Of a DNA stretch of 64,000 nt, positions 1 through 64,000 are shown piece by piece. Each line of letters opens with the position of its first letter. Position 1 is the first letter of the stretch. The notes beneath the pieces are model-generated. The model had not been told where the DNA came from. It worked only from the letters and a program-made list of their open reading frames with translations, and did not search any database. The position numbers and the translations under genes were made by a program. This DNA comes from Microbacterium invictum (GTDB taxonomy: Bacteria > Actinomycetota > Actinomycetes > Actinomycetales > Microbacteriaceae): contig NZ_JACIFH010000001.1 in assembly GCF_014197265.1 (NCBI RefSeq), forward strand, positions 1,612,001 to 1,676,000. Reading direction: 5' to 3'.

Positions 1-2
1 TG

Positions 3-2069
3 CTTCCGGAGGCGCGCTATCTCTATCGAAAGCGCACCGAGGCGACATCCCTCACGACGACAAGCTGGCAACAACCGGAGAAGTATACCGACGTGCCTCG
101 GTACGGTTGGCTCGAGCCGCTCCGCGAGGCCGTTTCACTCTATGGCGCAGCTCCTGCGTGGCTTCAGAACACGGTGCTGTACGACCTCTATTGGTACCTG
201 CACTACGACACTCAGATCCACAGTCCCACCCGGGCCATCGCGCCTGGCGTGCGCGATGAGTTTCTCGCCGTTGTGAGGGAAGTCCTTGCAATCATCGACC
301 CTGAGACCATAACTGCCTACGGGATCACAAGAGTCTCCCCCCAATTGCAGGCGGTGCTACTCGCGTTGGGTGGTCACGAGCTCTCCCTCTCGCCTATCCA
401 CGTATGGCGCGCCGACAGTGGATCAGGCCTGGTTCTTGTCAAGTACTACTTCGCGGGAGAACCGCCGATCGAGCACTTCACCGTCGGGGGAATGCTGATC
501 GCGCCCGCGCACGAGAAGTACAGGTCGGTAGTGTACTTCGGCCAAGTCGTTCTTCACGAACGGATTTGTTGGATCCAACCACATGAGCCCATGGGGCTCC
601 GCATCAACGGTCAACTGGTGGAGTTACGATACAAACCACCCGGCACGCACCAACTCTCCATGACGGCCGAGGGACTTCGCCGCAACCTCGGCATGACGTC
701 CCGATCGACGTCATCGAGGGACGCCGGCTCCCCAGGAGCGGGCCAAGTCTCTACCGTCTCGTCCACTGATGTCCCGGTCGCTCCGTCAGGCCCGAAAACC
801 AGGCGCTCAGCGAGCTTGCGCGACACACTGGGACAACAGGTGAAGAAACGACGCACCCAGCTCGACCGGGTATTGACCGGTCGATCCGTCGTCGCAAAAA
901 AGCCGTGGGCCGCGTTGGCACGTCGAGCGGCCAAGACAGATCTCGTTCGAAGGCGCTTTGATGAAGCATGGGTCTTCATGGATCGCGATGTTCAGGCGCA
1001 GGACAACGCCGAGCATCTCTACCGTTGGGTCCTTCGTAACCGCCCGGATGTCAATGCCTGGTTCGTGCTCAGGCGGACTAGTACCGATTGGGAACGGCTT
1101 CGCGAGGACGGCTTCCGTCTGGTGGACTATGGCTCCACAGAACACTTTCTCCTTCTGGAGAACGCCCGATACCTTGTGTCGTCCCATGTTGATCAATACG
1201 TTCTTGCACCATGGAGCGCGAAGCTCTCTGGCCCCCGCCGCTGGATGTTTGTCTTTCTGCAGCATGGGGTGACAAAGGATGATGTTTCGCGATGGATCAA
1301 CCCCAAGCCTCTGCGGCTCATCGTCGCTACGGGGCTCGCTGAGTATCGGGCGTTCACTGCGAACGGAACACCGTACACGTTGACATCGAGGGAGGTAGCG
1401 CTCACCGGCTTCCCGCGCCACGACGCGCTGCTGCGAAAAGCGAACGAAGTCCAGGTCCACGAGCGACAGCTCGTACTCATCATGCCGACCTGGCGCGAGT
1501 ACTTGATGGGACCCGTCAGCGGTCGAGGGACCACTCGAGACCTCATCGAGGGCTTCGATGAGTCGAGCTACGCCATCCAGTGGAAGCGGCTGTTGGTCGA
1601 GTTGGTCGACAATGCCGCACTCGCGGACACAAACAGCCGCGTAGGCTTCGTGCCGCATCCGAATCTTGAGCCGCATCTCGAACGTTTGGATATCCCAAAT
1701 GGCGTCGAAGTCTTTCGTTATCGAGACCACGACATCCAGGACGTGATCACGCGCGCACGGGTGTTGGTGACTGACTATTCTTCGCTGGCATTTGAGGCCG
1801 CCTACATTCACACGCCCGTGGTCTATTTCCAGTTCGATGTCGCGCAGTTCTTCGAGGAGCACCCTCACCGGGAAGGCTACTTCGAATACGAGCGGGATGG
1901 CTTCGGACCTGTCGCACGATCAGCCGACGAGGCGGTCGCGGCGATCCAGGATGCCATCGCGTCGGGCAAGGGGCTCGCGGTGTACGAGCGACGAGCCGAA
2001 GAGTTCTTTATCGAGCGAGATGGCAAGAATTGCGAACGCGCGTTTGCGGCGATCAACAGCCTCAAGTGA
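3..2069 (+). CDS. GT2 / CDP-glycerol glycerophosphotransferase-like protein, 5'-truncated by the window edge
   Basis: The frame is open to the left edge, so the start lies outside the window; 688 residues are visible. The first ~30 codons, with a YRKR motif, resemble the end of the GT2 domain of the next gene, so the whole protein is probably a GT2 domain fused to a polymerase-like domain. The C-terminal ~370 residues show the TagB/TagF layout: FLQHGVTKDD, TGFPRHD, MPTWRE, then VTDYSSLAFEAA. This family transfers glycerol- or ribitol-phosphate from a CDP donor to a growing wall teichoic acid at the inner membrane face. Lines checked inside the gene are near 48% G+C, far below its neighbours, which suggests a different origin. 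Function is inferred from family; the exact substrate is unknown. Confidence 0.8.
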   Translation, partial: LPEARYLYRKRTEATSLTTTSWQQPEKYTDVPRYGWLEPLREAVSLYGAAPAWLQNTVLYDLYWYLHYDTQIHSPTRAIAPGVRDEFLAVVREVLAIIDPETITAYGITRVSPQLQAVLLALGGHELSLSPIHVWRADSGSGLVLVKYYFAGEPPIEHFTVGGMLIAPAHEKYRSVVYFGQVVLHERICWIQPHEPMGLRINGQLVELRYKPPGTHQLSMTAEGLRRNLGMTSRSTSSRDAGSPGAGQVSTVSSTDVPVAPSGPKTRRSASLRDTLGQQVKKRRTQLDRVLTGRSVVAKKPWAALARRAAKTDLVRRRFDEAWVFMDRDVQAQDNAEHLYRWVLRNRPDVNAWFVLRRTSTDWERLREDGFRLVDYGSTEHFLLLENARYLVSSHVDQYVLAPWSAKLSGPRRWMFVFLQHGVTKDDVSRWINPKPLRLIVATGLAEYRAFTANGTPYTLTSREVALTGFPRHDALLRKANEVQVHERQLVLIMPTWREYLMGPVSGRGTTRDLIEGFDESSYAIQWKRLLVELVDNAALADTNSRVGFVPHPNLEPHLERLDIPNGVEVFRYRDHDIQDVITRARVLVTDYSSLAFEAAYIHTPVVYFQFDVAQFFEEHPHREGYFEYERDGFGPVARSADEAVAAIQDAIASGKGLAVYERRAEEFFIERDGKNCERAFAAINSLK

Positions 2070-4085
2070 CGGTTGGCGATCATGGCCAGCTGCACGCACT
2101 TTGCAGCGCCCATCCAGCGTCCTCCGAGTGAGGGCTGAACCGGCGGCAAGACCACTCAGGCCTGGTCCTCTTCCCAGGCCCTGGATAGTCCCTACCGTCT
2201 GCAGCACGAGTTTCTTGCGCGGAATCATGACGATCTGGTCATCGAAGTAGGAGGACTCGGCGCGCAGACGTTCGGCGGCGCGCTCCGTGTCGACGATCAC
2301 CAGATCGAGCGGGAGCGCATCAATCGCGACTCGCGTCACGGCGTCGATGGGCCCCCGGTGCACAAGCACACGCCACCCGCCGAGGTGATCGAGCGCCGAG
2401 CCATGCTCGATCGTCGTGATGACGCCGAATCGCGATCGCGAGGCGGCCCGCCGGTGGGACCGACCACCACCGACCGGATCGACCAGACGCACCCGGCCAG
2501 CAGACGGCACGTGGGTGAGTTGGTCATTCAGGGCTGCGGCGAAGCTCCCCGAGTCGTCGGGGTCGCGCACCAGCAGCCACCCCGACCGTGGCACCGGCAG
2601 CGCCTCACTGATCGCAGCTCCCACGATGCGCAGCTGGTGTCTGCGCAGAGCGGCGAACACCCGCACGTTCTCCCCCAGTCGCGCCGGAGACATCCAGCTT
2701 CCGTCGTGCTGATACTTCCACACTCGCACCGCGCTCGTCGTCGACGGGAGCGCTGTGGTCTGCCCGACCACCTCGCGGAGATGTCGATCCGCAGCCTGAG
2801 CGGTGGACTCCCCGGACAACGGTCGCACGACCGGCCGCATCAGGTCGCCGTCCTGGATCTGATCCACACGCCTCGGCACACGCAGGACACTCCGCCAGAG
2901 GCGTGTCTGTCCGAAATAGTCGGGGTGCAGATGCTTGACCGTTCGGATCCTGCGCACATGACCGGAAGCCAGCGCAAGCAGCCGCAGGTCCGGATCGGAC
3001 CCATAGCCGTGCACTGTCGACCAACGATCGAGCCGGCGATCGGGATCGGCGTAGAACCCCACCCAGTCCCACACCGGTCGCCCGGACAGCGCCAGGGCGA
3101 TCAGCCGCGACTCGAGAGGGAGGGCGGTCGCGTCGTAGCGCTGCAGCCGATCGTCAGATACGTAGGCGAGACAGGCGCCGAGAGCCTCTCGTGCATGGGC
3201 GCGCTCGTCTTCGTCGAGCCCGGCGGCATACGTATCCGGATGGAGTTGCTGCGGTAGCAGCCACTGACACTCGTAGAGCACCACAGACTGAAGCCACTCC
3301 GGAACGCTCCCGCCGACTGCTGACTGTTGAAGGACGGGCAGGTATCCATCACGAAATCGGTCGATATACGAACGTGGGTCATCACGGTAGCTGTCGACGG
3401 CCGAGTCGCGGGTGGAACGCTTCCGGTACCCGTACCGTGCATCGGCGATCAGGGCGATTCTCGGTGGTGGTCCCGCCAGGAGGAATCGGCAGATGAAGAG
3501 CGCGTCCTCGGAGGCGTGCAGACCGCGGTCGAAGGCGGCGCCGGTCGCGCGAAGCGCGGAGACCCGGAAGAACCCGGATGCAACGCTCATCTGGAAGATG
3601 TCTGGTTCTTCGATAAGTGAGACCACGCGATTGCCGGCCGTGAACCGGAACCGGAGAGCATGCACGTCGTGGAACGCCGGATCGGGATCGAAGACGCGCT
3701 GTAGATTCGTGGCGCCCAGGTTCACGTCCTCGTCGAGGTCGCCCAGAGCAGCCGCGGCGCTGCTGAAGTAATCGGCATCGAGCACGTCATCCGGATCGGG
3801 GAACGTCAGCCAGTCACCCGCCGCCAGCGACATGCCGTGGTTACGTGCCGCGCTCACGCCTCCGTGCGGCTGTCGCACCAAGGTGGATCTCAGCGCTGAG
3901 CGACTGATCCATTCCTCCACGATGGCCACCGTGGCATCCGTCGACGCATCATCGATGAACACGACGTCGAGTTCGTAGTCTCCCGGGCGTTGCCGGTCGA
4001 GGGATGCCAGGAATTCGCCGATGAAGCCTTCGACGTCGTGCATCGGCACCACTGCGGTGATGCGTGCTGTCGCCCGGCTGCCCAT
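1920..4085 (-). CDS. GT2 family glycosyltransferase with long C-terminal region and aberrant 3' end
   Basis: A 721-residue protein. Residues ~8-200 are a GT2 domain (nucleotide-binding fold with VFIDDAST, then DPDD as the metal-binding segment). The middle has a YRKR motif followed by a WLQSVVLYE segment, as in the left-edge gene. No glycerophosphotransferase signature is present. I chose the ATG at 4085 because a TAGACT -10-like box sits 6 bases upstream and the GTG at 4088 would be too close. The frame runs 150 bases antisense into the left-edge gene, and its last ~80 residues look unlike a protein domain. The original 3' end may have been lost by rearrangement or frameshift. It probably decorates or builds the wall polymer; the sugar is unknown. 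Confidence 0.7.
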   Translation of the reverse strand: MGSRATARITAVVPMHDVEGFIGEFLASLDRQRPGDYELDVVFIDDASTDATVAIVEEWISRSALRSTLVRQPHGGVSAARNHGMSLAAGDWLTFPDPDDVLDADYFSSAAAALGDLDEDVNLGATNLQRVFDPDPAFHDVHALRFRFTAGNRVVSLIEEPDIFQMSVASGFFRVSALRATGAAFDRGLHASEDALFICRFLLAGPPPRIALIADARYGYRKRSTRDSAVDSYRDDPRSYIDRFRDGYLPVLQQSAVGGSVPEWLQSVVLYECQWLLPQQLHPDTYAAGLDEDERAHAREALGACLAYVSDDRLQRYDATALPLESRLIALALSGRPVWDWVGFYADPDRRLDRWSTVHGYGSDPDLRLLALASGHVRRIRTVKHLHPDYFGQTRLWRSVLRVPRRVDQIQDGDLMRPVVRPLSGESTAQAADRHLREVVGQTTALPSTTSAVRVWKYQHDGSWMSPARLGENVRVFAALRRHQLRIVGAAISEALPVPRSGWLLVRDPDDSGSFAAALNDQLTHVPSAGRVRLVDPVGGGRSHRRAASRSRFGVITTIEHGSALDHLGGWRVLVHRGPIDAVTRVAIDALPLDLVIVDTERAAERLRAESSYFDDQIVMIPRKKLVLQTVGTIQGLGRGPGLSGLAAGSALTRRTLDGRCKVRAAGHDRQPSLEAVDRRKRAFAILAISLDKELFGSSLVHREPLARRDGILDRRDRLVG

Positions 4086-4091
4086 CACCGC

Positions 4092-4097
4092 AGTCTA
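4092..4097 (-). promoter_or_regulatory. -10-like box (TAGACT) for the leftward GT2 gene
   Basis: TAGACT on the minus strand lies 6 bases before the ATG at 4085, which would give a leaderless message. No convincing -35 box is visible. The same spacing recurs before many genes in this window. Confidence 0.4.
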
Positions 4098-4173
4098 AGC
4101 CGGGTGCACTCAGCGCTTTCCTTGAGAGCCTCGGTAAACTCGCCAGCACTGCCACCAACCCGGAAAGATTCCT

Positions 4174-6567
4174 GTGACCGGACTCCGTACTCTGCTGCGC
4201 GGCAACGCGTTCGTACACAAGTGGCGGTTCGCACCGTACATCCTCGCGTATGCACTGGCGACGCGTCTGATCCGGGTTCGCAAGGACCGGGTGCTGTTTC
4301 TGTCGGATTCCCGCCTGGGCTTCTCCGGCAACTTCAGTTTCCTTCTCGATGAGTTGCGGGGTCAGCGCCCCTCGGCGGATGTCATCGGCATCTTCAAGCC
4401 GAGCCTGCGGGCACGGCGACGACTGCGCGACACGATCCGCCTGCCGTGGTTGATGGCCTCGGCGCAGACCATCGTCGTCGACGACTTCTATCCGCTGGTG
4501 TACCCGCTGCGGATCCGGCCGGAGACACGTCTTCTGCAGGTGTGGCACGCCGCGGGCGCGTTCAAGCGGGTCGGCTGGAGTCGTGCGGGGCTCCCAGGGG
4601 GGCCCTTGCCCGGCTCGCTCGTGCACCTCAACTACACCGATGCCACCGTCAGCGCCGAGGAGATCCGCAGTGACTACGCCGAGGCATACGGCATACCCAC
4701 CACCAAGGTCCACGCGCTCGGTGTTCCGCGCACCGATGTCTTCTTCGATCACGAACACGTCGCCCGCGCTTCGCAGTCGGTGCGACAGCGCTACGGCATC
4801 CCCGCATCCACTCGGATCGCGCTGTTCGCACCCACCTTCCGCGGCAACGGTCAGCTGACCGCCACCTATGACGTCGACAGCGTGCCGTGGGAGTCGCTCG
4901 CAGCCGACCTCGGTGACGACTGGGTGGTGCTGGTGAAGCTGCACCCGTTCGTGACGCCGCTGCACGTGCAGCGGCCGGACATCACCGGGGTCATCGACGT
5001 CTCGCAGGAACGCGAGCTCAACGAGCTGCTGATGGCCGCCGATGTGCTGATCACCGACTACTCCTCGGCGATCTTCGAGTACGCGCTGCTCGATCGACCC
5101 ATCGTCTTCTACTGCCCCGACCTGGACGAGTACACCGCCACCCGCGACTTCTACTATCCACTCGACGACTACATCACCGGCCCCCTTGTCAAGACCGGCG
5201 ATGAGCTCGCCGACGCCATCAGGTCGGCCCGCGTCGGTGAGAAGGCGCGGCGCTTCCGCGAGCGCTTCATGTCTGCGTGCGACGGTCGCTCCAGCGAGCG
5301 CATCGTCCGCGAGCTGCTGCTGAGTCCGCGCGCGGTCGTCCAGCGGGCAGCAGTCGCACCCGGCGGAACGCCCGAGCCGACCCGCGCCGAAGGGCGCATG
5401 CGGCTGCGGCTCGCCGTCGCCTGGCTCGCGCGAACCAGTCTGCGCATCGTCTACGCACCCTTGAAACTGCTGCCGACGCGGCGCAAAGTGGTCATGATCA
5501 GCCGCGAGCACCCGACCGTCCCGGATGACTTCCACGACCTCGCCGACGCGATCGCAGCACTTGACTCCTCGGTCCGGGTCGTGATCCTCGTCAAGATGGT
5601 GCCCCCCGGCATCCTGGGGAAGATCGGGTACGCCGCGCACATGCTCGCGCAGCTCTACCATGTCGCCACATCGCGCGTGCTCATCGTCGACACCTACGCG
5701 ATCGTGGCGAGCGTGCCGACGCACAAGAAGAGCCTGACGGTCATCCAGATCTGGCATGCGCTGGGTGCGTTCAAGAAGTTCGGGCTCAGCATCCTGGGCC
5801 GGCCCGAGGGCCGTGACGCGCGTCTGGGCGCGGCCATGCGCATGCACGAGGGGTACGACATCGTGCTGACGAGCTCGGCGGAGTGCCGGTCCGCGTACGC
5901 TCAGGCCTTCGGCACCGACATCACGGCGGTCCAGGTCGCTCCCCTGCCGCGCGTGGACCGGCTGCGCGATCCCGCGCTGCGGGAGCAGACCCGCCAGCGC
6001 ATCGTCGAGCGGTACCCGCACTTGCAGGAGCGCCCCATCGCCGTCTTTGCTCCGACGTTCCGTCTGGACGGCAGTGTGTCGGTGGATGCCGCGACGCTCA
6101 CCGCTGCCCTGGAGGCCATCGGGGTGCACACCGTGGTGAAGCTGCACCCCCTGATGCATGGTCGTTTCGGAACGACTGTGGACACTGCAGAGGGTTTCTC
6201 CACGCAGGAAATGCTCGCCGTCGCCGACATCTTCGTCACCGACTATTCGTCGACGCTGTATGAGGCAGCCGTCGTCGGCGTGCCGACGTACTTCCTCACC
6301 CCCGATCTGGACGACTACCTCGATTCACGGGACTTCTACCTCGACTACCGGCGCGACCTGCCTGGACCGATCGTCACCAGCGTCGAGGAGCTGGTGGGAG
6401 CCGTGGCCGCGGGCGCCGCGACACCCGCCGACGCCGCGGCTTTCGCACACCGCTGGGTGCAGGTGCCCGGCGACCCCGTGCCGGCGCCGGGTGCCACTCC
6501 GTGCGCCGACGCGATCGCGGCGACCGTGCTCAGTGCCGTGACGGAGCGCGCGACACCCCGCGCCTAG
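4174..6567 (+). CDS. Tandem CDP-glycerol glycerophosphotransferase-like protein (two TagF-like modules)
   Basis: A 797-residue protein made of two homologous modules. Module 1 (about 1-390) has VWHAAGAFKR near residue 123, GVPRTDVFF, FAPTFRG, VKLHPF and ITDYSSAIFEYALLDRP. Module 2 (about 395-797) repeats the series: IWHALGAFKK near 526, PLPRVDR, FAPTFRLD, VKLHPL and VTDYSSTLYEAA. These match the TagB/TagF/TarL family, which polymerises glycerol- or ribitol-phosphate from CDP donors on a lipid-linked primer at the membrane. Both modules keep the histidine and DYSS motifs, so both could be active (one primase, one polymerase, for example). The GTG start follows GGAAAG. The next gene makes a CDP-alditol, so ribitol phosphate is the likely unit; that is inference. 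Confidence 0.85.
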   Translation: MTGLRTLLRGNAFVHKWRFAPYILAYALATRLIRVRKDRVLFLSDSRLGFSGNFSFLLDELRGQRPSADVIGIFKPSLRARRRLRDTIRLPWLMASAQTIVVDDFYPLVYPLRIRPETRLLQVWHAAGAFKRVGWSRAGLPGGPLPGSLVHLNYTDATVSAEEIRSDYAEAYGIPTTKVHALGVPRTDVFFDHEHVARASQSVRQRYGIPASTRIALFAPTFRGNGQLTATYDVDSVPWESLAADLGDDWVVLVKLHPFVTPLHVQRPDITGVIDVSQERELNELLMAADVLITDYSSAIFEYALLDRPIVFYCPDLDEYTATRDFYYPLDDYITGPLVKTGDELADAIRSARVGEKARRFRERFMSACDGRSSERIVRELLLSPRAVVQRAAVAPGGTPEPTRAEGRMRLRLAVAWLARTSLRIVYAPLKLLPTRRKVVMISREHPTVPDDFHDLADAIAALDSSVRVVILVKMVPPGILGKIGYAAHMLAQLYHVATSRVLIVDTYAIVASVPTHKKSLTVIQIWHALGAFKKFGLSILGRPEGRDARLGAAMRMHEGYDIVLTSSAECRSAYAQAFGTDITAVQVAPLPRVDRLRDPALREQTRQRIVERYPHLQERPIAVFAPTFRLDGSVSVDAATLTAALEAIGVHTVVKLHPLMHGRFGTTVDTAEGFSTQEMLAVADIFVTDYSSTLYEAAVVGVPTYFLTPDLDDYLDSRDFYLDYRRDLPGPIVTSVEELVGAVAAGAATPADAAAFAHRWVQVPGDPVPAPGATPCADAIAATVLSAVTERATPRA

Positions 6568-6603
6568 GATGGAGTGTCGCCCGACACCGACCCGAGGAGT
6601 GCC

Positions 6604-8001
6604 ATGACCGCAACGTCGCGAACAGTCGCCGTCGTGCTCGCCGGCGGCATCGGCGTACGGGTCGGGCTGGGCATCCCCAAGCAGCTCATCAAGATCGCCG
6701 GCAAGGCGATCGTCGAGCACACCCTCGAGACGCTCGACGCCCACCCCCTCATCGACGAAGTCATCATCATGATGAACGCAGGATCACTGTCAGAACTCGA
6801 CCACCTGCTGAGTGGTCGCTTCCGCAAGCTCACCCGCGTGCTCCCGGGCGGTGAGACGCGCAACGACACCACCCAGCTCGCCATCGCCGCCATCGAAGGC
6901 GATGACACCAAGGTGCTGTTCCATGATGCCGTGCGGCCGTTCATCGACGATCGCATCATCCGCGACTGCGTCGACGCCCTCGACACCTACGACGCGGTCG
7001 ACACCGCGATCCCCTCGGCCGACACGATCATCCAGGTCGACGACGCCCGACACATCACGGGCATCCCTGATCGCTCCACGCTGCGCCGTGGCCAGACGCC
7101 GCAGGCCTTCCGGCTCGGCACGATCCGCCGCGCCTATGAGATCGCCGCCGGCGATCTGTCCTTCCGGGCGACGGACGATTGCGGCGTCGTGTTCCAGTAC
7201 CTGCCTGAGACCCCGATCTACGTGGTCGACGGAACGCCTGAGAACATGAAGGTCACCGAGCCGATCGACGTCCACATCGCCGACAAGATCTTCCAGCTGC
7301 AGTCTGCGAGCCTGGCTCTGGACACCCGGACCGACCAGCTACCCGACTTCGCCGGGCGCACCGTCGTGGTCTTCGGCGGCAGCTACGGCATCGGCGCGAG
7401 CATCGTCGACCTGGCGACCGAGGCCGGCGCCCAGGTCTTCGAGTTCAGCCGCTCGACCACCGGCACCGACGTTCGTCGGCCCGAAGATGTGCGCGACGCA
7501 TTCGACACTGTCATCGCGGCCACCGGGGCCATCGACGTCGTCGTGGTGACGGCCGGTGTGTTGCGGATCAGCCCGCTCATCGACGCATCTGCCGACGATC
7601 TCGCCGACACGATCGAGACGAATCTGCTCGCTCCGGTGCTGATCGCACGTGAGGCGTACCCTCACCTGGCATCCACCAGCGGACAGGTCGTGCTCTTCAC
7701 CTCGAGCTCGTACACTCGCGGTCGCGCCGGCTACGGCGTCTACTCGGCGACGAAGGCCGGCGTCGTCAATCTCACTCAGGCGCTGTCAGAAGAGTGGGCA
7801 CCGCAGGGCGTGCGGATCAACTGCATCAACCCACAGCGGACGCACACGCCCATGCGCACGGCCGCGTTCGGCGAAGAGCCCGCTGGCACGCTGCTGGAGC
7901 CGGCCGATGTGGCCCGGGTGACGCTCAGCGTGGCCGCGTCCGACCTGACCGGGCAGATCGTCACCGTCCAGGTCGCGGCGATGAAGGCCCACGCCGGCTG
8001 A
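6604..8001 (+). CDS. Bifunctional CDP-ribitol synthase: IspD-like cytidylyltransferase fused to SDR reductase
   Basis: 465 residues. The N-terminal ~225 are an IspD/TarI-type cytidylyltransferase (GGIGVRVGLGIPKQ, LPGGETRND, HDAVRPF, GQTPQAFR). Residues ~240-465 are a short-chain dehydrogenase with a GGSYGIG cofactor loop and a YSATK catalytic motif. The same domain order is known in the Haemophilus capsule enzyme Bcs1/Acs1, which reduces ribulose 5-phosphate to ribitol 5-phosphate and couples it to CMP. CDP-ribitol would feed the upstream tandem polymerase, 36 bases away on the same strand. I chose the ATG at 6604 because GAGGAG lies 5 bases before it; a GTG at 6574 lacks such a site. A TAGGAT box overlaps the upstream stop codon. 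Confidence 0.85.
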   Translation: MTATSRTVAVVLAGGIGVRVGLGIPKQLIKIAGKAIVEHTLETLDAHPLIDEVIIMMNAGSLSELDHLLSGRFRKLTRVLPGGETRNDTTQLAIAAIEGDDTKVLFHDAVRPFIDDRIIRDCVDALDTYDAVDTAIPSADTIIQVDDARHITGIPDRSTLRRGQTPQAFRLGTIRRAYEIAAGDLSFRATDDCGVVFQYLPETPIYVVDGTPENMKVTEPIDVHIADKIFQLQSASLALDTRTDQLPDFAGRTVVVFGGSYGIGASIVDLATEAGAQVFEFSRSTTGTDVRRPEDVRDAFDTVIAATGAIDVVVVTAGVLRISPLIDASADDLADTIETNLLAPVLIAREAYPHLASTSGQVVLFTSSSYTRGRAGYGVYSATKAGVVNLTQALSEEWAPQGVRINCINPQRTHTPMRTAAFGEEPAGTLLEPADVARVTLSVAASDLTGQIVTVQVAAMKAHAG

Positions 8002-8003
8002 AC

Positions 8004-8258
8004 TCAGGCGCGCGGAGCCTCGCGCAGCGGGTTCTCGTTGTGGAGCCGGTCGAAGAGCAGGTCGTACAGTTCCACGACACGCCTGTTCTCGCGCCGCAGC
8101 TCATCGAGCTGCGCACTGAGGTCGTGCACCTGCTGTTCGTAGCGCAGCAGGATGTCGGTGGTGTTACCGCCGTCGGCGTCGAGAACCGAGAGGCGTCGCA
8201 GTCGCTCGTATGCCGTCGGAGCGATCATCTCGGCAAACTTGCGCAGGTATTTCCTCAT
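8004..8258 (-). CDS. Small coiled-coil protein translationally coupled to the LicD-methyltransferase gene
   Basis: 84 residues, not a recognised family. It starts MRKYLRKFAEMIAP, then has a run of leucine- and charge-rich heptads (about residues 33-70, including LSAQLDELRREN) that should form a coiled coil. Its ATG overlaps the stop of the LicD gene by 4 bases (ATGA), so the two are probably made together. The end lies 2 bases from the end of the convergent CDP-ribitol synthase gene. Possible roles are a partner or membrane-proximal scaffold of the LicD-methyltransferase enzyme; nothing in the sequence proves this. Confidence 0.65.
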   Translation of the reverse strand: MRKYLRKFAEMIAPTAYERLRRLSVLDADGGNTTDILLRYEQQVHDLSAQLDELRRENRRVVELYDLLFDRLHNENPLREAPRA

Positions 8259-9838
8259 CGCGCGTCCTCGTCTCTCTCGTTCTTCCAGCTGTCCTGGGCG
8301 GAGTCCCACTGCGGTGCGGCCTGGATGACCGCCGTCGTGGTGCGACGCCAGCCGTGGTCCGCGCGCCGGATCCCATGCCTCTCGCTGACGGCGACCAGGC
8401 CGTTCTCCGCAAGCTCCCGGTGGAACTTCTCGATCGGGTAGTGCCACGTGCGCGGGTCTGATCGGACGTACGCGCTCGTGCGGTGCGTATCGAAGCTGAC
8501 CACGGCCGCACCCTGGCCCCGCAGGACCATGCGCATCAGAAGGAACACGTTCTGGCGGTTGGGGTAGGTCAGGCCGTGGATGACGTCGTTACAGAAGACG
8601 TACCAGGGGCGGCGGGTGTCGACGAGGTTGGCGCCGAGCTCGAGCATCGCCGGCCGGTCGTTGGCGTTGATCCGCCAGAGCGTCACATCGTGTTCGTCGT
8701 TCAGGCGTGCCACGCGCAGCGCCTCGAAGCTGAAGTCAGTGCCGATCACACGATGGCCGGCGGATGCGAAGGCCTGACCCCAGTGGCCGTCGCCACAGCC
8801 GAGGTCGAGGACGTTCGACTGCGGCGGCATACGTTCCAGCAGTCGCTGCGCGTTGGCGCGCCCACCATGCGAGCCGTGTGCGAGGTCTTTGCCCTGCCAG
8901 TGCTTCTCCCAGAAGAATCGACCGCGATTGAATACGCCGAACCACGTCTCGAAGCGCTGCTTCGTTCCACGGTCGACGACGAATTTGAACGTCGGGTCGG
9001 GGATCCGCCAATTCTCGCCGTACGCGTAGGCGAGCCAGGCCTCGGGGTTCGCCGGCCCCGGCAGCGGCACGCCGTTGACGTCGATATCACGGGTGGGCAC
9101 GAGGTCGTCCGCCGTGATCTCGTCGCTACGCAAGGCGAACGGCTGACAGTACAGCCCTTCGTGGAAGAACCCCGTGAACACGTCGATGTAGTGGTCGACC
9201 TGATTCGCTTCGTCGAAGAAGACGAGTTCGAGCTGCGCGAGGCTGTGGCGGGCGACGGCGTAGCCGGCGTCGGTCAATCGCCGCTCCATGTCGAAGCTGA
9301 TGCGCCCGAGCTCGGCGGGGTCGTCTGACTCTGCGAGAAAAGCGAAGTCGATGTCGTCGTCGTGGGGCAGCAGTTCGCCGCCGCGGACCATGCCCAGCAG
9401 TGTCCCGCCGACGAGATAAACGGGGTAGCCCCACGCCTGCAGATCATCGACAAGCCGGCGCGCGCTGCGCACCAGGCGCGAGGCGACATCGCTGTCGCTG
9501 CCGTCCAGCACTGGCCCCAACCGGTCCCATTTGGTCATCGCCAGCCACTGGCCCCGCTTGTCGGTGATCGCGAGGCGCGAACGGGAGCGGCCGAAGGCGA
9601 CGTCGGCACACGTGATCTGGCGCCCGCTGACCGTGTCGTGGACCGAGAGCCGCGTGCGGCCGCTGAGGCGGTTGCGGATGGGGGCAGGCCAGGCGATCTG
9701 CACCTTGCCGTCCACCGCCGCGGGAACCGGGACGGACCACACACGGTGATCGTCGAAACGGATGTCCACGAGGTCCGCATCACCGAGCTCGGCTTGTGAC
9801 AGCGCGATGCCGCGGCGGTTTGCTCTCATTCCGATCAT
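8255..9838 (-). CDS. LicD-family phosphotransferase fused to a class I methyltransferase
   Basis: 527 residues. An N-terminal ~100-residue region without a clear family is followed by a LicD/nucleotidyltransferase-like domain: VGGTLLGMVRGGELL then HDDDIDF near residue 141, the metal-binding aspartates. Residues ~335-500 are a SAM-dependent methyltransferase with the motif VLDLGCGDGHWG. Known LicD proteins (LicD1/2, fukutin-related proteins) transfer phosphocholine or ribitol/glycerol phosphate from CDP donors to sugars. Here the enzyme may add an alditol-phosphate or similar group and methylate the acceptor. The gene follows the TarS-like gene by 37 bases on the same strand. The start is uncertain: ATG at 9838 or 9829, neither with a strong ribosome site. 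Confidence 0.8.
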   Translation of the reverse strand: MIGMRANRRGIALSQAELGDADLVDIRFDDHRVWSVPVPAAVDGKVQIAWPAPIRNRLSGRTRLSVHDTVSGRQITCADVAFGRSRSRLAITDKRGQWLAMTKWDRLGPVLDGSDSDVASRLVRSARRLVDDLQAWGYPVYLVGGTLLGMVRGGELLPHDDDIDFAFLAESDDPAELGRISFDMERRLTDAGYAVARHSLAQLELVFFDEANQVDHYIDVFTGFFHEGLYCQPFALRSDEITADDLVPTRDIDVNGVPLPGPANPEAWLAYAYGENWRIPDPTFKFVVDRGTKQRFETWFGVFNRGRFFWEKHWQGKDLAHGSHGGRANAQRLLERMPPQSNVLDLGCGDGHWGQAFASAGHRVIGTDFSFEALRVARLNDEHDVTLWRINANDRPAMLELGANLVDTRRPWYVFCNDVIHGLTYPNRQNVFLLMRMVLRGQGAAVVSFDTHRTSAYVRSDPRTWHYPIEKFHRELAENGLVAVSERHGIRRADHGWRRTTTAVIQAAPQWDSAQDSWKNERDEDAR

Positions 9839-9875
9839 CTTATGCAACAGGCACGATGAGAAAGCTGTGAGGGCC

Positions 9876-11846
9876 TCAGCGCAACCGCTCTCGCAGGCGA
9901 CGGGCGGCCTGTCGCACTCGACCTCCTGCTCGACGCAGCCGTCGCATGCGGGAGGTTCGCGCCGGCGGTTCCGAGCGCGGCGGCCCGGCCGTCAGCGCGT
10001 CGGCGAGGCCCCACCATTGCGGGCCGGCGGGGTGCTGGTGGCCCAGGCGCACCCGGCCGGACTGCCAGCCGTCCGGCAGTGCGACGTCGAGGACGAGTCG
10101 GCCTTCTTCCGCGCGCATGGTGGCCGGCACATCGCGGAACGGCTGTGTGCGCGTCAGACGGTGGCGCAACGCGGTCAAGGTCGTGTGTCGTGGGGCGACG
10201 GCAACTGGCACGTCACGCGTACCGGCGTCGTCGGCTGTGGCATCCAGCAGCGGCACCGCAAGATGCACTTGGGTGCCGACGCGGGTGACCTTGGCGTTCG
10301 CTGCCGCCGGCAGAAGACGCTCGACCGCATCCCGTGGACGACCGAGGGAGAGGGTGAGGATGCCGTCGGCATTGGTGTACACGACGCGCAGCCGGCCGTC
10401 GTGAACGGCTGCGGATGGTGCGAGCGCGGACCGCATGCCCTGCTGTGAAGCCGTGCCGGCGAGCGTGCAGCGCACATTCAGATCCCACAGGCCATCTTCG
10501 AGCGCCCGCCCGAACACGACCCTGTCGGGGTCGATCGTTCCGTGCGCGGTCGCGGTGAACGAAACCGCTCCGTCTGCCGCGTCGGCGATGGACAGCTCGC
10601 GGCTGCTCGGAGCCATCCAGGTGATGCGCGACGTCCGAGAGCGCAGGCCGACTTCGACATCGGCCGCATGGATCTCGTCTGTGACATCGAGGATCGTGTC
10701 AGCAACACTCCCGGCGTACTCCACCGGCAGCACCTTACGGATGCGCTCACCCGAACGCCGCAAGGCGTGGCGACGACCCTTTGGAGACGACCACTCGGCC
10801 TGCACGTCGACCTCGAGGCTGCCGTCGACCCAGCGCGCGGCGGTCGCCCGCCCCCAGCCGGGGATGCCGGGGTCGTGGCTCGGCAGCTTCTCCAACAGAT
10901 CGCGAGCACCCGCCGCGAGCAACGTCGCCCGGATGCGGCCAGACGCGTTGAGCCGGTCGTCCAGTCTGTTCAAGGCGAAGTCCCGCTGAAGGGCACGGCA
11001 CTGCTCGTAGATCCGGTCGCGCTCCGGGGCGGGGCGCCCCGCGAACGCACCGTTGAACGAACCGAGGATGCGTGAGCGGTACTGATGGGCGAGCAGCTGC
11101 TCCCGCGAGCGCGCGTGTGCATCCTCGGCCAGGTCGGTCTCCGTGGCGACCAGCACTTCACGCAGCCAGTGCCAGAACTCGTCGCCGGAGCGGAGAAACC
11201 CCTTCGATCCGCTGCCGCGCGTCATGTACCAGTGGTAGTAGGGCACGCTGGCCAGGGTTGCGATGACGCGTGCGTGCCGGTCGACGAGCATGTTGAAGAA
11301 GATGTCTTCCCACATGACCCGGCCGCCTTCGCGGAATCGGATGCCGTGGTCGTTCAAGAAGGCACGACGGTACAGCTTGTGCGGGTTCATCGGGATAAGC
11401 GGGTGCTGATCCTCACGCCCGATCGACTGCGCCTCGTCGGCACGATACGTGTCGATCGCCCATGTCGCATCGTGCGTACGTGCTTCCTTGCCGTTGACGA
11501 CGTCAGCCCGGTGTGCCTTCGCGAAGTCGTACGCCGCGCGCAGCGCGTCGGGGTACAGCAGGTCGTCGTGGTCCATGTAGGCCACGTACTCCCCCATGGC
11601 CAGGTCGGTGCCGATGTTGCGCGGGCGGGACGGCCAGCCGGAGTTCTCGATGCGCTCGACACAGACGTGCGGGCGTGTCTCCCGGACCTTCAGCAGCCGT
11701 TCGTGGGTGTCGTCGGGCGAGCCGTCGTCGACGAAGATCACCTCGAACTCGGACGTGGGCATCGTCTGCGCGTCCAGAGATGCGATCAGTCGATCCAGGC
11801 CCTCGCCAGAGCGGAACGTGGGGACGACGATGGAGACCTTCAGCAC
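9876..11846 (-). CDS. TarS-like GT2 glycosyltransferase (wall teichoic acid glycosylation)
   Basis: 656 residues. The N-terminal GT2 domain has SIVVPTFRSG, FVDDGSPDDT, NSGWPSRPRN, DHDD (metal site) and, later, HKLYRRAFL and WEDIFF. This pattern resembles Staphylococcus TarS/TarP, which add GlcNAc to poly(ribitol phosphate); the C-terminal ~350 residues are beta-rich, as expected for a TarS-type trimerisation region. The last ~30 residues are strongly basic (many Arg), which could hold the enzyme at the membrane. I chose the GTG at 11846: a GTG at 11855 overlaps the TATAGT box and would lie upstream of the transcript start. The sugar and the linkage cannot be read from sequence. Confidence 0.75.
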   Translation of the reverse strand: MLKVSIVVPTFRSGEGLDRLIASLDAQTMPTSEFEVIFVDDGSPDDTHERLLKVRETRPHVCVERIENSGWPSRPRNIGTDLAMGEYVAYMDHDDLLYPDALRAAYDFAKAHRADVVNGKEARTHDATWAIDTYRADEAQSIGREDQHPLIPMNPHKLYRRAFLNDHGIRFREGGRVMWEDIFFNMLVDRHARVIATLASVPYYHWYMTRGSGSKGFLRSGDEFWHWLREVLVATETDLAEDAHARSREQLLAHQYRSRILGSFNGAFAGRPAPERDRIYEQCRALQRDFALNRLDDRLNASGRIRATLLAAGARDLLEKLPSHDPGIPGWGRATAARWVDGSLEVDVQAEWSSPKGRRHALRRSGERIRKVLPVEYAGSVADTILDVTDEIHAADVEVGLRSRTSRITWMAPSSRELSIADAADGAVSFTATAHGTIDPDRVVFGRALEDGLWDLNVRCTLAGTASQQGMRSALAPSAAVHDGRLRVVYTNADGILTLSLGRPRDAVERLLPAAANAKVTRVGTQVHLAVPLLDATADDAGTRDVPVAVAPRHTTLTALRHRLTRTQPFRDVPATMRAEEGRLVLDVALPDGWQSGRVRLGHQHPAGPQWWGLADALTAGPPRSEPPARTSRMRRLRRAGGRVRQAARRLRERLR

Positions 11847-11853
11847 AGTCGGC

Positions 11854-11859
11854 ACTATA
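11854..11859 (-). promoter_or_regulatory. -10-like box (TATAGT) for the TarS-like gene
   Basis: A near-consensus TATAGT on the minus strand sits 7 bases before the GTG at 11846, again predicting a leaderless message. It overlaps an alternative GTG at 11855, which argues against that start. Confidence 0.45.
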
Positions 11860-11891
11860 TCCCGGGCGAGAAAACCGAGAGCGACGTCCGG

Positions 11892-13184
11892 TCAGCCTGC
11901 GCCGACGACGATGCGTGGTGTTCCGGTCCAGGTGGCCGCGTCGGTCGCGTTGCGTCCGTCCACGAGAAGCCGGATGCCGGGAATCTGATCCGGGGTCAGG
12001 GCACGGTACTCGGCGTGATCTGTCTGGAGCACCGCGACCTCGGCCGGGTCTCCGAGCGTGTGCGGTTCGAAGCCCAGCGCCCGCAGCTCGTCATCGGCGT
12101 ACAACGGGTCATGCACCGTGACCGTCGCCCCGCGGGCCTGCAGCGCCTCCACCGTCGGGAACGCGCCCGAGAAGGCCGTCTCCTTCACCCCGCCCCGATA
12201 CGCGGCACCCAGCACCACGGCACGCAGCCCGTCCAGCGACCCGAGGATGCCGGTGGCCTGCGCGACCAGCCGCTCTGGCATCGAGGCGTTCAGCAGCCGC
12301 GCAGTCCGCACGATGTCGGCATCCGGGTCGGTCGACAGGTACAGCCGCGGGTAGACCGGGATGCAATGCCCGCCCACCGCGATGCCTGGACGGTGAATGT
12401 GACTGTACGGCTGCGAGTTGCACGCCTCAATCACCTGATACACGTCGATCCCGTGCTCGGCCGCGAACAGGCCGAACTGGTTCGCCAACCCGATGTTCAC
12501 ATCCCGGTAGGTCGTCTCGGCGAGCTTCGCCATCTCCGATGCCTCCGCACTGCCCAGATCCCACACCCCGTTCGGGCGCGGCAGATCGTCACGGTCATCG
12601 AACTGCAGCACCGCCTCGTAGAACTCGCGGGCACGCTGCGCGCCCGCGTCGGACAGCCCCCCGATCAACTTCGGGTACTTGCGCAGATCGGCGAACACGC
12701 GGCCTGTGAGCACCCGCTCCGGGGAGAACACGACATGGAATTCGGTGCCCTCAGTGAGTCCCGACCCGGCCTCGAGCATCGGCTTCCACCGGCCCCGGGT
12801 CGTCCCCACCGGCAGCGTCGTCTCATACGACACCAGAGTCCCGGGCGTCAGATGTTCCGCCAGCGACCGGGTCGCGGCATCCATCCACGCAAAGTCCGGC
12901 TCCCACGTCGTGTCGTTCACGAACAACGGGACCACCAGAACCACCGCATCAGCCCCCGGAATCGCATCCGCGTAGTCGGTGGTCGCGCGCAATCGGCCGG
13001 TGGAGACCAGCTCAGACAGCTTCTCCTGCAGATGCGCCTCACCCGGGAACGGCTCGACACCGGCGTTCACGCTGGCAACCGTCGCCGCATTCACATCGAC
13101 ACCGACCACCTCGTGACCCGAATCAGCGAACTGGACAGCAAGAGGAAGCCCGATCTTTCCCAGGGCCACGACGGCAATGCGCAT
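11892..13184 (-). CDS. wecC: UDP-N-acetyl-D-mannosamine/UDP-sugar 6-dehydrogenase (WecC-like)
   Basis: 430 residues, usual for the UDP-glucose/GDP-mannose dehydrogenase family. A Rossmann N-terminus (VALGKIGLPLAVQFADSGH), the central YETTLPVGTTRGR and SPERVLTG segments, and the catalytic cysteine in GGHCIPVYP are all present; the C-terminal UDP-binding domain is complete. The enzyme makes a UDP-hexosaminuronic acid by two NAD+-dependent oxidations. Choosing WecC over WbpA or UDP-glucose dehydrogenase rests on overall similarity and on the wecB-like 2-epimerase gene 3.6 kb away; UDP-GlcNAc as substrate remains possible. It would supply uronic acid units for the wall polymer. A TAGACT box lies 7 bases before the ATG. 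Confidence 0.85.
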   Translation of the reverse strand: MRIAVVALGKIGLPLAVQFADSGHEVVGVDVNAATVASVNAGVEPFPGEAHLQEKLSELVSTGRLRATTDYADAIPGADAVVLVVPLFVNDTTWEPDFAWMDAATRSLAEHLTPGTLVSYETTLPVGTTRGRWKPMLEAGSGLTEGTEFHVVFSPERVLTGRVFADLRKYPKLIGGLSDAGAQRAREFYEAVLQFDDRDDLPRPNGVWDLGSAEASEMAKLAETTYRDVNIGLANQFGLFAAEHGIDVYQVIEACNSQPYSHIHRPGIAVGGHCIPVYPRLYLSTDPDADIVRTARLLNASMPERLVAQATGILGSLDGLRAVVLGAAYRGGVKETAFSGAFPTVEALQARGATVTVHDPLYADDELRALGFEPHTLGDPAEVAVLQTDHAEYRALTPDQIPGIRLLVDGRNATDAATWTGTPRIVVGAG

Positions 13185-13191
13185 GGATTCC

Positions 13192-13197
13192 AGTCTA
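13192..13197 (-). promoter_or_regulatory. -10-like box (TAGACT) for the wecC-like gene
   Basis: TAGACT on the minus strand, 7 bases before the ATG at 13184. This would give a leaderless transcript separate from the upstream CWB2 gene. Confidence 0.4.
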
Positions 13198-13286
13198 CGG
13201 TTGCCGCAGAGACCCTCAGTGCTCCACGGCAGCGATGGGCGGCGACAGCATCAACGCTCAGCGAAAGCCGGCGATCAACGGCGGTC

Positions 13287-14630
13287 TCAGCCACACAGCG
13301 TGAATCTCTCGACAGCCGGTGAAAGCGCCCCGGTGCCACCCAGAAGAATGAGCCCGTTCGAACGATGCGACACGATGCCGGCAGCAGCATCCTGGCCCAT
13401 GCACGCAGGCGGGGTGAGGAAGAGGGGAGCTCCCCAGGCGCCCGCGAGCGGTGCGCCAGCAAGTGCATCCGGGAAGTTCAGGCCGTTCGCCACGAACGCA
13501 ACATCGGTGGCCCCGAACACGGCAGTGTTCAGCATTGTCGCCGTCTCGTATCGTGAGCCGCCCGCGAGGCGCAAGATGTCAGCCGACCCATAGCCGGCTT
13601 TGCGAAGCGAGGTCTCGATGCCGGACGAGACGGCACCGGTGCCGCCCGCGATGAAGAGGTGTTTCACCTTCAGATCCTTGAGGAGCTTCAGCGTCGCGGC
13701 GGGAACGGTCTTGGCCACGCCGTCGAGCAGAATGACGGGTGCACCGATGGCCCCAGCCGCGGGGCCCGCAGCGAGTGCGTCGGGATAGTTGCGACCCGTC
13801 GCGATGATGGCGATGTCTGCGCCCCCACGGAAGGCATCGCGCACGATGCGGTCGCCGGTCGCGTAGCGGTCCGCGCCGCCGAGGCGGTCGACCCGCGCCT
13901 TGGGGAGCAACTTCTTCACCGCTCCTTCGACGGCGGGTGACACGGCCCCGCTCCCCCCGACGATCACGACTCGCGCCGGCTTGAGGGTGGCCAGTTCGCC
14001 GCGTGTCGCTGCCGGCAGCGTGCCCGGCTGAGTCAGCAGCAGGACTCCTCCGGATGCGATGGCGCCGGGACCGGCGGCGAGCGCGTCCGGGTAGTTCATG
14101 CCGTTCGTGAGATACACGACCGGAGCCGTACCGTCGACGGCTTCCCTCGCAATGTTCGCTGCGGTTGCGAACCGGTCCGCCCCGGCGATGCGGTCGACGT
14201 CGAGCGTTCGCTCCTTCAGCTCGACTGTACCGAGCGCAGTCGTGGCGCCGGCTTGGACGACGATGTCCTCCGATTCGACGAAGTAGCGTGCTCCCCTCCA
14301 CCACTGCAGGCCCAGCGAGACATCGTCGGCCAGGAAGCGCACCGAGTAAGATCCAGGTGCGAGGTCCGCAGAGGTCCACGTCGTGTCCGTGGCGTACCAC
14401 TCCGGATCCTCCACGGGCAGGTAGGTGCTCGTGGCCTCATCGAGCTTCCAGAAGCTCACTTCGACTTCGTCGCCGGGGATGAGGTCGACAGCCGCGTACG
14501 TGACGCGGACTTCGACATTCCCCTCGCCCGGGTCGACCGGCGGTGCAGCCGCATACGCCGCCGATGCCAGCGAGGTGAATACGAGAGCGAGAGCCGCGGT
14601 GAGGGCGGCAGAGAAGCGGACGCGCGACAT
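13287..14630 (-). CDS. Secreted protein with three CWB2 cell-wall-binding repeats
   Basis: 447 residues. A signal peptide (about 1-28, ending AAYAAA) is followed by a ~120-residue beta-rich domain of unknown role and three CWB2 (PF04122-type) repeats from about residue 145. Each repeat has an AGADR[FY]AT or GGSRYET start, an NYPDALA or NFPDALA core and an IVGGSGAVS- or LLGGTGALS-like end. In Clostridioides difficile, CWB2 triplets hold proteins to the wall by binding the anionic polymer PSII. GGAAGG precedes the ATG at 14630. The gene is divergent from the CWB2-epimerase gene, with 140 bases between them. No catalytic domain is visible. The protein is probably exported and bound to the polymer made by this locus; that is inference. 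Confidence 0.85.
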   Translation of the reverse strand: MSRVRFSAALTAALALVFTSLASAAYAAAPPVDPGEGNVEVRVTYAAVDLIPGDEVEVSFWKLDEATSTYLPVEDPEWYATDTTWTSADLAPGSYSVRFLADDVSLGLQWWRGARYFVESEDIVVQAGATTALGTVELKERTLDVDRIAGADRFATAANIAREAVDGTAPVVYLTNGMNYPDALAAGPGAIASGGVLLLTQPGTLPAATRGELATLKPARVVIVGGSGAVSPAVEGAVKKLLPKARVDRLGGADRYATGDRIVRDAFRGGADIAIIATGRNYPDALAAGPAAGAIGAPVILLDGVAKTVPAATLKLLKDLKVKHLFIAGGTGAVSSGIETSLRKAGYGSADILRLAGGSRYETATMLNTAVFGATDVAFVANGLNFPDALAGAPLAGAWGAPLFLTPPACMGQDAAAGIVSHRSNGLILLGGTGALSPAVERFTLCG

Positions 14631-14667
14631 CGCGTGCCTTCCATCCAGAGGTGGCCGAATGCTCGAA

Positions 14668-14673
14668 ACGCTA
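14668..14673 (-). promoter_or_regulatory. -10-like box (TAGCGT) for the leftward CWB2 gene
   Basis: TAGCGT on the minus strand about 38 bases before the ATG at 14630, leaving room for the GGAAGG ribosome site. It shares the 140-base divergent region with the rightward promoter at 14732. Confidence 0.3.
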
Positions 14674-14731
14674 GCATCCGCGAGCGCTCTCTCCGAGCTC
14701 GCCGCGCCGCCGGATTTTGTGCATGTCTGGC

Positions 14732-14737
14732 TAGAGT
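14732..14737 (+). promoter_or_regulatory. -10-like box (TAGAGT) for the CWB2-epimerase gene
   Basis: TAGAGT lies 33 bases before the ATG at 14771, and a strong GGGAGGA ribosome site follows at about 14759-14765. No clear -35 box is seen. Confidence 0.35.
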
Positions 14738-14770
14738 GAGGGCTACTCGACATCCGGCCGGGAGGACCCG

Positions 14771-16678
14771 ATGCGCGCCATGCCAAACCGGATCGTCGCG
14801 GTGCTCGTCACCGCGGTCCTCGCCTGGTCCCTCGCCAACCCGATCGCCGCGATAGCGGACGGTGACGAGCGATTGTGGGGCCAGACCCGCTATGAGACCA
14901 GTGTCGCCGTATCGCAGCGCTTTGACCCGCGCCCGGCGGTCGCCTTCGTCGCGACGGGCACCGACTATCCCGACGCTCTCGCCGGAGCGGCCGCGGCCGC
15001 GGCGACTGGTGGGCCGCTGCTGCTCACGTCGCGCACGCATCTTCCGGCGGTGGTCCGGATGGAGCTTCAGCGACTGAAGCCGAAGAAGATTATCGTCCTG
15101 GGCCTCGCCGGTGCCATTTCGGATGACGTCGTGAAGAGCCTCTCCGCTCTCGCACCGACAGAGCGCGTGGGCGGTGCGGATCGCTACGCGACCTCACAGA
15201 GATTGATCGACCGGGTCTTCAGCAGCACCCGGTCCGTAGCGATAGCCACCGGTCGCGGCTACGCCGATGCACTCGTAACAGGGGCCGCAGCCGGCGGCGC
15301 CGGTGCACCTCTGCTACTCATCGATGGGGGCCGCACCGTCGTACCGACGGGTACGATCGCGGCCCTCCGCCGATGGGGCGTGGAGGAGATTGCAATCGCC
15401 GGTGGACACGGCGCTGTCGACATCCACATCGAACAGCAGTTGCGCACAGCCGGGTTCGCCGTCACCCGCCACGCGGGACCTACACGGTTCGAAACCGCCG
15501 TCGCTGTCAATGCTGCTTACTATTCGGCTGCCACACCCGACGCGGTCTTCCTCAGCACCGGCCTGGACTTCCCAGATGCGCTGTCCGCGTCGGCACTGGC
15601 CGGTCATCGGCACGCACCGCTATACCTCACGCGTAAGACGTGCGTGCCGAAGGCTGCTCACGACGCGATCACCGATCTGGATGCCGATCTGATCACCGTG
15701 GGTGGAGTGGGCGCGGTCTCGGCTGCGGCGGCGGCCAACACTGCGTGCCCAGGGTCAGCCCCGAGGATCCCGAAGTGGGCGACCACCGGCTGGGAGCTGT
15801 CATCGGATATCGTCCCCTACGACGACCGCACACCGGTCGACGTCCACGACCGCAGCATTACGCTCGACGCGACCGGGCTGCGTATCTACGAACGTCGCGA
15901 TAACGGCGTCCGCGCCGACCATCCGGTCGCTTATGCGCAGTACGGCATCTCTGCGCTCATGGAGTACCAGCGGACAGGCACAAAGCTGTGGCTCGATCGC
16001 GCTCTCCGGCACGGTGAGCGGCTCACGCAGATGCGGACCGAGCGTGACGGTGCGTGGTGGTTCCCCTACCTGTTCCCCTGGACATACTACGAGCGCACAC
16101 TCACTGTTCCGTGGTGGTCGGGAATGGCTCAAGGCGAAGCACTCTCGCTCTTTGTCAGGCTCCATGAGGAGACGGGGGATGCCCGGTGGTGGACCGCCGC
16201 CGAACAGACATGGGCGAGTTTTCTCCAGCCCCCGGTCGCGGGGTCACCGTGGTCGACGATGGTCGACCGGGGGCGGCTGTTCTTCGAGGAGTATGCGGGC
16301 AATCAGCCTCCACTGCTCGTCCTGAACGGACAGGTGTTCGCCGCTTTCGGCGTGTACGACTACTGGCAGGCAACCGGTGACCCCCGCGCGAGAGCCTATG
16401 TGGATGGCGCCGCCACCACAGTGCTGAAAATTATGCCGCTGATCCGCAAGCCTGGCGGCGTCTCCTACTACTGCGCCCAGGAGCCGTATTGTCAGAGTTC
16501 GCGGTGGCAGAACGCCAACTACCATGCGATTCACTCATGGCAGCTCGACACGCTTGCACGACTGACCGGCGACACGGCGTTCACGAAGTGGGCAGATCTG
16601 CTCCGCTCCGACTGGCAACGGAGCGCGCGCTTCGCGCAGCCGCCCACACTCGGCTGGGAGGACGGACCGCCGCAGTGA
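14771..16678 (+). CDS. Secreted CWB2-repeat protein fused to a D-glucuronyl C5-epimerase domain
   Basis: 635 residues. A signal peptide (1-~29) leads into three CWB2 repeats (about 35-330; VGGADRYAT, TGLDFPDALS and VGGVGAVS are typical pieces). After a short linker, residues ~350-630 match the C-terminal domain of heparosan/heparan glucuronyl C5-epimerases (PF06662-type): PWWSGMAQGEALSLFVRLHE, FFEEYAG, LVLNGQVFAAFG and NYHAIHSWQLDTLARLTGD. That family flips the C5 carboxyl of glucuronic acid within a polymer. The CWB2 part should hold the enzyme at the wall, so it would edit a finished uronic-acid polymer outside the cell. Start chosen by GGGAGGA. Two cysteines in a YYCAQEPYC segment could form a disulfide. 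Substrate is inferred. Confidence 0.85.
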   Translation: MRAMPNRIVAVLVTAVLAWSLANPIAAIADGDERLWGQTRYETSVAVSQRFDPRPAVAFVATGTDYPDALAGAAAAAATGGPLLLTSRTHLPAVVRMELQRLKPKKIIVLGLAGAISDDVVKSLSALAPTERVGGADRYATSQRLIDRVFSSTRSVAIATGRGYADALVTGAAAGGAGAPLLLIDGGRTVVPTGTIAALRRWGVEEIAIAGGHGAVDIHIEQQLRTAGFAVTRHAGPTRFETAVAVNAAYYSAATPDAVFLSTGLDFPDALSASALAGHRHAPLYLTRKTCVPKAAHDAITDLDADLITVGGVGAVSAAAAANTACPGSAPRIPKWATTGWELSSDIVPYDDRTPVDVHDRSITLDATGLRIYERRDNGVRADHPVAYAQYGISALMEYQRTGTKLWLDRALRHGERLTQMRTERDGAWWFPYLFPWTYYERTLTVPWWSGMAQGEALSLFVRLHEETGDARWWTAAEQTWASFLQPPVAGSPWSTMVDRGRLFFEEYAGNQPPLLVLNGQVFAAFGVYDYWQATGDPRARAYVDGAATTVLKIMPLIRKPGGVSYYCAQEPYCQSSRWQNANYHAIHSWQLDTLARLTGDTAFTKWADLLRSDWQRSARFAQPPTLGWEDGPPQ

Positions 16679-16763
16679 CTCGTGGTCATGCGCGGACTGT
16701 TGCAGCCGCGACTCGCCCGCGTTGACGCACGCAGGTCCGCGGAACCTACCTGCAGATCGGGTT

Positions 16764-16792
16764 GACGTCTTCACGCCAGGGGCAAAGACGTC
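16764..16792. terminator. Inverted repeat between convergent genes, possible bidirectional terminator
   Basis: GACGTCTT (16764-16771) and AAGACGTC (16785-16792) form a perfect 8-bp stem with a 13-base loop. It lies in the 117-base gap between the ends of the epimerase gene and wecB. There is no T-run on either side, so termination is uncertain; a regulator site is another reading. Confidence 0.3.
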
Positions 16793-16795
16793 GAT

Positions 16796-17863
16796 TCAGC
16801 GTGAGTGCTGCTCAAGCACCTTGATGACCCGCTGCGCGGCGTTCCCGTCGCCGTAGGGGGCAGCGTCTGTTGCTGCCGGACGAGCACGGGCGACTGCCGC
16901 CGTGATCTCTTCCGCGGTGTTCGCGAGCACGTTCCAACCGAGTGCCACCGTCTCGACCCACTCGGTCTCCGTGCGCACCGTCGTCGCCGGCACCCCCAGC
17001 AGGAACGCCTCCTTCTGCAACCCGCCCGAGTCGGTGACGACACCCGCGCTGGCCAGAGTCGACGCGATCAGATCGGGGTACGCCAGCGGCGCGTGCGCGA
17101 TCAGCGAACCCTGCGTGAGCGAGATGCCGTGGCTCGCCGCCTTCGCGACGACCCGCGGGTGTGCCAGTAGGACGACGGGCTTGTCGAGCGCCGCAAGGGC
17201 GCCCGTCACCTCGGCGAGCCGCGCCGGATCGTCGGTGTTCTCGGCCCGGTGGATCGTCGCCACGTAGTGCCCGCCCGATTCCAGCCCGAGTTCGGCGACC
17301 AGTGGAGACAGTCGCCCGGCAACAGCATCGCGCACTTCGAAGAGTACGTCCGTCATCACGTCACCCACCAGCACGGTGCGCTCCGCGAGACCCTCGGATG
17401 CCAGGTGCCCGACCGCTACCTCGGTCGGTGCCAGCAGAAGGTCGGCGGCATGATCTGTGAGCACCCGGTTGTGCTCTTCCGGCATCCGCCTGTTGAAGCT
17501 CCGCAACCCCGCCTCCAGATGCGCCACGGGCAGGTGCATCTTCACAGCGCTCAGCGCGGCCGCCACCGTCGAGTTGGTGTCGCCGTACACGAGCACCCAG
17601 TCGGGCCGTTGCGCATCGAAGACCGCATCGAGCGCCGCGAGCATCGCCCCGGTCTGAACACCGTGCGAACCACTGCCGACCCCCAGGTGCACATCAGGGG
17701 CAGCGATACCGAGATCATCGAAGAACACATCCGACAACATCGGGTCATAGTGCTGCCCCGTGTGCACGATCACGTGCTCCACACCCGCAGCGACGGACGC
17801 CCTATGGACAGGGGCGAGCTTGACGAACTGCGGGCGCGCGCCCACGACGCTGACGATCTTCAC
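16796..17863 (-). CDS. wecB: UDP-N-acetylglucosamine 2-epimerase (non-hydrolysing)
   Basis: 355 residues, the normal length. Family hallmarks: VGARPQFVKLAP near the start, HTGQHYD, VYGDTNST, HLEAGLRS, MPEEHNR, TIHRAEN, and the C-terminal TDSGGLQKEA. The enzyme interconverts UDP-GlcNAc and UDP-ManNAc in the cytoplasm. With the WecC-like dehydrogenase 3.6 kb away it would give UDP-ManNAcA, a usual precursor of teichuronic-acid-like polymers; UDP-ManNAc is also used for the linkage unit of wall teichoic acid. The GTG start at 17863 has a TAGACT box 6 bases upstream and no Shine-Dalgarno site, so a leaderless message is likely. Confidence 0.93.
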   Translation of the reverse strand: MKIVSVVGARPQFVKLAPVHRASVAAGVEHVIVHTGQHYDPMLSDVFFDDLGIAAPDVHLGVGSGSHGVQTGAMLAALDAVFDAQRPDWVLVYGDTNSTVAAALSAVKMHLPVAHLEAGLRSFNRRMPEEHNRVLTDHAADLLLAPTEVAVGHLASEGLAERTVLVGDVMTDVLFEVRDAVAGRLSPLVAELGLESGGHYVATIHRAENTDDPARLAEVTGALAALDKPVVLLAHPRVVAKAASHGISLTQGSLIAHAPLAYPDLIASTLASAGVVTDSGGLQKEAFLLGVPATTVRTETEWVETVALGWNVLANTAEEITAAVARARPAATDAAPYGDGNAAQRVIKVLEQHSR

Positions 17864-17869
17864 TGCACC

Positions 17870-17875
17870 AGTCTA
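17870..17875 (-). promoter_or_regulatory. -10-like box (TAGACT) for wecB
   Basis: TAGACT on the minus strand 6 bases before the GTG start at 17863. The rest of the 179-base gap up to 18042 shows no other feature. Confidence 0.4.
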
Positions 17876-18042
17876 GGAACCACACGCCCGTCCGCGTACA
17901 ACCGGTGCGCCACTGCCCTCCCACGCCACCGAGACCGCGATCAGGGCGATGACGGGCCCGAAACGCGGGGACGTCGAGCATCGACCGATGCAATGTGAAG
18001 CACTCTTGCTGTGATCCGTCGGCGCCGCGAGAGGATCAAGGC

Positions 18043-18656
18043 ATGGCATCGACGTTCCGGTTTCTCTTCAGAGCGCTGAGCGTCCTGACAATTGCCGGTG
18101 TCACCGCATGCGCAGCGGAGGCGCCCCCGCGGGGAGTCGACAGCGGGTCCACCTGCGGCCGTCTCCAGCGACACGCCGACGGCACCCACCGCTCCGCCAC
18201 CCGAGCCGGTGGTCTTCCCGGAGTCGTGCGGTGACCTGCTGACTGTCGCAGAGCTGGAAGAGGCGACAGGTAGGCAATGAGTGATCGCGGATGCGTCGGT
18301 ACCGGCCGGTGGGCTTCCCAGACCGCTCGCTCGCGCGACCGCCGGCGGCGCGCAGGAGTCGCTCCTGTGCAACTGGTGGCCGAACGAGAGCGTGGACGGA
18401 CTCGCGCCCCTCTGCGTCTTCGACCTGGATCGGACGGCGAAGAACGCACTCTTTGGGGCCTCCGCGATACGGCGGACTACGCCGAGGGCACACTCGGCGG
18501 TGAGCCGTATTCCGCGACAGCGCCCCCAACGAGATGTTCGTGATGCAGGTCGGATACGCCTTCGTCGGCGACCTGCGGGTTGCCCTTCACACCCCGCTGG
18601 TCCCGGAGGCTGCCGATCGGGTCCTGGCCTCCGTCATAGACAACATCACGGGCTGA
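18043..18656 (+). pseudogene. Decayed lipoprotein gene split over three reading frames
   Basis: The ATG at 18043 opens a lipoprotein signal peptide with the lipobox VTAC. The coding signal then passes to another frame at about 18120 (a Pro/Thr-rich linker, then FPESCGDLL and ELEEATG), meets an in-frame TGA at 18278-18280, resumes in that frame (ESLLCNWWPNESVDG), passes to a third frame near 18450 (DTADYAEGTLGG), and ends in yet another frame with a natural-looking C-terminus and the TGA at 18654. Read through these breaks, it looks like one ~200-residue actinobacterial lipoprotein of unknown function. At least three frameshifts plus a stop make a pseudogene likelier than sequencing error, though the latter cannot be excluded. 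Confidence 0.7.
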
Positions 18657-18675
18657 TTCGTCGAGACTTCTCCGG

Positions 18676-19752
18676 TCACACGATGCGACGGACGCCGGGA
18701 ATGCGTCTGAGGACGATCACGAGGACGAACGACACCGCGGCTGTGATCAGCCAGAGGATCGTCAGCAGAATGGGAGAACCGCCGTGCGATGCGAACACCG
18801 GAAGCTCGCGCAACAGTAGCAGCACCACGAAATGGATCAGGAATACGCCGAACGCCGCGTCCGACAGCGTCTGCAGCACGCGCGCGCCCGCGCGGCGGGG
18901 CGAGAAGGAGCGCAACGCGCCGTTTACACACACGAAGACCCCGATGGCCGCCACCGCGACGAGCGGACCGGGGTACCCGACGGGAGCGAGTGCGTTGAGC
19001 AGCGGGTGCTCCGACGCGGTGCCGTACTGCCACACGGTGAGGGCGACCGCGGTGCCAGTGCCCGCGACGGCGACTGCCAACGCCGCACCACGCAGGATCA
19101 CGTCGCGCAGGGCCCAGCCGGCCAGGAAGTAGCCGACGTAGGGAAGCCACTGCGTCAGAGCCATCAGCACCAGCGGACGGGGCTGGCCCGAGTAGGTGAC
19201 CACTGCGGCAGCGGACCACGTCACGACCGTGACGGCCAGTACGGTGACGGCGAAGACGAACGCACGCCGCCGGCCGCCGCCCCCGAGGAATGCGGCGAGG
19301 ATCGGCGCCACGGCATACAACCCGACGATGAGCCACAGGAAGTAGAGGTGCGTGTAGGTGCGACCGTCGAGGATCGACGTCGCGATGTCGCCCCAGCCGA
19401 GGCCAGTCCCGGAGAACCAGATCCGCACGAGCAGGATGTAAAAGGCCTGCCAAAACACGAACGCAGGCGCGAGCCGCAGCAGACGCCGTCGGTAGAAGGC
19501 GGCGGGGCCGGCGGAGAACTGCCGAGGCGCGAGGATGAGCGCTCCGCTGAGCATCACGAACAGAGGCACAACCCAGATGAAGCCGATGTCGACGGCTACG
19601 GCAAACCACCAGCGCAGCGAACCGCGCAACGCGGGATCCGAGACTGCCGCACCGAAGGTGTGGATCGCCACGACTCCGACGACGGCCAGCACACGCATCA
19701 CATCGAGAGGCCATCGCCGACCGGACGCCGACGACGTCGCGGGCGCAGTCAT
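18676..19752 (-). CDS. Acyltransferase 3 family membrane O-acyltransferase
   Basis: 358 residues with about ten hydrophobic segments. The start has the family pattern: DVMRVLAVVGVVAIHTFGA, including the conserved histidine, followed by VPLFVMLSGALIL. Acyltransferase-3 proteins (OafA, WecH-like) move acetyl or other acyl groups onto surface sugars across the membrane. The setting among glycosyltransferase genes fits O-acetylation of the local polysaccharide. The ATG at 19752 was chosen because the family N-terminus follows it directly; an upstream extension reads antisense into the next gene. It is divergent from the GT4 gene, with only 34 bases between them. Confidence 0.85.
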   Translation of the reverse strand: MTAPATSSASGRRWPLDVMRVLAVVGVVAIHTFGAAVSDPALRGSLRWWFAVAVDIGFIWVVPLFVMLSGALILAPRQFSAGPAAFYRRRLLRLAPAFVFWQAFYILLVRIWFSGTGLGWGDIATSILDGRTYTHLYFLWLIVGLYAVAPILAAFLGGGGRRRAFVFAVTVLAVTVVTWSAAAVVTYSGQPRPLVLMALTQWLPYVGYFLAGWALRDVILRGAALAVAVAGTGTAVALTVWQYGTASEHPLLNALAPVGYPGPLVAVAAIGVFVCVNGALRSFSPRRAGARVLQTLSDAAFGVFLIHFVVLLLLRELPVFASHGGSPILLTILWLITAAVSFVLVIVLRRIPGVRRIV

Positions 19753-19774
19753 CCCGTCATGGTATCGGCGTTGA

Positions 19775-19780
19775 TAGCCT
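19775..19780 (+). promoter_or_regulatory. -10-like box (TAGCCT) for the rightward GT4 gene
   Basis: TAGCCT 6 bases before the GTG at 19787, predicting a leaderless transcript. Confidence 0.4.
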
Positions 19781-19786
19781 GTTCGT

Positions 19787-20887
19787 GTGCGCGTCCTGTT
19801 GCTGACCACGTGGTTTCCCACCCTCGCCGCACCGAGCTCCGGGATCTTCGTAGCGAACGACGCCAAGCTGCTGGCCGGTCGCCACGACGTCGCCGTCGTC
19901 CACCTGGCCTCGCCCGCTCTCTTGAGCGAGGATGACCTCGTCGCCGACCGCTCACGAACCGTACAGGTGACCCGGATCCCGATGTCCACGACCAATCCTC
20001 TGGACCTGTTCCGGGCCGGCGGTCGTCTACGCGACCGGCTCGAGAGCGCGGATATCCTGCACACGCAGGCCTTCAGCACGCTGCTGCCGCTCGCGCGACT
20101 GCGGGTTCCGCTCCCGTGGGTGCACACGGAGCACTGGTCGGCGCTGTCCAACCCCGAGACGCTGGGGTCCGCCCGGCTGGCGCTCCCTCTCCTGCGCCCG
20201 CTACTGCGCCGTCCCGATGTGGTGACCGGAGTGTGCGAGTATCTCGCAGCGCCGGTGCGCGCGCATCGTCGCGGCCCGACCCAGATCGTTCCCTGCATTG
20301 TGCCTCCGGCCGCTCACCTGGCAGCCCTGCCGAGGCGCCCACACCCGCGTCTGGTCGCTGTCGGCGGCCTGGTGGAGCGGAAGGATCCCGTCCTGGCAGT
20401 CGACGCGCTTCGACTGATCCACGACGCGGGAGTCCGCGCCGATCTTCGCTTCGTCGGCGATGGTCCCCTCCGTGGCGCGGTGGCGGACAGGGCGGCTCGG
20501 CACTCCCTGACGGATCATGTGAGCTTCGCGGGAGTCGTCGACCAAGCCGGCGTGACGGCAGAACTGACCGGTGCCGACGTGTTCTTCCTGCCGACGAAGG
20601 GTGAGAACTTCTGCGTGTCAGCCGCGGAGGCCATCGTGCAGGGGCGTCCGGTGGTCGTCGGCGCGAACGGCGGTCAGCGCGAGTATGTCGAGGAGCTCAA
20701 CGGCGAGCTCGTCGCCGATCAGACGCCCGCCGCCTACGCGCACGCGCTGCTCCGCGTGCTGCGCCGCGATCCACGGCCGCAGCCGGCCGATATCGCGGCC
20801 ACGATCGGAGACCGGTTCTCACCGGACCGCGTTGCGGATGGCTACGACAGCGCCTATGCCGAGGCCGTCGCTCTCAGGACCACATGA
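19787..20887 (+). CDS. GT4 family glycosyltransferase
   Basis: 366 residues. It opens with LLLTTWFPTLAAPSSGIFVA, a common GT4 start, has HTEHWS in the N-terminal domain, and the donor-binding half with VAVGGLVERKDP, FVGDGPLRG and the EENxxxSAAEA-like series GENFCVSAAEAIVQGRPVV (conserved Glu pair). The GTG start has a TAGCCT box just upstream and no ribosome site. The stop overlaps the following GT2 gene by 4 bases, so the pair forms an operon. The sugar and the acceptor cannot be read from sequence. It likely acts at the inner membrane face in surface polysaccharide assembly. Confidence 0.88.
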   Translation: MRVLLLTTWFPTLAAPSSGIFVANDAKLLAGRHDVAVVHLASPALLSEDDLVADRSRTVQVTRIPMSTTNPLDLFRAGGRLRDRLESADILHTQAFSTLLPLARLRVPLPWVHTEHWSALSNPETLGSARLALPLLRPLLRRPDVVTGVCEYLAAPVRAHRRGPTQIVPCIVPPAAHLAALPRRPHPRLVAVGGLVERKDPVLAVDALRLIHDAGVRADLRFVGDGPLRGAVADRAARHSLTDHVSFAGVVDQAGVTAELTGADVFFLPTKGENFCVSAAEAIVQGRPVVVGANGGQREYVEELNGELVADQTPAAYAHALLRVLRRDPRPQPADIAATIGDRFSPDRVADGYDSAYAEAVALRTT

Positions 20888-21747
20888 TGGAACCGCAAGT
20901 CGACCTCACGATCGCCGTCCACGATGTGAGCCGTCCGATCGCCCGCGCCGTGGCAAGTGTTCTCGACCACACCGATGCTTCGATCCGCGTTACGATCGCC
21001 GTACACGAGATCGACCCGGCGTCGATCGCCGCGCAGCTGGAACGTCACATGAGCGATCCCCGCATGCGTTTCATCGGCGTCACCGACGGGCTGCGCAGCC
21101 CCGCGGGGCCCTTCAATGCCGGGTTGGATACCGCGGCGGGCGAGTTCGTGTCGGTGATGGGATCGGACGATACGCTCGAGCCGCACGCGATCGACTCGTG
21201 GTTGCGGTGTGCGCGCACCACGGGTGCCGATGTGGTGATCACCCGGCTTCGTCATGCCGGTGGGGCGGCGGTGCCCACTCCCCCGACACGGCCCTTCCGT
21301 ACCCGGCGGCTGGATGGTGTCCGTGACCGGCTGAGCTACCGGTCGGCGCCCCTGGGGCTGGTCGCGAGGGCACGATTCCCGGGGTTGCGATTCACCGTCG
21401 GCGTGCCGACCGGCGAGGACATCGCCGTCGTGACGCGATTGTGGTTCTCGGGTGCGGGTATCGCCTACGACCGGCGCGGTCCGGCATATCTCATCCACGA
21501 CGACGGCGGCCCCCGCACGACGTTCACTCCCCGCCCGCTCACCGAGGAGTTCGGTTGGATGTACGCACTCACCGCGGACAAGGCGTTTGCCGAACTCCCG
21601 AGAGCCGCGCGCACCGCCGCTGCCGTCAAGTTCTTACGGATCCACCTCTTCGGCGCGATCTTCTATAGAGACGATCCCGCGCTGTGGAGCGCATCAGAGC
21701 GGGCCCTCGCTCGCAGCGGCTGCCCAGCTCCTCGTCGACATGGGTGA
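20884..21747 (+). CDS. GT2 family glycosyltransferase, apparently frameshifted near its 3' end
   Basis: 287 residues as read: GT2 fold with LTIAVHDVSRPI, then FNAGLD and MGSDDTLEP (metal-binding DD), plus a PTGEDIAV segment. It is a paralogue of the leftward GT2 at 25481-26572. After SERALAR (about 21710) the frame gives a short non-homologous tail and stops at 21747. A second frame over the same bases continues with SLAAAAQLLVDMGEG and matches the paralogue's C-terminal region to 21958. One lost base in a run of G or C near 21700-21712 explains this. The catalytic domain is intact, so activity may remain. Start ATG overlaps the upstream stop (ATGA). Confidence 0.75.
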   Translation: MMEPQVDLTIAVHDVSRPIARAVASVLDHTDASIRVTIAVHEIDPASIAAQLERHMSDPRMRFIGVTDGLRSPAGPFNAGLDTAAGEFVSVMGSDDTLEPHAIDSWLRCARTTGADVVITRLRHAGGAAVPTPPTRPFRTRRLDGVRDRLSYRSAPLGLVARARFPGLRFTVGVPTGEDIAVVTRLWFSGAGIAYDRRGPAYLIHDDGGPRTTFTPRPLTEEFGWMYALTADKAFAELPRAARTAAAVKFLRIHLFGAIFYRDDPALWSASERALARSGCPAPRRHG

Positions 21748-21958
21748 GGGCATCCACGAGGTCTTGGCACGCCGCGACCGCGACCTGCTCGATGCCGCTT
21801 TGGACCCCCGCTGTCCCGCACAGGAGCTGATTGCTGCGGCGCACGCCCGACGCCGGTTCCTCTCGGCGGGGGCGCTGCTGCCGCGCCGTCTCTCGCGCGC
21901 AGCGCACCGGGAAGCGCCACTGCGAATGGCCGCTGCCTCGGCAATGCAGCTACGCTGA
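21712..21958 (+). pseudogene. Out-of-frame C-terminal remnant of the preceding GT2
   Basis: This stretch encodes about 80 residues in the frame shifted from the preceding GT2. It aligns in order with the end of the paralogue at 25481-26572 (both have a run of Asp/Leu-rich helices, then an Arg-rich segment followed by LRRYV- or LRMAA-like endings). It ends at a TGA that overlaps the end of the convergent GT4 gene by 9 bases. Confidence 0.6.
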
Positions 21959-23098
21959 CGCGGCTCGGTCGGCCAGCGCATCGACTGCGGCCTTCCAGAT
22001 CACTACCTGACTCTCGCTGGACAGTTCCCGTGCGTGAGTGTGAGCCGACTGCTTCGCCACCTCCACCGCGTGTGGGGTGAGGGTGTCGATGGTGGCCGTA
22101 AGCGCTGTCGCAGTGAAGCCATCGGCAACCCACCCGATGTTGTAACGGTGCACGTACTCGGCCATCTCGGGCGATGGCCCCACGATAACTCCGAGACGCG
22201 CTTGCACATAGTCGAAGATCTTGTTCGGGAGTGCCCATTTGTTGTTGAAGTTCACCGGAGGCAGGATGTGGACGCCGACATCGTAGGCGCGCAGCGTAGC
22301 GGCGAGTTGCGCGTACGGGACGGGGTCGTGGACGGTGACTCGCCCGGCGCTGGCGACAGACGTGGCGATCAGCTCACCGAGATATGCCGGGTCGTTCGGC
22401 GTCAGGTAGAGGTCAAGCGTCGCATCCCGGGACGCCCGAACGGCGTCCAGCAGCGTGTCCAGATGCCGGTTGCGTAAGGCGGCACCGGAGTGGACGAGTC
22501 GAAGTGGGGCGTGCACCGGGGTAGGCTCGGCGTCCACATACGGCGCTGCGTTCGTGACGACCTCCGGCCGGAACCCGAACCGGCGCTCGTACGCTCGGGC
22601 GAGCCCCTCGCTGACGGTCGACCATGACGCAGCACGGGCCACCTGTGTGCGGCACATCCATTCCATGAAGGGCTTCACGAACAGGCGGAAGCGCAGGAGT
22701 TCCTCATGCTGCCGGGGGGAGTACTCGTGCAGATCCGCATGGATGCCGCCACGCGGCGAAACGGACAGCGCAACGCCCGCCGCCTCGACGTCGTTGGCGA
22801 TGGCGACATCGAACGTGCGCCCGCGCAGTGCCGCCAGCGCCGCGGCGATGGCTGCGTTCCGGCGATAGGCACGGGCGAAGCGGCGCAGGATGACCAGCAC
22901 GCGGTGGTGCCGCCAGATCGCATACTCATCCGGGATGCGGATGTGCTCGACCACGCCATCCGGCTCGTCGCCGTACCCGCACGTCACGATGTCGTACTGA
23001 CCCCGGAAGAGGCTGATCTGCTTGAGCAGACGCGCATCGGAGACGATCGGCGAGAAGGACACGATCAGCAGCGTGGGCCGTGTGCTCAAGGAGCTCAT
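21950..23098 (-). CDS. GT4-like glycosyltransferase (paralogue A)
   Basis: 382 residues. N-terminal part with SFSPIVSDARLLKQ, CGYGDEPDGV, AIANDVEAAGVAL and HADLHEYSPR; C-terminal part with RLVHSGAALRNRHLD, VHDPVPYAQLAATLRAYDVG and LPNKIFDYVQARLGV. Close to the neighbour at 24348-25484, so one arose by duplication. The family is GT4-like (GT-B fold) but uncharacterised in detail. The start is set by a strong AAAGGAGGA site before the ATG at 23098, which overlaps the upstream stop by 4 bases. It is the last gene of a leftward five-gene chain with the ABC exporter at its head. Confidence 0.8.
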   Translation of the reverse strand: MSSLSTRPTLLIVSFSPIVSDARLLKQISLFRGQYDIVTCGYGDEPDGVVEHIRIPDEYAIWRHHRVLVILRRFARAYRRNAAIAAALAALRGRTFDVAIANDVEAAGVALSVSPRGGIHADLHEYSPRQHEELLRFRLFVKPFMEWMCRTQVARAASWSTVSEGLARAYERRFGFRPEVVTNAAPYVDAEPTPVHAPLRLVHSGAALRNRHLDTLLDAVRASRDATLDLYLTPNDPAYLGELIATSVASAGRVTVHDPVPYAQLAATLRAYDVGVHILPPVNFNNKWALPNKIFDYVQARLGVIVGPSPEMAEYVHRYNIGWVADGFTATALTATIDTLTPHAVEVAKQSAHTHARELSSESQVVIWKAAVDALADRAASA

Positions 23099-24351
23099 GC
23101 TCCTCCTTTCGTGGATGCCAGTCCGCGGACGAGTTCGGCCGCGCGGGGCCCGGTATGCCGCACGTCGTACTCGCGCGCCCATGTCGCGCGGGGATCATAG
23201 GCTGTCTCCCCAGCATCCATGATCCGCCGGATCAAGGCCGCGATGCGGGCGGGCTCTGGGTCGGCAGGTACGAGCTCCCCAGTGCCGAGCTGCGGGCCCA
23301 CAATCTCGGGGTTGCCGCCGACGTCGGTGGCGACTACGGGGATGCCATACGCGATCGCCTCCATGATGCTCACGGGGACCCCTTCGGAGGCACTCGCGTT
23401 CACGAAGACGTCTACACGGTGTGCCGCGTAGAAAGCGGGGATCTGGTCGTTCGCGGTCTGGCCGCATAGCTCGATCCGAAGGCCGGGGATGGTCTGCTCA
23501 GCTTCGCGACGGAGGCTGTCCAACAGTGGGCCTGCACCGAAGTGGACCCAGCGTACTGGCGCCTCCTCGGACATTCCAGGCAGGAGCCGAAGCGCGGCGA
23601 GGACAAGATCCACCCGCTTGATTTCCGTGACCGCCGAGCAGGAGACGACGAGCTTCTCCGCACCGGCCGGCGGGCGGCTGAGATGCGACGGCCCCGGGAC
23701 GCCGAGGCGGCTGATCACCGTCTTCGCGTCGAGGGCCGAGCTCCGGTATCGCTCGGCGAGGTAGCGCGCCCCGTCATGCGAGATCGCGAGCACCCGATCC
23801 GAGCAACGGAACAAGAAGGGCCGAAACGGCAGATAGCCCTCGGGCGACAGTTCCTCGTAGAGGTCGTAACGGTGCAGGCGGACCGCGCGGGCCCGCACCC
23901 CCGTTAGCCACGCGAGGCCGAGTCCGCCTCCCATACCCCAGAAGGCGTAGGCGACGACATCGGGACTCTCGGCGATCGCTTCTCGCACCGCCCGGCGACG
24001 AGCCTGGGTGATGCCGACCCTGGCCCCCATGAGGAACAGCCGGACATGTCCGCGCAACCGCCCGCTCACCAGCTCCAACCATGTCGCCGCGAGCAGCTTC
24101 AGCAGCATCCTCGGGTGGACGGGCGCCCAAGGGGAATCGTCTGCGGAACGTTCGAAGAGGTTGCCGCCGAGGCGGACATTTCCGGGCATGGGGAGGGTGG
24201 GCACATCCGTGTTACGCGCGTGGCAGAACACCACGACGTCATCGAAACGCGCGGCGAGGTCGTCGATCTCCTTCGTCACGAAAGAGGCATCGCCGGTCGA
24301 GTACGGGTAGTCGTTGGTGAACAGCAGCAGTCGGGTCATCTCGCCGGTCAC
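23095..24351 (-). CDS. GT4 family glycosyltransferase
   Basis: 418 residues. Starts LLLFTNDYPYSTGDASFV, typical of GT4 enzymes that transfer to lipid-linked sugars. Donor half: VSCSAVTEIKRVDLVL, HFGAGPL and the conserved ASASEGVPVSIMEAIAYGIPVVATDVGG, here with the usual Glu pair. GTG start at 24351 overlaps the upstream stop (GTGA) and its own stop overlaps the next start, so it is translationally coupled on both sides. Substrate unknown. The chain of three adjacent GT4 genes suggests stepwise assembly of an oligosaccharide. Confidence 0.88.
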   Translation of the reverse strand: MTGEMTRLLLFTNDYPYSTGDASFVTKEIDDLAARFDDVVVFCHARNTDVPTLPMPGNVRLGGNLFERSADDSPWAPVHPRMLLKLLAATWLELVSGRLRGHVRLFLMGARVGITQARRRAVREAIAESPDVVAYAFWGMGGGLGLAWLTGVRARAVRLHRYDLYEELSPEGYLPFRPFLFRCSDRVLAISHDGARYLAERYRSSALDAKTVISRLGVPGPSHLSRPPAGAEKLVVSCSAVTEIKRVDLVLAALRLLPGMSEEAPVRWVHFGAGPLLDSLRREAEQTIPGLRIELCGQTANDQIPAFYAAHRVDVFVNASASEGVPVSIMEAIAYGIPVVATDVGGNPEIVGPQLGTGELVPADPEPARIAALIRRIMDAGETAYDPRATWAREYDVRHTGPRAAELVRGLASTKGGA

Positions 24352-25484
24352 CGACGGCCTGCCATCAGCCCATCGATGACCTCAACCCAGATGTCGACCT
24401 GACGCTCGCCGGCGAGCTCGACGGCATGCGCATCCGCATTGGCCTTGAAGCGCGCCACCGACTCAGGCGTGAGCCGCTCGACCGCCGACTTCGTCGCATC
24501 CCGTTCGAAGTCGGCGGCAACCTCACCCAGGTCGTACTGGTGGACGTAGTAGACCATCTCCGCCGACGGTCCGATCAGCACTCCAAGTCGGGCCTGAACG
24601 TAGTCGAAGAGTTTGTTGGGCAAAGCGAGCTTGTTGTTGAAGTTGATCGGCGGCAGAACATGGATGCCCACGTCGTAGGCCTGCAGCGTCCCGGCGAGTT
24701 GGGCGTAGGGAACCGGATCATGGACGGTGATGCGTTCCGACTCGGCCGCGAGATCCTTGAGCTCCTGCAGGTACGGCGGATCGTTGGCCGTGAGATAGAA
24801 GTCCAGCGTGACATCGTTGGATGCCGCCTCCACGGCCTCTGCCATCACATGCAGTCGGCGGTTGCGCAGGCACGCTCCGCTGTGCACGAGGCGTATCACC
24901 GAACCGACCGGCGACGGCGACGCGTCAATGTACGGCGCCGCGTTGGTCACCAGGCGCGACCGGAATCCGAAGTTCTTCTCATACTCAGCCACGATGCCGC
25001 GACTCACGGTCGTCCATGCGGATGCCCTGGTCACATAGCGGCGGACGACCCATTCGAACCATGGTGTGATCCGTTGATGCCACAGTGCGTGGTCGTCATG
25101 CAGGCGCGGGCTGTACTCATGCAGATCCGCGAGGACGCCTCGACGCGGACGGAGCTTGACTGCTACCGGGACCGCCTCCACATCGTTCGCGATGGCGACG
25201 TCGAATCGGCGTCCCTTGAGCACCTCTCGTGAGAACCGCACGGCAGACAGGCGCCAGTATGCAGGCCGGTAGCGCTTAAGGGTGATCAGCGATCCGTTGA
25301 GGTCGTTGTACCTCTGGTCGTCAGGGATCGTGATGTGCTCGACCACCCCGTCAGGCGCCGGACCGTAGCCGCACGTCGTGACGTCGAAGTCCTGCGTGAA
25401 GCGGGTGACCTGCTTCAGCACTCGTGCGTCGCGTGCGATCGGCGAGTAGGAAAGGATCAGCATGGTGGGCCGGGGCGTGGTCAT
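24348..25484 (-). CDS. GT4-like glycosyltransferase (paralogue B)
   Basis: 378 residues. It shares the whole layout of the gene at 21950-23098: SYSPIARDARVLKQ, CGYGPAPDGVVEH, AIANDVEAVPVAV, ADLHEYSPRLHDD, RLVHSGACLRNRRL, DFYLTANDPPYLQEL and LPNKLFDYVQARLGV. The two probably use related donors or act one after the other. Its ATG at 25484 overlaps the stop of the upstream GT2 by 4 bases. Function beyond a GT-B glycosyltransferase is unknown. Confidence 0.8.
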   Translation of the reverse strand: MTTPRPTMLILSYSPIARDARVLKQVTRFTQDFDVTTCGYGPAPDGVVEHITIPDDQRYNDLNGSLITLKRYRPAYWRLSAVRFSREVLKGRRFDVAIANDVEAVPVAVKLRPRRGVLADLHEYSPRLHDDHALWHQRITPWFEWVVRRYVTRASAWTTVSRGIVAEYEKNFGFRSRLVTNAAPYIDASPSPVGSVIRLVHSGACLRNRRLHVMAEAVEAASNDVTLDFYLTANDPPYLQELKDLAAESERITVHDPVPYAQLAGTLQAYDVGIHVLPPINFNNKLALPNKLFDYVQARLGVLIGPSAEMVYYVHQYDLGEVAADFERDATKSAVERLTPESVARFKANADAHAVELAGERQVDIWVEVIDGLMAGRR

Positions 25485-26572
25485 GCGCTCGTCCGTTCTC
25501 GTCTCAACACATACAGCACATAGCGTCGGAGAGTCGACTCACGGTCGAAGCTCCTCAGGATGTTCGGGGTGAACCAGCGCCGGAGTCGGCCGGCACGCGC
25601 CGCTCGCGCGACCTCGGCAGTCACCCGCTTGATCGTGGGCTCGGTCAGCAGCGCATCAAGAACTGCTCGATCCTGCCGGTTGAATGGGGCGATTGCACCC
25701 GGGTGAAGGGCGAGCAGTCGCCGCAGCAGCGTCGCCACGAACATCACCTCGGTGTCATCCCGCCACTGCGCGGCCGATGGACGAGCGCGCACCTTCCCGA
25801 TGATGCTCACACGCGTCAGTTTGACGGCGAGCGCCCGGCGGTGCCGGGCATTCAGCCCCGTCGGTACTCCCTCGTCGAGTAGCCGGACAACCGCCTCCAG
25901 GTCTTCCTCAGCGTCCATCGTCGCGAGAGTGGTGCGCTCCCTGGCATCCAGTCCGATGACGTAGCAGGGAGCGTCCGCCAGGAAGTCCACCCGCGCTGCC
26001 TGCGTGAACAGACGGATACTGAAGACGAAATCCTCCCCGACACGGACACCTTCCGTCATGCCCAGCCCCAGCTGACGCATGGTTGCGGTGCGGATCAGCC
26101 CCAGTGGAGCGGTGCGATAGAACAACCGGTCTTTCGCGGCATCGAGCTCGTGACGGCGACCGAGGCGAACCAGTGGGTTGGGCATGCGCGCTTCGCCGTC
26201 GATGCGGATGCAGGCGATGGCCATATCGGGAGTTCGCTCACGCGCGGCGCGGATCCACGCAGCGAGCGCTCCGGGTTCGAGGAAATCGTCCGAACCGAGT
26301 ACCGCGCAGTAGTCGGCCGTCACGAGCGACAGCCCGTGGTTGAACGGGCCCGCCGCGCTACGTATGCCATCCGCGTATTCGACGATACGCACAGCACCGT
26401 CGATGCCGGCCACGCGGTCGCGCAGGGCGTCCGCAGGCAGGCCGTGCGCCACGACGGTAACACGCACCAGATGCCGTGTCGTCTCATCCTGTAGAACCGA
26501 GCGAACGGCGCGATCGAGTGGACGCGTCTGATCGTGGCACGCGATGACGACGTCGACGAACGGTTCTGTCAC
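25481..26572 (-). CDS. GT2 family glycosyltransferase
   Basis: 363 residues. GT2 domain: VDVVIACHDQTRPLDRAVRSV, FNHGLS, LGSDDFLEP (metal-binding DD) and GVRVGEDFVFSI. A C-terminal ~110-residue helical region follows, rich in Arg and Leu. Paralogue of the rightward gene at 20884, whose C-terminus is frameshifted. Overlaps the ABC exporter gene upstream and the GT4 gene downstream by 4 bases each. Both paralogues lie beside GT4 genes, so a GT4-GT2 unit seems to have been copied. Confidence 0.85.
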   Translation of the reverse strand: MTEPFVDVVIACHDQTRPLDRAVRSVLQDETTRHLVRVTVVAHGLPADALRDRVAGIDGAVRIVEYADGIRSAAGPFNHGLSLVTADYCAVLGSDDFLEPGALAAWIRAARERTPDMAIACIRIDGEARMPNPLVRLGRRHELDAAKDRLFYRTAPLGLIRTATMRQLGLGMTEGVRVGEDFVFSIRLFTQAARVDFLADAPCYVIGLDARERTTLATMDAEEDLEAVVRLLDEGVPTGLNARHRRALAVKLTRVSIIGKVRARPSAAQWRDDTEVMFVATLLRRLLALHPGAIAPFNRQDRAVLDALLTEPTIKRVTAEVARAARAGRLRRWFTPNILRSFDRESTLRRYVLYVLRRERTSA

Positions 26573-28353
26573 GCCAGACCTGCCAACTGCGCCTGTTCTG
26601 CGAAGTTCGGAACCGACGAAACGAGCTCTTCGAACGTCCCGCGGGCGGCAATGGTGCCATCCTGCAGGAAGCAGATCAGGTCGCTGTCCCGGATGGTCGA
26701 AAGACGATGTGCGACGGACACGATGGTGACTTCGCCTTTCAGCCCACGGATCGCGGTCGTGACGAGAGACTCGGTCTTCGTGTCGAGTGCGCTGGTCGCC
26801 TCATCCAGCACGAGGACCAGTGGATCGCTGTAGAGAGCGCGCGCGATGCCGAGCCGCTGACGCTGGCCTCCCGACAGGGCCAGCCCCCTCTCGCCGATCC
26901 GACCGCGCATACCCTGATCGCGGGCTGCGATCGTATCCCACAGCTGTGCCCGCGTGAGAGCCTCCTGCACCTTGTCGAAGTCAATCTCGTCGTCCTCCCA
27001 GGCCAAGGCGACATTCTGCGCAATGGTCCCGTCGAACAGGGAGACATCCTGCGGCACATAGCCGACGCGGGATCGCCAAGCGGCAAGAACGTCGGTAAGC
27101 TCCTGGCCCCCCAGCATGATCGCACCCCGCTGGGGAACAAGGAGCCCCAGCAGCACGTCCACCAGAGTCGACTTGCCAGCACCGGACGAGCCGACCAGCG
27201 CGAGCGAGCTCCCGATGGGAATGTCGAGGTCGATGTCGTGGATCGCAGGCGTATCCTCGTGGCCGGGATAGGCGAACGCGACTCCCTTGAGCCGCAGCGC
27301 GTCAGGCGTGCCGACGATCGGCTCCTGCCCGAGGCGCTCGGCCGCGGCGATATGTATCTGAGATGCCTTGATGTCGAAGATCACGCCTTGAACGTGAGGG
27401 ACGTTCGCCGTCGTCGTGGTGACGATCGACTGGAATCCGGTCAATGACGGGATCAGGCGGAAACCGGCAACGGCGAACAGGCCGACCGAGGCGACGGCGG
27501 CGGCGATCCCACCCGTCGCGTAACCGAGCGTGCCCACCAGCAGAAAACCACCCACCAGGGCTGCGTTGAGAACGAAGACCGGCAACGACCCGAGGAAGCT
27601 CATGTTCGCGCGGGCACGCGTGCTGAAGCGACGGTTGTACTGGACGATCTCCGCGACTTCTGCGGCCTTGTTGCGTAGCGTGATCTCCTTCAGCGCCTGC
27701 ACCATCTCGGTCATCAGGGCCGCCACCTTGAGCGAGAAGTCTCGTGAGACGCGACCGGCCTGGACCGATCGACGTGAGATCACCCAATAGAGAAGTGCCA
27801 TGATGCCGCCCAGGTACACAACCGTGATGACGGCGGTGAGCGGCTGCGCGATCAGCAGCACCCCCACGATCAGCACGAACGACAACGCCAGCGCAGGCAA
27901 CTGGATGATCGGCAGCAGAAAGCCGGCGGTCGTGTTGGCGATGCCGACATCGGCGATGCGGACGATCTGTGCGGTGTTCCGCGCGAGGCGGTGAGTCCAG
28001 GGCGCCTTGATGTAACTGTCGAAGAGGTAGCGCCCGATCTCCAGTTCGAACGACGCGAAGCGTCGGGTCGCGAACCATTGCTGGCCGAGAGCGAGTACGG
28101 ACTTGAGGAGGATGAGCAGAGCGACGGCGGCGAATACCCAGATGAACGCGTCCGGTTCGATCGCCCCGATGACGGGCAGACGGATGGCCACCCCGGAGAT
28201 CATTGGCGCAAGACTGACCGCGAGTAGGCCGATCGCGCCGATGTCGAGAACAGCCAGCAAGCATGACACGACGACGTACCGAATCAGGTACGAGCGCGCG
28301 TCCTCCGGGAGCCACGGAAGCAACTCACGCAGCGTCCGCAAGACCACCTTCAC
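26569..28353 (-). CDS. ABC exporter, fused membrane and ATPase domains (MsbA/PglK-like)
   Basis: 594 residues. The first ~310 hold six predicted membrane segments; the ATPase domain follows with GSSGAGKST (Walker A), LSGGQRQRLGIARAL (signature) and VLVLDEATSAL (Walker B), plus a switch histidine in VSVAHRLSTI. The layout is that of lipid or lipid-linked oligosaccharide flippases such as MsbA and PglK. As first gene of a chain of five overlapping genes, the others glycosyltransferases, it is likely to move their lipid-linked product outward. A TAGTAT box lies 10 bases before the GTG start at 28353. A role as drug or lipid exporter is the alternative. Confidence 0.88.
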   Translation of the reverse strand: MKVVLRTLRELLPWLPEDARSYLIRYVVVSCLLAVLDIGAIGLLAVSLAPMISGVAIRLPVIGAIEPDAFIWVFAAVALLILLKSVLALGQQWFATRRFASFELEIGRYLFDSYIKAPWTHRLARNTAQIVRIADVGIANTTAGFLLPIIQLPALALSFVLIVGVLLIAQPLTAVITVVYLGGIMALLYWVISRRSVQAGRVSRDFSLKVAALMTEMVQALKEITLRNKAAEVAEIVQYNRRFSTRARANMSFLGSLPVFVLNAALVGGFLLVGTLGYATGGIAAAVASVGLFAVAGFRLIPSLTGFQSIVTTTTANVPHVQGVIFDIKASQIHIAAAERLGQEPIVGTPDALRLKGVAFAYPGHEDTPAIHDIDLDIPIGSSLALVGSSGAGKSTLVDVLLGLLVPQRGAIMLGGQELTDVLAAWRSRVGYVPQDVSLFDGTIAQNVALAWEDDEIDFDKVQEALTRAQLWDTIAARDQGMRGRIGERGLALSGGQRQRLGIARALYSDPLVLVLDEATSALDTKTESLVTTAIRGLKGEVTIVSVAHRLSTIRDSDLICFLQDGTIAARGTFEELVSSVPNFAEQAQLAGLA

Positions 28354-28400
28354 GCGGGCACCGATACTAGAACGGCAGACGAGGGCATTGGCCTATCCTC

Positions 28401-29609
28401 TCACGCACCGGCCACTCCACCCTGGGCCGGCGCCCCGAGAAACTCCCGCAGCACGTTGGCCGAACGCCTGCCGTCGTGGACCGCTCTGACGAACTCGCGA
28501 CCGGTCGCGGCCAGGGCGATGAAGCGGTCGGGCTCGGCTACGACAGCTCGCAGCACGCCCTCGAGTCCGTCGGCACGTGCTTGGAGGATGGGGAGCTCCC
28601 GGCCGGTGTGTACCCGGACCGCATCGCGCACCTGATCGGATACATGACTGATCACGAGTCTTCCTGATGCCATCGCCTCGCACGCTGCGACTCCGTAGAT
28701 GCCAAGCGCAAACTGATCGAGCACGATATCCGCCCGACCATACTCAGCCGGCATCTGCGCAGCCGGCACATTCCGCAGCTCGCGATAGTCCACGAGCCCC
28801 TCGGCGTGCAGTCGTCGCATCGTCGCACCGATGAGCGAGCTCCCCTTCAGTCCCGCATTGCTGGGCACATGCACGACGATGGGCTTCGCACCCCACCGAA
28901 TCTCGCTCGAGGACGCTTCCCATCGCTTCAGGTCTACGACCACCGGCAGCCAGGATGCCTGAGGCACCTCATCCAGGAGGTCGGGCGTCGACACGAACAC
29001 CGGGGCATCCACATCTGCCATGAGCGCGCGTCCGCGCTGTGCGATTTCTTCGAGGCGATCAGTGTCGGCGTATCCGCTGCCGCGGAACGGCGAGTCCGGC
29101 TCACGCGCCGCGTGCGCGCTGGGGAGGCGGATGTCGCTGCCGTGCCATAGCAACGCCACGGCCACGCGGTGTCGCTGAAGTCTGCGCAGTTGGTCGGCTA
29201 GGGGCTCGTCCGTTCCGAAAAGCTGCCGCCCGGACTCGACGATGACGTGCGTGAACCGAGCCGCAACGGCACGTCGCTGGGCGCGTTGCCACGGACGATT
29301 CGTGCGGAAGAACACCGTCGGTACCTCGGAGTCGGCGAGGAACCCGAACGTGTCGTTCGGGTCGCGGTACATGAACGCCGCCGCAGCGGTTCCTTCGACG
29401 CGCTCGGAGGCGCGGGCCCAGGCGTAACCCTGCCCCGCAGAGTTCACCGGAGCGATGAACAGTCGTCGCTGTGCTCCGCGGAGCACCCCAGGCTCACCTG
29501 TTGTTCCGGCGGCCCGGGCCTCCCGGAGATCGCGTCGCAGCCGCCACGCCCAGGCCACCGGTGGCACTCTGCCGACACGGGCACGCAGAGAGGTGACGAG
29601 CCGAGGCAT
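28401..29609 (-). CDS. Glycosyltransferase-like protein (GT-B fold)
   Basis: 402 residues, weakly conserved. It has an N-terminal basic stretch, RLFIAPVNSAGQGYAWARA (GT1/GT4-type opening), LLWHGSDIRLP, and in the donor half VHVPSNAGLKGS, ADIVLDQFALGIYGVAACEAMA and GRLVIS. The EAMA segment fits the conserved Glu region of GT4. It begins 5 bases after the stop of the oxidoreductase gene, so it belongs to the same leftward operon. Substrate unknown; it may use the diamino or 3-amino sugar that its neighbours could make. No clear ribosome site precedes the ATG at 29609. Confidence 0.7.
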   Translation of the reverse strand: MPRLVTSLRARVGRVPPVAWAWRLRRDLREARAAGTTGEPGVLRGAQRRLFIAPVNSAGQGYAWARASERVEGTAAAAFMYRDPNDTFGFLADSEVPTVFFRTNRPWQRAQRRAVAARFTHVIVESGRQLFGTDEPLADQLRRLQRHRVAVALLWHGSDIRLPSAHAAREPDSPFRGSGYADTDRLEEIAQRGRALMADVDAPVFVSTPDLLDEVPQASWLPVVVDLKRWEASSSEIRWGAKPIVVHVPSNAGLKGSSLIGATMRRLHAEGLVDYRELRNVPAAQMPAEYGRADIVLDQFALGIYGVAACEAMASGRLVISHVSDQVRDAVRVHTGRELPILQARADGLEGVLRAVVAEPDRFIALAATGREFVRAVHDGRRSANVLREFLGAPAQGGVAGA

Positions 29610-29614
29610 GCGGA

Positions 29615-30601
29615 TCAGAGACTTACCGACCCGCCGGTGCCCGCGGATGCGAGCGCGGCTTCGATGACGGCGAGGGTGCGTTGGCCTTGCGCCATGGTGA
29701 CGACGTCGCTGGGTTTGCCGAGGACGGCGTCGCGGAAGGCTTCGTGTTCGACGCGGAGGGGTTCACGTTTCGCGAACGCGTAGCGGGTGACATCGCCTTC
29801 GGAGACCCCGCGGAACGAGGACACCGATTCCCATTCCAGGGGGATGGTGCCGTTGGCGTGGAAAGTGAGGTCGCCGGTGGCGGTGTCGGCGACGAACGCG
29901 CCCTTCTCGCCGGTGACGATGGTGACGCGTTCTTTCATCGGGCTGAGCCAGTTCACGAGGTGATTCACGATGACCCCGGAGGCCAGCCGGCCGCTGATGG
30001 TGATCATGTCTTCGTATTCCCGTCCCGATTTGAACGTGGTCTGCGCGAACACGGTCTCGTACTCGGACTGCGCCACCCACGCCGTCAGGTCCACGTCATG
30101 GGACGCAAGGTCCTTCGCGACGCCCACATCGGCGATCCGCGACGGGAACGGGCCCTGCCGGCGGGTCTGGATCTGATACACCGCTCCCAACTCGCCCTCT
30201 TCCAGACGGCGGCGCAACTCCTGCAAGGCCGGGTTGAACCGTTCGATGTGCCCGACCGCGCCCACCAGGCCCGCCGCAGCGAAAGCGTCGACCATCCGCT
30301 GACCGGCCTCCAACGTGTCGGCGATGGGCTTTTCGACCAGGGTGTGCACCCCCGCGGCGGCGAGTTTCAGCGCGGCATCCTCGTGGAACCGGGTGGGCAC
30401 CGCCACCACGGCCATATCGATCCCGGCCGCGATCAGTGCCTCGATATCGGGCAGCACGTTCAGTCCGCCCGCGACCCCGTGCGGGTCGCCGCCCGGGTCG
30501 GCGATGGCGACCAGGTCGACACCGTCCAGTTCCCGCAGCACCCGCGCGTGATGGCGGCCCATCATCCCGACACCGAGCAACCCGGCGCGCAGTACGGCCA
30601 T
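29615..30601 (-). CDS. Gfo/Idh/MocA family NAD(P)-dependent oxidoreductase (WlbA/WbpB-like)
   Basis: 328 residues. Rossmann start GLLGVGMMGRHHARVLREL, then the family EKPIA motif and a C-terminal beta domain; GHIERFNPAL is typical of the sugar-nucleotide branch. WlbA/WbpB enzymes oxidise C3 of UDP-GlcNAc-uronate so that a paired aminotransferase can add nitrogen. Here the aminotransferase gene is directly upstream and the two overlap by one base (TGATG). Substrate is inferred from this pairing; other C3 oxidations are possible. Together with the wecC-like dehydrogenase it could serve a 2,3-diamino uronic acid route. Confidence 0.85.
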   Translation of the reverse strand: MAVLRAGLLGVGMMGRHHARVLRELDGVDLVAIADPGGDPHGVAGGLNVLPDIEALIAAGIDMAVVAVPTRFHEDAALKLAAAGVHTLVEKPIADTLEAGQRMVDAFAAAGLVGAVGHIERFNPALQELRRRLEEGELGAVYQIQTRRQGPFPSRIADVGVAKDLASHDVDLTAWVAQSEYETVFAQTTFKSGREYEDMITISGRLASGVIVNHLVNWLSPMKERVTIVTGEKGAFVADTATGDLTFHANGTIPLEWESVSSFRGVSEGDVTRYAFAKREPLRVEHEAFRDAVLGKPSDVVTMAQGQRTLAVIEAALASAGTGGSVSL

Positions 30602-31698
30602 CAGGCGCCCGCCCCGGCGACCGCGTTCACCGCGGCCACAATGCGGTCGAGATCGCCCTGCGACAGCGACGGGTGCACGGGGAGGGACACCACCTCACCG
30701 GCAGCGCGTTCCGTCTCGGGCAGCTCCAGCCCCGGCGCATACGGCGCCAGCGACGGCAACCGGTGGTTCGGGATCGGGTAGTACACTCCAGAACCGACCT
30801 GATGCTCCTCCCGCAACGCCGTCACGAACCCGTCCCGATCCTCCGGCACCCGGACCGTGTACTGGTGATACACATGCACCGCACCCTCACGGACCGGCGG
30901 AACGACCACACCGCGCAGGCTAGCGTCCAGGAACGCAGCGTTCTCCTGCCGCGCGCGTGTCCACCCATCCACCTTCGTCAACTGCACCCGGCCGATCGAT
31001 GCGTGAATATCGGTCATCCGCGCGTTGAACCCGACCACCTCGTTCTCGTACTGCCGCTCCATTCCCTGATTACGCAGCAGCCGGGCGTTGCGGGCGATGG
31101 TGTCATCGGCGGCGGTGATCATCCCGCCCTCACCACTGGTCATGTTCTTCGTCGGGTACAGCGAGAACATCCCGAACGAGCCGAACGTGCCCACCGGGCG
31201 GCCGTCCAGCGACGCCCCATGCGCCTGCGCCGCATCCTCGAACAGCATGAGCCCATGCTTCTGCGCGATCGCCTCCAGCTCTCGCATCAACGCCGGGTGA
31301 CCGTACAGATGCACCGGCATGATGCCCTTCGTCCGCGCGGTGATCGCCGCTTCCACCGAGGCCGGATCCAGAGTGAACGTGTCCGCCTCGATATCGGCGA
31401 ACACCGGGCTGGCGCCGGTCAACGCGACCGAGTTGCCCGTCGCGGCGAACGTGAACGACGGCACGATGACCTCGTCCCCGGCGCCGACACCTGACGCCAG
31501 CAAACCCAGATGCAGTCCCGCCGTCCCCGAGTTGACCGCAACCGTCGGCCGACCCTGCACGAAATGCGCCCCGAACTCCCGCTCGAACGCTGCCACCTCC
31601 GGGCCCTGCGCGACCATGCCGCTGCGCAACACCCGATCGACTGCCTCACGCTCCTCATCACCGATGATCGGCTTGGCGGGGGGAATGAACTCGCTCAC
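30601..31698 (-). CDS. DegT/DnrJ/EryC1/StrS family aminotransferase (WlbC/WbpE-like)
   Basis: 365 residues, usual length. PLP-dependent sugar aminotransferase signs: VNSGTAGLHLGL, DEVIVPSFTFAAT, FEDAAQAHGA and the lysine segment SLYPTKNMTSGEGG that forms the Schiff base. Such enzymes convert a 3-keto (or 4-keto) nucleotide sugar to the amino sugar using glutamate. The coupled Gfo/Idh gene favours the 3-amino route. I chose the GTG at 31698 because AAGGAG sits 7 bases before it; upstream residues do not resemble the family. A TIC-like N-acetyltransferase, usual next in this pathway, is not found in the window. Confidence 0.88.
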   Translation of the reverse strand: MSEFIPPAKPIIGDEEREAVDRVLRSGMVAQGPEVAAFEREFGAHFVQGRPTVAVNSGTAGLHLGLLASGVGAGDEVIVPSFTFAATGNSVALTGASPVFADIEADTFTLDPASVEAAITARTKGIMPVHLYGHPALMRELEAIAQKHGLMLFEDAAQAHGASLDGRPVGTFGSFGMFSLYPTKNMTSGEGGMITAADDTIARNARLLRNQGMERQYENEVVGFNARMTDIHASIGRVQLTKVDGWTRARQENAAFLDASLRGVVVPPVREGAVHVYHQYTVRVPEDRDGFVTALREEHQVGSGVYYPIPNHRLPSLAPYAPGLELPETERAAGEVVSLPVHPSLSQGDLDRIVAAVNAVAGAGA

Positions 31699-31770
31699 GC
31701 AATCTCCTTCTGGAGGGTCCGTCGGTCTCGATGCTGCTTCCGGCGACATACGGAGCCGTGTGTCTTCATT

Positions 31771-32964
31771 CTATCGATGCGGCCTGGAGTGCCTTGGGGT
31801 GCGTACGGCCATGAGTACGGCTTTCGCGGCCCGCTCCCCCACTGCAGAAAGGGAGACGTGCTCGCGCGCCCACGCCGCGCGGTCGGCGCGGTGCGCGGCG
31901 GTCGTGCCGGCGGCATCCTGTGCCAGCATCTGTCGCATTGCTCCGGCGACGGCATCGGGCGTGAACGCAACGGCCGCTCCGAGTCCTGCATCGCGGACGA
32001 TCGCCCCACCGACCTCTGCGCCGGCGAAGATCACGGGCGTGCCGCAGGCCGCCGCCGCGTATGTCTTCGTCGGGCGGGCGAAGTCGTAGCCGATGCCGGG
32101 CGCGATGGAGACCAGTGACGCCAGCGCCCCCCGGATCCAGGCGGCGGATGCGCTCGGCTCCACCACGCCGCCGAACCGAACGCGACCGGGCACGAGCTCA
32201 TCGGCGACGCGACGGAGGTCACGTTCGACGGCGCCCTGTCCGAAGAATCGCAGACCGACATCGGGGAACTCACCGGCGAGCTGCGCGAAGGCCCGGATGA
32301 AGACCTCGGGCTGCTGCCACTCCGACATCGTGCCGGTGTACACGAAGTAGCGCGCATCGGGCGCGGCGGGCGCGACCTCTGGGGTGAACACGTCAGCGTC
32401 GATGCCGTTGCCGACCGTGCTGATCCGCACAGGGTCGGCTCCGAGTGCGACGAGCCGTCGGGTGACCTCGTCCGACACCGAGATGACGCCCGCGGCAGAC
32501 CGCAGCGCCCGACGTTCCATCCAGCGCATGAGCGAGACGATGACACGGTGCGCGCCCATGCTGATCACGCCGTCGGTCCAGACATCCGCCGCGTAGTAGA
32601 CGAAGGGGCGGCGGCGTATCCAGGCGACCGCCGCGACGACGAGACCGGTCGTGGGCGGCGACTCGGCCACTGCGACGTCGAACCGGCGGAACAGCATCCG
32701 CAGCGCAAGGGGAGCGTCGAAGCTCAGGTACTGGATGTAGCCGCGGACATTGCCGCCGCGGTCGCGGAGCACCGGCCACCGTGACACGCGCACCCCGGTC
32801 GGGTCGGGCGTCTTGGGCGCCTGCGGCGGGGGCGTGGTCGTCACGACCGTGACTTCGGCCCCGCCACGCGCAAGGGCGCGGGCGAGGGCACCGAGGCGGA
32901 AGGCACCCGCGCTCACCTCGGGCACGAACAGTCGCGAGGCGATCAGGATTCTCGGGGCTCTCAC
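31771..32964 (-). CDS. GT4 family glycosyltransferase (WbuB-like)
   Basis: 397 residues. Opening ILIASRLFVPEVSAGAFRL, then AESPPTTGLV, ADVWTDGVI (acceptor half) and VYTGTMSEWQQPEVF, FFGQGAVERDL and YAAAACGTPVIFAG (donor half). The layout is that of the WbuB/WbpH group, which adds amino sugars to lipid-linked intermediates. GTG start at 32964 overlaps the DUF2304 stop by 4 bases. A 72-base gap separates it from the aminotransferase gene downstream, and it shows no clear terminator. Confidence 0.87.
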   Translation of the reverse strand: MRAPRILIASRLFVPEVSAGAFRLGALARALARGGAEVTVVTTTPPPQAPKTPDPTGVRVSRWPVLRDRGGNVRGYIQYLSFDAPLALRMLFRRFDVAVAESPPTTGLVVAAVAWIRRRPFVYYAADVWTDGVISMGAHRVIVSLMRWMERRALRSAAGVISVSDEVTRRLVALGADPVRISTVGNGIDADVFTPEVAPAAPDARYFVYTGTMSEWQQPEVFIRAFAQLAGEFPDVGLRFFGQGAVERDLRRVADELVPGRVRFGGVVEPSASAAWIRGALASLVSIAPGIGYDFARPTKTYAAAACGTPVIFAGAEVGGAIVRDAGLGAAVAFTPDAVAGAMRQMLAQDAAGTTAAHRADRAAWAREHVSLSAVGERAAKAVLMAVRTPRHSRPHR

Positions 32965-33362
32965 CGGTCCGCGGCACCGTCCGTGTCATCGGACGCCACA
33001 TCATCGGCGCCCGCGGAGGCCTCCAGCCGCCGGAGCCGTTCGTCCGTGAACGCGCTCTGCTCGGCGAGGGCGCGCAGCTTCTCCTCGATGCGGGTGAGCT
33101 CGGCGCCGTACTGCAGGCTGACCAGGAACAGCAGCCCGATCGCGACGAAGAAAGCGAGGTTGGTGGGCACGGCGATGCCAAGCAATCGCGCAGCCCAGGT
33201 GAGTGTCTGCGGGAAGATCGCCACGACCAGCGCGATGATTCCGCCGACGAGCCACCAGATCGCATGACGTTCCCGCAATGTCGCGCGCCGCATCAGCTCG
33301 ATGATGGCGATGAGGGCGAGCACTGCGGCGACAATGCCGAAGACGTATGTGGCCGTGGTCAC
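32961..33362 (-). CDS. DUF2304 family membrane protein
   Basis: 133 residues with three hydrophobic segments (about 5-22, 36-54, 66-83) and a charged C-terminal helix of coiled-coil character (ELTRIEEKLRAL). This matches DUF2304, a small membrane family typically encoded next to a GT2 of the dolichyl-phosphate sugar synthase type, as here. Presumed role: partner of that GT2 in making or moving polyprenyl-phosphate sugars. GTG start overlaps the upstream stop (GTGA), and its stop overlaps the next gene. Confidence 0.8.
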   Translation of the reverse strand: MTTATYVFGIVAAVLALIAIIELMRRATLRERHAIWWLVGGIIALVVAIFPQTLTWAARLLGIAVPTNLAFFVAIGLLFLVSLQYGAELTRIEEKLRALAEQSAFTDERLRRLEASAGADDVASDDTDGAADR

Positions 33363-34120
33363 GACACCGTTCCTTCCTCGATGCGCACGCGCGGCCGCAT
33401 CAGCGCCAGCAGGAACGCGATGCCCGCCCGCAGCAGGTACACCGAGGCGCGCACGGGGTGGTGGGAGGGCAGGCCGGCCTGTCGCTCTCGCATCGCGATC
33501 GCCACGGGTTCGATGCGCAGACCCGCTCGCGCGGCGATGACGAGAGCCTCGACGGTGTCGCCGAGATACTCGGCGGGATACGTGTGTGCGAACAGGGCCA
33601 CGCCGCGTGCACCGGTCGCTTTGAAGCCGCTGGTGACGTCGGGCAGGCTCCGGTGGGCGACCAGGCTCACCGCGCGCGCGAGGAAGCGCATCGCCCAGCG
33701 GCGTGGTCCCCGCGCGTCGTACTCGCCCGCTCCGGCGAAGCGAGAGCCGACCACGATGTCGGCGTCGTCGAGCCGGGCGAGCAGCGTCGGGATGTCGTGC
33801 GGGTCGTGCTGGCCGTCGGCGTCGACCTGGACGACGACCGTGTACCCGTTGTCGCGCGCGAAGCGGAAGCCGGCGCGCATGGCGCCGCCCACGCCGAGGT
33901 TGAACGGCAGCTCGAGCACGGTAGCTCCGGCATCCCTTGCGATCCGAGCCGTGGCATCCACCGACCCGTCGTCGACAACAAGGCAGAGCGCGTCGGGCAT
34001 GGCCGCATGGACTTCACGCACGACGTCCCCCACAGACGCCTCTTCATTGAACGCCGGCACGACGACGAGGAGGGAGGGGATAGAGCCGGGCACGTCAGCC
34101 GATCCTAGTCGGGGTGTCAT
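33359..34120 (-). CDS. GT2 family polyprenyl-phosphate sugar synthase-like glycosyltransferase
   Basis: 253 residues. Typical DPM1-like GT2: VVVPAFNEEASVGDVV, LVVDDGSVDAT, LGVGGAMRAGFRFA, QVDADGQHDP (metal site) and GSRFAG. Such enzymes load a sugar onto undecaprenyl- or polyprenyl-phosphate for use by a GT-C enzyme outside. Its neighbours, DUF2304 and a large polytopic membrane protein, fit that plan. ATG at 34120 overlaps the upstream stop (ATGA); longer frames upstream are antisense to the polytopic gene and were rejected. Confidence 0.87.
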   Translation of the reverse strand: MTPRLGSADVPGSIPSLLVVVPAFNEEASVGDVVREVHAAMPDALCLVVDDGSVDATARIARDAGATVLELPFNLGVGGAMRAGFRFARDNGYTVVVQVDADGQHDPHDIPTLLARLDDADIVVGSRFAGAGEYDARGPRRWAMRFLARAVSLVAHRSLPDVTSGFKATGARGVALFAHTYPAEYLGDTVEALVIAARAGLRIEPVAIAMRERQAGLPSHHPVRASVYLLRAGIAFLLALMRPRVRIEEGTVS

Positions 34121-36063
34121 CGGCTGCACGCCGAGACCCGCCAGAGCGATGCGGCTCCCTCGGAGTCCACCCGTTCGAAGCCGGGCTGCCCGTCGAAAGC
34201 GGTGAAGCCGGGCATCTCGACGCGACCGGTGCCCGCGTCGCCTGGGCCGAAGTCCACGACGTAGGCCACACCCAGCTCCTCGACGGCGGCGCACACCTCG
34301 GGATCGGATGCCGCGTCGCGCAGTCCCTCGGCGAGCACGGCGTAGGTGGCGCTGCGGGGCACCTGCCACTTCGCGGGGAAGACATCGACCCCACTGAGCG
34401 CGAAGCCGAAGGCGGCCCCTGTGCCCGGATTGCCGATCACCCGAGCGCCGGACTCCACCGAGTCGGGAAGCCGTTCGATCAGCGCCCGCTCGTCGCGCGT
34501 GAGCCATGTCTCATCGTCGATCGTGAACCGCGACTGTGTCTCGGTCACGCCGTTCGCGACGTGGTAGCGCTGCGTGACCGGCTCGGCGGCCACTCCCCCG
34601 GCAAGTACGACAAGAATCAGCCCGATCGACACCCATCCTGCCGCGCGCCTCACGACCGCTGCCGCGCGGAAGATGCGCACCGCCGCGTCGACCAGGGCGA
34701 CCACGCCGATCGCCGCGAGAGGCACAGTCAGGGCAGGAAGCAACGCGGCCAGCCGGTAGGTGTCGCCGTACCAGGGGCCGACCAGCGGCAGCCTGATGGC
34801 CGCGGTGTCGACAGCGGCCGCAACGCCGTAGAGCAGTGCGAACGCGAGCCAGGCGACGGAGAGCCACGACGTCCGTCGGCGGAGGAGCGCCGCGACACCG
34901 CCGACGACAGCCAGCACCGAGACCACCCACATCGCCGGCGTACCGGCATACCCAGACGAGACGAGATCGAGTGCCGCGCCGGCGGGTGTGCGCACGCTGC
35001 CCCAGTAGTCGGCCGTGACCATCCGCGACATCTGCACCCACAGCAGTGTCAGCAGGGCGAATCCGCTGACAAGGGCCGCGAGACCGGCCCAGCGGCCCCT
35101 TGACGGCAATGCGCCCCACCCCACCCACAGTCTTCCCGCCGCATACAGACCGACCAGCAGCCCCCACGCCAGGATGACCGACGTCTGTGCCATCGCCAGG
35201 GCGAGCAGCACCATTCCGATCCCGACGATCAGACCGGCACCGCGACCGAGGAGCGACAGACGCTCGTCGGGGCGCGGCAGGAGTTCGACGACGACGGCGA
35301 CGGCCGCGGGCAGCAGAGCGACGGCGAGCAGATAGGAGTACAGGATGCCGTATTGGATGAGCAGCAGAGGGAAGGCGATGAGGGCGGGGCTCAGTGCCGC
35401 GGCGGCCGCTGCGGCCAGGCGCCGACCGGTCGCCGCCTGGGTCATCCACGCGACGCCCAGCGGCCACACGACCGCCGCGACCATCACCGTGAGCACGTTC
35501 GTCGTCTGGGGGATGCCGGCGCCGGAGAACGTTGCGATGAGGGAGGCCATCGCGTGCCACGCGCCCGGATAGAACGCGCCCGGGGCCTCGGGATCGACGA
35601 GCCCGCCGAGTCCGAACGGCGTGGCGGCCCCGTGCTCGAGGATCGCCCGTACCGCACCGAGGTGGAACGGCGCGTCATTGGACTGCGACACGTTCTCGGG
35701 CGCACCGATGTACGCGATCACGCGCACGGCACCGAGAATCACGCCACCGGCGAGACCCAGCAGCAGTGGGCCACGTCGCCCGTGCAGCTGAGGGGTGGAC
35801 GCCGGCACCCGCAGCGCGCGCGCGGCGAACACGCACACCGCCGTGAGCAGCGCCACTCCGATCGCGGCAGTCAGGCCATTCCATGTGAGGCCGATCAGCG
35901 GATAGACGATCGCGAGCAGAACGACCATCGCCGTCGAGGCGACCGGGGCGAACGCCCACTGCCCGAGCCGGCGCAACCCGATTGCACGGGCCGCGATCAT
36001 GCCGGGGACGAACAGGATCGCTGCGGCGACCAGGAACGTCCACCACTGAATTACCCAGGCCAT
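34117..36063 (-). CDS. Large polytopic membrane protein, DUF6541-like (possible GT-C)
   Basis: 648 residues with about a dozen membrane segments in the first ~480, then an extracytoplasmic ~165-residue tail. An NDAPFHLGAVRAILEHG segment early on, with acidic residues in a loop, recalls GT-C glycosyltransferases that use polyprenyl-phosphate sugars. The layout fits the DUF6541 group seen in actinobacterial surface polysaccharide clusters. GGAG lies 8 bases before the ATG at 36063, with a TAGAAT box further upstream (36109-36114, minus strand). The gene heads a run of four genes joined by 4-base overlaps. Enzyme activity is inferred only. Confidence 0.75.
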   Translation of the reverse strand: MAWVIQWWTFLVAAAILFVPGMIAARAIGLRRLGQWAFAPVASTAMVVLLAIVYPLIGLTWNGLTAAIGVALLTAVCVFAARALRVPASTPQLHGRRGPLLLGLAGGVILGAVRVIAYIGAPENVSQSNDAPFHLGAVRAILEHGAATPFGLGGLVDPEAPGAFYPGAWHAMASLIATFSGAGIPQTTNVLTVMVAAVVWPLGVAWMTQAATGRRLAAAAAAALSPALIAFPLLLIQYGILYSYLLAVALLPAAVAVVVELLPRPDERLSLLGRGAGLIVGIGMVLLALAMAQTSVILAWGLLVGLYAAGRLWVGWGALPSRGRWAGLAALVSGFALLTLLWVQMSRMVTADYWGSVRTPAGAALDLVSSGYAGTPAMWVVSVLAVVGGVAALLRRRTSWLSVAWLAFALLYGVAAAVDTAAIRLPLVGPWYGDTYRLAALLPALTVPLAAIGVVALVDAAVRIFRAAAVVRRAAGWVSIGLILVVLAGGVAAEPVTQRYHVANGVTETQSRFTIDDETWLTRDERALIERLPDSVESGARVIGNPGTGAAFGFALSGVDVFPAKWQVPRSATYAVLAEGLRDAASDPEVCAAVEELGVAYVVDFGPGDAGTGRVEMPGFTAFDGQPGFERVDSEGAASLWRVSACSR

Positions 36064-36160
36064 CGCGATTCTCCGGTCGGCGCGGCACGGCGCCGCAGAT
36101 CCTCATCGATTCTAGGAGTGGCCCATCCGGCATCCCGGAGGAATCTCTCAGGATGACGTC

Positions 36161-36166
36161 TAGAAT
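36161..36166 (+). promoter_or_regulatory. -10-like box (TAGAAT) before the SDR gene
   Basis: TAGAAT 11 bases before the GTG at 36178; the expected transcript start is a few bases before it, so the leader would be very short. The leftward box at 36109-36114 lies in the same divergent 114-base region. Confidence 0.4.
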
Positions 36167-36177
36167 TTGAACATCAC

Positions 36178-37008
36178 GTGACGCCGGATCGAACGAACGG
36201 GGCTGCTCTGCGCACCGCACTCATCGGATACACGGGCTTCGTCGGCTCCAACCTGCTCGACGCTCACCCTTTCGACGACCTCTACAACTCGAGTAACATC
36301 GGCGACCTCGCCGGCCGCGAATACGATCTCGTCGTCTCGGCGGGCAATCGTGCCGACTCGCACCGCATCAATACGCACGGTGCCGAGGACCTCGCCGAGA
36401 TCGACCAGCTCGTCGACACGATCAGCTCAGCACGAATCGGCAAGCTCGTGCTCATCTCGACCGTATGCGTCTACCCGTGGGGCGGCGCACCCGACGAGAG
36501 CACGCCTCTCTCGGCGGACGGGCTGACGCCGTACGGCGCCAACCGCCTGCACCAGGAGCAGCGACTCACTGGCGCCTTCGACACGCTCATCGTCCGGCTC
36601 CCGCAGTTGTACGGCGCACGGTTGCGCAAAGGAGTGGTGTACGACCTCGCGAACGACTACCGCGTGGAGTTCATCGACCCCGCCATGGCATTCCAGCACT
36701 ACGACGTGCGGCGACTGTGGGGCGACATCGAGACGGCTCTGACGGCGGGCCTGCCTGCCTTCAACGTGGCGACACCTCCGATCACGAACGCCGAACTCGC
36801 GCGCGAGGTGTTCGATCGCGAGATCAGCGGGCAGACGCCGCCGTCCGCGCCGTCCCCATTCGCGCGGATGTACACGCGGAACATGACGACCGCACACACC
36901 GATGTGTTCGGCGGAGGCGGCGGATACCTGCACAGCACCCAGGATGAATTCGACGGACTGCGACGGTTCGTCGACGAGATCCGCAGCGACCAGGACGGAC
37001 AGGCCTGA
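36178..37008 (+). CDS. NAD-dependent epimerase/dehydratase-like (extended SDR) with altered catalytic motif
   Basis: 276 residues, short for an extended SDR. The cofactor loop GYTGFVGSN is present, and LISTVCVYPW supplies the usual Ser/Thr strand. The catalytic YxxxK motif reads YGANR, with Arg in place of Lys. The gene ends one base before the ATG of an IspD-like cytidylyltransferase, so the two act in one pathway. Possible roles: reduction or epimerisation of the sugar or alditol phosphate that is then coupled to CMP. GTG start without a ribosome site, TAGAAT box close by. Function is unproven, and the Lys-to-Arg change leaves activity open. Confidence 0.75.
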   Translation: MTPDRTNGAALRTALIGYTGFVGSNLLDAHPFDDLYNSSNIGDLAGREYDLVVSAGNRADSHRINTHGAEDLAEIDQLVDTISSARIGKLVLISTVCVYPWGGAPDESTPLSADGLTPYGANRLHQEQRLTGAFDTLIVRLPQLYGARLRKGVVYDLANDYRVEFIDPAMAFQHYDVRRLWGDIETALTAGLPAFNVATPPITNAELAREVFDREISGQTPPSAPSPFARMYTRNMTTAHTDVFGGGGGYLHSTQDEFDGLRRFVDEIRSDQDGQA

Positions 37009-37009
37009 C

Positions 37010-37708
37010 ATGCACCAGGGGCACCGTATCTCCGCCATCGTCAATTGCGCCGGCAAGGGAACTCGATTCGGCAGCAACAAGCTGCTCGTCGAGCTCGGCG
37101 GATGCACGATCCTCGAGAAGACAGTGCGCGCGATGTGCGCCCCCGTCGTCGACGAGGTCATCGTGACGGTCAGCGAAGACAACGAGGAGCTGTACCGTCG
37201 TATCCTCATCGATGAAGGCGGTCTGCCCGTGACGCTCGTAGTCGGCGGAGCAGAGCGCCACATCTCCGCGCACCGCGGACTGTCCGCCACATCGGGCGAC
37301 ATCGTGGTCGTCCACGACGGCGTTCGACCGTTCGTGACCGAGGATCTGATCGTCGCGACGATCGATGCCGCCATCGAGCACGGCGCTGCGATGCTGGGAA
37401 CCCCGAGCACCGTGCAGGTGAAGCTCGTCAGCGACGACGGGTTCATCGAGGGGTCGCTCGATCGCGCGCACTCCTGGCTGGGACAGACGCCGCAGGCCTT
37501 CCGCCGGGAGCACCTCGTGCAGGCCTACGAACGGGCACTCGCCGATGGCTACGCCCGCATCAGCGACGATGCAGATCTGGTCGCCGAGTATTGCGGCGTC
37601 CCGTCTCGAATCCTGCTCGGCGATGATCACAACATCAAGATCACGACGCCGCAGGATCTCGGAACTGCGCGGATGATCGAAGAGGGTCGGGCCGATTCGG
37701 AGGAGTGA
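37010..37708 (+). CDS. IspD/TarI-like cytidylyltransferase
   Basis: 232 residues, right for this family. Motifs: NCAGKGTRFGSNKLLVELGG (nucleotide loop, but with Ser where PK is usual), VVGGAERH, VHDGVRPFVTEDLI and LGQTPQAFRREHL. Known members make CDP-methylerythritol (IspD) or CDP-ribitol (TarI). Because the window already holds one CDP-ribitol fusion enzyme, and this gene is coupled to an SDR gene and faces the exporter genes, a CDP-alditol or CDP-sugar for surface polymers is likelier than isoprenoid synthesis. It cannot be told from sequence alone whether it is the cell's IspD. ATG at 37010 was chosen by position; the longer frame upstream lies inside the SDR gene. Confidence 0.75.
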   Translation: MHQGHRISAIVNCAGKGTRFGSNKLLVELGGCTILEKTVRAMCAPVVDEVIVTVSEDNEELYRRILIDEGGLPVTLVVGGAERHISAHRGLSATSGDIVVVHDGVRPFVTEDLIVATIDAAIEHGAAMLGTPSTVQVKLVSDDGFIEGSLDRAHSWLGQTPQAFRREHLVQAYERALADGYARISDDADLVAEYCGVPSRILLGDDHNIKITTPQDLGTARMIEEGRADSEE

Positions 37709-37714
37709 CTCCGG

Positions 37715-38452
37715 TCAGCCTTCGAGGGCCTCGACGGCCCCCTCGATCGGCCCGTCGAAGACGACGACGCCCTTCTTGATGATGATGCCGCGGGTGCACA
37801 GTTCAAGGACCTGAGCCTTGCTGTGACTGACGACCATCATCGTCACCCCTCGCTCGGCAAGTTCTTTGAGCTTGACCGCGCACTTCGCGCGGAACGGCGC
37901 GTCACCCACGGAGAGGACCTCGTCGACGAGGAGCACATCGAGCTCGACATGGATGGCGACGCTGAATGCGAGGCGCATGAACATGCCGGACGAGTAATGC
38001 TTGACGTCCTGGTCGATGAAATCGCCGATTCCGCTGAACTCGAGGATCTCATCGAACCGTTCTCTGGTCTCGCGCTCGCTCATCCCGAGGATGGCGGCGT
38101 TCAAGAACACATTCTCGCGACCAGTGAGATCGGGGTGGAAGCCGGCGCCTACTTCGATCAGACCGGCGACACGGCCGCGGGTGAACACCCGTCCCTCGTC
38201 CGGCTCGAGCACACCGGACACGAGCTTGAGGGTAGTCGACTTTCCCGAGCCGTTGAGCCCCATGATGGCCACCGATTCACCGGCGCCGATCGTGAAGTTG
38301 ACGTCATTGAGCGCCTGGAACTGGGTGGCGCGGACCGGCCTGCGTCGGATGAAGTTGATGAAGGCTTCTCGCATCGACCTTGACGCCCGCTTGTTGAACC
38401 ATTTCGAGACATGCTCAACGATGATGCGAGGCTGAGTGGAGACGTCGACCAT
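37715..38452 (-). CDS. tagH: ABC transporter ATPase for polymer export (TagH/Wzt-like)
   Basis: 245 residues. Walker A GLNGSGKST, the variant signature YSSGMFMRLAF of polysaccharide/teichoic acid ATPases, Walker B VLLVDEVLSVGD and switch His in VVSHS. No C-terminal substrate-binding domain like that of Wzt is present, so it is close to the short TagH type. The ATG overlaps the permease stop (TGATG). Together they would carry a lipid-linked teichoic acid or O-antigen-like polymer out across the membrane. Longer upstream frames overlap the permease and were rejected. Confidence 0.9.
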   Translation of the reverse strand: MVDVSTQPRIIVEHVSKWFNKRASRSMREAFINFIRRRPVRATQFQALNDVNFTIGAGESVAIMGLNGSGKSTTLKLVSGVLEPDEGRVFTRGRVAGLIEVGAGFHPDLTGRENVFLNAAILGMSERETRERFDEILEFSGIGDFIDQDVKHYSSGMFMRLAFSVAIHVELDVLLVDEVLSVGDAPFRAKCAVKLKELAERGVTMMVVSHSKAQVLELCTRGIIIKKGVVVFDGPIEGAVEALEG

Positions 38453-39327
38453 CACAGGTCCTGCGCAAACGTGCGCTCGGCGCGACGGAAGACGTATTGT
38501 CCCACGACGTTGACCACGACGATGATGCCGCACGCCGCTGCAATGTACCAGCCCATCGCGGGCGGCCATCCCAGCCAATCGGAGGGGTCGACGGCGGGCT
38601 GCCAGAACGCATGGTGGAAGAGCTCGACGGCGATGGTCACCGGGTTGCACATGTACAGGTGGAAGATCCACGGTATATCGCGGGTGATGTCAGCCACCAT
38701 GACCCATGTGTACAGGATCGGCGATGCCCATGTGGCCACGGTGCGAACGATCTCCACCATGTTGGAGGCGTCACGGAATCGCACGTTGAACGCCGAGAAG
38801 AACAGTCCGAGCCCCAGGATGAACGCGAGGATCAGGGCCAGTCCGCCCAGTGCCAGCCCGACGGAGAGTAAGGAGGGCACCCAGCCGAAGAGGAACACGC
38901 AGACCACGAGAAGGATCGCCAGCTGCGGGAGGAAGTGGATGAAGGAGCCGGTGATGGCGGCGATCGGGAACAATTCTCGCGGCAGATAGATCTTCCGGAC
39001 CAGAGCCTTGTTCTCGACGATCGATCGCGTAGCCGCACCGAATGCCTCATTGAACAGGTTGACCACGACGATTCCGCTGAACAGGTAGAGCGGGAACGCC
39101 TCGACGTTGCGATGCATCCCCAGCACCTGTCCGACGACGAGGAAATACACGAGGAACTGCACGGTGGGTCGGACGTACGACCAGAACCATCCGAGCACCG
39201 AGTTGCGGTATCGGACCGAGGTGCTCTTGCCGATCAGCAGGCGCAGCAGGTAGCCATAGCGGAAGACGTCGAGGAGTCCCCGCCCGCGCCCAGGCGTGTC
39301 GAAGGCGCTGTAGTCAATAGTTGTCAC
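38452..39327 (-). CDS. tagG: ABC transporter permease for polymer export (TagG/Wzm-like)
   Basis: 291 residues with six predicted membrane segments. The cytoplasmic N-terminus has RYRNSVLGWFWSYVRP, the classic motif of ABC-2 polysaccharide permeases, followed by VVVNLFNEAF and SIVENKALVRKIYLPRE, also conserved. The GTG at 39327 was chosen because AAGGAC lies 8 bases upstream; the extension to 39378 is unlike the family. The pair sits between the IspD-like gene and the large CWB2 gene and is the best candidate exporter for the alditol-phosphate polymer of this locus. Confidence 0.9.
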   Translation of the reverse strand: MTTIDYSAFDTPGRGRGLLDVFRYGYLLRLLIGKSTSVRYRNSVLGWFWSYVRPTVQFLVYFLVVGQVLGMHRNVEAFPLYLFSGIVVVNLFNEAFGAATRSIVENKALVRKIYLPRELFPIAAITGSFIHFLPQLAILLVVCVFLFGWVPSLLSVGLALGGLALILAFILGLGLFFSAFNVRFRDASNMVEIVRTVATWASPILYTWVMVADITRDIPWIFHLYMCNPVTIAVELFHHAFWQPAVDPSDWLGWPPAMGWYIAAACGIIVVVNVVGQYVFRRAERTFAQDL

Positions 39328-39421
39328 TGGTGTCCTTGGTGGCCGCCGGGTCCCTACCCTCGGCCAGCCAACGGCCATCCTAACCGAACCGAGCAGTGAG
39401 TCGCTGGTGCGACTCTGGCAC

Positions 39422-41929
39422 TCAGCACCGCTGCAGCCGAGCCACCTGCGGACCGAGTACGCCCGTCCCGCCGACCAGCGTGACGGATGTGGATTTCGCC
39501 TTGAGCAGGAAGTCGGCGAGCTGCGGCGAGGCGCACGTGCTCGAAGACACGATCAGCGGTGACCCCGAGCCGGCCGCAAGCACCGATCCGGCCAGCGCAT
39601 CCGGGAAGTCGGTGCCGGTAGCGACGACCACCGACTTCACGCCACCCGAGAACGCCGCGCTGTTGAGCGACGCGTTCGTCGCGTACCGGTCCAGGCCTCC
39701 GTAGCGGGTCACGCTGAGTTTGCGTCCGCTGAGCTGGCTCGCGATGCCCTTGGACACCGCTCCCTCGCCGCCCACGATGACCGCCTTGGTCGCCTTCAGC
39801 GATCCGAGCAGTGAGAGCGTCGCTGTGTCGAGTGTCGACGATGTGCCCTGCACCAGCACCACAGGCGAACCGTTCGCGCCCGCAACCGCCGCCGCGCCGA
39901 GGGCGTCGGCGTATTGGAAGCCGGTGGCAAGGTACACCGTCGTGGCCGTCCCATATGCGGCCGCGACCTTCCGGGCCGTCTCGTAGCGGTCGGCGCCGGC
40001 GAGGCGCTCGACAGCGAGCGACGAGCCGAGCAGCGACTTCAGGCGGTCTGCCATCTTCGAATCGAGAACACCTGTGCCCCCGACGAGCACCACCTTTGCG
40101 GGCGCGAGCCGCTTCAGCTCGGCTGAGGTGGATGCCGGCAGCTGACTCAGCTGCGCCAGCAGCAGCGAGGCGTCTTTGGTCGCGGCCAGCGGTGCCACGG
40201 CCAGAGCGTCGGCGAAGTCAGCACCGGTTGCGAGGTACACCGTCTTCGCTCCGGTCGGGTACGCAGCCTTCGACACCTGAACAGCGGTCTCGTAGCGATC
40301 CGCCCCTGCCACACGTGTGCTCGTGTAACCCGTCGCGGTAACGGCTGCCGATGTCTTCGCCACCGACCCTTGACCGGTGATCTTGGCCGTGGCGGTGAGT
40401 GTCACTTTCCTGCCGGCGTCGTCATTGGTCACCCGATATGTCGCGGAGGTCGCGCCCTTGATGGCCTGTCCGTCACGTTTCCACTGGTAGGCGAAAGACG
40501 AAGGCTTGGGCCACCAGGTGCCGGTCTTAGCGGTCAGGATCTGACCGGCGACCGCCGTGCCCGACACGGTCGGCTCGGGGGTGAGTACAGCATCAGACAG
40601 ATAGTCACTGTGCGCCCAGAAGGATGAGCCGTTGATCATCAGGCGCCACCACTCCCCGTACGTCCCGGTCCGCTCGTAGACCGAGCCCTGCGTGATCTGA
40701 GTCTTGCCCGTCTCACAAGCAGTGGACGGCGCCTTGCGCGCGTTCAGTGTGCCCGTCGTCACGGCTGCGTAGCCGGTGGATGCCGCGATGGCTGCCGAGG
40801 TCGGGACGGCGCACGCGTTGCCCGAACCGGCCGGCGTGCCGGTGACCGCCACATCAAGATACTCCGAGGCCACCCACAGCTGCTTGCCGCCGGAGCTGAT
40901 GCGGGTCCACATGCCGTATGTGCCGGTCGTGGTGACCGTGGCGCCCTTGCTGAGCGAGGTCATCCCGGTCGTGCACTTCTCGGTCGGCGCGGTGCGCACG
41001 TTCAGCGAGGCGGCTGTGACCTTCGCCGTGCCCGAGCGGGCGGCGATGTCGTTTGCCGCGGGGACGGTGCACGCAGCGATCTGTGCGGGCGCACCGGTCG
41101 AACTGCTGGCATCCGGAGCGAACCAGCTCACATAGAAGTTGTAGAAGTTGCGGTTGCCGTAGGTCGAGCACTTGTCACCTGTGCCCGAACCGGCAGCAAG
41201 CGCCGCGATGTTCGGACGGTACGGCGTGTAGATATACAAGTTCGCGGTCGCCTGGTTCTGGATGTAGACCTTCGACGTGCCGCACGACGAGGACGGGTGC
41301 CACTTGATCGTGTTGACCTGGCCGGGCTTGTAGTTGAACGAGTTCGGGTTCAGGACGTAGACCTGCTGCTGTCGCGCACCCAGGTACACCTGATTCACGA
41401 ATCCGGCGGCAGCTTCGCTGCAAGGTGCCGTGTCAGGGCAGCTCTGCCCCATCGCGGCACGGTAATTCCACGCCGACGGTGCCGTCGAGGTGACGAGGCC
41501 CTGCTCCTTCTGGAGCATCACGAGGATCACCTTCTGGCTGATCCCGCAGGCTTTGCCCACGTCGGCGATGATCTGGGCCGCCGTCGTATTCGAACGGGCC
41601 GCCACAGCTTTGCAGTACCTGTCCGCCGCCTTGGCCGGCAGATTCCCTTTGAAGCTCTTCAGGCACGTCGGGTTACCGGACGTCGCCTTGCACGTGGCCA
41701 CCTTGCCGTTGAGAAAAGTCTGAATCTGTGCCGCGGTCATCGCGTCGCCGTCGAAGAATTCGGCGTCGCTGATGATGAATCCGCCCTCGAGGATCGACCC
41801 CGGAAGGTCTGCGGCCTGCGCCGGTGCAGGGCTGAGAAGCGACATCATCCCCGCGATCAGCGCGATCGCGACGGCGGCGACGACCGCCTTCAGAGACGTC
41901 GCTCGGCGGCGATCGAGGGTGTGAAGCAT
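39422..41929 (-). CDS. Large secreted wall protein: lysozyme-like N-domain, two SH3 modules, Ig-like module, three CWB2 repeats
   Basis: 835 residues. Signal peptide about 1-38 (ending PAQA), then a ~230-residue domain with FDGDAMTAAQIQTFLNG, VILVMLQKEQGLV and a cluster of cysteines; this domain is frequent in actinobacterial secreted proteins and resembles lysozyme-fold hydrolases (the EQG glutamate could be catalytic). Two SH3-like modules (about 285-440, each with an SLNVR- or TLNARK-type start), an Ig-like/PKD-like module (about 450-535) and three CWB2 repeats (AGADRYET x2, GGLDRYAT) follow. Probably a wall-bound hydrolase. A TAACAA box lies 7 bases before the ATG at 41929; two TTGACT copies lie further upstream (41947-41959, minus strand). 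Confidence 0.82.
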   Translation of the reverse strand: MLHTLDRRRATSLKAVVAAVAIALIAGMMSLLSPAPAQAADLPGSILEGGFIISDAEFFDGDAMTAAQIQTFLNGKVATCKATSGNPTCLKSFKGNLPAKAADRYCKAVAARSNTTAAQIIADVGKACGISQKVILVMLQKEQGLVTSTAPSAWNYRAAMGQSCPDTAPCSEAAAGFVNQVYLGARQQQVYVLNPNSFNYKPGQVNTIKWHPSSSCGTSKVYIQNQATANLYIYTPYRPNIAALAAGSGTGDKCSTYGNRNFYNFYVSWFAPDASSSTGAPAQIAACTVPAANDIAARSGTAKVTAASLNVRTAPTEKCTTGMTSLSKGATVTTTGTYGMWTRISSGGKQLWVASEYLDVAVTGTPAGSGNACAVPTSAAIAASTGYAAVTTGTLNARKAPSTACETGKTQITQGSVYERTGTYGEWWRLMINGSSFWAHSDYLSDAVLTPEPTVSGTAVAGQILTAKTGTWWPKPSSFAYQWKRDGQAIKGATSATYRVTNDDAGRKVTLTATAKITGQGSVAKTSAAVTATGYTSTRVAGADRYETAVQVSKAAYPTGAKTVYLATGADFADALAVAPLAATKDASLLLAQLSQLPASTSAELKRLAPAKVVLVGGTGVLDSKMADRLKSLLGSSLAVERLAGADRYETARKVAAAYGTATTVYLATGFQYADALGAAAVAGANGSPVVLVQGTSSTLDTATLSLLGSLKATKAVIVGGEGAVSKGIASQLSGRKLSVTRYGGLDRYATNASLNSAAFSGGVKSVVVATGTDFPDALAGSVLAAGSGSPLIVSSSTCASPQLADFLLKAKSTSVTLVGGTGVLGPQVARLQRC

Positions 41930-42030
41930 GTGACCATTGTTACTGAAGTCAACAGTCAATACCACCTGAAAGTCGGACCCCGACGCAAAGACACGCCGAT
42001 TCCAGCGAGCTCGCAGAGGCGCCGCGCATC

Positions 42031-43155
42031 TCAGAGATCAGCGTGCAGCTGCCAGACCCTCTCGGCGGCACCGGCCCACGAGAACGCCCGGCCCCGGTCT
42101 CCGGAAAGCACAGCGAGACGCTCGACGGCCGCGGAGGATCCGAGCGCCTCCCCCATCGCCTCTGTCAATGCGTCGGGGTCGCGAGGATCGGCGAGCAGCC
42201 CGCCGTCCACCAGGACTTCACGATGCACGTCGCTGCCCGCGGCCACGACGGGAACGCCCGCACGCAGCGCCTCGAGCAGTCGCCAGGGGAAGTACGTCCG
42301 CGTCGACGGCGCCATGAACACGAGCGTTCCCCCCAGGACCGCGCCCAGATCCCACGCGTCGAGCGCGCCGCGCACGTGCAACCGGCTCTCAGAGATCCCG
42401 GCCTCCCCCGCCAGCGCCACGATCGCCGGCTCGCCCCCCTCGGGGGCGTCGACCACGACGACAGGCAGGTCGGAGCCCTGAGCGGCTATCGCCACGAAGG
42501 CGTCGGAGAGGCCGGTGGATGCCGCGACAGAGCCACTCAGCAGGATGCACCCCTCGGGGAGCCCGAGCTCTCGTCGACGGCCCACTTCGTCGGACGGGAC
42601 GCGGAAGTCCTCGGGCGGGGCACCCGAGATGACCCGGATCCGGTCACCGAGGTGTGCGAGCGCCGCGATGCGCTCCGCGGCGGCATGGGTGGGCACGACC
42701 ACCGCATCGGCGTGCTTGGCCGCCCGTTTCAGCATCGCCCGGTGCCAGGCCACTGTGGTCCGTGACAGCTCGTCCGGGTTCTCCCACGGATCCAGATCCC
42801 ACACGGTGACCACAGTCTGATCGTGGTCGTGAACCCGGTCGTGCTTCATCAGCGGGGCCATCAGTGTCGGCGCGTGGATGAGTCCACCGGCGGCGCCCGA
42901 GGCGGCACCGAGCTGCCATGCAGCGGCCAGCTCACGCCGCGGCAGGCGGAGCTTCGTGATGTCGACGAGCCCCGGCACCTCTGCCTCGAGCAGCCCGGCG
43001 ACATCGGGCCCGGCTGCCGGCACGATCGCCTCCACCGCGCAGCCCGAAGGCGCCGTGGACACGAGCGCCCGCCCGAGTTCGCGCGATGCGGCCGCCAGAT
43101 CTGCGTCGACGGCGGCCACGACCTGGTCGAGCACGACGCGCAGAGTCACCGTCAT
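42031..43155 (-). CDS. GT4 family glycosyltransferase
   Basis: 374 residues. Acceptor half with LIHAPTLMAPL and VWDLDPWENPDEL; donor half with VVPTHAAAERIAAL, ILLSGSVAASTGL and RTYFPWRLLEALRAGVPVVAAGSDVHREVL, including the conserved Glu region. The latter is the GT4 pattern of mannosyl- and related transferases. A TAGGCT box lies 6 bases before the ATG at 43155, so it can be made without the LCP gene upstream. It may prime or decorate the wall polymer; the donor is unknown. Confidence 0.87.
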   Translation of the reverse strand: MTVTLRVVLDQVVAAVDADLAAASRELGRALVSTAPSGCAVEAIVPAAGPDVAGLLEAEVPGLVDITKLRLPRRELAAAWQLGAASGAAGGLIHAPTLMAPLMKHDRVHDHDQTVVTVWDLDPWENPDELSRTTVAWHRAMLKRAAKHADAVVVPTHAAAERIAALAHLGDRIRVISGAPPEDFRVPSDEVGRRRELGLPEGCILLSGSVAASTGLSDAFVAIAAQGSDLPVVVVDAPEGGEPAIVALAGEAGISESRLHVRGALDAWDLGAVLGGTLVFMAPSTRTYFPWRLLEALRAGVPVVAAGSDVHREVLVDGGLLADPRDPDALTEAMGEALGSSAAVERLAVLSGDRGRAFSWAGAAERVWQLHADL

Positions 43156-43161
43156 GGCATG

Positions 43162-43167
43162 AGCCTA
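43162..43167 (-). promoter_or_regulatory. -10-like box (TAGGCT) for the GT4 gene at 42031-43155
   Basis: TAGGCT on the minus strand 6 bases before the ATG at 43155, inside the short gap behind the LCP gene. Confidence 0.35.
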
Positions 43168-43174
43168 ACCACGC

Positions 43175-44629
43175 TCAGCCCGCGGGGGTGGGCGTCGGCG
43201 TCGGCGGGTGCAGCGCGGCATCCACCATCTCGTGAATGGCGGCGAAATCGGCGTTGTCGGGGTCGATGTCGTTCTCAAGCGTGAGCTCGATCGTGGTGAC
43301 CTCGTGCTCCTTGGCCTTGAGCGCGAGCTCGGCGAGGTACGAGATCATCGTGTCGGGAATGTCGGTGTTCACGACGTCGGCCCCGGCCTGGGCGATGTCC
43401 TGGAAGTTGGCGAGCACGTTGCCCGGCGTGAACTGCGCGAGGATCGCGGTCTGCAGCTCACGCTGCCGCTTCATGCGGTCCCAGTCGCTGGTCGTGTAGC
43501 GGGAGCGGGCGTACCACTGAGCGGTGTCGCCGTCCATCTGCTGCGTTCCCGCTTCGATCCAGCCGGTGATGCCCGACAGGCTGCCGTCCTCGTTCTCGTG
43601 CAGCGCACCGGTGGGCAGTCGCTCGTCGACAGTGATCTTCACGCCGCCGAGCGCGTCGATGAGGGCGGCGAATCCGTCCATGTCGATGAAGACGAAGTAG
43701 GGGATCTCGATGCCGAGCACGCCCTCGGCGGCGTCGCGCGTCGCCTCGATGCCCGGCGTGGAGCCGATGCTCGCAGCATCCGGATACAGCGCCTCACCGT
43801 CGCGGCAGAGGCCCACCTCGGTGTTGAGCTGGTTGATCTTGTTGTCCCAACCGCAGGTGGGGTGTGCGAGGCCCTGGTGACCCTCGGGGTACAGCTCCTG
43901 CATCGGGCCCTCGGAGAAGGGCACGTCGCGCATGTCGCGCGGGATGCCGGTGATCGTGATCTCACCCGATTCGGCGTTGACCGAGACGACCGAGATGCTG
44001 TCGAACAGCATGTGGTCGCGCCCCTTGGCGCTGTCGGCGCCCAGCAGCAGGAAGTTGTAGTAGCCGTCGGACGGCGGCACGGAAGGACCGGCGCCGAACA
44101 CGGCGCTGATGGTCTCACGCGTGGTCGCGACATACTGCGAAGCGGCGACGGCGGTGCCGGCCGGGATGACCGTCAGCACCACGGCGAGCGCGGCCACGCC
44201 GATGCGAGCGGCAGGACGGGCCTTGACCAGACGGGTCAGCCGGATGGTGTCGATGCCGAGCACGACCCACAGCAGGGCATACGCCAGCAGAACGATCTGG
44301 GCAGCCACGAGGACGAACCAGTTGGTCGCGAGCGTGACCAGCACAGAGCGCCACAGCAGGCCGGTGACCACCGCGACGATCAGCAAGACCCACATGACGA
44401 TCGTCGCGCCCAGGCCGAAGCGCCCGAGCTTGCGGTTGCCGGCGAGGATCTGCGCCGACCCCGGCAGGAGGAAGTTGCCGGCGACGAGCCACCACGCGCG
44501 GCGCGACATGATCGCCGGGTCGCTCGTGTCAGGGTGGCGCAGCGGCTTCGCGGTGAGGATGCCGGGGCGCGACGTGCTCGCTGCGGGGTGGGCGTCGCGC
44601 GTGATGCGCGGCGGGCTGGCGACGCTCAC
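43175..44629 (-). CDS. LytR-CpsA-Psr (LCP) family polymer-peptidoglycan ligase
   Basis: 484 residues. Four hydrophobic segments lie in the N-terminal ~165 residues (more than the single one usual), then the extracytoplasmic LCP domain: [23 protein letters not shown] (catalytic/pyrophosphate-binding region with the conserved Arg-Asp), [29 protein letters not shown] and [18 protein letters not shown] proteins move anionic polymers from the lipid carrier to peptidoglycan. This fits the neighbouring TagGH exporter and CWB2 proteins. The GTG start overlaps the stop of purE by 4 bases, so it is tied to a housekeeping operon. Confidence 0.9.
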
Positions 44630-45141
44630 AGGGAGTCCTTGAGCCGACGGTTCTTCTCCTCGACCTGCGCCTCGAGCGTGCGGGCATAAGCCTCGATCGC
44701 GTCGCCGTAGCGGGCGTCGGCCGCTCCGAGGATCCGGGCGGCAAGCAGCCCGGCGTTCTTGGCGCCGTTGATCGATACCGTCGCCACGGGAACGCCGGCG
44801 GGCATCTGGACGATGCTGAGCAGCGAGTCGAGGCCATCGAGGGTGGCGAGCTGCACCGGAACGCCGATCACCGGCAGCGCAGTGACCGACGCGAGCATAC
44901 CCGGGAGGTGGGCCGCTCCCCCCGCACCGGCGATGATGACCTGCAGTCCGCGGGCCCGTGCTTCGCGACCGTAGCGCAGCAGTTTGTCGGGTGTGCGATG
45001 GGCCGAGACGACCTCGACCTCATGCGGAATGTCGAGGTCGGTGAGCGCCTGAGACGCGTCGCTCATGACGCGCCAGTCGGAGTCGGACCCCATGACGACG
45101 CCCACCAGCGGGGTCTCGGACGAGTGCAGCGGGGGGTTCAC
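44626..45141 (-). CDS. purE: 5-(carboxyamino)imidazole ribonucleotide mutase
   Basis: 171 residues, standard for class I Pur[14 protein letters not shown] and [12 protein letters not shown] carry the active-site Ser and His, followed by [14 protein letters not shown]. It rearranges N5-CAIR to CAIR in purine synthesis in the cytoplasm, using the product of PurK, whose gene lies 73 bases upstream on the same strand. A TAGCCT box lies 6 bases before the GTG start at 45141. Same order as in Mycobacterium tuberculosis (purK next to purE). Confidence 0.96.
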
Positions 45142-45147
45142 TCGACC

Positions 45148-45153
45148 AGGCTA
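45148..45153 (-). promoter_or_regulatory. -10-like box (TAGCCT) for purE
   Basis: TAGCCT on the minus strand 6 bases before the GTG at 45141, predicting a leaderless message for purE and the LCP gene. Confidence 0.4.
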
Positions 45154-45214
45154 GGACGCCGACCTGCAAACTCCCCGCAACCACACGGCACGGATGAGCG
45201 TTCGACCGCCGCGA

Positions 45215-46339
45215 TCAGGAGAAGTGGGCGGCGGCGGCGCGGGCCTCGTAGGCCACCGCGTCGAGGTCGTCACCCACCGCGTTCACGTGGCCCACCTTGC
45301 GGCCCGGGCGCGGAGACTTGCCGTAGGTGTGCACTTTGACCGCGGGGTGGTCGGCGAGCGCCGCGGGCAGACGGTCCTCGAGCGTGCCTTCGGCCGGTCC
45401 ACCGAGGATGTTCACCATCACCGACCACGGCTGCCGGGCGTCGACGTCGCCCAACGGCAGATCGAGCACGGCGCGCAGATGCTGCTCGAACTGGCTCGTC
45501 ACGGCTCCGTCCTGACTCCAGTGCCCGCTGTTGTGCGGGCGCATCGCCAGCTCGTTGACCAGCAGCCGCTCATCCAGCGTCTCGAACAGCTCGACGGCGA
45601 GCATCCCAGTGACTCCGAGCCCCTCGGCAATCCCGGTGCCGATCTGCGCGGCCACGGCGGTCAGCCGATCCGAGCGGTGCGGGGCCGGCGCGAGCACTTC
45701 GGCGCACACCCCGTCGCGCTGCACCGTCTCCACGACCGGGTACGCCACGAGCCCCCCGGAGGGACGCCGCGCCACCTGCTGTGCGAGCTCGCGCGAGAAC
45801 GCCACGAGCTCCTCCACCAGCAGCTGCCCTCCCACGGGCAGATCACCGAGCCAGTCGGCCGCCGCTGCGGCATCCGACACCACCCGCACACCCTTGCCGT
45901 CGTAGCCGCCGCGCGGCGTCTTCACGACGGCGCGCCCACCGTGCGCGTCGAGGAACGACTGCAGACCGGCCTCATCCGAGAACGCGGCCCAGTCCGGCTG
46001 CGGTATGCCGAGCTCGTCCAGCCGGGCGCGCATGAGCAGCTTGTCCTGTGCGTACAGCAGCGCATCCGGTCCCGGGTGCACGGAGACACCGGCATCCACC
46101 AGCGCCCGCAGCACGTCCTGCGGGACGTGCTCATGGTCGAAGGTGACCACGTCGACGTCCTTCGCGAACGCGGCGACGGTGTCGAGGTCGCGGTAGTCAC
46201 CCACCGCGGTGGCCGCCAGCTGCGCCGACATGCCGTCCTGCTCGGCGAGCACACTCACCTGCACGCCGAGCTCGACGGCCGGCGCGATCATCATCCGCGC
46301 AAGCTGCCCGCCGCCGACGATTCCGACCCGCAGTGACAT
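45215..46339 (-). CDS. purK: 5-(carboxyamino)imidazole ribonucleotide synthase
   Basis: 374 residues, an ATP-grasp enzyme of normal length. VGIVGGGQLARMM at the N-terminus, DVVTFDHEHV, VKTPRGGYDGKGV (ATP-binding), LLVEELVAFSREL and the C-terminal MRPHNSGHW motif are all present. It carboxylates AIR to N5-CAIR with ATP and bicarbonate. GGGAG lies before the ATG at 46339, which sets the start against a longer frame. The downstream neighbour purE completes the step. Confidence 0.95.
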   Translation of the reverse strand: MSLRVGIVGGGQLARMMIAPAVELGVQVSVLAEQDGMSAQLAATAVGDYRDLDTVAAFAKDVDVVTFDHEHVPQDVLRALVDAGVSVHPGPDALLYAQDKLLMRARLDELGIPQPDWAAFSDEAGLQSFLDAHGGRAVVKTPRGGYDGKGVRVVSDAAAAADWLGDLPVGGQLLVEELVAFSRELAQQVARRPSGGLVAYPVVETVQRDGVCAEVLAPAPHRSDRLTAVAAQIGTGIAEGLGVTGMLAVELFETLDERLLVNELAMRPHNSGHWSQDGAVTSQFEQHLRAVLDLPLGDVDARQPWSVMVNILGGPAEGTLEDRLPAALADHPAVKVHTYGKSPRPGRKVGHVNAVGDDLDAVAYEARAAAAHFS

Positions 46340-46424
46340 GGTGCTCCCTTTCGTCCTCACCATCTTCCCGCACCGCGCGTCGACCTGCGCACGGTGGCTC
46401 ATGCGATGGATGCCGGGAGGAACC

Positions 46425-46979
46425 TCAGCGGTCGTCGTCGACGATCGGGATGCTGTGCGAGTCGCGATGCGCGAGGATCTGGCTGACCTCGACCTGGTCG
46501 GCGAGCACTTCGTGCACGAGCCGCACCGATGGGATGTTCACCATGCGCAACGGCGCATCCACCCCGTTCGACAGGGTCAGCGTGCCGGCGCCGAACATCC
46601 GCTGCAGCGGCCCGCGCCGCTCGGCGATCGTGTACCCCCGTGCGTGCAGGATCTCTTTGCGGCGGCGCCCGATGAGCCCGCTCTGCTCCACGACCCGACG
46701 CGTCGTGATCGTATAGGTGTGGGCGAGCCAGCGCAGGAAGGGGATCACCACCAGCAGCAGGATCAGCACACCGGCCGCGGCCCACAGCATCCACTCCTCG
46801 AACGGCTCGGGAACATGACCGGTGAACAAGCCCACCGCCCCCGCGACCGCGACCAGGACGAGCGCCGACCAGGTCAGCCGGCGCGCGTGGGTGTGCAGCC
46901 GTGCGACGCGCAGCTCGGGGGTCGCGGCACCCGGAGCCGGCGCGAACGGCCTGCCGTGGTACGCGGTGGGCTGGGTCAC
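46425..46979 (-). CDS. PH-domain (bPH2/YdbS-like) membrane protein
   Basis: 184 residues. Two adjacent hydrophobic segments (about 36-54, 65-83) are followed by a bacterial PH domain of the bPH2 type: YTITTRRVVEQSGLIGRRRKEI, then VNIPSVRLVHEVLADQ. Function of these proteins is not known; a membrane-associated scaffolding role has been suggested for the family. Position between purK and birA matches the Mycobacterium tuberculosis gene Rv3278c. GTG start at 46979. Confidence 0.85.
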   Translation of the reverse strand: MTQPTAYHGRPFAPAPGAATPELRVARLHTHARRLTWSALVLVAVAGAVGLFTGHVPEPFEEWMLWAAAGVLILLLVVIPFLRWLAHTYTITTRRVVEQSGLIGRRRKEILHARGYTIAERRGPLQRMFGAGTLTLSNGVDAPLRMVNIPSVRLVHEVLADQVEVSQILAHRDSHSIPIVDDDR

Positions 46980-47036
46980 AGTCCCATTGTGGCCGGGGTC
47001 CTCGGCGTCGGGGGCGGCGGCGCGCCGGGTCAGGGC

Positions 47037-47819
47037 TCAGCGCACGTGCACGACGTCGCCGGCGGCGACGAGCGTCTCCACGCCCCGTGTCGACACGACC
47101 AGGCGCCCGTCGGGGTCGAGGCGCTCTGCACGCCCCTCCAGCACGACGCCGTCGGGCAGATTCACGCGCACGTCGGAGCCGATCGTGGCGCACAGTCCCT
47201 CGATCCGGGCGTGCAGCGCCGCCGAGTCGCCGTCGGCGACGGCGAGGGCGGCGATGTCGTCGCGCAGGGCCGTCAGGTAGTCGGCGAGCAGCCGGTCTTC
47301 GTCGGCGGTGCGGCCGATCGCCGCGAAGGACGTCGCCGTGGGCACCGGAAGCTCCTCCGCGGTCATCGTCGTGTTGACGCCGACACCCACGACGACCGCC
47401 TGCGGGTCGCTGGGCATCACCTCGGCGAGGATGCCCGAAATCTTGAGCCCATCCGCCAGCACGTCGTTGGGCCACTTCAGCTGCACGTCGACGCCGGGCA
47501 GTTGCGCGGCCACGGCCCTGGTCATGGCCGCGCCGGCGACCAGCGGAATCCATCCGCGCGCCACGGTCGGGATCGCGCCGACCCGCAACAGCACCGAGAC
47601 GGCCACCGCACTGCCCGGCGGGGTGTTCCAGCTGCGATCGAGCCTGCCGCGCCCCGCGCGCTGATCGCGGGTGACCAGCACCGACAGGTGGGGGTGACCG
47701 TCGGGGTCCTGGGCCGCGTCGCGCAGCAGCTTGGCATTGGTCGAGTCGACCGTCTCGATCACGTGCAGGCGCGGCGTGACCGCCGCCGCGCGTGGATATC
47801 CAGGAGCGGGGAGCGTCAT
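47037..47819 (-). CDS. birA: Biotin--[acetyl-CoA-carboxylase] ligase
   Basis: 260 residues, a group I ligase without the DNA-binding domain of Escherichia coli BirA, so it should not act as a repressor. Motifs: [20 protein letters not shown] (biotinyl-AMP loop), LKWPNDVL and KISGIL. It charges biotin to AMP and joins it to the lysine of the carrier domain, here the EAMKM site of the AccA3-like protein at 55470-57236. Divergent from the carboxyltransferase gene, with 152 bases between. A TAGGGT box lies 7 bases before the ATG at 47819. Confidence 0.95.
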
Positions 47820-47826
47820 GCACGCC

Positions 47827-47832
47827 ACCCTA
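47827..47832 (-). promoter_or_regulatory. -10-like box (TAGGGT) for birA
   Basis: TAGGGT on the minus strand 7 bases before the ATG at 47819. It faces a TAGGGT box for the carboxylase gene at 47959, so both divergent genes use the same -10 sequence. Confidence 0.45.
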
Positions 47833-47958
47833 CGCGTGTGATCGAGGCCCCGGCATCCCCCACCGCGGCACCTTTCCCGACCATTCGCGCAGTGAATCGC
47901 ACAGTGGATGCCGGATTGCATTGTGCCTGTCCGCCAACTCATCCGCGCGGCTGCTCGC

Positions 47959-47964
47959 TAGGGT
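47959..47964 (+). promoter_or_regulatory. -10-like box (TAGGGT) for the carboxyltransferase gene
   Basis: TAGGGT 7 bases before the GTG at 47972. No -35 box is clear. The transcript would have no or almost no leader. Confidence 0.45.
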
Positions 47965-47971
47965 GGAACGC

Positions 47972-49561
47972 GTGACCGATCAGCCCGACATGTCCACGAC
48001 CGCCGGCAAGATCGCCGACCTCCGCGCACGCTATGACGAAGCGGTCGTCGAGGCCGAGGCGGTCTCCCGCGAGAAGCAGCACGCGAAGGGCAAGCTGACC
48101 GCCCGCGAGCGCATCGAGATCCTCGTCGATCCCGGCTCGTTCGTCGAGCTCGACGAGTACGTCCGCCACCGCACCACCGCGTTCGGCATGGACCGCTCCC
48201 GTCCCTACGGCGATTCCGTCGTCACCGGTGTGGCGACCATCCACGGCCGCACCGTCGCCGTGTACGCGCAGGACTTCACCACGTTCGGCGGATCGCTGGG
48301 CGAGGTCGCCGGCGACAAGATCATCAAGGTCATGGAGTTCGCGCTGCGCGGCGGCATGCCGATCGTCGGCATCCTCGACTCGGGTGGCGCGCGCATCCAG
48401 GAGGGTGTCGTCGCGCTGGGCAAGTACGGCGAGATCTTCCGGCTGAACACCCAGGCGTCCGGGGTGATCCCGCAGATCTCGATCATCATGGGTCCAGCCG
48501 CCGGCGGCGCCGTGTACTCCCCCGCCCTCACCGACTTCGTGATCATGGTCGACAAGACCAGCCAGATGTTCGTCACCGGCCCCGATGTCATCAAGACGGT
48601 CACCGGCGAGGACGTCGGCATGGAGGAGCTCGGCGGCGCGTACACGCACAACACCCGCTCGGGCGTCGCTCACTACCTCGCCGAAGACGAGGACGACGCG
48701 CTCGATTACGTGCGCACGCTGCTCGGCTACTTGCCTGACAACAACCTGTCCGAGCTGCCCGGCTATGAGAACGAGTTCGAGTGGGAGACCACCGACAGCG
48801 ACCGCATGCTGAACACGATCATCCCCGACTCGGCCAACCAGCCCTACGACATCCACCAGGTCATCTCGCACATCGTCGACGCGGGCGACTTCCTCGAGGT
48901 GCAGCCGCTGTTCGCCCCGAACATCGTCATCGGCTTCGGCCGCATCGAAGGCCGCAGCGTCGGCATCATCGCGAACCAGCCGTCGCAGATGGCCGGCACG
49001 CTCAACATCGAAGCCGGCGAGAAGGCGAGCCGCTTCGTCCGGTTCTGCGATGCCTTCTCGATCCCGATCGTCACGCTCGTCGACGTGCCCGGCTACCTCC
49101 CCGGCACCGACCAGGAATGGACCGGCGTGATCCGCCGCGGCGCAAAGCTGCTCTACGCCTACGCCGAGGCGACCGTGCCACTGGTCACCGTCATCCTGCG
49201 CAAGGCGTACGGCGGCGCCTACATCGTCATGGGATCCAAGCAGCTCGGCGCCGACATCAACCTCGCCTGGCCGACCGCCGAGATCGCGGTCATGGGCGGT
49301 CAGGGCGCGGTCAACATCCTCTACCGCGGCGAGATCAAGCGTGCCGAAGAAGCAGGCGAAGACGTCGCCGCCGTGCGGACGAAGCTCGCGAACGAATACA
49401 CCTACAACGTCGCGTCGCCGTTCCTGGCGGCCGAACGCGGTGAGCTCGACGGCATCATCGAACCCGCCCAGACCCGTGTCTCGATCGCGAAGTCGCTGCG
49501 GGCGCTGCGGGGCAAGCGGGCCAGTCTGCCGGCGAAGAAGCACGGTAACATCCCGCTATGA
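47972..49561 (+). CDS. accD5: Acyl-CoA carboxylase carboxyltransferase (beta) subunit
   Basis: 529 residues, standard for the AccD5/PccB type. It has the paired crotonase-like domains: [56 protein letters not shown] in the N-half, and [25 protein letters not shown] and [11 protein letters not shown] in the C-half. It moves the carboxyl from biotin to propionyl- or acetyl-CoA to give malonyl- or methylmalonyl-CoA for lipid synthesis. Start chosen at GTG 47972, by the -10 box and alignment; ATG 47990 is possible. The epsilon subunit gene overlaps by 4 bases. Symbol by synteny with M. tuberculosis. Confidence 0.93.
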
Positions 49562-49791
49562 GCCGGGACGACGCCCCAGCCGCGCCCTCCGAGGCGGGGC
49601 TGTCACTGCAGGTGCGCCGGGGAGACCCGACGCCCGAAGAGCTCGCCGCGGTCATGGCCGTGGTCACGGAGGCATACCAGGTCGAGGCGTCGACGGCGCT
49701 CGCAGACGACGAACCGGAGATATCGGCTTGGCAGGTCTCGGCCCGTGCCTTGCGCGAGCCGCTGCGCCGCGAACTCGGATGGCGTGGATGA
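49558..49791 (+). CDS. accE5: Acyl-CoA carboxylase epsilon subunit
   Basis: 77 residues, the usual small size. The core [18 protein letters not shown] is the hallmark of the ACC epsilon family (PF13822). Epsilon subunits bind the alpha-beta carboxylase complex in actinobacteria and raise its activity. The ATG overlaps the beta subunit stop (ATGA), so the two are coupled. It ends with WRG, as other members do near SAWxxSAR. The same pair is found in Mycobacterium tuberculosis (accD5-accE5). Confidence 0.9.
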
Positions 49792-49875
49792 GAGCTTTCT
49801 CATAGGATTCTCACGTTTGTCCCCCAAAGTACCTACAGACAGGGCCGCGCGGGGTACATCACAATTGAACTGCTG

Positions 49876-49992
49876 GAACGCTTCTGCGTTCGGCTGACTG
49901 TTCTCGCAGTCAGCCCGCGAGTCGGTTTTCGGGTAACCGCTCGCATGGCGAGGGGCGGGCGGCTTCGCCGCCCCTCGCCTTCCTCTTCTTTC
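49876..49992 (+). ncRNA. Candidate structured RNA or structured 3' untranslated region (four back-to-back hairpins)
   Basis: Four stems follow one another with almost no gap: 49876-49891 (GAACGC/GCGTTC, tetraloop TTCT), 49892-49915 (GGCTGACTG/CAGTCAGCC), 49917-49944 (GCGAG+CGGTT/AACCG+CTCGC with one bulge), and the terminator hairpin at 49947. No protein reading is convincing. A TAGGAT box at 49803-49808, after the accE5-like stop, could start a separate transcript. It may be a small RNA, a processed 3' untranslated region or just a structured tail. I do not recognise an Rfam family in it. Confidence 0.35.
49947..49992 (+). terminator. Intrinsic terminator downstream of the carboxylase genes
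   Basis: A 12-bp G+C-rich stem (GGCGAGGGGCGG at 49947-49958, CCGCCCCTCGCC at 49968-49979, loop of 9 bases) is followed by a pyrimidine-rich T stretch (TTCCTCTTCTTT). This is a good rightward rho-independent terminator. On the minus strand no T-run follows, so it does not clearly serve the convergent sensor operon. Confidence 0.75.
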
Positions 49993-50052
49993 GGACCGGT
50001 TTCGGCGACGGATGCCAGGCGACGTCCCCCACGACGATGGATGCCGGAGCGT

Positions 50053-51129
50053 TCAGCTCTCGGATGCGTCGTCGTCCCTGGCATCCGGTCGCCGGATCTC
50101 ACGCCACAGATCGACCTGATCGTCAGCGCCCGGATCGTTCTTCGGTCGTGACCGGCCGACGACGGTGACCGCTATCTGCGGATGCGACGAGGTGCGGACG
50201 TAGATGCGCTCACTCGAGGCCTCCGCCAGCGCCTCGGCCAGTTCGGCACGCACTGCCGCCATGCCTTCGTCGTCGACGCCTTCCAGTCCGCCCTCGTCGA
50301 GCACCGTGACGGCCGCGCCGCGACGGCGCGCAGCCTCCAGCCGGGTGCTCACCGTGTCGTCCAGCAGGCGTCGGCCGCGGATGTCGTCGCGCAGCCGGCC
50401 TTCCGCCAGCCGCGCGCGCTCGCGTTCGTCATCGTCGAGGTCGCCGTCGCTCTCGACCGTCCGCACCAGCACCGGGCCGGCAACCGCCAGCGCCCGCTGC
50501 ACCTGGGTGCGGCGCTCGCTGCGCCGCCCGTCCTGCGACGCCAGCCACTCCCCGGCCGCGCGCTGCAGTTCGGTGAGGTCTGCGGTGTCACGGGCGGCTC
50601 GTTCGACCAGCCGGCTGATGATCTGCGCAACGCCCACCCAGACGACCAGTCCGACCACCCCGAGCGCGAGCGCATCGCGCGGGCCGATCCACACCACCGC
50701 CTCGACCGCGGTGATGGTCGCGCCGATCCACGCCGTCCACGTGCGACGGCGCACCATGACGATCGTCATCAGGGCGCTGATGCCGCCCAGACTCCATGTC
50801 GCATACGCCTCGAGCCGCGCATCCGGTCCCGCGGCGAACCACGTCGCTGCCGGCACGATGGCCGCGTTGGCAACGGCCAGCACTGCCGCCCACCCCGGCA
50901 GCACCGAGCGACGCCCCAACTCGGCGGTGATCGCCGGAGACTCCTCCGTCTGCCGGGGGCCGACATTCCAGAAGATGCAGAGCCAGGTCGTCACCAGGAA
51001 CAGCGCGAGCGTCGCGATCATGATCAGCGGGTAGTCGGGAGACACCGTCCACAGCAGACCGCCGACGGCAAGGTACGCGGTGAAGGCGACCGCGAGCCCT
51101 GACAGCATCGACCGCACGGAGATGTTCAT
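50053..51129 (-). CDS. Membrane protein of unknown function, last gene of the two-component operon
   Basis: 358 residues. About five to six hydrophobic segments occupy the first ~180 residues, and a ~175-residue soluble charged tail follows, rich in Arg/Glu helices (RLAEGRLRDDIRGRRLL). No domain was recognised. The start overlaps the stop of the sensor kinase gene by 4 bases, so it is probably made with it. The tail has the look of a partial histidine-kinase-like or signalling helper domain, but no catalytic motif is visible. The N-terminal membrane part resembles that of its kinase neighbour in spacing only. Confidence 0.7.
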   Translation of the reverse strand: MNISVRSMLSGLAVAFTAYLAVGGLLWTVSPDYPLIMIATLALFLVTTWLCIFWNVGPRQTEESPAITAELGRRSVLPGWAAVLAVANAAIVPAATWFAAGPDARLEAYATWSLGGISALMTIVMVRRRTWTAWIGATITAVEAVVWIGPRDALALGVVGLVVWVGVAQIISRLVERAARDTADLTELQRAAGEWLASQDGRRSERRTQVQRALAVAGPVLVRTVESDGDLDDDERERARLAEGRLRDDIRGRRLLDDTVSTRLEAARRRGAAVTVLDEGGLEGVDDEGMAAVRAELAEALAEASSERIYVRTSSHPQIAVTVVGRSRPKNDPGADDQVDLWREIRRPDARDDDASES

Positions 51130-52367
51130 CGCGGGTGCTCCCAGATGATCGTGACGGTCGTGCCGTCGGCGTCGCTGACGATCGCCGTGCGGCCGGCCAC
51201 GGCCGCGACCCGCGCCACGATCGACGCGCGGATGCCGAGCCGGTCGACCGGCACCGCATCGCGGTCGAAGCCGTCGCCCGCGTCCGACACGGTGACCTCC
51301 AACCCCGCGTCATCGGCTTCAAGCCGGACGGCGAGTCCCACCCCTCCCGCGTGCTGCACGGCGTTCGCGATCGCCTGGGTGGCAGCCAGCGCCAGTGCCC
51401 GTGCCACTCGGCCCGGCACCGGCGGCGCCGTCTCGTCGACGTCGCAGTCGACGTCGAGGGCGACCCCGAACTCGGCGGCGGCCGTCGCGATCGCACGGGC
51501 GACCGACACGGGCGGGACCGGTTCATCGGGACCCTCCTCTGCATCGCGATCTGCGTTCGCCAGGCGGGTCAGCGCCTCGCGCGCCATCGATACCGCCAGC
51601 GCGCGCTCGCGCGGCGTCGAGGCCCGTTCCGCGGCGATCAGGGCCGCCAGCACGCTGTCGTGCATGAGCGCGGCCACGGCCACGCGCTCCTTCTCGGCGG
51701 CATCGGCGGCGGCGGCGGTCGCGTACGAGGCGACGGCGGTGGCCCGGGTCCGGTCGATGCCGACCGCGACCGATCGCAGCATCCATCCCAGCGTCAGCAC
51801 GACACCCGCGAAGATCAGCGCGAACACGACGTCGAGGACGACGACGATCACGATCTGCGGGGGCGGGAACTCCAGCTGCCACAGTCGCACCACGCCGTAG
51901 AGCAGCGGCATGAGCAATGCGCACACCACCTGCAGCGGCATCCGGAACGCGATGACCGCCGCCGTCGTGGCGACGTTGATGAGGTACCAGATCCACGGTT
52001 CGGCATCCACGTCCGCCGGCAGCCCTGCGGTGGCAGCAGGCCACGCCAGCAGCACCAGCACGAACGCGCCGGCGAACACCGCGCTGGTCACCCGGGCGAA
52101 CACCCCCACGAGGCACGCCACGATCATGATCGCGAGCGGAATGAACGCGATCAGGCACAGCACCAGGTGCCAGCCGGGGTGCTCCTGCACAGAGGACAGC
52201 GCGTTGATGAACGACTGCGTGCCCAAGATTGCGCTGGCGAACGCGACCGCGATCATCGCAATCCGCTCGACGCGCCGCTGGGTGAAGTTCTCCGCGCCGC
52301 CTGTCAGGTCGCCCAGGGCGCGGCGGACGGCGGGATCGCCGGGCAGGCCGACCGTGTCAGTGGCCAC
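51126..52367 (-). CDS. Sensor histidine kinase (NarL/DesK-type) with membrane N-terminus
   Basis: 413 residues. Five or six hydrophobic segments in the first ~190 residues, a short signalling helix, then ALMHDSVLAALIAAE around the probable phospho-accepting His, and an HATPase domain (N-box IANAVQHAGG, G1 DAGDGFD). The absence of a classic HisKA domain and the MHDSVL motif fit the HPK7/DesK-like group. It would phosphorylate the response regulator encoded 11 bases upstream. Signal unknown. GTG start at 52367; stop overlaps the next gene. Confidence 0.85.
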   Translation of the reverse strand: MATDTVGLPGDPAVRRALGDLTGGAENFTQRRVERIAMIAVAFASAILGTQSFINALSSVQEHPGWHLVLCLIAFIPLAIMIVACLVGVFARVTSAVFAGAFVLVLLAWPAATAGLPADVDAEPWIWYLINVATTAAVIAFRMPLQVVCALLMPLLYGVVRLWQLEFPPPQIVIVVVLDVVFALIFAGVVLTLGWMLRSVAVGIDRTRATAVASYATAAAADAAEKERVAVAALMHDSVLAALIAAERASTPRERALAVSMAREALTRLANADRDAEEGPDEPVPPVSVARAIATAAAEFGVALDVDCDVDETAPPVPGRVARALALAATQAIANAVQHAGGVGLAVRLEADDAGLEVTVSDAGDGFDRDAVPVDRLGIRASIVARVAAVAGRTAIVSDADGTTVTIIWEHPR

Positions 52368-52378
52368 CGGGCCTCACC

Positions 52379-53047
52379 TCAGTCGCCGCCGGGGCCGTCG
52401 GCGGTGCCCTCGACGACGAGCCCGTCTTCCATCGCGCGGCGCAGCAGATCGACCTTGGTGGGCGCCGGACGCCCCACGTCGACGTACTTCACGCGGACGC
52501 GCGTGATGTTCTCCTTGGCCGTCGAGTAGGCGATGCCGAGCCGCTCCGCCACAGCCTTCAGCGGCAGCCCGGCCGCATACAGCCGCAGCACGTCGCGCTC
52601 ACGTGCGGACAGTTGTGCATCGGCGAACGCGCGGTCGCCGTCGACGGCGCTGGCCCACTCCACGTTGTCGAGCGGCTCGCCCCGCGCCACGGTGCGGATA
52701 GCGTCGATGACCTCCTCGATGCGCGACGATTTGCTGATGACCCCGGCCGCGCCGGCCGACAGAGCCTCGCGCACGGCTGCGGGACGGTCGGCCACGCTGT
52801 GGATGATCACCGGCGACCCGTCGCGGACGAGCCGCGTGACGTTCTCGGTCACCGTCGTCCCATCGCCGAGGGTGAGATCGAGCACCACGACGTCGGCGGG
52901 CGGCGAGGCCGAGAACACACGCCAGTCGAGGTAGGCGCGCACGGTGCTGCCGGAGAACACGACCTGCTTGGTCGTCGTGCGGGCGCACGCGGCCTCCAGC
53001 CCGAGCCGCACGGACTCGTGGTCGTCGATCAGCGCCACCCTCGTCAT
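52379..53047 (-). CDS. NarL/FixJ family response regulator
   Basis: 222 residues. Receiver domain with the acidic pair in LIDDHESV, phospho-accepting Asp in VVVLDLTLGDG and the conserved Lys in ISKSSR; then a LuxR-type helix-turn-helix (LSARERDVLRLYAAG, STAKENITRVRVKY). It is transcribed first in the operon, upstream of its kinase. Its target genes cannot be told from the window. A TAGGCT box 7 bases before the ATG suggests a leaderless transcript. Codon use looks like its neighbours. Confidence 0.92.
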   Translation of the reverse strand: MTRVALIDDHESVRLGLEAACARTTTKQVVFSGSTVRAYLDWRVFSASPPADVVVLDLTLGDGTTVTENVTRLVRDGSPVIIHSVADRPAAVREALSAGAAGVISKSSRIEEVIDAIRTVARGEPLDNVEWASAVDGDRAFADAQLSARERDVLRLYAAGLPLKAVAERLGIAYSTAKENITRVRVKYVDVGRPAPTKVDLLRRAMEDGLVVEGTADGPGGD

Positions 53048-53054
53048 GGCGATC

Positions 53055-53060
53055 AGCCTA
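53055..53060 (-). promoter_or_regulatory. -10-like box (TAGGCT) for the response regulator operon
   Basis: TAGGCT on the minus strand 7 bases before the ATG at 53047, in the 25-base gap behind the RNA methyltransferase gene. Confidence 0.4.
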
Positions 53061-53072
53061 GCGAGGCGGGCC

Positions 53073-54470
53073 TCAGCGTGAGAGCACGGTGACGGCTTCG
53101 ACGTGGTGCGAGTGCGGGAACAGATCGACCGCGCGCACATTCTGCGCCGTGAACCCGTGGGTCCGGAAGATCGCGAGGTCGCGCGACAGTGCCACCGGGT
53201 CACATGCGACGTAGACCACTCGCGCCGGGTTCAGTTCGACGAGTCGCTCGACGACCTCGCGACCCGCCCCGGCGCGCGGCGGGTCGAGCACGACGACGCC
53301 GTTCTCGAGTCGTGCCCGTTGCGAGGGGGATGCCGTGGCGGCCAGCTGTGCCAGCCAGCGATCGACCCGGCCGGTCTCGGCACGGGCGCCCACCCAGTCG
53401 GCGAGGTTGGCGCCGGCGTGGTCGGTGGCGCGGGGGTCGGATTCGACGGTGGTGATCTTCGTGGCGGGTCCCCCGATGAATGCCACGGCGGCGGCGAGCA
53501 GGCCGACTCCGCCGTACAGGTCGAGATGCCAGGCGTCCGGGTCGACGGACTCGACCCCGTCGGTGACGAGGTCGGTGAGTGTCGTGGCGGCGAGGCGGTG
53601 CACCTGCCAGAAGCCGCCGGCACCCACGCGGAACTCCCGCCCGCCCACGACCTCAGTGAGCACTTCAGCCGCGGCCGGGTCGATCGCACGGGCACCGCCG
53701 CGGCGTGGGCCGCGCGCAGCGCCGCCGCGCGAGGATCGACCGCGCTCGGTGCCGTTGCGCGGCGAGCCCGCGCGCCGGTCTGCAGCGTGCTCGGGTGCCG
53801 AACGAAGGTGCCCGGCGCCGCGAGAATCCGGTCGGGCGACGATCCGCACGCGGCCGTCGGCCGGCTGGATGAAGTCGAGACCGCCCCCGTCGGCGCTGCG
53901 TGATTGCAGAGCCGCTGCGGCGATCGCCCCGGTGGCCAGCGGCAGATCGTCGACCTCGATGACCCGGTGACTGCGGGCGGCGTACGGGCCGATGCGGCCG
54001 GCGTCGTCGACGTGCAGGCTGACCCGGGTGCGCCAGCCGGTGCCGTCGGCAGTCTCGGTAGCGAGTTCGGCGCCGTCGGCGTCGCGCGCGGGATGGGCGC
54101 CCTCGATCGTGACGGGCAGGTCGAGGCCGCCGATGCGCTGCAGCGCGTCGCGCACCACGTGCAGCTTCAGCTCACGCTGATGATCGAGCGCGATGTGGCC
54201 GAAGTCGGCGCCGCCGGGCCGGTCTTCCGGCGCAGTGTCGATGTCGGCCTGCCGCCACACGTGCGGGCGGCGATGCGGCGACGCGGCGAGCACTTCGAGG
54301 GCCTCACCCCGCCAGAAGGACGACTTGCGGGTGTCGGTCAGTCGCGCGCGGACCCGCTCGCCCGGAATCGCGTCCGGCACGAACACGACCCGCCCCTCGT
54401 GGCGTGCGACGAAGACGCCGCCGTGCGCGACGTCGGTGACGTCCAGGTCTACGAGGTCTCCGGCATCCAT
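53073..54470 (-). CDS. TRAM-domain class I SAM-dependent RNA methyltransferase (TrmA/RlmD-like)
   Basis: 465 residues. TRAM domain at ~1-60 (VARHEGRVVFVPDAIPGERV), then an inserted region and the TrmA/RumA catalytic domain: GAGGFWQVH, LDLYGGVGLLA (SAM site), VVLDPPRAGAG and VVYVACDPVALSRDL with the catalytic cysteine. It should methylate uridine C5 in tRNA or rRNA. No iron-sulfur cysteine cluster like that of RlmD is apparent. Residues ~216-266 are an Arg/Gly/Ala-rich segment not usual in the family. ATG at 54470 chosen because the TRAM domain starts there; frames further upstream run over tandem repeats. Confidence 0.85.
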   Translation of the reverse strand: MDAGDLVDLDVTDVAHGGVFVARHEGRVVFVPDAIPGERVRARLTDTRKSSFWRGEALEVLAASPHRRPHVWRQADIDTAPEDRPGGADFGHIALDHQRELKLHVVRDALQRIGGLDLPVTIEGAHPARDADGAELATETADGTGWRTRVSLHVDDAGRIGPYAARSHRVIEVDDLPLATGAIAAAALQSRSADGGGLDFIQPADGRVRIVARPDSRGAGHLRSAPEHAADRRAGSPRNGTERGRSSRGGAARGPRRGGARAIDPAAAEVLTEVVGGREFRVGAGGFWQVHRLAATTLTDLVTDGVESVDPDAWHLDLYGGVGLLAAAVAFIGGPATKITTVESDPRATDHAGANLADWVGARAETGRVDRWLAQLAATASPSQRARLENGVVVLDPPRAGAGREVVERLVELNPARVVYVACDPVALSRDLAIFRTHGFTAQNVRAVDLFPHSHHVEAVTVLSR

Positions 54471-54500
54471 TCTTCGACTCTTCCACACCCGTCCCCGCGC

Positions 54501-54580
54501 CGAGACGGCCACCCCCACGTCGAGACGGCCATCCTCACGCCCCACGTCGAGACGGCCATCCCCACGCCGAGACGGCCGGC
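54501..54580. repeat. Degenerate short tandem repeat (CGAGACGGCC units)
   Basis: CGAGACGGCCAYCCYCACG-type units start at 54501, 54521, 54548 and 54568 (the second spacing is 27 bases, the others 20). The array lies in the 264-base gap between the methyltransferase and maf genes and runs straight into the next array. Confidence 0.8.
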
Positions 54581-54670
54581 CACCTCGGAGAACAAGTGGC
54601 CACCTCGGCGAACAAATGGCCACCTCGGCGAACAAGTGGCCACCTCGGCGAACAAGTGGCCACCTCGGCG
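54581..54670. repeat. 20-base tandem repeat array containing GTGGCCAC palindromes
   Basis: Four 20-base units (CACCTCGGMGAACAARTGGC) occupy 54581-54660, with a partial fifth unit to about 54670. Units differ at one or two positions. Each junction makes the perfect 8-base palindrome GTGGCCAC (or ATGGCCAC once). Reads as non-coding; it lies between divergent genes and could be a copy-number-variable element or a multi-site operator. Confidence 0.85.
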
Positions 54671-54722
54671 CGCGGGCCTCATTGCCAGGCGCCACCTCGG
54701 CGAGGCGGCGGCCGGTGCCGGG

Positions 54723-54728
54723 TAGCGT
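54723..54728 (+). promoter_or_regulatory. -10-like box (TAGCGT) for maf
   Basis: TAGCGT 6 bases before the ATG at 54735, directly after the repeat array. Predicts a leaderless transcript. Confidence 0.4.
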
Positions 54729-54734
54729 GGGGGC

Positions 54735-55391
54735 ATGCGCGTGTGCCTGGCATCCACTTCTCCCGCCCGCCTCATGCTGCTGCGCCAGGCCGGCATCGAG
54801 CCGCTCACGCGGGCACCGCAGGTCGACGAGGACGCCGTGATCGCCGCCATCGAGGCGCACGAGGGTCGCACGCTCAGCCCGCAGGAGCACGTCCTGCTGC
54901 TCGCGCGCCGCAAAGCGGCCGACGTGGCCGCGACCCTCTCCGCCGAAGAGCCGGACTTCGACGGGATCGTGATCGGCGGCGACTCGATGTTCGAGCTCGA
55001 CGGAGAGATCCTCGGCAAGCCGTATGAGCCCGATGTGGCAACCGCACGGTGGCGCGCGATGCGCGGGAAGACGGGCCTCCTGCACTCGGGGCACAGCGTG
55101 TTCCGGCTCGCGCCCGGTGCCGAGCCGAACGAGGCCCACGCCGTCGCCGAGGCCTCGGTGACCTTCGCCGCGGACGTGACGGACGTCGAGATCGACGCGT
55201 ACGTCGCCTCGGGTGAACCGCTGCAGGTGGCGGGCGCGTTCACAGTCGACAGCCTCGGCGGGGCGTTCATCGAGCGCGTCGAGGGCGACCCGTCCACGGT
55301 CGTGGGAATGTCGCTGTCGACGCTGCGGCGCCTGGCCGGCGAACTCGGAGTGGGGTGGACCGATCTCTGGACGCGCCCGCAGGGGTCGTAG
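54735..55391 (+). CDS. maf: Maf-like nucleoside triphosphate pyrophosphatase
   Basis: 218 residues, normal. LASTSPARLMLLRQAGI at the N-terminus, DEDAVIAAIE, GGDSMFELDGEILGKPYE (metal/substrate site) and KTGLLHSGHSVF are family signs, plus the C-terminal AGAFTVDSLGGAFIERVEGD. Maf proteins hydrolyse non-canonical or methylated NTPs to the monophosphate; which ones is not clear here. Placed before the accA3-like gene, as in M. tuberculosis. The start codon follows a -10 box by 6 bases. Confidence 0.93.
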   Translation: MRVCLASTSPARLMLLRQAGIEPLTRAPQVDEDAVIAAIEAHEGRTLSPQEHVLLLARRKAADVAATLSAEEPDFDGIVIGGDSMFELDGEILGKPYEPDVATARWRAMRGKTGLLHSGHSVFRLAPGAEPNEAHAVAEASVTFAADVTDVEIDAYVASGEPLQVAGAFTVDSLGGAFIERVEGDPSTVVGMSLSTLRRLAGELGVGWTDLWTRPQGS

Positions 55392-55456
55392 ACTCCCCCA
55401 CACGATTTCGCGATGATCTTGTGCGAGTGATCCAAAGGGCAGACCGGTCTGCTCGG

Positions 55457-55462
55457 TAGGCT
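55457..55462 (+). promoter_or_regulatory. -10-like box (TAGGCT) for the accA3-like gene
   Basis: TAGGCT 7 bases before the ATG at 55470, giving a separate leaderless transcript for the biotin carboxylase gene. Confidence 0.45.
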
Positions 55463-55469
55463 CGAACCC

Positions 55470-57236
55470 ATGCCTCATATCGCCAAGGTGCTCATCGCGA
55501 ACCGCGGCGAGATCGCCGTACGTGTCATCCGCGCCGCCCGGGACTCCGGCAAGGCCTCGGTCGCCGTCTACGCCGATCAGGACCGCGACGCTCTGCACAC
55601 GACGCTCGCCGATGAGGCGTACGCACTCGAGGGCGCCACGAGCGCCGAGACGTACCTGTCGATCGAGAAGATCCTGTCGGTGGCTCGTCGGTCGGGGGCG
55701 GATGCCGTGCACCCCGGCTACGGATTCCTCGCAGAGAACGCCGACTTCGCCCGCGCCGTGATCGCGGCCGGGCTGACCTGGATCGGCCCGTCGCCCGAGG
55801 CGATCGAGTCGCTCGGCGACAAGGTCACCGCCCGCCACGTCGCCGAGAAGGTCGGCGCACCGCTCGCTCCGGGCACGCCGGGACCGGTCGAGGGCGCCGA
55901 CGAGGTCATCGCCTTCGCGCAGGAGCACGGGCTGCCCATCGCCATCAAGGCCGCGTACGGCGGCGGCGGGCGCGGGCTCAAGGTCGCGCGCGAGCTGTCC
56001 GAGGTGGCCGAGCAGTTCGAGTCAGCCACCCGCGAGGCGATCACCGCTTTCGGTCGCGGCGAGTGCTTCGTCGAGAAGTACCTCGACAAGCCGCGGCACG
56101 TCGAGACGCAGTGCCTGGCCGACGCCGCCGGCAACGTCGTGGTGGTCTCCACCCGCGACTGCTCGCTGCAGCGTCGCCACCAGAAGCTCGTCGAAGAGGC
56201 ACCCGCGCCGTTCTTGACCGACGAGCAGAACCGCGTCCTCTACGAGTCGTCCAAGGCGATCCTGCGCGATGTCGGCTACGTCGGGGCCGGCACGTGCGAG
56301 TTCCTGATCGGAGCCGACGGCACCATCTCGTTCCTCGAGGTGAACACCCGGCTGCAGGTCGAGCACCCGGTGTCCGAAGAGGTCACGGGCCTCGACCTCG
56401 TCCGCGAACAGTTCCGGCTCGCCGAGGGCGGCACGCTCGACTACGACGACCCGACGCCGTCCGGCCACTCGATCGAGTTCCGGATCAACGGCGAAGACCC
56501 GGGCCGGGGCTTCCTGCCGCAGCCCGGACGCATTCATGTGTTCAAGACGTTCGGGGGCCCCGGGATCCGTCTCGACTCCGGTGTCACCGCCGGCGACAGC
56601 GTCTCGGGCGCGTTCGACTCGCTGCTGGGCAAGATCATCGTCACCGGCCGCGACCGCGCCGAGGCGCTCGAGCGCGCCCGCCGCGCCCTCGACGAGTTCG
56701 AGGTCTCGGGCATGCCCACTGTGCTCCCCTTCCACCGGAAGGTCGTCCGCGATCCCGCCTTCACCGCCGACGACGGCTCGTTCGGCGTCTACACGCGCTG
56801 GATCGAGACCGAGTTCGTCAACGACATCCCGCCGTGGGACGGCGAGCTCGAGTCGCCCGAGCCCGCCGAGCCCCGCCACACGGTCGTCGTGGAGGTGTCG
56901 GGCAAACGCCTCGAGGTGAGCCTGCCCGACCGCATCGTGCAGACGCCGGCGAAGGTCGGGCGGCCCGCGGCCGTGCCGCCGTCGCGCCGGTCGCACTCGC
57001 AGACCGGCATGGCCGGGGCGTCGGGCGATGCCGTCAGCGCGCCGATGCAGGCCACGATCGTCAAGGTCGCGGTCGAAGACGGCCAGCATGTCGTCAAGGG
57101 CGACCTGGTCGTCGTGCTCGAGGCCATGAAGATGGAGCAGCCGATCCAGGCGCACAAGGACGGTGTGATCGGCACGATCAACGCCAGCCCGGGCACCACG
57201 GTCTCGGCCGGGCACCAGCTGCTGACCATCTCCTGA
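55470..57236 (+). CDS. accA3: Biotin carboxylase / biotin carboxyl carrier protein (acyl-CoA carboxylase alpha subunit)
   Basis: 588 residues, standard for AccA3-type alpha subunits. Biotin carboxylase domain ~1-450 with [38 protein letters not shown] (ATP loop), [17 protein letters not shown] and [14 protein letters not shown]. Residues ~510-588 are the carrier domain with the biotinylation site EAMKMEQP. It takes CO2 onto biotin, to be passed to the AccD5-like subunit 6 kb upstream. The BirA-like ligase should biotinylate its lysine. A leaderless start at 55470 is predicted. Confidence 0.95.
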
Positions 57237-57305
57237 CGGACTGATCCGCTGCGGACTTCACCCGATCCCGCGAGTCTCGACGCTCGGACGCGTACCGTAA
57301 GGAGC

Positions 57306-57770
57306 ATGAAAGGCCACCTCGTCGCGTTCGCCGCATCCGTGCCGCTGCTGCTGCTGTTGTCGGGATGCGCCGCGCAGCCTTCGGTCGATCTCGATGGCGC
57401 GCGTGAGTGGGTGGAGACCGTGCAGGCCGAGGAGTCCGACGGCCCCGGAGCTGCCGGCACCGCGTCGATGCTGATCGACAGCGAGCCCGCCGACGACGAG
57501 GGCATCCGGCTCGACTTCGCCGCGCCGACCCAACTGGTCCGCGCCGATGCGCGATGCTTCGGTGGTGGAACGGCCGACGTCACGGTGACGGTGTTCTCTG
57601 CCGATGGAACCGAGTCCGACACGTTCGACGGCGAGATCCCGTGCGATGAAGCCGCCCACAGCATCGATATCGACTTCGATCCGGCGTCCGCAGCCCTCAT
57701 CCAGGCTCAGGGCAGCACGCAGACCTATCTGCACGTCACAGTGATCCAGGAGATGGTCGTCGAACGCTGA
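57306..57770 (+). CDS. Small lipoprotein of unknown function
   Basis: 154 residues. A basic-hydrophobic signal peptide ends in the lipobox LLSGC, so Cys23 should be lipidated and the protein anchored outside the membrane. The mature part is acidic with one central pair of cysteines (DARCFGGGTA and EIPCDEAA) that may be joined. No domain was recognised. AAGGAG precedes the ATG, following a TACCGT box. It faces the M23 peptidase gene with an 11-base gap. Not similar in sequence to the decayed lipoprotein at 18043. Confidence 0.8.
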   Translation: MKGHLVAFAASVPLLLLLSGCAAQPSVDLDGAREWVETVQAEESDGPGAAGTASMLIDSEPADDEGIRLDFAAPTQLVRADARCFGGGTADVTVTVFSADGTESDTFDGEIPCDEAAHSIDIDFDPASAALIQAQGSTQTYLHVTVIQEMVVER

Positions 57771-57781
57771 CGCGGGCAGGG

Positions 57782-59995
57782 TCAGAACGCGATCGCGCGG
57801 GGGTGGCTCGCGACCCGCCAGCCACCCGATGATCCGTCCCAGCCGAACGGCTTGGCCCAGTGAGCGGCGGCGCCGAAGCGCGAGCCGGTGCTGAGGGCGA
57901 CATGCACGCCATCGCGGGCGAAGCCGACGATGTCGGCGCGGCCGTCTCGGTTCACGTCGACGACGCTGCGGGGCATCCACCCCAGCGTCCACTCCGTGGC
58001 GCCGAAGTCCATCGTCCACCGTGCGATGCCGGCGAAGGACGTGCCCCTGTTGAGGGCGACGTATGCACCCGTGGACGCGAAGCCTACGATGTCGGGGCGG
58101 CCGTCGCCGTTGACATCGGCGAGGGTGCGGGGATGGCGATCACCGCGCCACGATCCAGCGGACGAACTCGAACCGAACGAGCTCGACCACAGGCTCGACC
58201 CGCGGAAGGATGTGCCGGTGTTGAGAGAGACGTACGCCCCCCGACCTCCGAAGCCGATGATGTCCGGGCGGCCGTCGTCATTCACATCGCTCACATACCG
58301 GGGGTGCGTGCCGACTTTCCATCCCTGGCTGGTGCCGAAGTCCGCGACCCACAGTGCCGGCGCCGCGAATCCGCTGCCGGTGTTTCGCGCGACATACACG
58401 CCCTTTGCGCCGAACCCGACCACGTCGGCGCGGCCGTCGCCCGTGACGTCGATGACTGTCCGCGGGTATCGCGATTCGGTCCACCCGCCCGCGGTGGCCG
58501 CTGACCCCATGATTCGTCCCCACACGGTGGGCGCCGCGAAGGAGGACCCGGTGTTGCGGGCGACGAAGATACCGACCCCTCCGAACCCGACGACATCGGG
58601 CAGCCCGTCCCCCGTGACGTCGGCCAGTACACGCTGGTGCACGCCCACACGCCATCCCTTGTCCGTGCCGAAGTCTGCGACCCAGCGGCGCGCGGGCCCG
58701 AAGGAGCTTCCGGTGCCCACCGACACGTACACCCCCGCCGCCCCGAATCCGACGATGTCGGATCGTCCGTCTCCGGTCACATCGATGACGACCCGCGGAT
58801 ACTGCGCGCGGTTCCACCCTTTCGACGTGCCGAAATCGGCAACGGCAAGCCGATGCGTCGCGAGGGTGGTTCCGCTGTTGAGAGCGGTGTAGGCGCCGGG
58901 CCCGCCGAACGCGACGAGGTCGGGCCGTCCGTCGGCGTTCAGATCGGTGTCCCACTTCGTGGCCTCGGAGTAATCGTCGATGCCGTTGCCGTTCGTGTCG
59001 GGCAGCGACGCGGAGGACGTCGGCCCCACCCGCGAGGAAGCGGTGAGGCAGCACGTCACGCCGCGCGAAGTCAGCACCGTCGTGCCGGACAGATTGCGCC
59101 ACACTCCGTTGTATGCGCCGCTCGAGTCGCGCAGCGTGTAGTTGTCGAATTGGATGCCGCTGACGGCGACGTAGTGGCGCTTGCCGCTGGGCACGTCGAC
59201 GGCAGCGTTGAGGATCGACAGGTGCACGTGTGGGCTGGCGCCCGGTGTGCCACCGCAGGGAAGGGTCTGGCCGGCTCGCCCGAGGACGGCACCGGCTTCC
59301 ACCCACTTTCCGACGAGACTCGAATTGGCGCCCGACAGGTGGTAGTACTCCGACATCCACCCGCCGCCGTGGTCGATGCCGAGGAACCATCCGTTGCTGC
59401 AGGTGACGCGATACACCGTGCCCGCCGCGACCGCGCGCACGTTCTTGTCCTTCGCGCTCAGCGGCGCGAAATCGATGGCGCCGCGATGGATGCCGTCGCT
59501 GTCGGAGTGCGAGCCGCTGGCGCCCCAGCGCTGACCGGGAGCGAACGGAAACCGGAACACCGGCTGCGGCCCGTACTGCGGCACCGTCAACCGCATCGGC
59601 GCCATCGGCAGCGACGACCCCGGCGGGAGCTCACGGGTGAGCGGTCCGGTGGGCCCGTCGTTCTCGTGGTCGTCTTCCGGCTCGGCCGTCGGAGTGGGGC
59701 TGGGCGCCGGGGTCGGGCTCACCTCCGGAGTCGGCTTCGACGGGGAGGTCGGCAGCGGCGTCGCAGACGGGCTGGGCACCGCGGAGGGCGAGGGTGACGG
59801 CGTGGGGCTGGGAGTCGCCGTGTCGGTCGGCTCGGGTGACGGTTCGGCGCTGGGCGCCGGCGTCGCGGACGGGGTCGCCGCTGCACTCTCCTCGAGTCTG
59901 GGCGTATCCGCGATGGCCAGTTCGACCGGCAGCAGTGCGCTCATCACTGCCACGACCGTCCAGCTGCCGATGATTCTTCGTGTCGCTGCCCGCAT
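57782..59995 (-). CDS. Secreted M23 (LasA-like) peptidase with seven FG-GAP/VCBS-like repeats
   Basis: 737 residues. Signal peptide (1-29), a long Pro/Ser/Thr/Glu-rich linker (~35-125), then an M23 domain (~150-275). The zinc ligands look LasA-like: His in ASGSHSD, Asp twelve residues later in GAIDFAP, and HVH in GASPHVHLSI. Residues ~330-737 hold seven repeats of the type DVNGDGRPDIVGF, each with a calcium-binding Asp-rich loop. M23 peptidases cut peptide bridges in peptidoglycan. The repeat domain probably binds wall or sugars. GGAGAGGGCGG before the ATG marks the start. Confidence 0.88.
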   Translation of the reverse strand: MRAATRRIIGSWTVVAVMSALLPVELAIADTPRLEESAAATPSATPAPSAEPSPEPTDTATPSPTPSPSPSAVPSPSATPLPTSPSKPTPEVSPTPAPSPTPTAEPEDDHENDGPTGPLTRELPPGSSLPMAPMRLTVPQYGPQPVFRFPFAPGQRWGASGSHSDSDGIHRGAIDFAPLSAKDKNVRAVAAGTVYRVTCSNGWFLGIDHGGGWMSEYYHLSGANSSLVGKWVEAGAVLGRAGQTLPCGGTPGASPHVHLSILNAAVDVPSGKRHYVAVSGIQFDNYTLRDSSGAYNGVWRNLSGTTVLTSRGVTCCLTASSRVGPTSSASLPDTNGNGIDDYSEATKWDTDLNADGRPDLVAFGGPGAYTALNSGTTLATHRLAVADFGTSKGWNRAQYPRVVIDVTGDGRSDIVGFGAAGVYVSVGTGSSFGPARRWVADFGTDKGWRVGVHQRVLADVTGDGLPDVVGFGGVGIFVARNTGSSFAAPTVWGRIMGSAATAGGWTESRYPRTVIDVTGDGRADVVGFGAKGVYVARNTGSGFAAPALWVADFGTSQGWKVGTHPRYVSDVNDDGRPDIIGFGGRGAYVSLNTGTSFRGSSLWSSSFGSSSSAGSWRGDRHPRTLADVNGDGRPDIVGFASTGAYVALNRGTSFAGIARWTMDFGATEWTLGWMPRSVVDVNRDGRADIVGFARDGVHVALSTGSRFGAAAHWAKPFGWDGSSGGWRVASHPRAIAF

Positions 59996-60109
59996 CCGCC
60001 CTCTCCGGGTCTCCCCAGACTCACTCCCAGACTAGGCGCCCCGTGCGATGCGCGCGCGGGGTTGACGTGGCGCGCCCAGAGACGATAGGCGGAGTGGGCT
60101 CAGCCGCCC

Positions 60110-60131
60110 GGATGCCGGGGCCCCGGCATCC
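60110..60131. terminator. 22-base perfect palindrome behind the LpdA-like gene
   Basis: GGATGCCGGGG followed directly by CCCCGGCATCC is a perfect 11-base-arm palindrome in the gap between the leftward LpdA-like gene and the leftward M23 gene. It could form a terminator hairpin but no T-run follows in the leftward direction. The rest of 59996-60139 holds a TAGTCT-like box for the M23 gene and nothing else I can name. Confidence 0.35.
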
Positions 60132-60139
60132 CTCTCCAC

Positions 60140-61591
60140 TCAGGCGACGGTGTTCTCGGCCCGGTTCACGAGGTGCATGGCACGGGTCGCGTCGGTGATC
60201 GACCCCGACAGCGACGGATACACGGCGAACACGCGCGAGACCTGGTCGACCGTCATGCGCCGCTCGACGGCGATCGCGATCGGGTAGATCAGCTCGGACG
60301 CGCGCGGCGCGACGATGACGCCGCCGAGCACCGTGCCCGAACCCTGGTGCGCGATGATCTTCACGAACCCGTCCTTGACACCCATCATCTTGGCGCGCGC
60401 ATTGGCCGCCAGCGGCAGCTTGTACACGTAGCCGCGCGTCGGGTCGGACTCGAGGTCCTTCTCCTGCACTCCCACGGTGGCGATCTCGGGGGCCGTGAAG
60501 ATGTTCGCGGTGATGCGCCGCTGCTCCAACGGGATCACGACGTCGCCGAGCGCGTGGAATATCGCAGTGCGGCCCTGCATCGAGGCGACGGATGCCAGGG
60601 GCACGAACGTCGTGCAGTCTCCGGCCGCGTAGATGTTGGGCACCGACGTGCGTGCGACCCGGTTGACCTGGATGTGCCCCGAATCGGTGAGCTGGATGCC
60701 GGCTTCTGCCAGTCCGATGCCGGCAGTGTTCGGGATGGAGCCGACCGCCATGAGGCAGTGGCTGCCCTCGACCGTGCGACCGTCCGACAGCGTCACCCGC
60801 ACACCGTCGCCGTCGCGCTCGACCGAGTCGGCACGGGACTTCGACAGGACGGTCATCCCGCCGCGCTTGAACACCTTCTCGAGCACGGTCGCGGCATCCT
60901 TGTCCTCGCCGGGGAGCACCCGGTCGCGGCTCGAGATCAGCGTGACCTTCGCACCGAGGTTCATGTACGCAGAGGCGAACTCGGCGCCGGTCACACCAGA
61001 GCCGACGACGATGAGGTGCTCGGGGAGCGCCTTCATGTCGTACAGCTGGGTCCAGGTGAGGATCCGCTCGCCGTCGGGCTGGGCGGCGGGCAGCTCGCGA
61101 GGCGAGGCGCCCACCGACACCACGAGCGTGTCGGCCTCGACCCGGTCGAAGTCGGTGCCGCCGTCGCCGGTGGACACGACCACCGCGTGCGGGCCGTCGA
61201 GGCGGCCGTGGCCCGGGATGATCCGCACGCCTGCTTCGATCAGCTGCACGCGCATGTCGTCGGACTGCTGGCGCGCGAGCGCGAGCAGCCGGCGGTTGAC
61301 GGCGGCCAGGTTGATGGCGATCTCGGGCTTCAGCGGGCGCCCCGAATCCGACTTCGCGAACAGCTGCACGCCCAGATCGGACGCCTCCGATATCGCGACG
61401 GCGGCGTCGGCGGTCGCGATCAGACTCTTCGACGGCACGACGTCGGTGATCACCGCCGAACCGCCCACGCCGGCGCGTTCGACCAGGGTCACCTCGGCTC
61501 CGAGCTGCGCCGCGGCCAGCGCCGCCTCGTATCCGCCGGGGCCGCCGCCGAGGACGGCAACGGATTGGGTGCGCTCGAAGCTCAAAGACAT
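60140..61591 (-). CDS. lpdA: LpdA-like FAD/NAD(P)-dependent oxidoreductase without redox cysteines
   Basis: 483 residues. Two-dinucleotide-binding flavoprotein: VLGGGPGGYEAALAAAQLGA (FAD), VVGSGVTGAEFASAYMNLGA (NAD), AAGDCTTFVPLASVA and a C-terminal dimerisation domain ending YPSLSGSI. The site that carries the redox CxxxxC pair in lipoamide dehydrogenases reads GVGGSAVITDVVPSK, without cysteines. Mycobacterium LpdA (Rv3303c) has the same feature and is a NAD(P)H-dependent quinone/methylglyoxal-type reductase, not a lipoamide enzyme. ATG at 61591 with GGAAG 10 bases upstream; 61600 is the alternative. Confidence 0.88.
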   Translation of the reverse strand: MSLSFERTQSVAVLGGGPGGYEAALAAAQLGAEVTLVERAGVGGSAVITDVVPSKSLIATADAAVAISEASDLGVQLFAKSDSGRPLKPEIAINLAAVNRRLLALARQQSDDMRVQLIEAGVRIIPGHGRLDGPHAVVVSTGDGGTDFDRVEADTLVVSVGASPRELPAAQPDGERILTWTQLYDMKALPEHLIVVGSGVTGAEFASAYMNLGAKVTLISSRDRVLPGEDKDAATVLEKVFKRGGMTVLSKSRADSVERDGDGVRVTLSDGRTVEGSHCLMAVGSIPNTAGIGLAEAGIQLTDSGHIQVNRVARTSVPNIYAAGDCTTFVPLASVASMQGRTAIFHALGDVVIPLEQRRITANIFTAPEIATVGVQEKDLESDPTRGYVYKLPLAANARAKMMGVKDGFVKIIAHQGSGTVLGGVIVAPRASELIYPIAIAVERRMTVDQVSRVFAVYPSLSGSITDATRAMHLVNRAENTVA

Positions 61592-61641
61592 GGCATCCAT
61601 TCTTCCAGCCTCAGACCTGGGCCACGACGCCCCTCCCCTTC

Positions 61642-61647
61642 TAGAGT
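61642..61647 (+). promoter_or_regulatory. -10-like box (TAGAGT) for the purine nucleoside phosphorylase gene
   Basis: TAGAGT 7 bases before the ATG at 61655, predicting a leaderless message for this gene and the mutase behind it. Confidence 0.45.
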
Positions 61648-61654
61648 GGGTGCC

Positions 61655-62485
61655 ATGTCCGACACGATCCACCCCCTCGACGATCCCGCTGCCGACCCGT
61701 TCGAGGTCGCCGCTCAGGCTGCCGCCGACATCGCACGGCTCACGGGCGTCGAGCGGCACGACATCGCCCTCACGCTCGGCAGCGGCTGGGGCAAGGCGGC
61801 CGAGCTCATCGGCGAGACGACCGCGAACATCCCCGCCACCGACGTCACCGGTTTCAGCGCGCCCGCGCTGGCCGGGCACGTCGGCTCGCTCCGCAGCATC
61901 CTCACTGCGAAGGGGCGCCGCGTGCTCGTCATCGGCGCACGGACCCATTTCTACGAGGGCCACGGCCCGCGCCGCGTCGTGCACAGCGTGCGCACTGCCG
62001 CAGCGACCGGCGCGAAGATCATGATGCTCACCAACGGCGCCGGCGGCATCAAGCACACCTGGAAGCCCGGGCAGCCCGTCCTCATCAGCGACCACATCAA
62101 CCTCACCGGCGCGTCGCCGCTCGAGGGCGCGACGTTCGTCGACCTGACCGACCTGTACTCACTGCGCCTGCGCGACCTCGCACACCGCGTCGACCCCTCA
62201 CTCGACGAGGGCGTCTACTGCCAGTTCCGCGGGCCGCAGTACGAGACGCCCGCCGAAGTGCGCATGGCCAAGACCATCGGCGGCCACATCGTCGGCATGT
62301 CGACCGCGCTCGAGGCGATCGCCGCACGCCAAGCCGGCATGGAGATCCTCGGCTTCTCGCTCATCACGAACATGGCCGCCGGCATCCAGACCACTCCCCT
62401 CAGCCACCGCGAGGTCATCGAAGCCGGTCAGCAGGCGGAGCCCGTGATCTCCGACCTGCTGGCGCGCGTGATCGGCCAGCTGTGA
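61655..62485 (+). CDS. punA: Purine nucleoside phosphorylase
   Basis: 276 residues, trimeric-type PNP length. LTLGSGWG (phosphate loop), ARTHFYEGHG, MLTNGAGGI, QFRGPQYETPAE and GFSLITNMAAG are conserved. It splits purine nucleosides with phosphate into base and pentose-1-phosphate in salvage. The next gene overlaps by 4 bases (GTGA), so the mutase can act on the same pentose- or hexose-phosphate. Called deoD (Rv3307) in M. tuberculosis, in the same neighbourhood. Confidence 0.94.
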   Translation: MSDTIHPLDDPAADPFEVAAQAAADIARLTGVERHDIALTLGSGWGKAAELIGETTANIPATDVTGFSAPALAGHVGSLRSILTAKGRRVLVIGARTHFYEGHGPRRVVHSVRTAAATGAKIMMLTNGAGGIKHTWKPGQPVLISDHINLTGASPLEGATFVDLTDLYSLRLRDLAHRVDPSLDEGVYCQFRGPQYETPAEVRMAKTIGGHIVGMSTALEAIAARQAGMEILGFSLITNMAAGIQTTPLSHREVIEAGQQAEPVISDLLARVIGQL

Positions 62486-64000
62486 ACTCTGTCACGGCCG
62501 CGCGCGCGTGGCTGAAACAGGACCCCGACCCCGTCACGCGGGCCGAGCTCGAAGAGGTGCTGGCGCGGGTGGATGCCGGTGACGCCGCCGCCGCTGCCGA
62601 CCTCGACGACCGGTTCTCTTCACGTCTGGCCTTCGGCACGGCCGGGCTGCGCGGGCGCCTGGGTGCCGGCAGCAACCGGATGAACCGGGTCCTGATCGGC
62701 CAGGCTGCCGCGGGACTCGCGGCGTACGTGCGGTCTCATTCGACCGACGCGACGCCGACGGTCGTGATCGGGTACGACGGGCGCCGCAACTCCGACGTGT
62801 TCGCGCGCGACAGCGCCGAGATCTTCGCGGGTGCGGGACTGCGCGCCGTGCTGCTGCCGAGGCTCCTGCCGACGCCGGTGCTGGCGTTCGCCGTCCGGCA
62901 CCTGGGTGCGGCCGCGGGCGTCATGGTCACGGCATCCCACAACCCTCCCGACGACAACGGGTACAAGGTGTATCTGGGCGGCCCGGACGGCGGGTCGCAG
63001 ATCGTGTCACCGGCCGACGCCGAGATCGCGGCGCAGATCCAGCGGGTGGCGGATGCCGGTGACCTCGCCGCCGTCCCCCGCTCGGACGCGTTCGAGCTCG
63101 CGGGCGAAGAAATCGTCGATGCGTACGTCGCGGCGACCGCGCTCGTCGCCCCCGCACCTGCGGGAGCCGCCGGGCTGACGTGGGTGTACACCGCCATGCA
63201 CGGGGTGGGGCACGAGACGCTCGCACAGATCCTCGAGGTGGCGGGGTACCCGCTTCCGGTGGTGGTGTCAGAGCAGATCGAGCCCGACGGGACGTTCCCG
63301 ACGGTCGCGTTCCCGAACCCCGAAGAGCCCGGGGCCATGGACCTGGCGTTCGCCACCGCACAGGCGGCGGGCGCCGAGGTGATCCTCGCGAACGACCCCG
63401 ACGCCGACCGGCTCGCGGTCGCGGTGCCCGATGCGTCCGCCCCGGGCGGGTGGCGCCAGCTGACCGGCAACCAGGTCGGGCTGCTGCTGGGCTGGCGCGC
63501 CGCGCGGCGGGCCGCGGGCAAGACCGGGGCGGCGGGCGCGGGCGAAGCGCCGGTGGGCAAGACCGGCGCGGCGGGCGCGGGCGAAGCGCCGGTGGGCGGG
63601 GGCGCCACGGCCGCGGGGCTGCAGGGCGCGATCACTCCGGACTCGGCGGCGGCGGCCTCGCTCGCCTGCTCCCTCGTGTCGTCGCCCGGGCTGCAGGTCG
63701 TGGCCGAGCACTACGGGCTGGACTTCCACTCGACGCTGACCGGGTTCAAGTGGATCTCGCGCGCTCCCGGCCTGGTGTTCGGGTTCGAGGAGGCGCTCGG
63801 CTACCTCGTCAACCCCGAGACCGTGCGCGACAAGGACGGCATCTCGGCCGCGATCGCGATCCTCGGGATGATCGCCGAGGCCCGCGAACAGGGTCGCACG
63901 CTCGGCGACCTGGTCACCCAGTTCCAGGAGACCTTCGGGTTCTTCGACAGCGGCCAGGTGTCGCTGCGGGTCGAGGACGTGTCGATCATCGGGCGCCTCA
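62482..64000 (+). CDS. pmmB: Phosphosugar mutase (PMM/PGM family), 3'-truncated by the window end
   Basis: At least 506 residues of an alpha-D-phosphohexomutase-type protein; the end is outside the window. FGTAGLRGRLG near residue 54, phosphoserine segment TASHNPPDDNGYK, metal-binding NDPDADRLAVA and the sugar-binding GFEEALGYLV are visible. It should interconvert sugar 1- and 6-phosphates (or pentose 1- and 5-phosphates, useful next to PNP). Within it is a 39-base exact-length duplication (63516-63593, 13 codons, one mismatch) in a Gly/Ala-rich loop. GTG start overlaps the PNP stop. Synteny with pmmB (Rv3308) of M. tuberculosis supports the name. Confidence 0.9.
   Translation, partial: MNSVTAARAWLKQDPDPVTRAELEEVLARVDAGDAAAAADLDDRFSSRLAFGTAGLRGRLGAGSNRMNRVLIGQAAAGLAAYVRSHSTDATPTVVIGYDGRRNSDVFARDSAEIFAGAGLRAVLLPRLLPTPVLAFAVRHLGAAAGVMVTASHNPPDDNGYKVYLGGPDGGSQIVSPADAEIAAQIQRVADAGDLAAVPRSDAFELAGEEIVDAYVAATALVAPAPAGAAGLTWVYTAMHGVGHETLAQILEVAGYPLPVVVSEQIEPDGTFPTVAFPNPEEPGAMDLAFATAQAAGAEVILANDPDADRLAVAVPDASAPGGWRQLTGNQVGLLLGWRAARRAAGKTGAAGAGEAPVGKTGAAGAGEAPVGGGATAAGLQGAITPDSAAAASLACSLVSSPGLQVVAEHYGLDFHSTLTGFKWISRAPGLVFGFEEALGYLVNPETVRDKDGISAAIAILGMIAEAREQGRTLGDLVTQFQETFGFFDSGQVSLRVEDVSIIGRL
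63516..63593 (+). repeat. 39-base tandem duplication inside the phosphosugar mutase gene
   Basis: Two copies (63516-63554 and 63555-63593) differ at one base (G or C within the CCGGSGCGG piece). Each codes for GKTGAAGAGEAPV. The frame is kept. Confidence 0.9.

Follow-up and report, generated by a model that had tools for sequence, protein, structure and literature searches.

The alginate mannuronan C5-epimerases AlgE and AlgG convert D-manno to L-gulo residues within a polymer, act on plain mannuronate, and belong to a fold family unrelated to the GlcE type. A bacterial GlcE-type enzyme from Bermanella marisrubri was reportedly described by Raedts in 2013, and we know of no wall-binding module in it. 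The gulo-configured diacetamido uronic acid of Vibrio belongs to the L series, and to our knowledge no enzyme is known to make it. According to the accessible part of one report, this sugar occurs in polysaccharides of V. anguillarum and V. ordalii (PMC3210612); no enzyme forming it was found by a literature search at the level of titles and abstract openings, and the portions available of PMC7725333, PMC2997053, and PMC10059132 contain nothing on such an enzyme. The catalytic set of GlcE comprises, in human numbering, E499, Y500, N510, Y560, and Y578, and the Bermanella enzyme is said to share the GlcE mechanism (PMC13308652). The archaeal Agl32, which converts GlcA to IdoA in a glycan, consists of the helical domain alone, has none of the GlcE residues, and overlaps the fold only partially (PMC13308652). 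CWB2 wall proteins carry P[ILV][ILV][LV] in every repeat, as stated in the available text of PMC4973711. In Streptomyces griseus, the accessible portion of PMC13274773 describes a utr locus that makes a GalNAc- and ManNAc3NAcA-containing chain on ribitol wall teichoic acid, with UDP-ManNAc3NAcA as the precursor of a uronic acid in the teichuronic acid; the terms "gulo," "iduron," and "CWB2" do not occur in that portion.

We analyzed a 64,000-nucleotide stretch of Microbacterium invictum DNA (the window) that contains an ATG-initiated open reading frame for a 635-residue protein, preceded directly by a ribosome-site-like GGGAGGA stretch (Table 1). The sequence-only reading had claimed a signal peptide, CWB2 repeats, and a C5-epimerase domain in this one protein, and Pfam confirmed both domains: CW_binding_2 (PF04122) matched in three stretches (E 1.1e-46, 157.7 bits) and C5-epim_C (PF06662) matched at E 4.5e-29 (101.7 bits against a cut-off of 23.3), with the C-terminal region belonging to no other family. 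NCBIfam returned nothing but an S-layer match below cut-off. The three repeats read PLLL, PLLL, and PLYL against the CWB2 consensus, the third having Tyr. By eye, the N-terminus has a basic start, a hydrophobic stretch, and small residues near position 29, and the predicted model had pLDDT values below 50 at residues 1-8 and 10-27. Export and wall anchoring, which had also been claimed, are supported by what is known of the families, with the signal peptide itself read by eye, and are best regarded as probable.

Table 1. Features of the glycan locus, in positions of the window
Feature	Positions	Strand	Basis
Fusion protein, three CWB2 repeats and C5-epim_C, 635 aa	14771..16678	+	Pfam, PDB sequence comparison, fold comparison
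Putative signal peptide, ~residues 1-29	14771..14857	+	By-eye reading of sequence
Three CWB2 repeats, ~residues 34-325	14870..15745	+	P-L-L-L at 82 and 180, P-L-Y-L at 283
C5-epim_C Pfam match, residues 429-609	16055..16597	+	PF06662
WbpI-type UDP-GlcNAc3NAcA 2-epimerase (UtrH-like)	16796..17863	-	PDB comparison, diagnostic residues
UDP-HexNAc 6-dehydrogenase type (WbpA/UtrD-like)	11892..13184	-	PDB, NCBIfam match below cut-off
Gfo/Idh/MocA oxidoreductase (WbpB/UtrB-like)	29615..30601	-	NCBIfam match below cut-off
DegT-type aminotransferase (WbpE/UtrA-like)	30601..31698	-	General DegT match; PDB matches unspecific
GT2 glycosyltransferase with TarS-linker match	9876..11855	-	UtrC-like on the TarS-linker match alone
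Second CWB2 protein, divergent from epimerase gene	13287..14630	-	Pfam
Third CWB2 protein of locus	39422..41965	-	Domain match
Membrane acyltransferase 3	18676..19701	-	Pfam
Poly(glycerophosphate) transferase-type protein (wall teichoic acid)	4174..6567	+	Domain match
IspD-SDR fusion, TarI/TarJ-like (inference)	6574..8001	+	Domain match
ABC-type exporter, ATPase and membrane part, two genes	37715..39327	-	Domain match
LytR-CpsA-Psr wall-polymer ligase family protein	43175..44629	-	Domain match

By sequence, the N-terminal part was closest among solved structures to Cwp6, Cwp8, and S-layer proteins of Clostridioides difficile, and the C-terminal part to the vertebrate D-glucuronyl C5-epimerases 4pw2, 6hzz, and 6i01. 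Together with these relatives, fold comparison of the predicted model, which has the fold of the GlcE helical domain, bears out the C5-epimerase fold that had been claimed. The N-terminal β-hairpin dimerization domain of animal GlcE is absent, and because the N-terminal half consists of CWB2 repeats the protein was not filed as an animal-type GlcE. We give only a small chance to the alternative that the C-terminal domain uses a shared helical barrel for another wall-polymer activity (lyase, hydrolase, or lectin), as among the best 50 fold matches the GlcE entries led the following fold by ∼11 Z units and the active-site E, Y, N, and Y are kept.

Sequence alignment placed E507, Y508, N519, and Y584 of the fusion protein on human E499, Y500, N510, and Y578. 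When conservation was counted in 55 of the best 120 relatives (154 in total), E507 and Y508 were each present in 52, and N519, Y567, and Y584 in all 55. Human Y560 aligned with Y566, found in 44 of the 55, and the adjoining residue is the invariant Y567; because the human residue falls on a variable position beside an invariant one, the Tyr560 equivalent is placed only tentatively. This stretch is Y-D-L-R-H in vertebrates versus Y-Y-C-A-Q in the fusion protein. The alignment suggests that four of the five catalytic residues are kept, with an ambiguous counterpart of Y560; neither a loss of catalytic residues nor membership of another family, two outcomes that the sequence-only reading had named as refuting it, was observed. 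Two cysteines that are nearly invariant in the subfamily, C568 and C574, lie just after the shifted catalytic-loop Tyr (residues 567-574, window 16469-16492).

The gene adjoining and convergent to the fusion gene was initially read as WecB of a WecB/WecC (UDP-ManNAcA) route. Its product scored 359 bits with a UDP-GlcNAc3NAcA 2-epimerase of known structure, compared with 232 bits for the best UDP-GlcNAc 2-epimerase and 112 bits for that of Escherichia coli. The available text of PMC10622841 names Trp307, Tyr96, and Ala18 of the Thermus thermophilus enzyme as marks of the diacetamido substrate; two of the three are kept here (W302 and Y93), and Ala is replaced by L16. On the basis of the structure-database comparison and these residues, the neighbor was reassigned from the WecB to the WbpI type, although NCBIfam still names it wecB (246.9 bits, above the cut-off of 210.15) and showed no WbpI model. 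The WbpA-type gene lies one gene upstream of the fusion gene, beyond that of a CWB2 protein; its closest solved relative is a UDP-ManNAcA dehydrogenase, and the best specific NCBIfam model is the same, below cut-off. For the WbpB type, found with the WbpE type ∼13 kb from the fusion gene, the best NCBIfam model was UDP-GlcNAc 3-dehydrogenase (206.6 bits against a cut-off of 450), a match that would suit the WbpB step, and structure matches were unspecific. An intact WbpD-type acetyltransferase gene is situated 340 kb away, at 1.968 Mb, so that the five-gene pathway is represented by WbpA, B, E, and I types in the window and by a WbpD type elsewhere in the genome. The WbpA and WbpB assignments are based on sub-cut-off NCBIfam matches and that of WbpE on a general DegT match, together with neighborhood and co-occurrence.

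The PF06662 domain was found in 9 of 299 Microbacteriaceae genomes. A WbpI orthologue was present in all nine carriers and in 21 of 290 non-carriers (one-sided Fisher test, 3e-10, kinship ignored), with the orthologue cut at 58% identity, in a gap of the match table (404 versus 266 bits), which 30 of the 299 genomes pass; matches to the WbpI protein at any level occurred in 82 of 299. Other genes were compared in 60 hand-picked genomes: the nine carriers, the 21 WbpI-positive non-carriers, and 30 of the 269 with neither. WbpA types (70-100% identity) were present in nine of nine carriers, and WbpB types (at least 52%) in nine of nine, 20 of 21, and 5 of 30, respectively. WbpD was discarded as a marker because it occurred in 8 of 9, 16 of 21, and 12 of 30. 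CWB2 alone was ruled out as the cause of the co-occurrence by its distribution (8 of 9, 11 of 21, and 10 of 30) and by one carrier, G241, whose genome lacks any CWB2 match but encodes the epimerase along with four Wbp types.

The enzyme might instead epimerize the D-gluco residue GlcNAc3NAcA to its L-ido form, a reading that we find very doubtful. That residue has the configuration of glucuronate, the classical substrate. According to the available part of PMC13274773, polymers of both S. griseus and S. antibioticus contain it, and in Streptomyces teichuronic acids it occupies the reducing end or forms a homo-oligomer; the association observed here, however, is with WbpI, which is required for the manno form only.

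Rather unlikely, in our view, is that the enzyme retains the classical conversion of D-glucuronic to L-iduronic acid on a wall polymer, with the diacetamido genes belonging to other parts of that polymer or locus. The PF06662 family and the GlcE fold agree with it, as does the distribution of either of two UDP-glucose-dehydrogenase types (best NCBIfam models UDP-glucose 6-dehydrogenase, below equivalog cut-offs), which were found in all nine carriers and, among WbpI-positive genomes only, in nine of nine carriers versus 10 of 21 non-carriers (two-sided p 0.011); because the dehydrogenase goes with the epimerase in these genomes, glucuronate keeps a share of the probability. The same types were nevertheless present in 30 of the 30 chosen genomes lacking WbpI, so that a gene this near universal does not explain the distribution of the epimerase, and the copy in the M. 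invictum genome lies at 2.05 Mb, outside the window. The sequence-only reading had proposed a change of glucuronic to iduronic (or guluronic-type) residues. Because the neighboring and co-occurring genes are those of the 2,3-diacetamido-mannuronic acid pathway, the iduronic part of that proposal is weakened; it was demoted from the leading reading to a rival given the near-universal dehydrogenase and the co-occurrence with WbpI, and the guluronic-type alternative comes nearer.

Across the class, PF06662 was detected in 20 of 394 genomes, 17 of them outside the Microbacteriaceae (G412, below the Pfam cut-off, is counted in the 17, and the matches in G429 and G523 are partial). A WbpI orthologue (at least 64%) was present in 11 of the 17 versus 1 of 36 domain-less controls chosen mostly by handle number (one-sided p 1.7e-6, kinship ignored); the six carriers without it were G366, G412, G414, G415, G426, and G506. 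Two WbpI-positive carriers, G646 and G339, may not possess epimerases because the alignment shows Tyr500 lost and a gap at Tyr578; without them, WbpI was found in 9 of 15. Their loci, L062 and L063, represent a divergent PF06662 branch in WbpI-positive genomes. The Tyr560 stretch was readable in 11 of the 17. Its alignment omits G412, G523, G103, G280, and G086, no aligned stretch was obtained for G414 and G366, and the G607 reading was off-frame. The Tyr was located one place later in nine genomes (G419, G552, G506, G362, G408, G377, G465, G415, and G646), seven of them WbpI-positive, G339 had neither Tyr, and G426, without a close WbpI (best 47%), had a vertebrate-like Y-D-L-x-H. This last pairing, set beside the seven of nine, argues against the classical glucuronate activity, but G241 breaks the pattern: this genome, inside the family and with a Wbp run, has Y-M, its Tyr aligning with the human residue and being followed by Met, and the shifted Tyr is therefore no strict mark of Wbp company.

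Gene linkage was examined in four named Microbacterium loci obtained by a scan of genome contigs, and the C5 gene was linked to Wbp genes in three of them. M. flavescens has WbpA, C5, and WbpI in the same order as the window, without the intervening CWB2 gene; M. aoyamense has WbpE and WbpB ∼3-5 kb upstream of the C5 gene on the same strand; and Microbacterium sp. TPD7012 has WbpI ∼6.5 kb from the gene of a 336-residue C5 protein lacking a CWB2 match. No Wbp type was seen within 7-8 kb of the C5 gene of Microbacterium sp. cf046. In two of the nine family carriers (G000 and G241) the C5 and WbpI genes were closely linked; this was not seen in the other seven, some of which have the two genes on different contigs. 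In G241, the run is C5-WbpE-WbpB-WbpA with WbpI adjoining, and WbpD was not found in that genome. Among the 11 WbpI-positive class carriers, C5 and WbpI lay at most 30 kb apart in three (G408, G429, and G646); close linkage was not seen in the other eight, many with the genes on different contigs. All five Wbp types of G429 are within 15 kb before its partial C5 match, and a WbpD type starts 0.7 kb past the C5 match of G408. The G429 match (L077, ∼16589-17071) loses homology after the N-G motif region, a departure that may reflect damage to the gene or a misreading.

When 5.8 billion proteins were searched with the catalytic region, 154 homologues were obtained at E ≤ 0.001, far more than chance would give, and the best 120 of these comprised 97 with CWB2 and C5-epim_C and 23 with the catalytic domain alone. 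Among the matches listed, named sources of the fusion were Microbacterium, Leifsonia, Agromyces, Mycetocola, and Diaminobutyricibacter, the single-domain relatives included Nocardioides, and many fusions bore the name "cell wall-binding repeat-containing protein." The literature search, which covered few subscription papers, found no paper treating CWB2 and C5-epimerase together; the earlier statement that no enzyme of this build is described agrees with that result, although the fusion itself is common in databases. The build is real, conserved, and apparently undescribed, a variant form within the GlcE-type epimerases, and there is good evidence that the pathway it usually accompanies makes a diamino uronic acid. 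Two carriers, G102 and G025, each encode a second epimerase of ∼340 residues (L021 9635-10663 and L025 9634-10647), with no CWB2 match and 66-68% identity to the catalytic part from the window. The G241 epimerase (L029 8869-10581; 570 residues), also without CWB2, has ∼270 residues without a Pfam match after the domain.

Further genes of the locus are included in Table 1. Each of the three CWB2 proteins has three repeats, and with 18 CWB2 matches in the whole genome about half are located here. The acyltransferase 3 may O-acetylate the polymer. Two IspD-type cytidylyltransferases are present, one fused to an SDR domain and one (36178-37708) beside an epimerase-type protein, possibly reflecting two polyol-phosphate routes. 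Proteins with DUF6541 (34117-36063) and DUF2304 (32961-33362) are encoded inside the glycan locus, and an M23 peptidase and FG-GAP repeats are combined in one protein at 57782-59953.

We propose, at what we judge to be an even chance of being right, that the fusion protein is tethered to the wall and epimerizes C5 in a diacetamido-uronic teichuronic acid at the polymer level, from D-manno to L-gulo. With its putative signal peptide the protein would be exported, and its three CWB2 repeats would dock it on an anionic wall polymer, as suggested by the C. difficile proteins in the available text of PMC4973711; the polymer bound may be the same one that is edited, presumably made by the locus of the fusion gene. 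The gene company suggests ManNAc3NAcA as the substrate, within a teichuronic-acid-like chain that wall teichoic acid would carry. The fold and residues suggest that Glu and Tyr would remove the C5 proton and return it on the opposite face, which would yield the L-gulo epimer, as happens to mannuronate with the alginate epimerases. The fuller version is offered tentatively, with somewhat less than an even prospect of holding: conversion of D-ManNAc3NAcA to L-GulNAc3NAcA in an assembled actinobacterial wall polymer by an enzyme that would parallel the alginate epimerases on a GlcE fold, so that L-gulo diamino uronic acids would arise at the polymer level and the cell could retune charge, metal binding, and recognition after export. 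Among the papers listed, literature searches found nothing relevant on wall uronic acids of Microbacteriaceae and no sugar analysis of any epimerase carrier; the loci supply named strains in which the proposal can be tested directly. If it is true, Gram-positive walls have post-export editing of teichuronic acids by an enzyme docked on the same wall, and a further class of substrates is added to those of the GlcE family. Because teichuronic-type polymers of S. griseus are receptors for interbacterial umbrella toxins, according to the part of PMC13274773 available, epimerization could alter recognition.

Compared with C. difficile Cwp6, Cwp8, and SlpA, the fusion protein differs in its cargo, a putative sugar-polymer epimerase, and in its actinobacterial host, and its third repeat departs with P-L-Y-L from the CWB2 proteins of that species. 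In relation to vertebrate GlcE (6HZZ, 6I01, 4PW2, and 4PXQ), to which it is 21% identical, CWB2 repeats replace the N-terminal β-hairpin domain and the Tyr560 stretch is altered. Agl32 is without the GlcE residues, whereas the fusion protein keeps most of them. The S. griseus utr locus shares with the window the UDP-ManNAc3NAcA gene types and a TarS-like transferase, but its residues are D-manno and D-gluco and its named epimerases act on UDP-sugars, as described in the accessible text of PMC13274773. The change proposed for the fusion protein is of the same type as that carried out by AlgE and AlgG.
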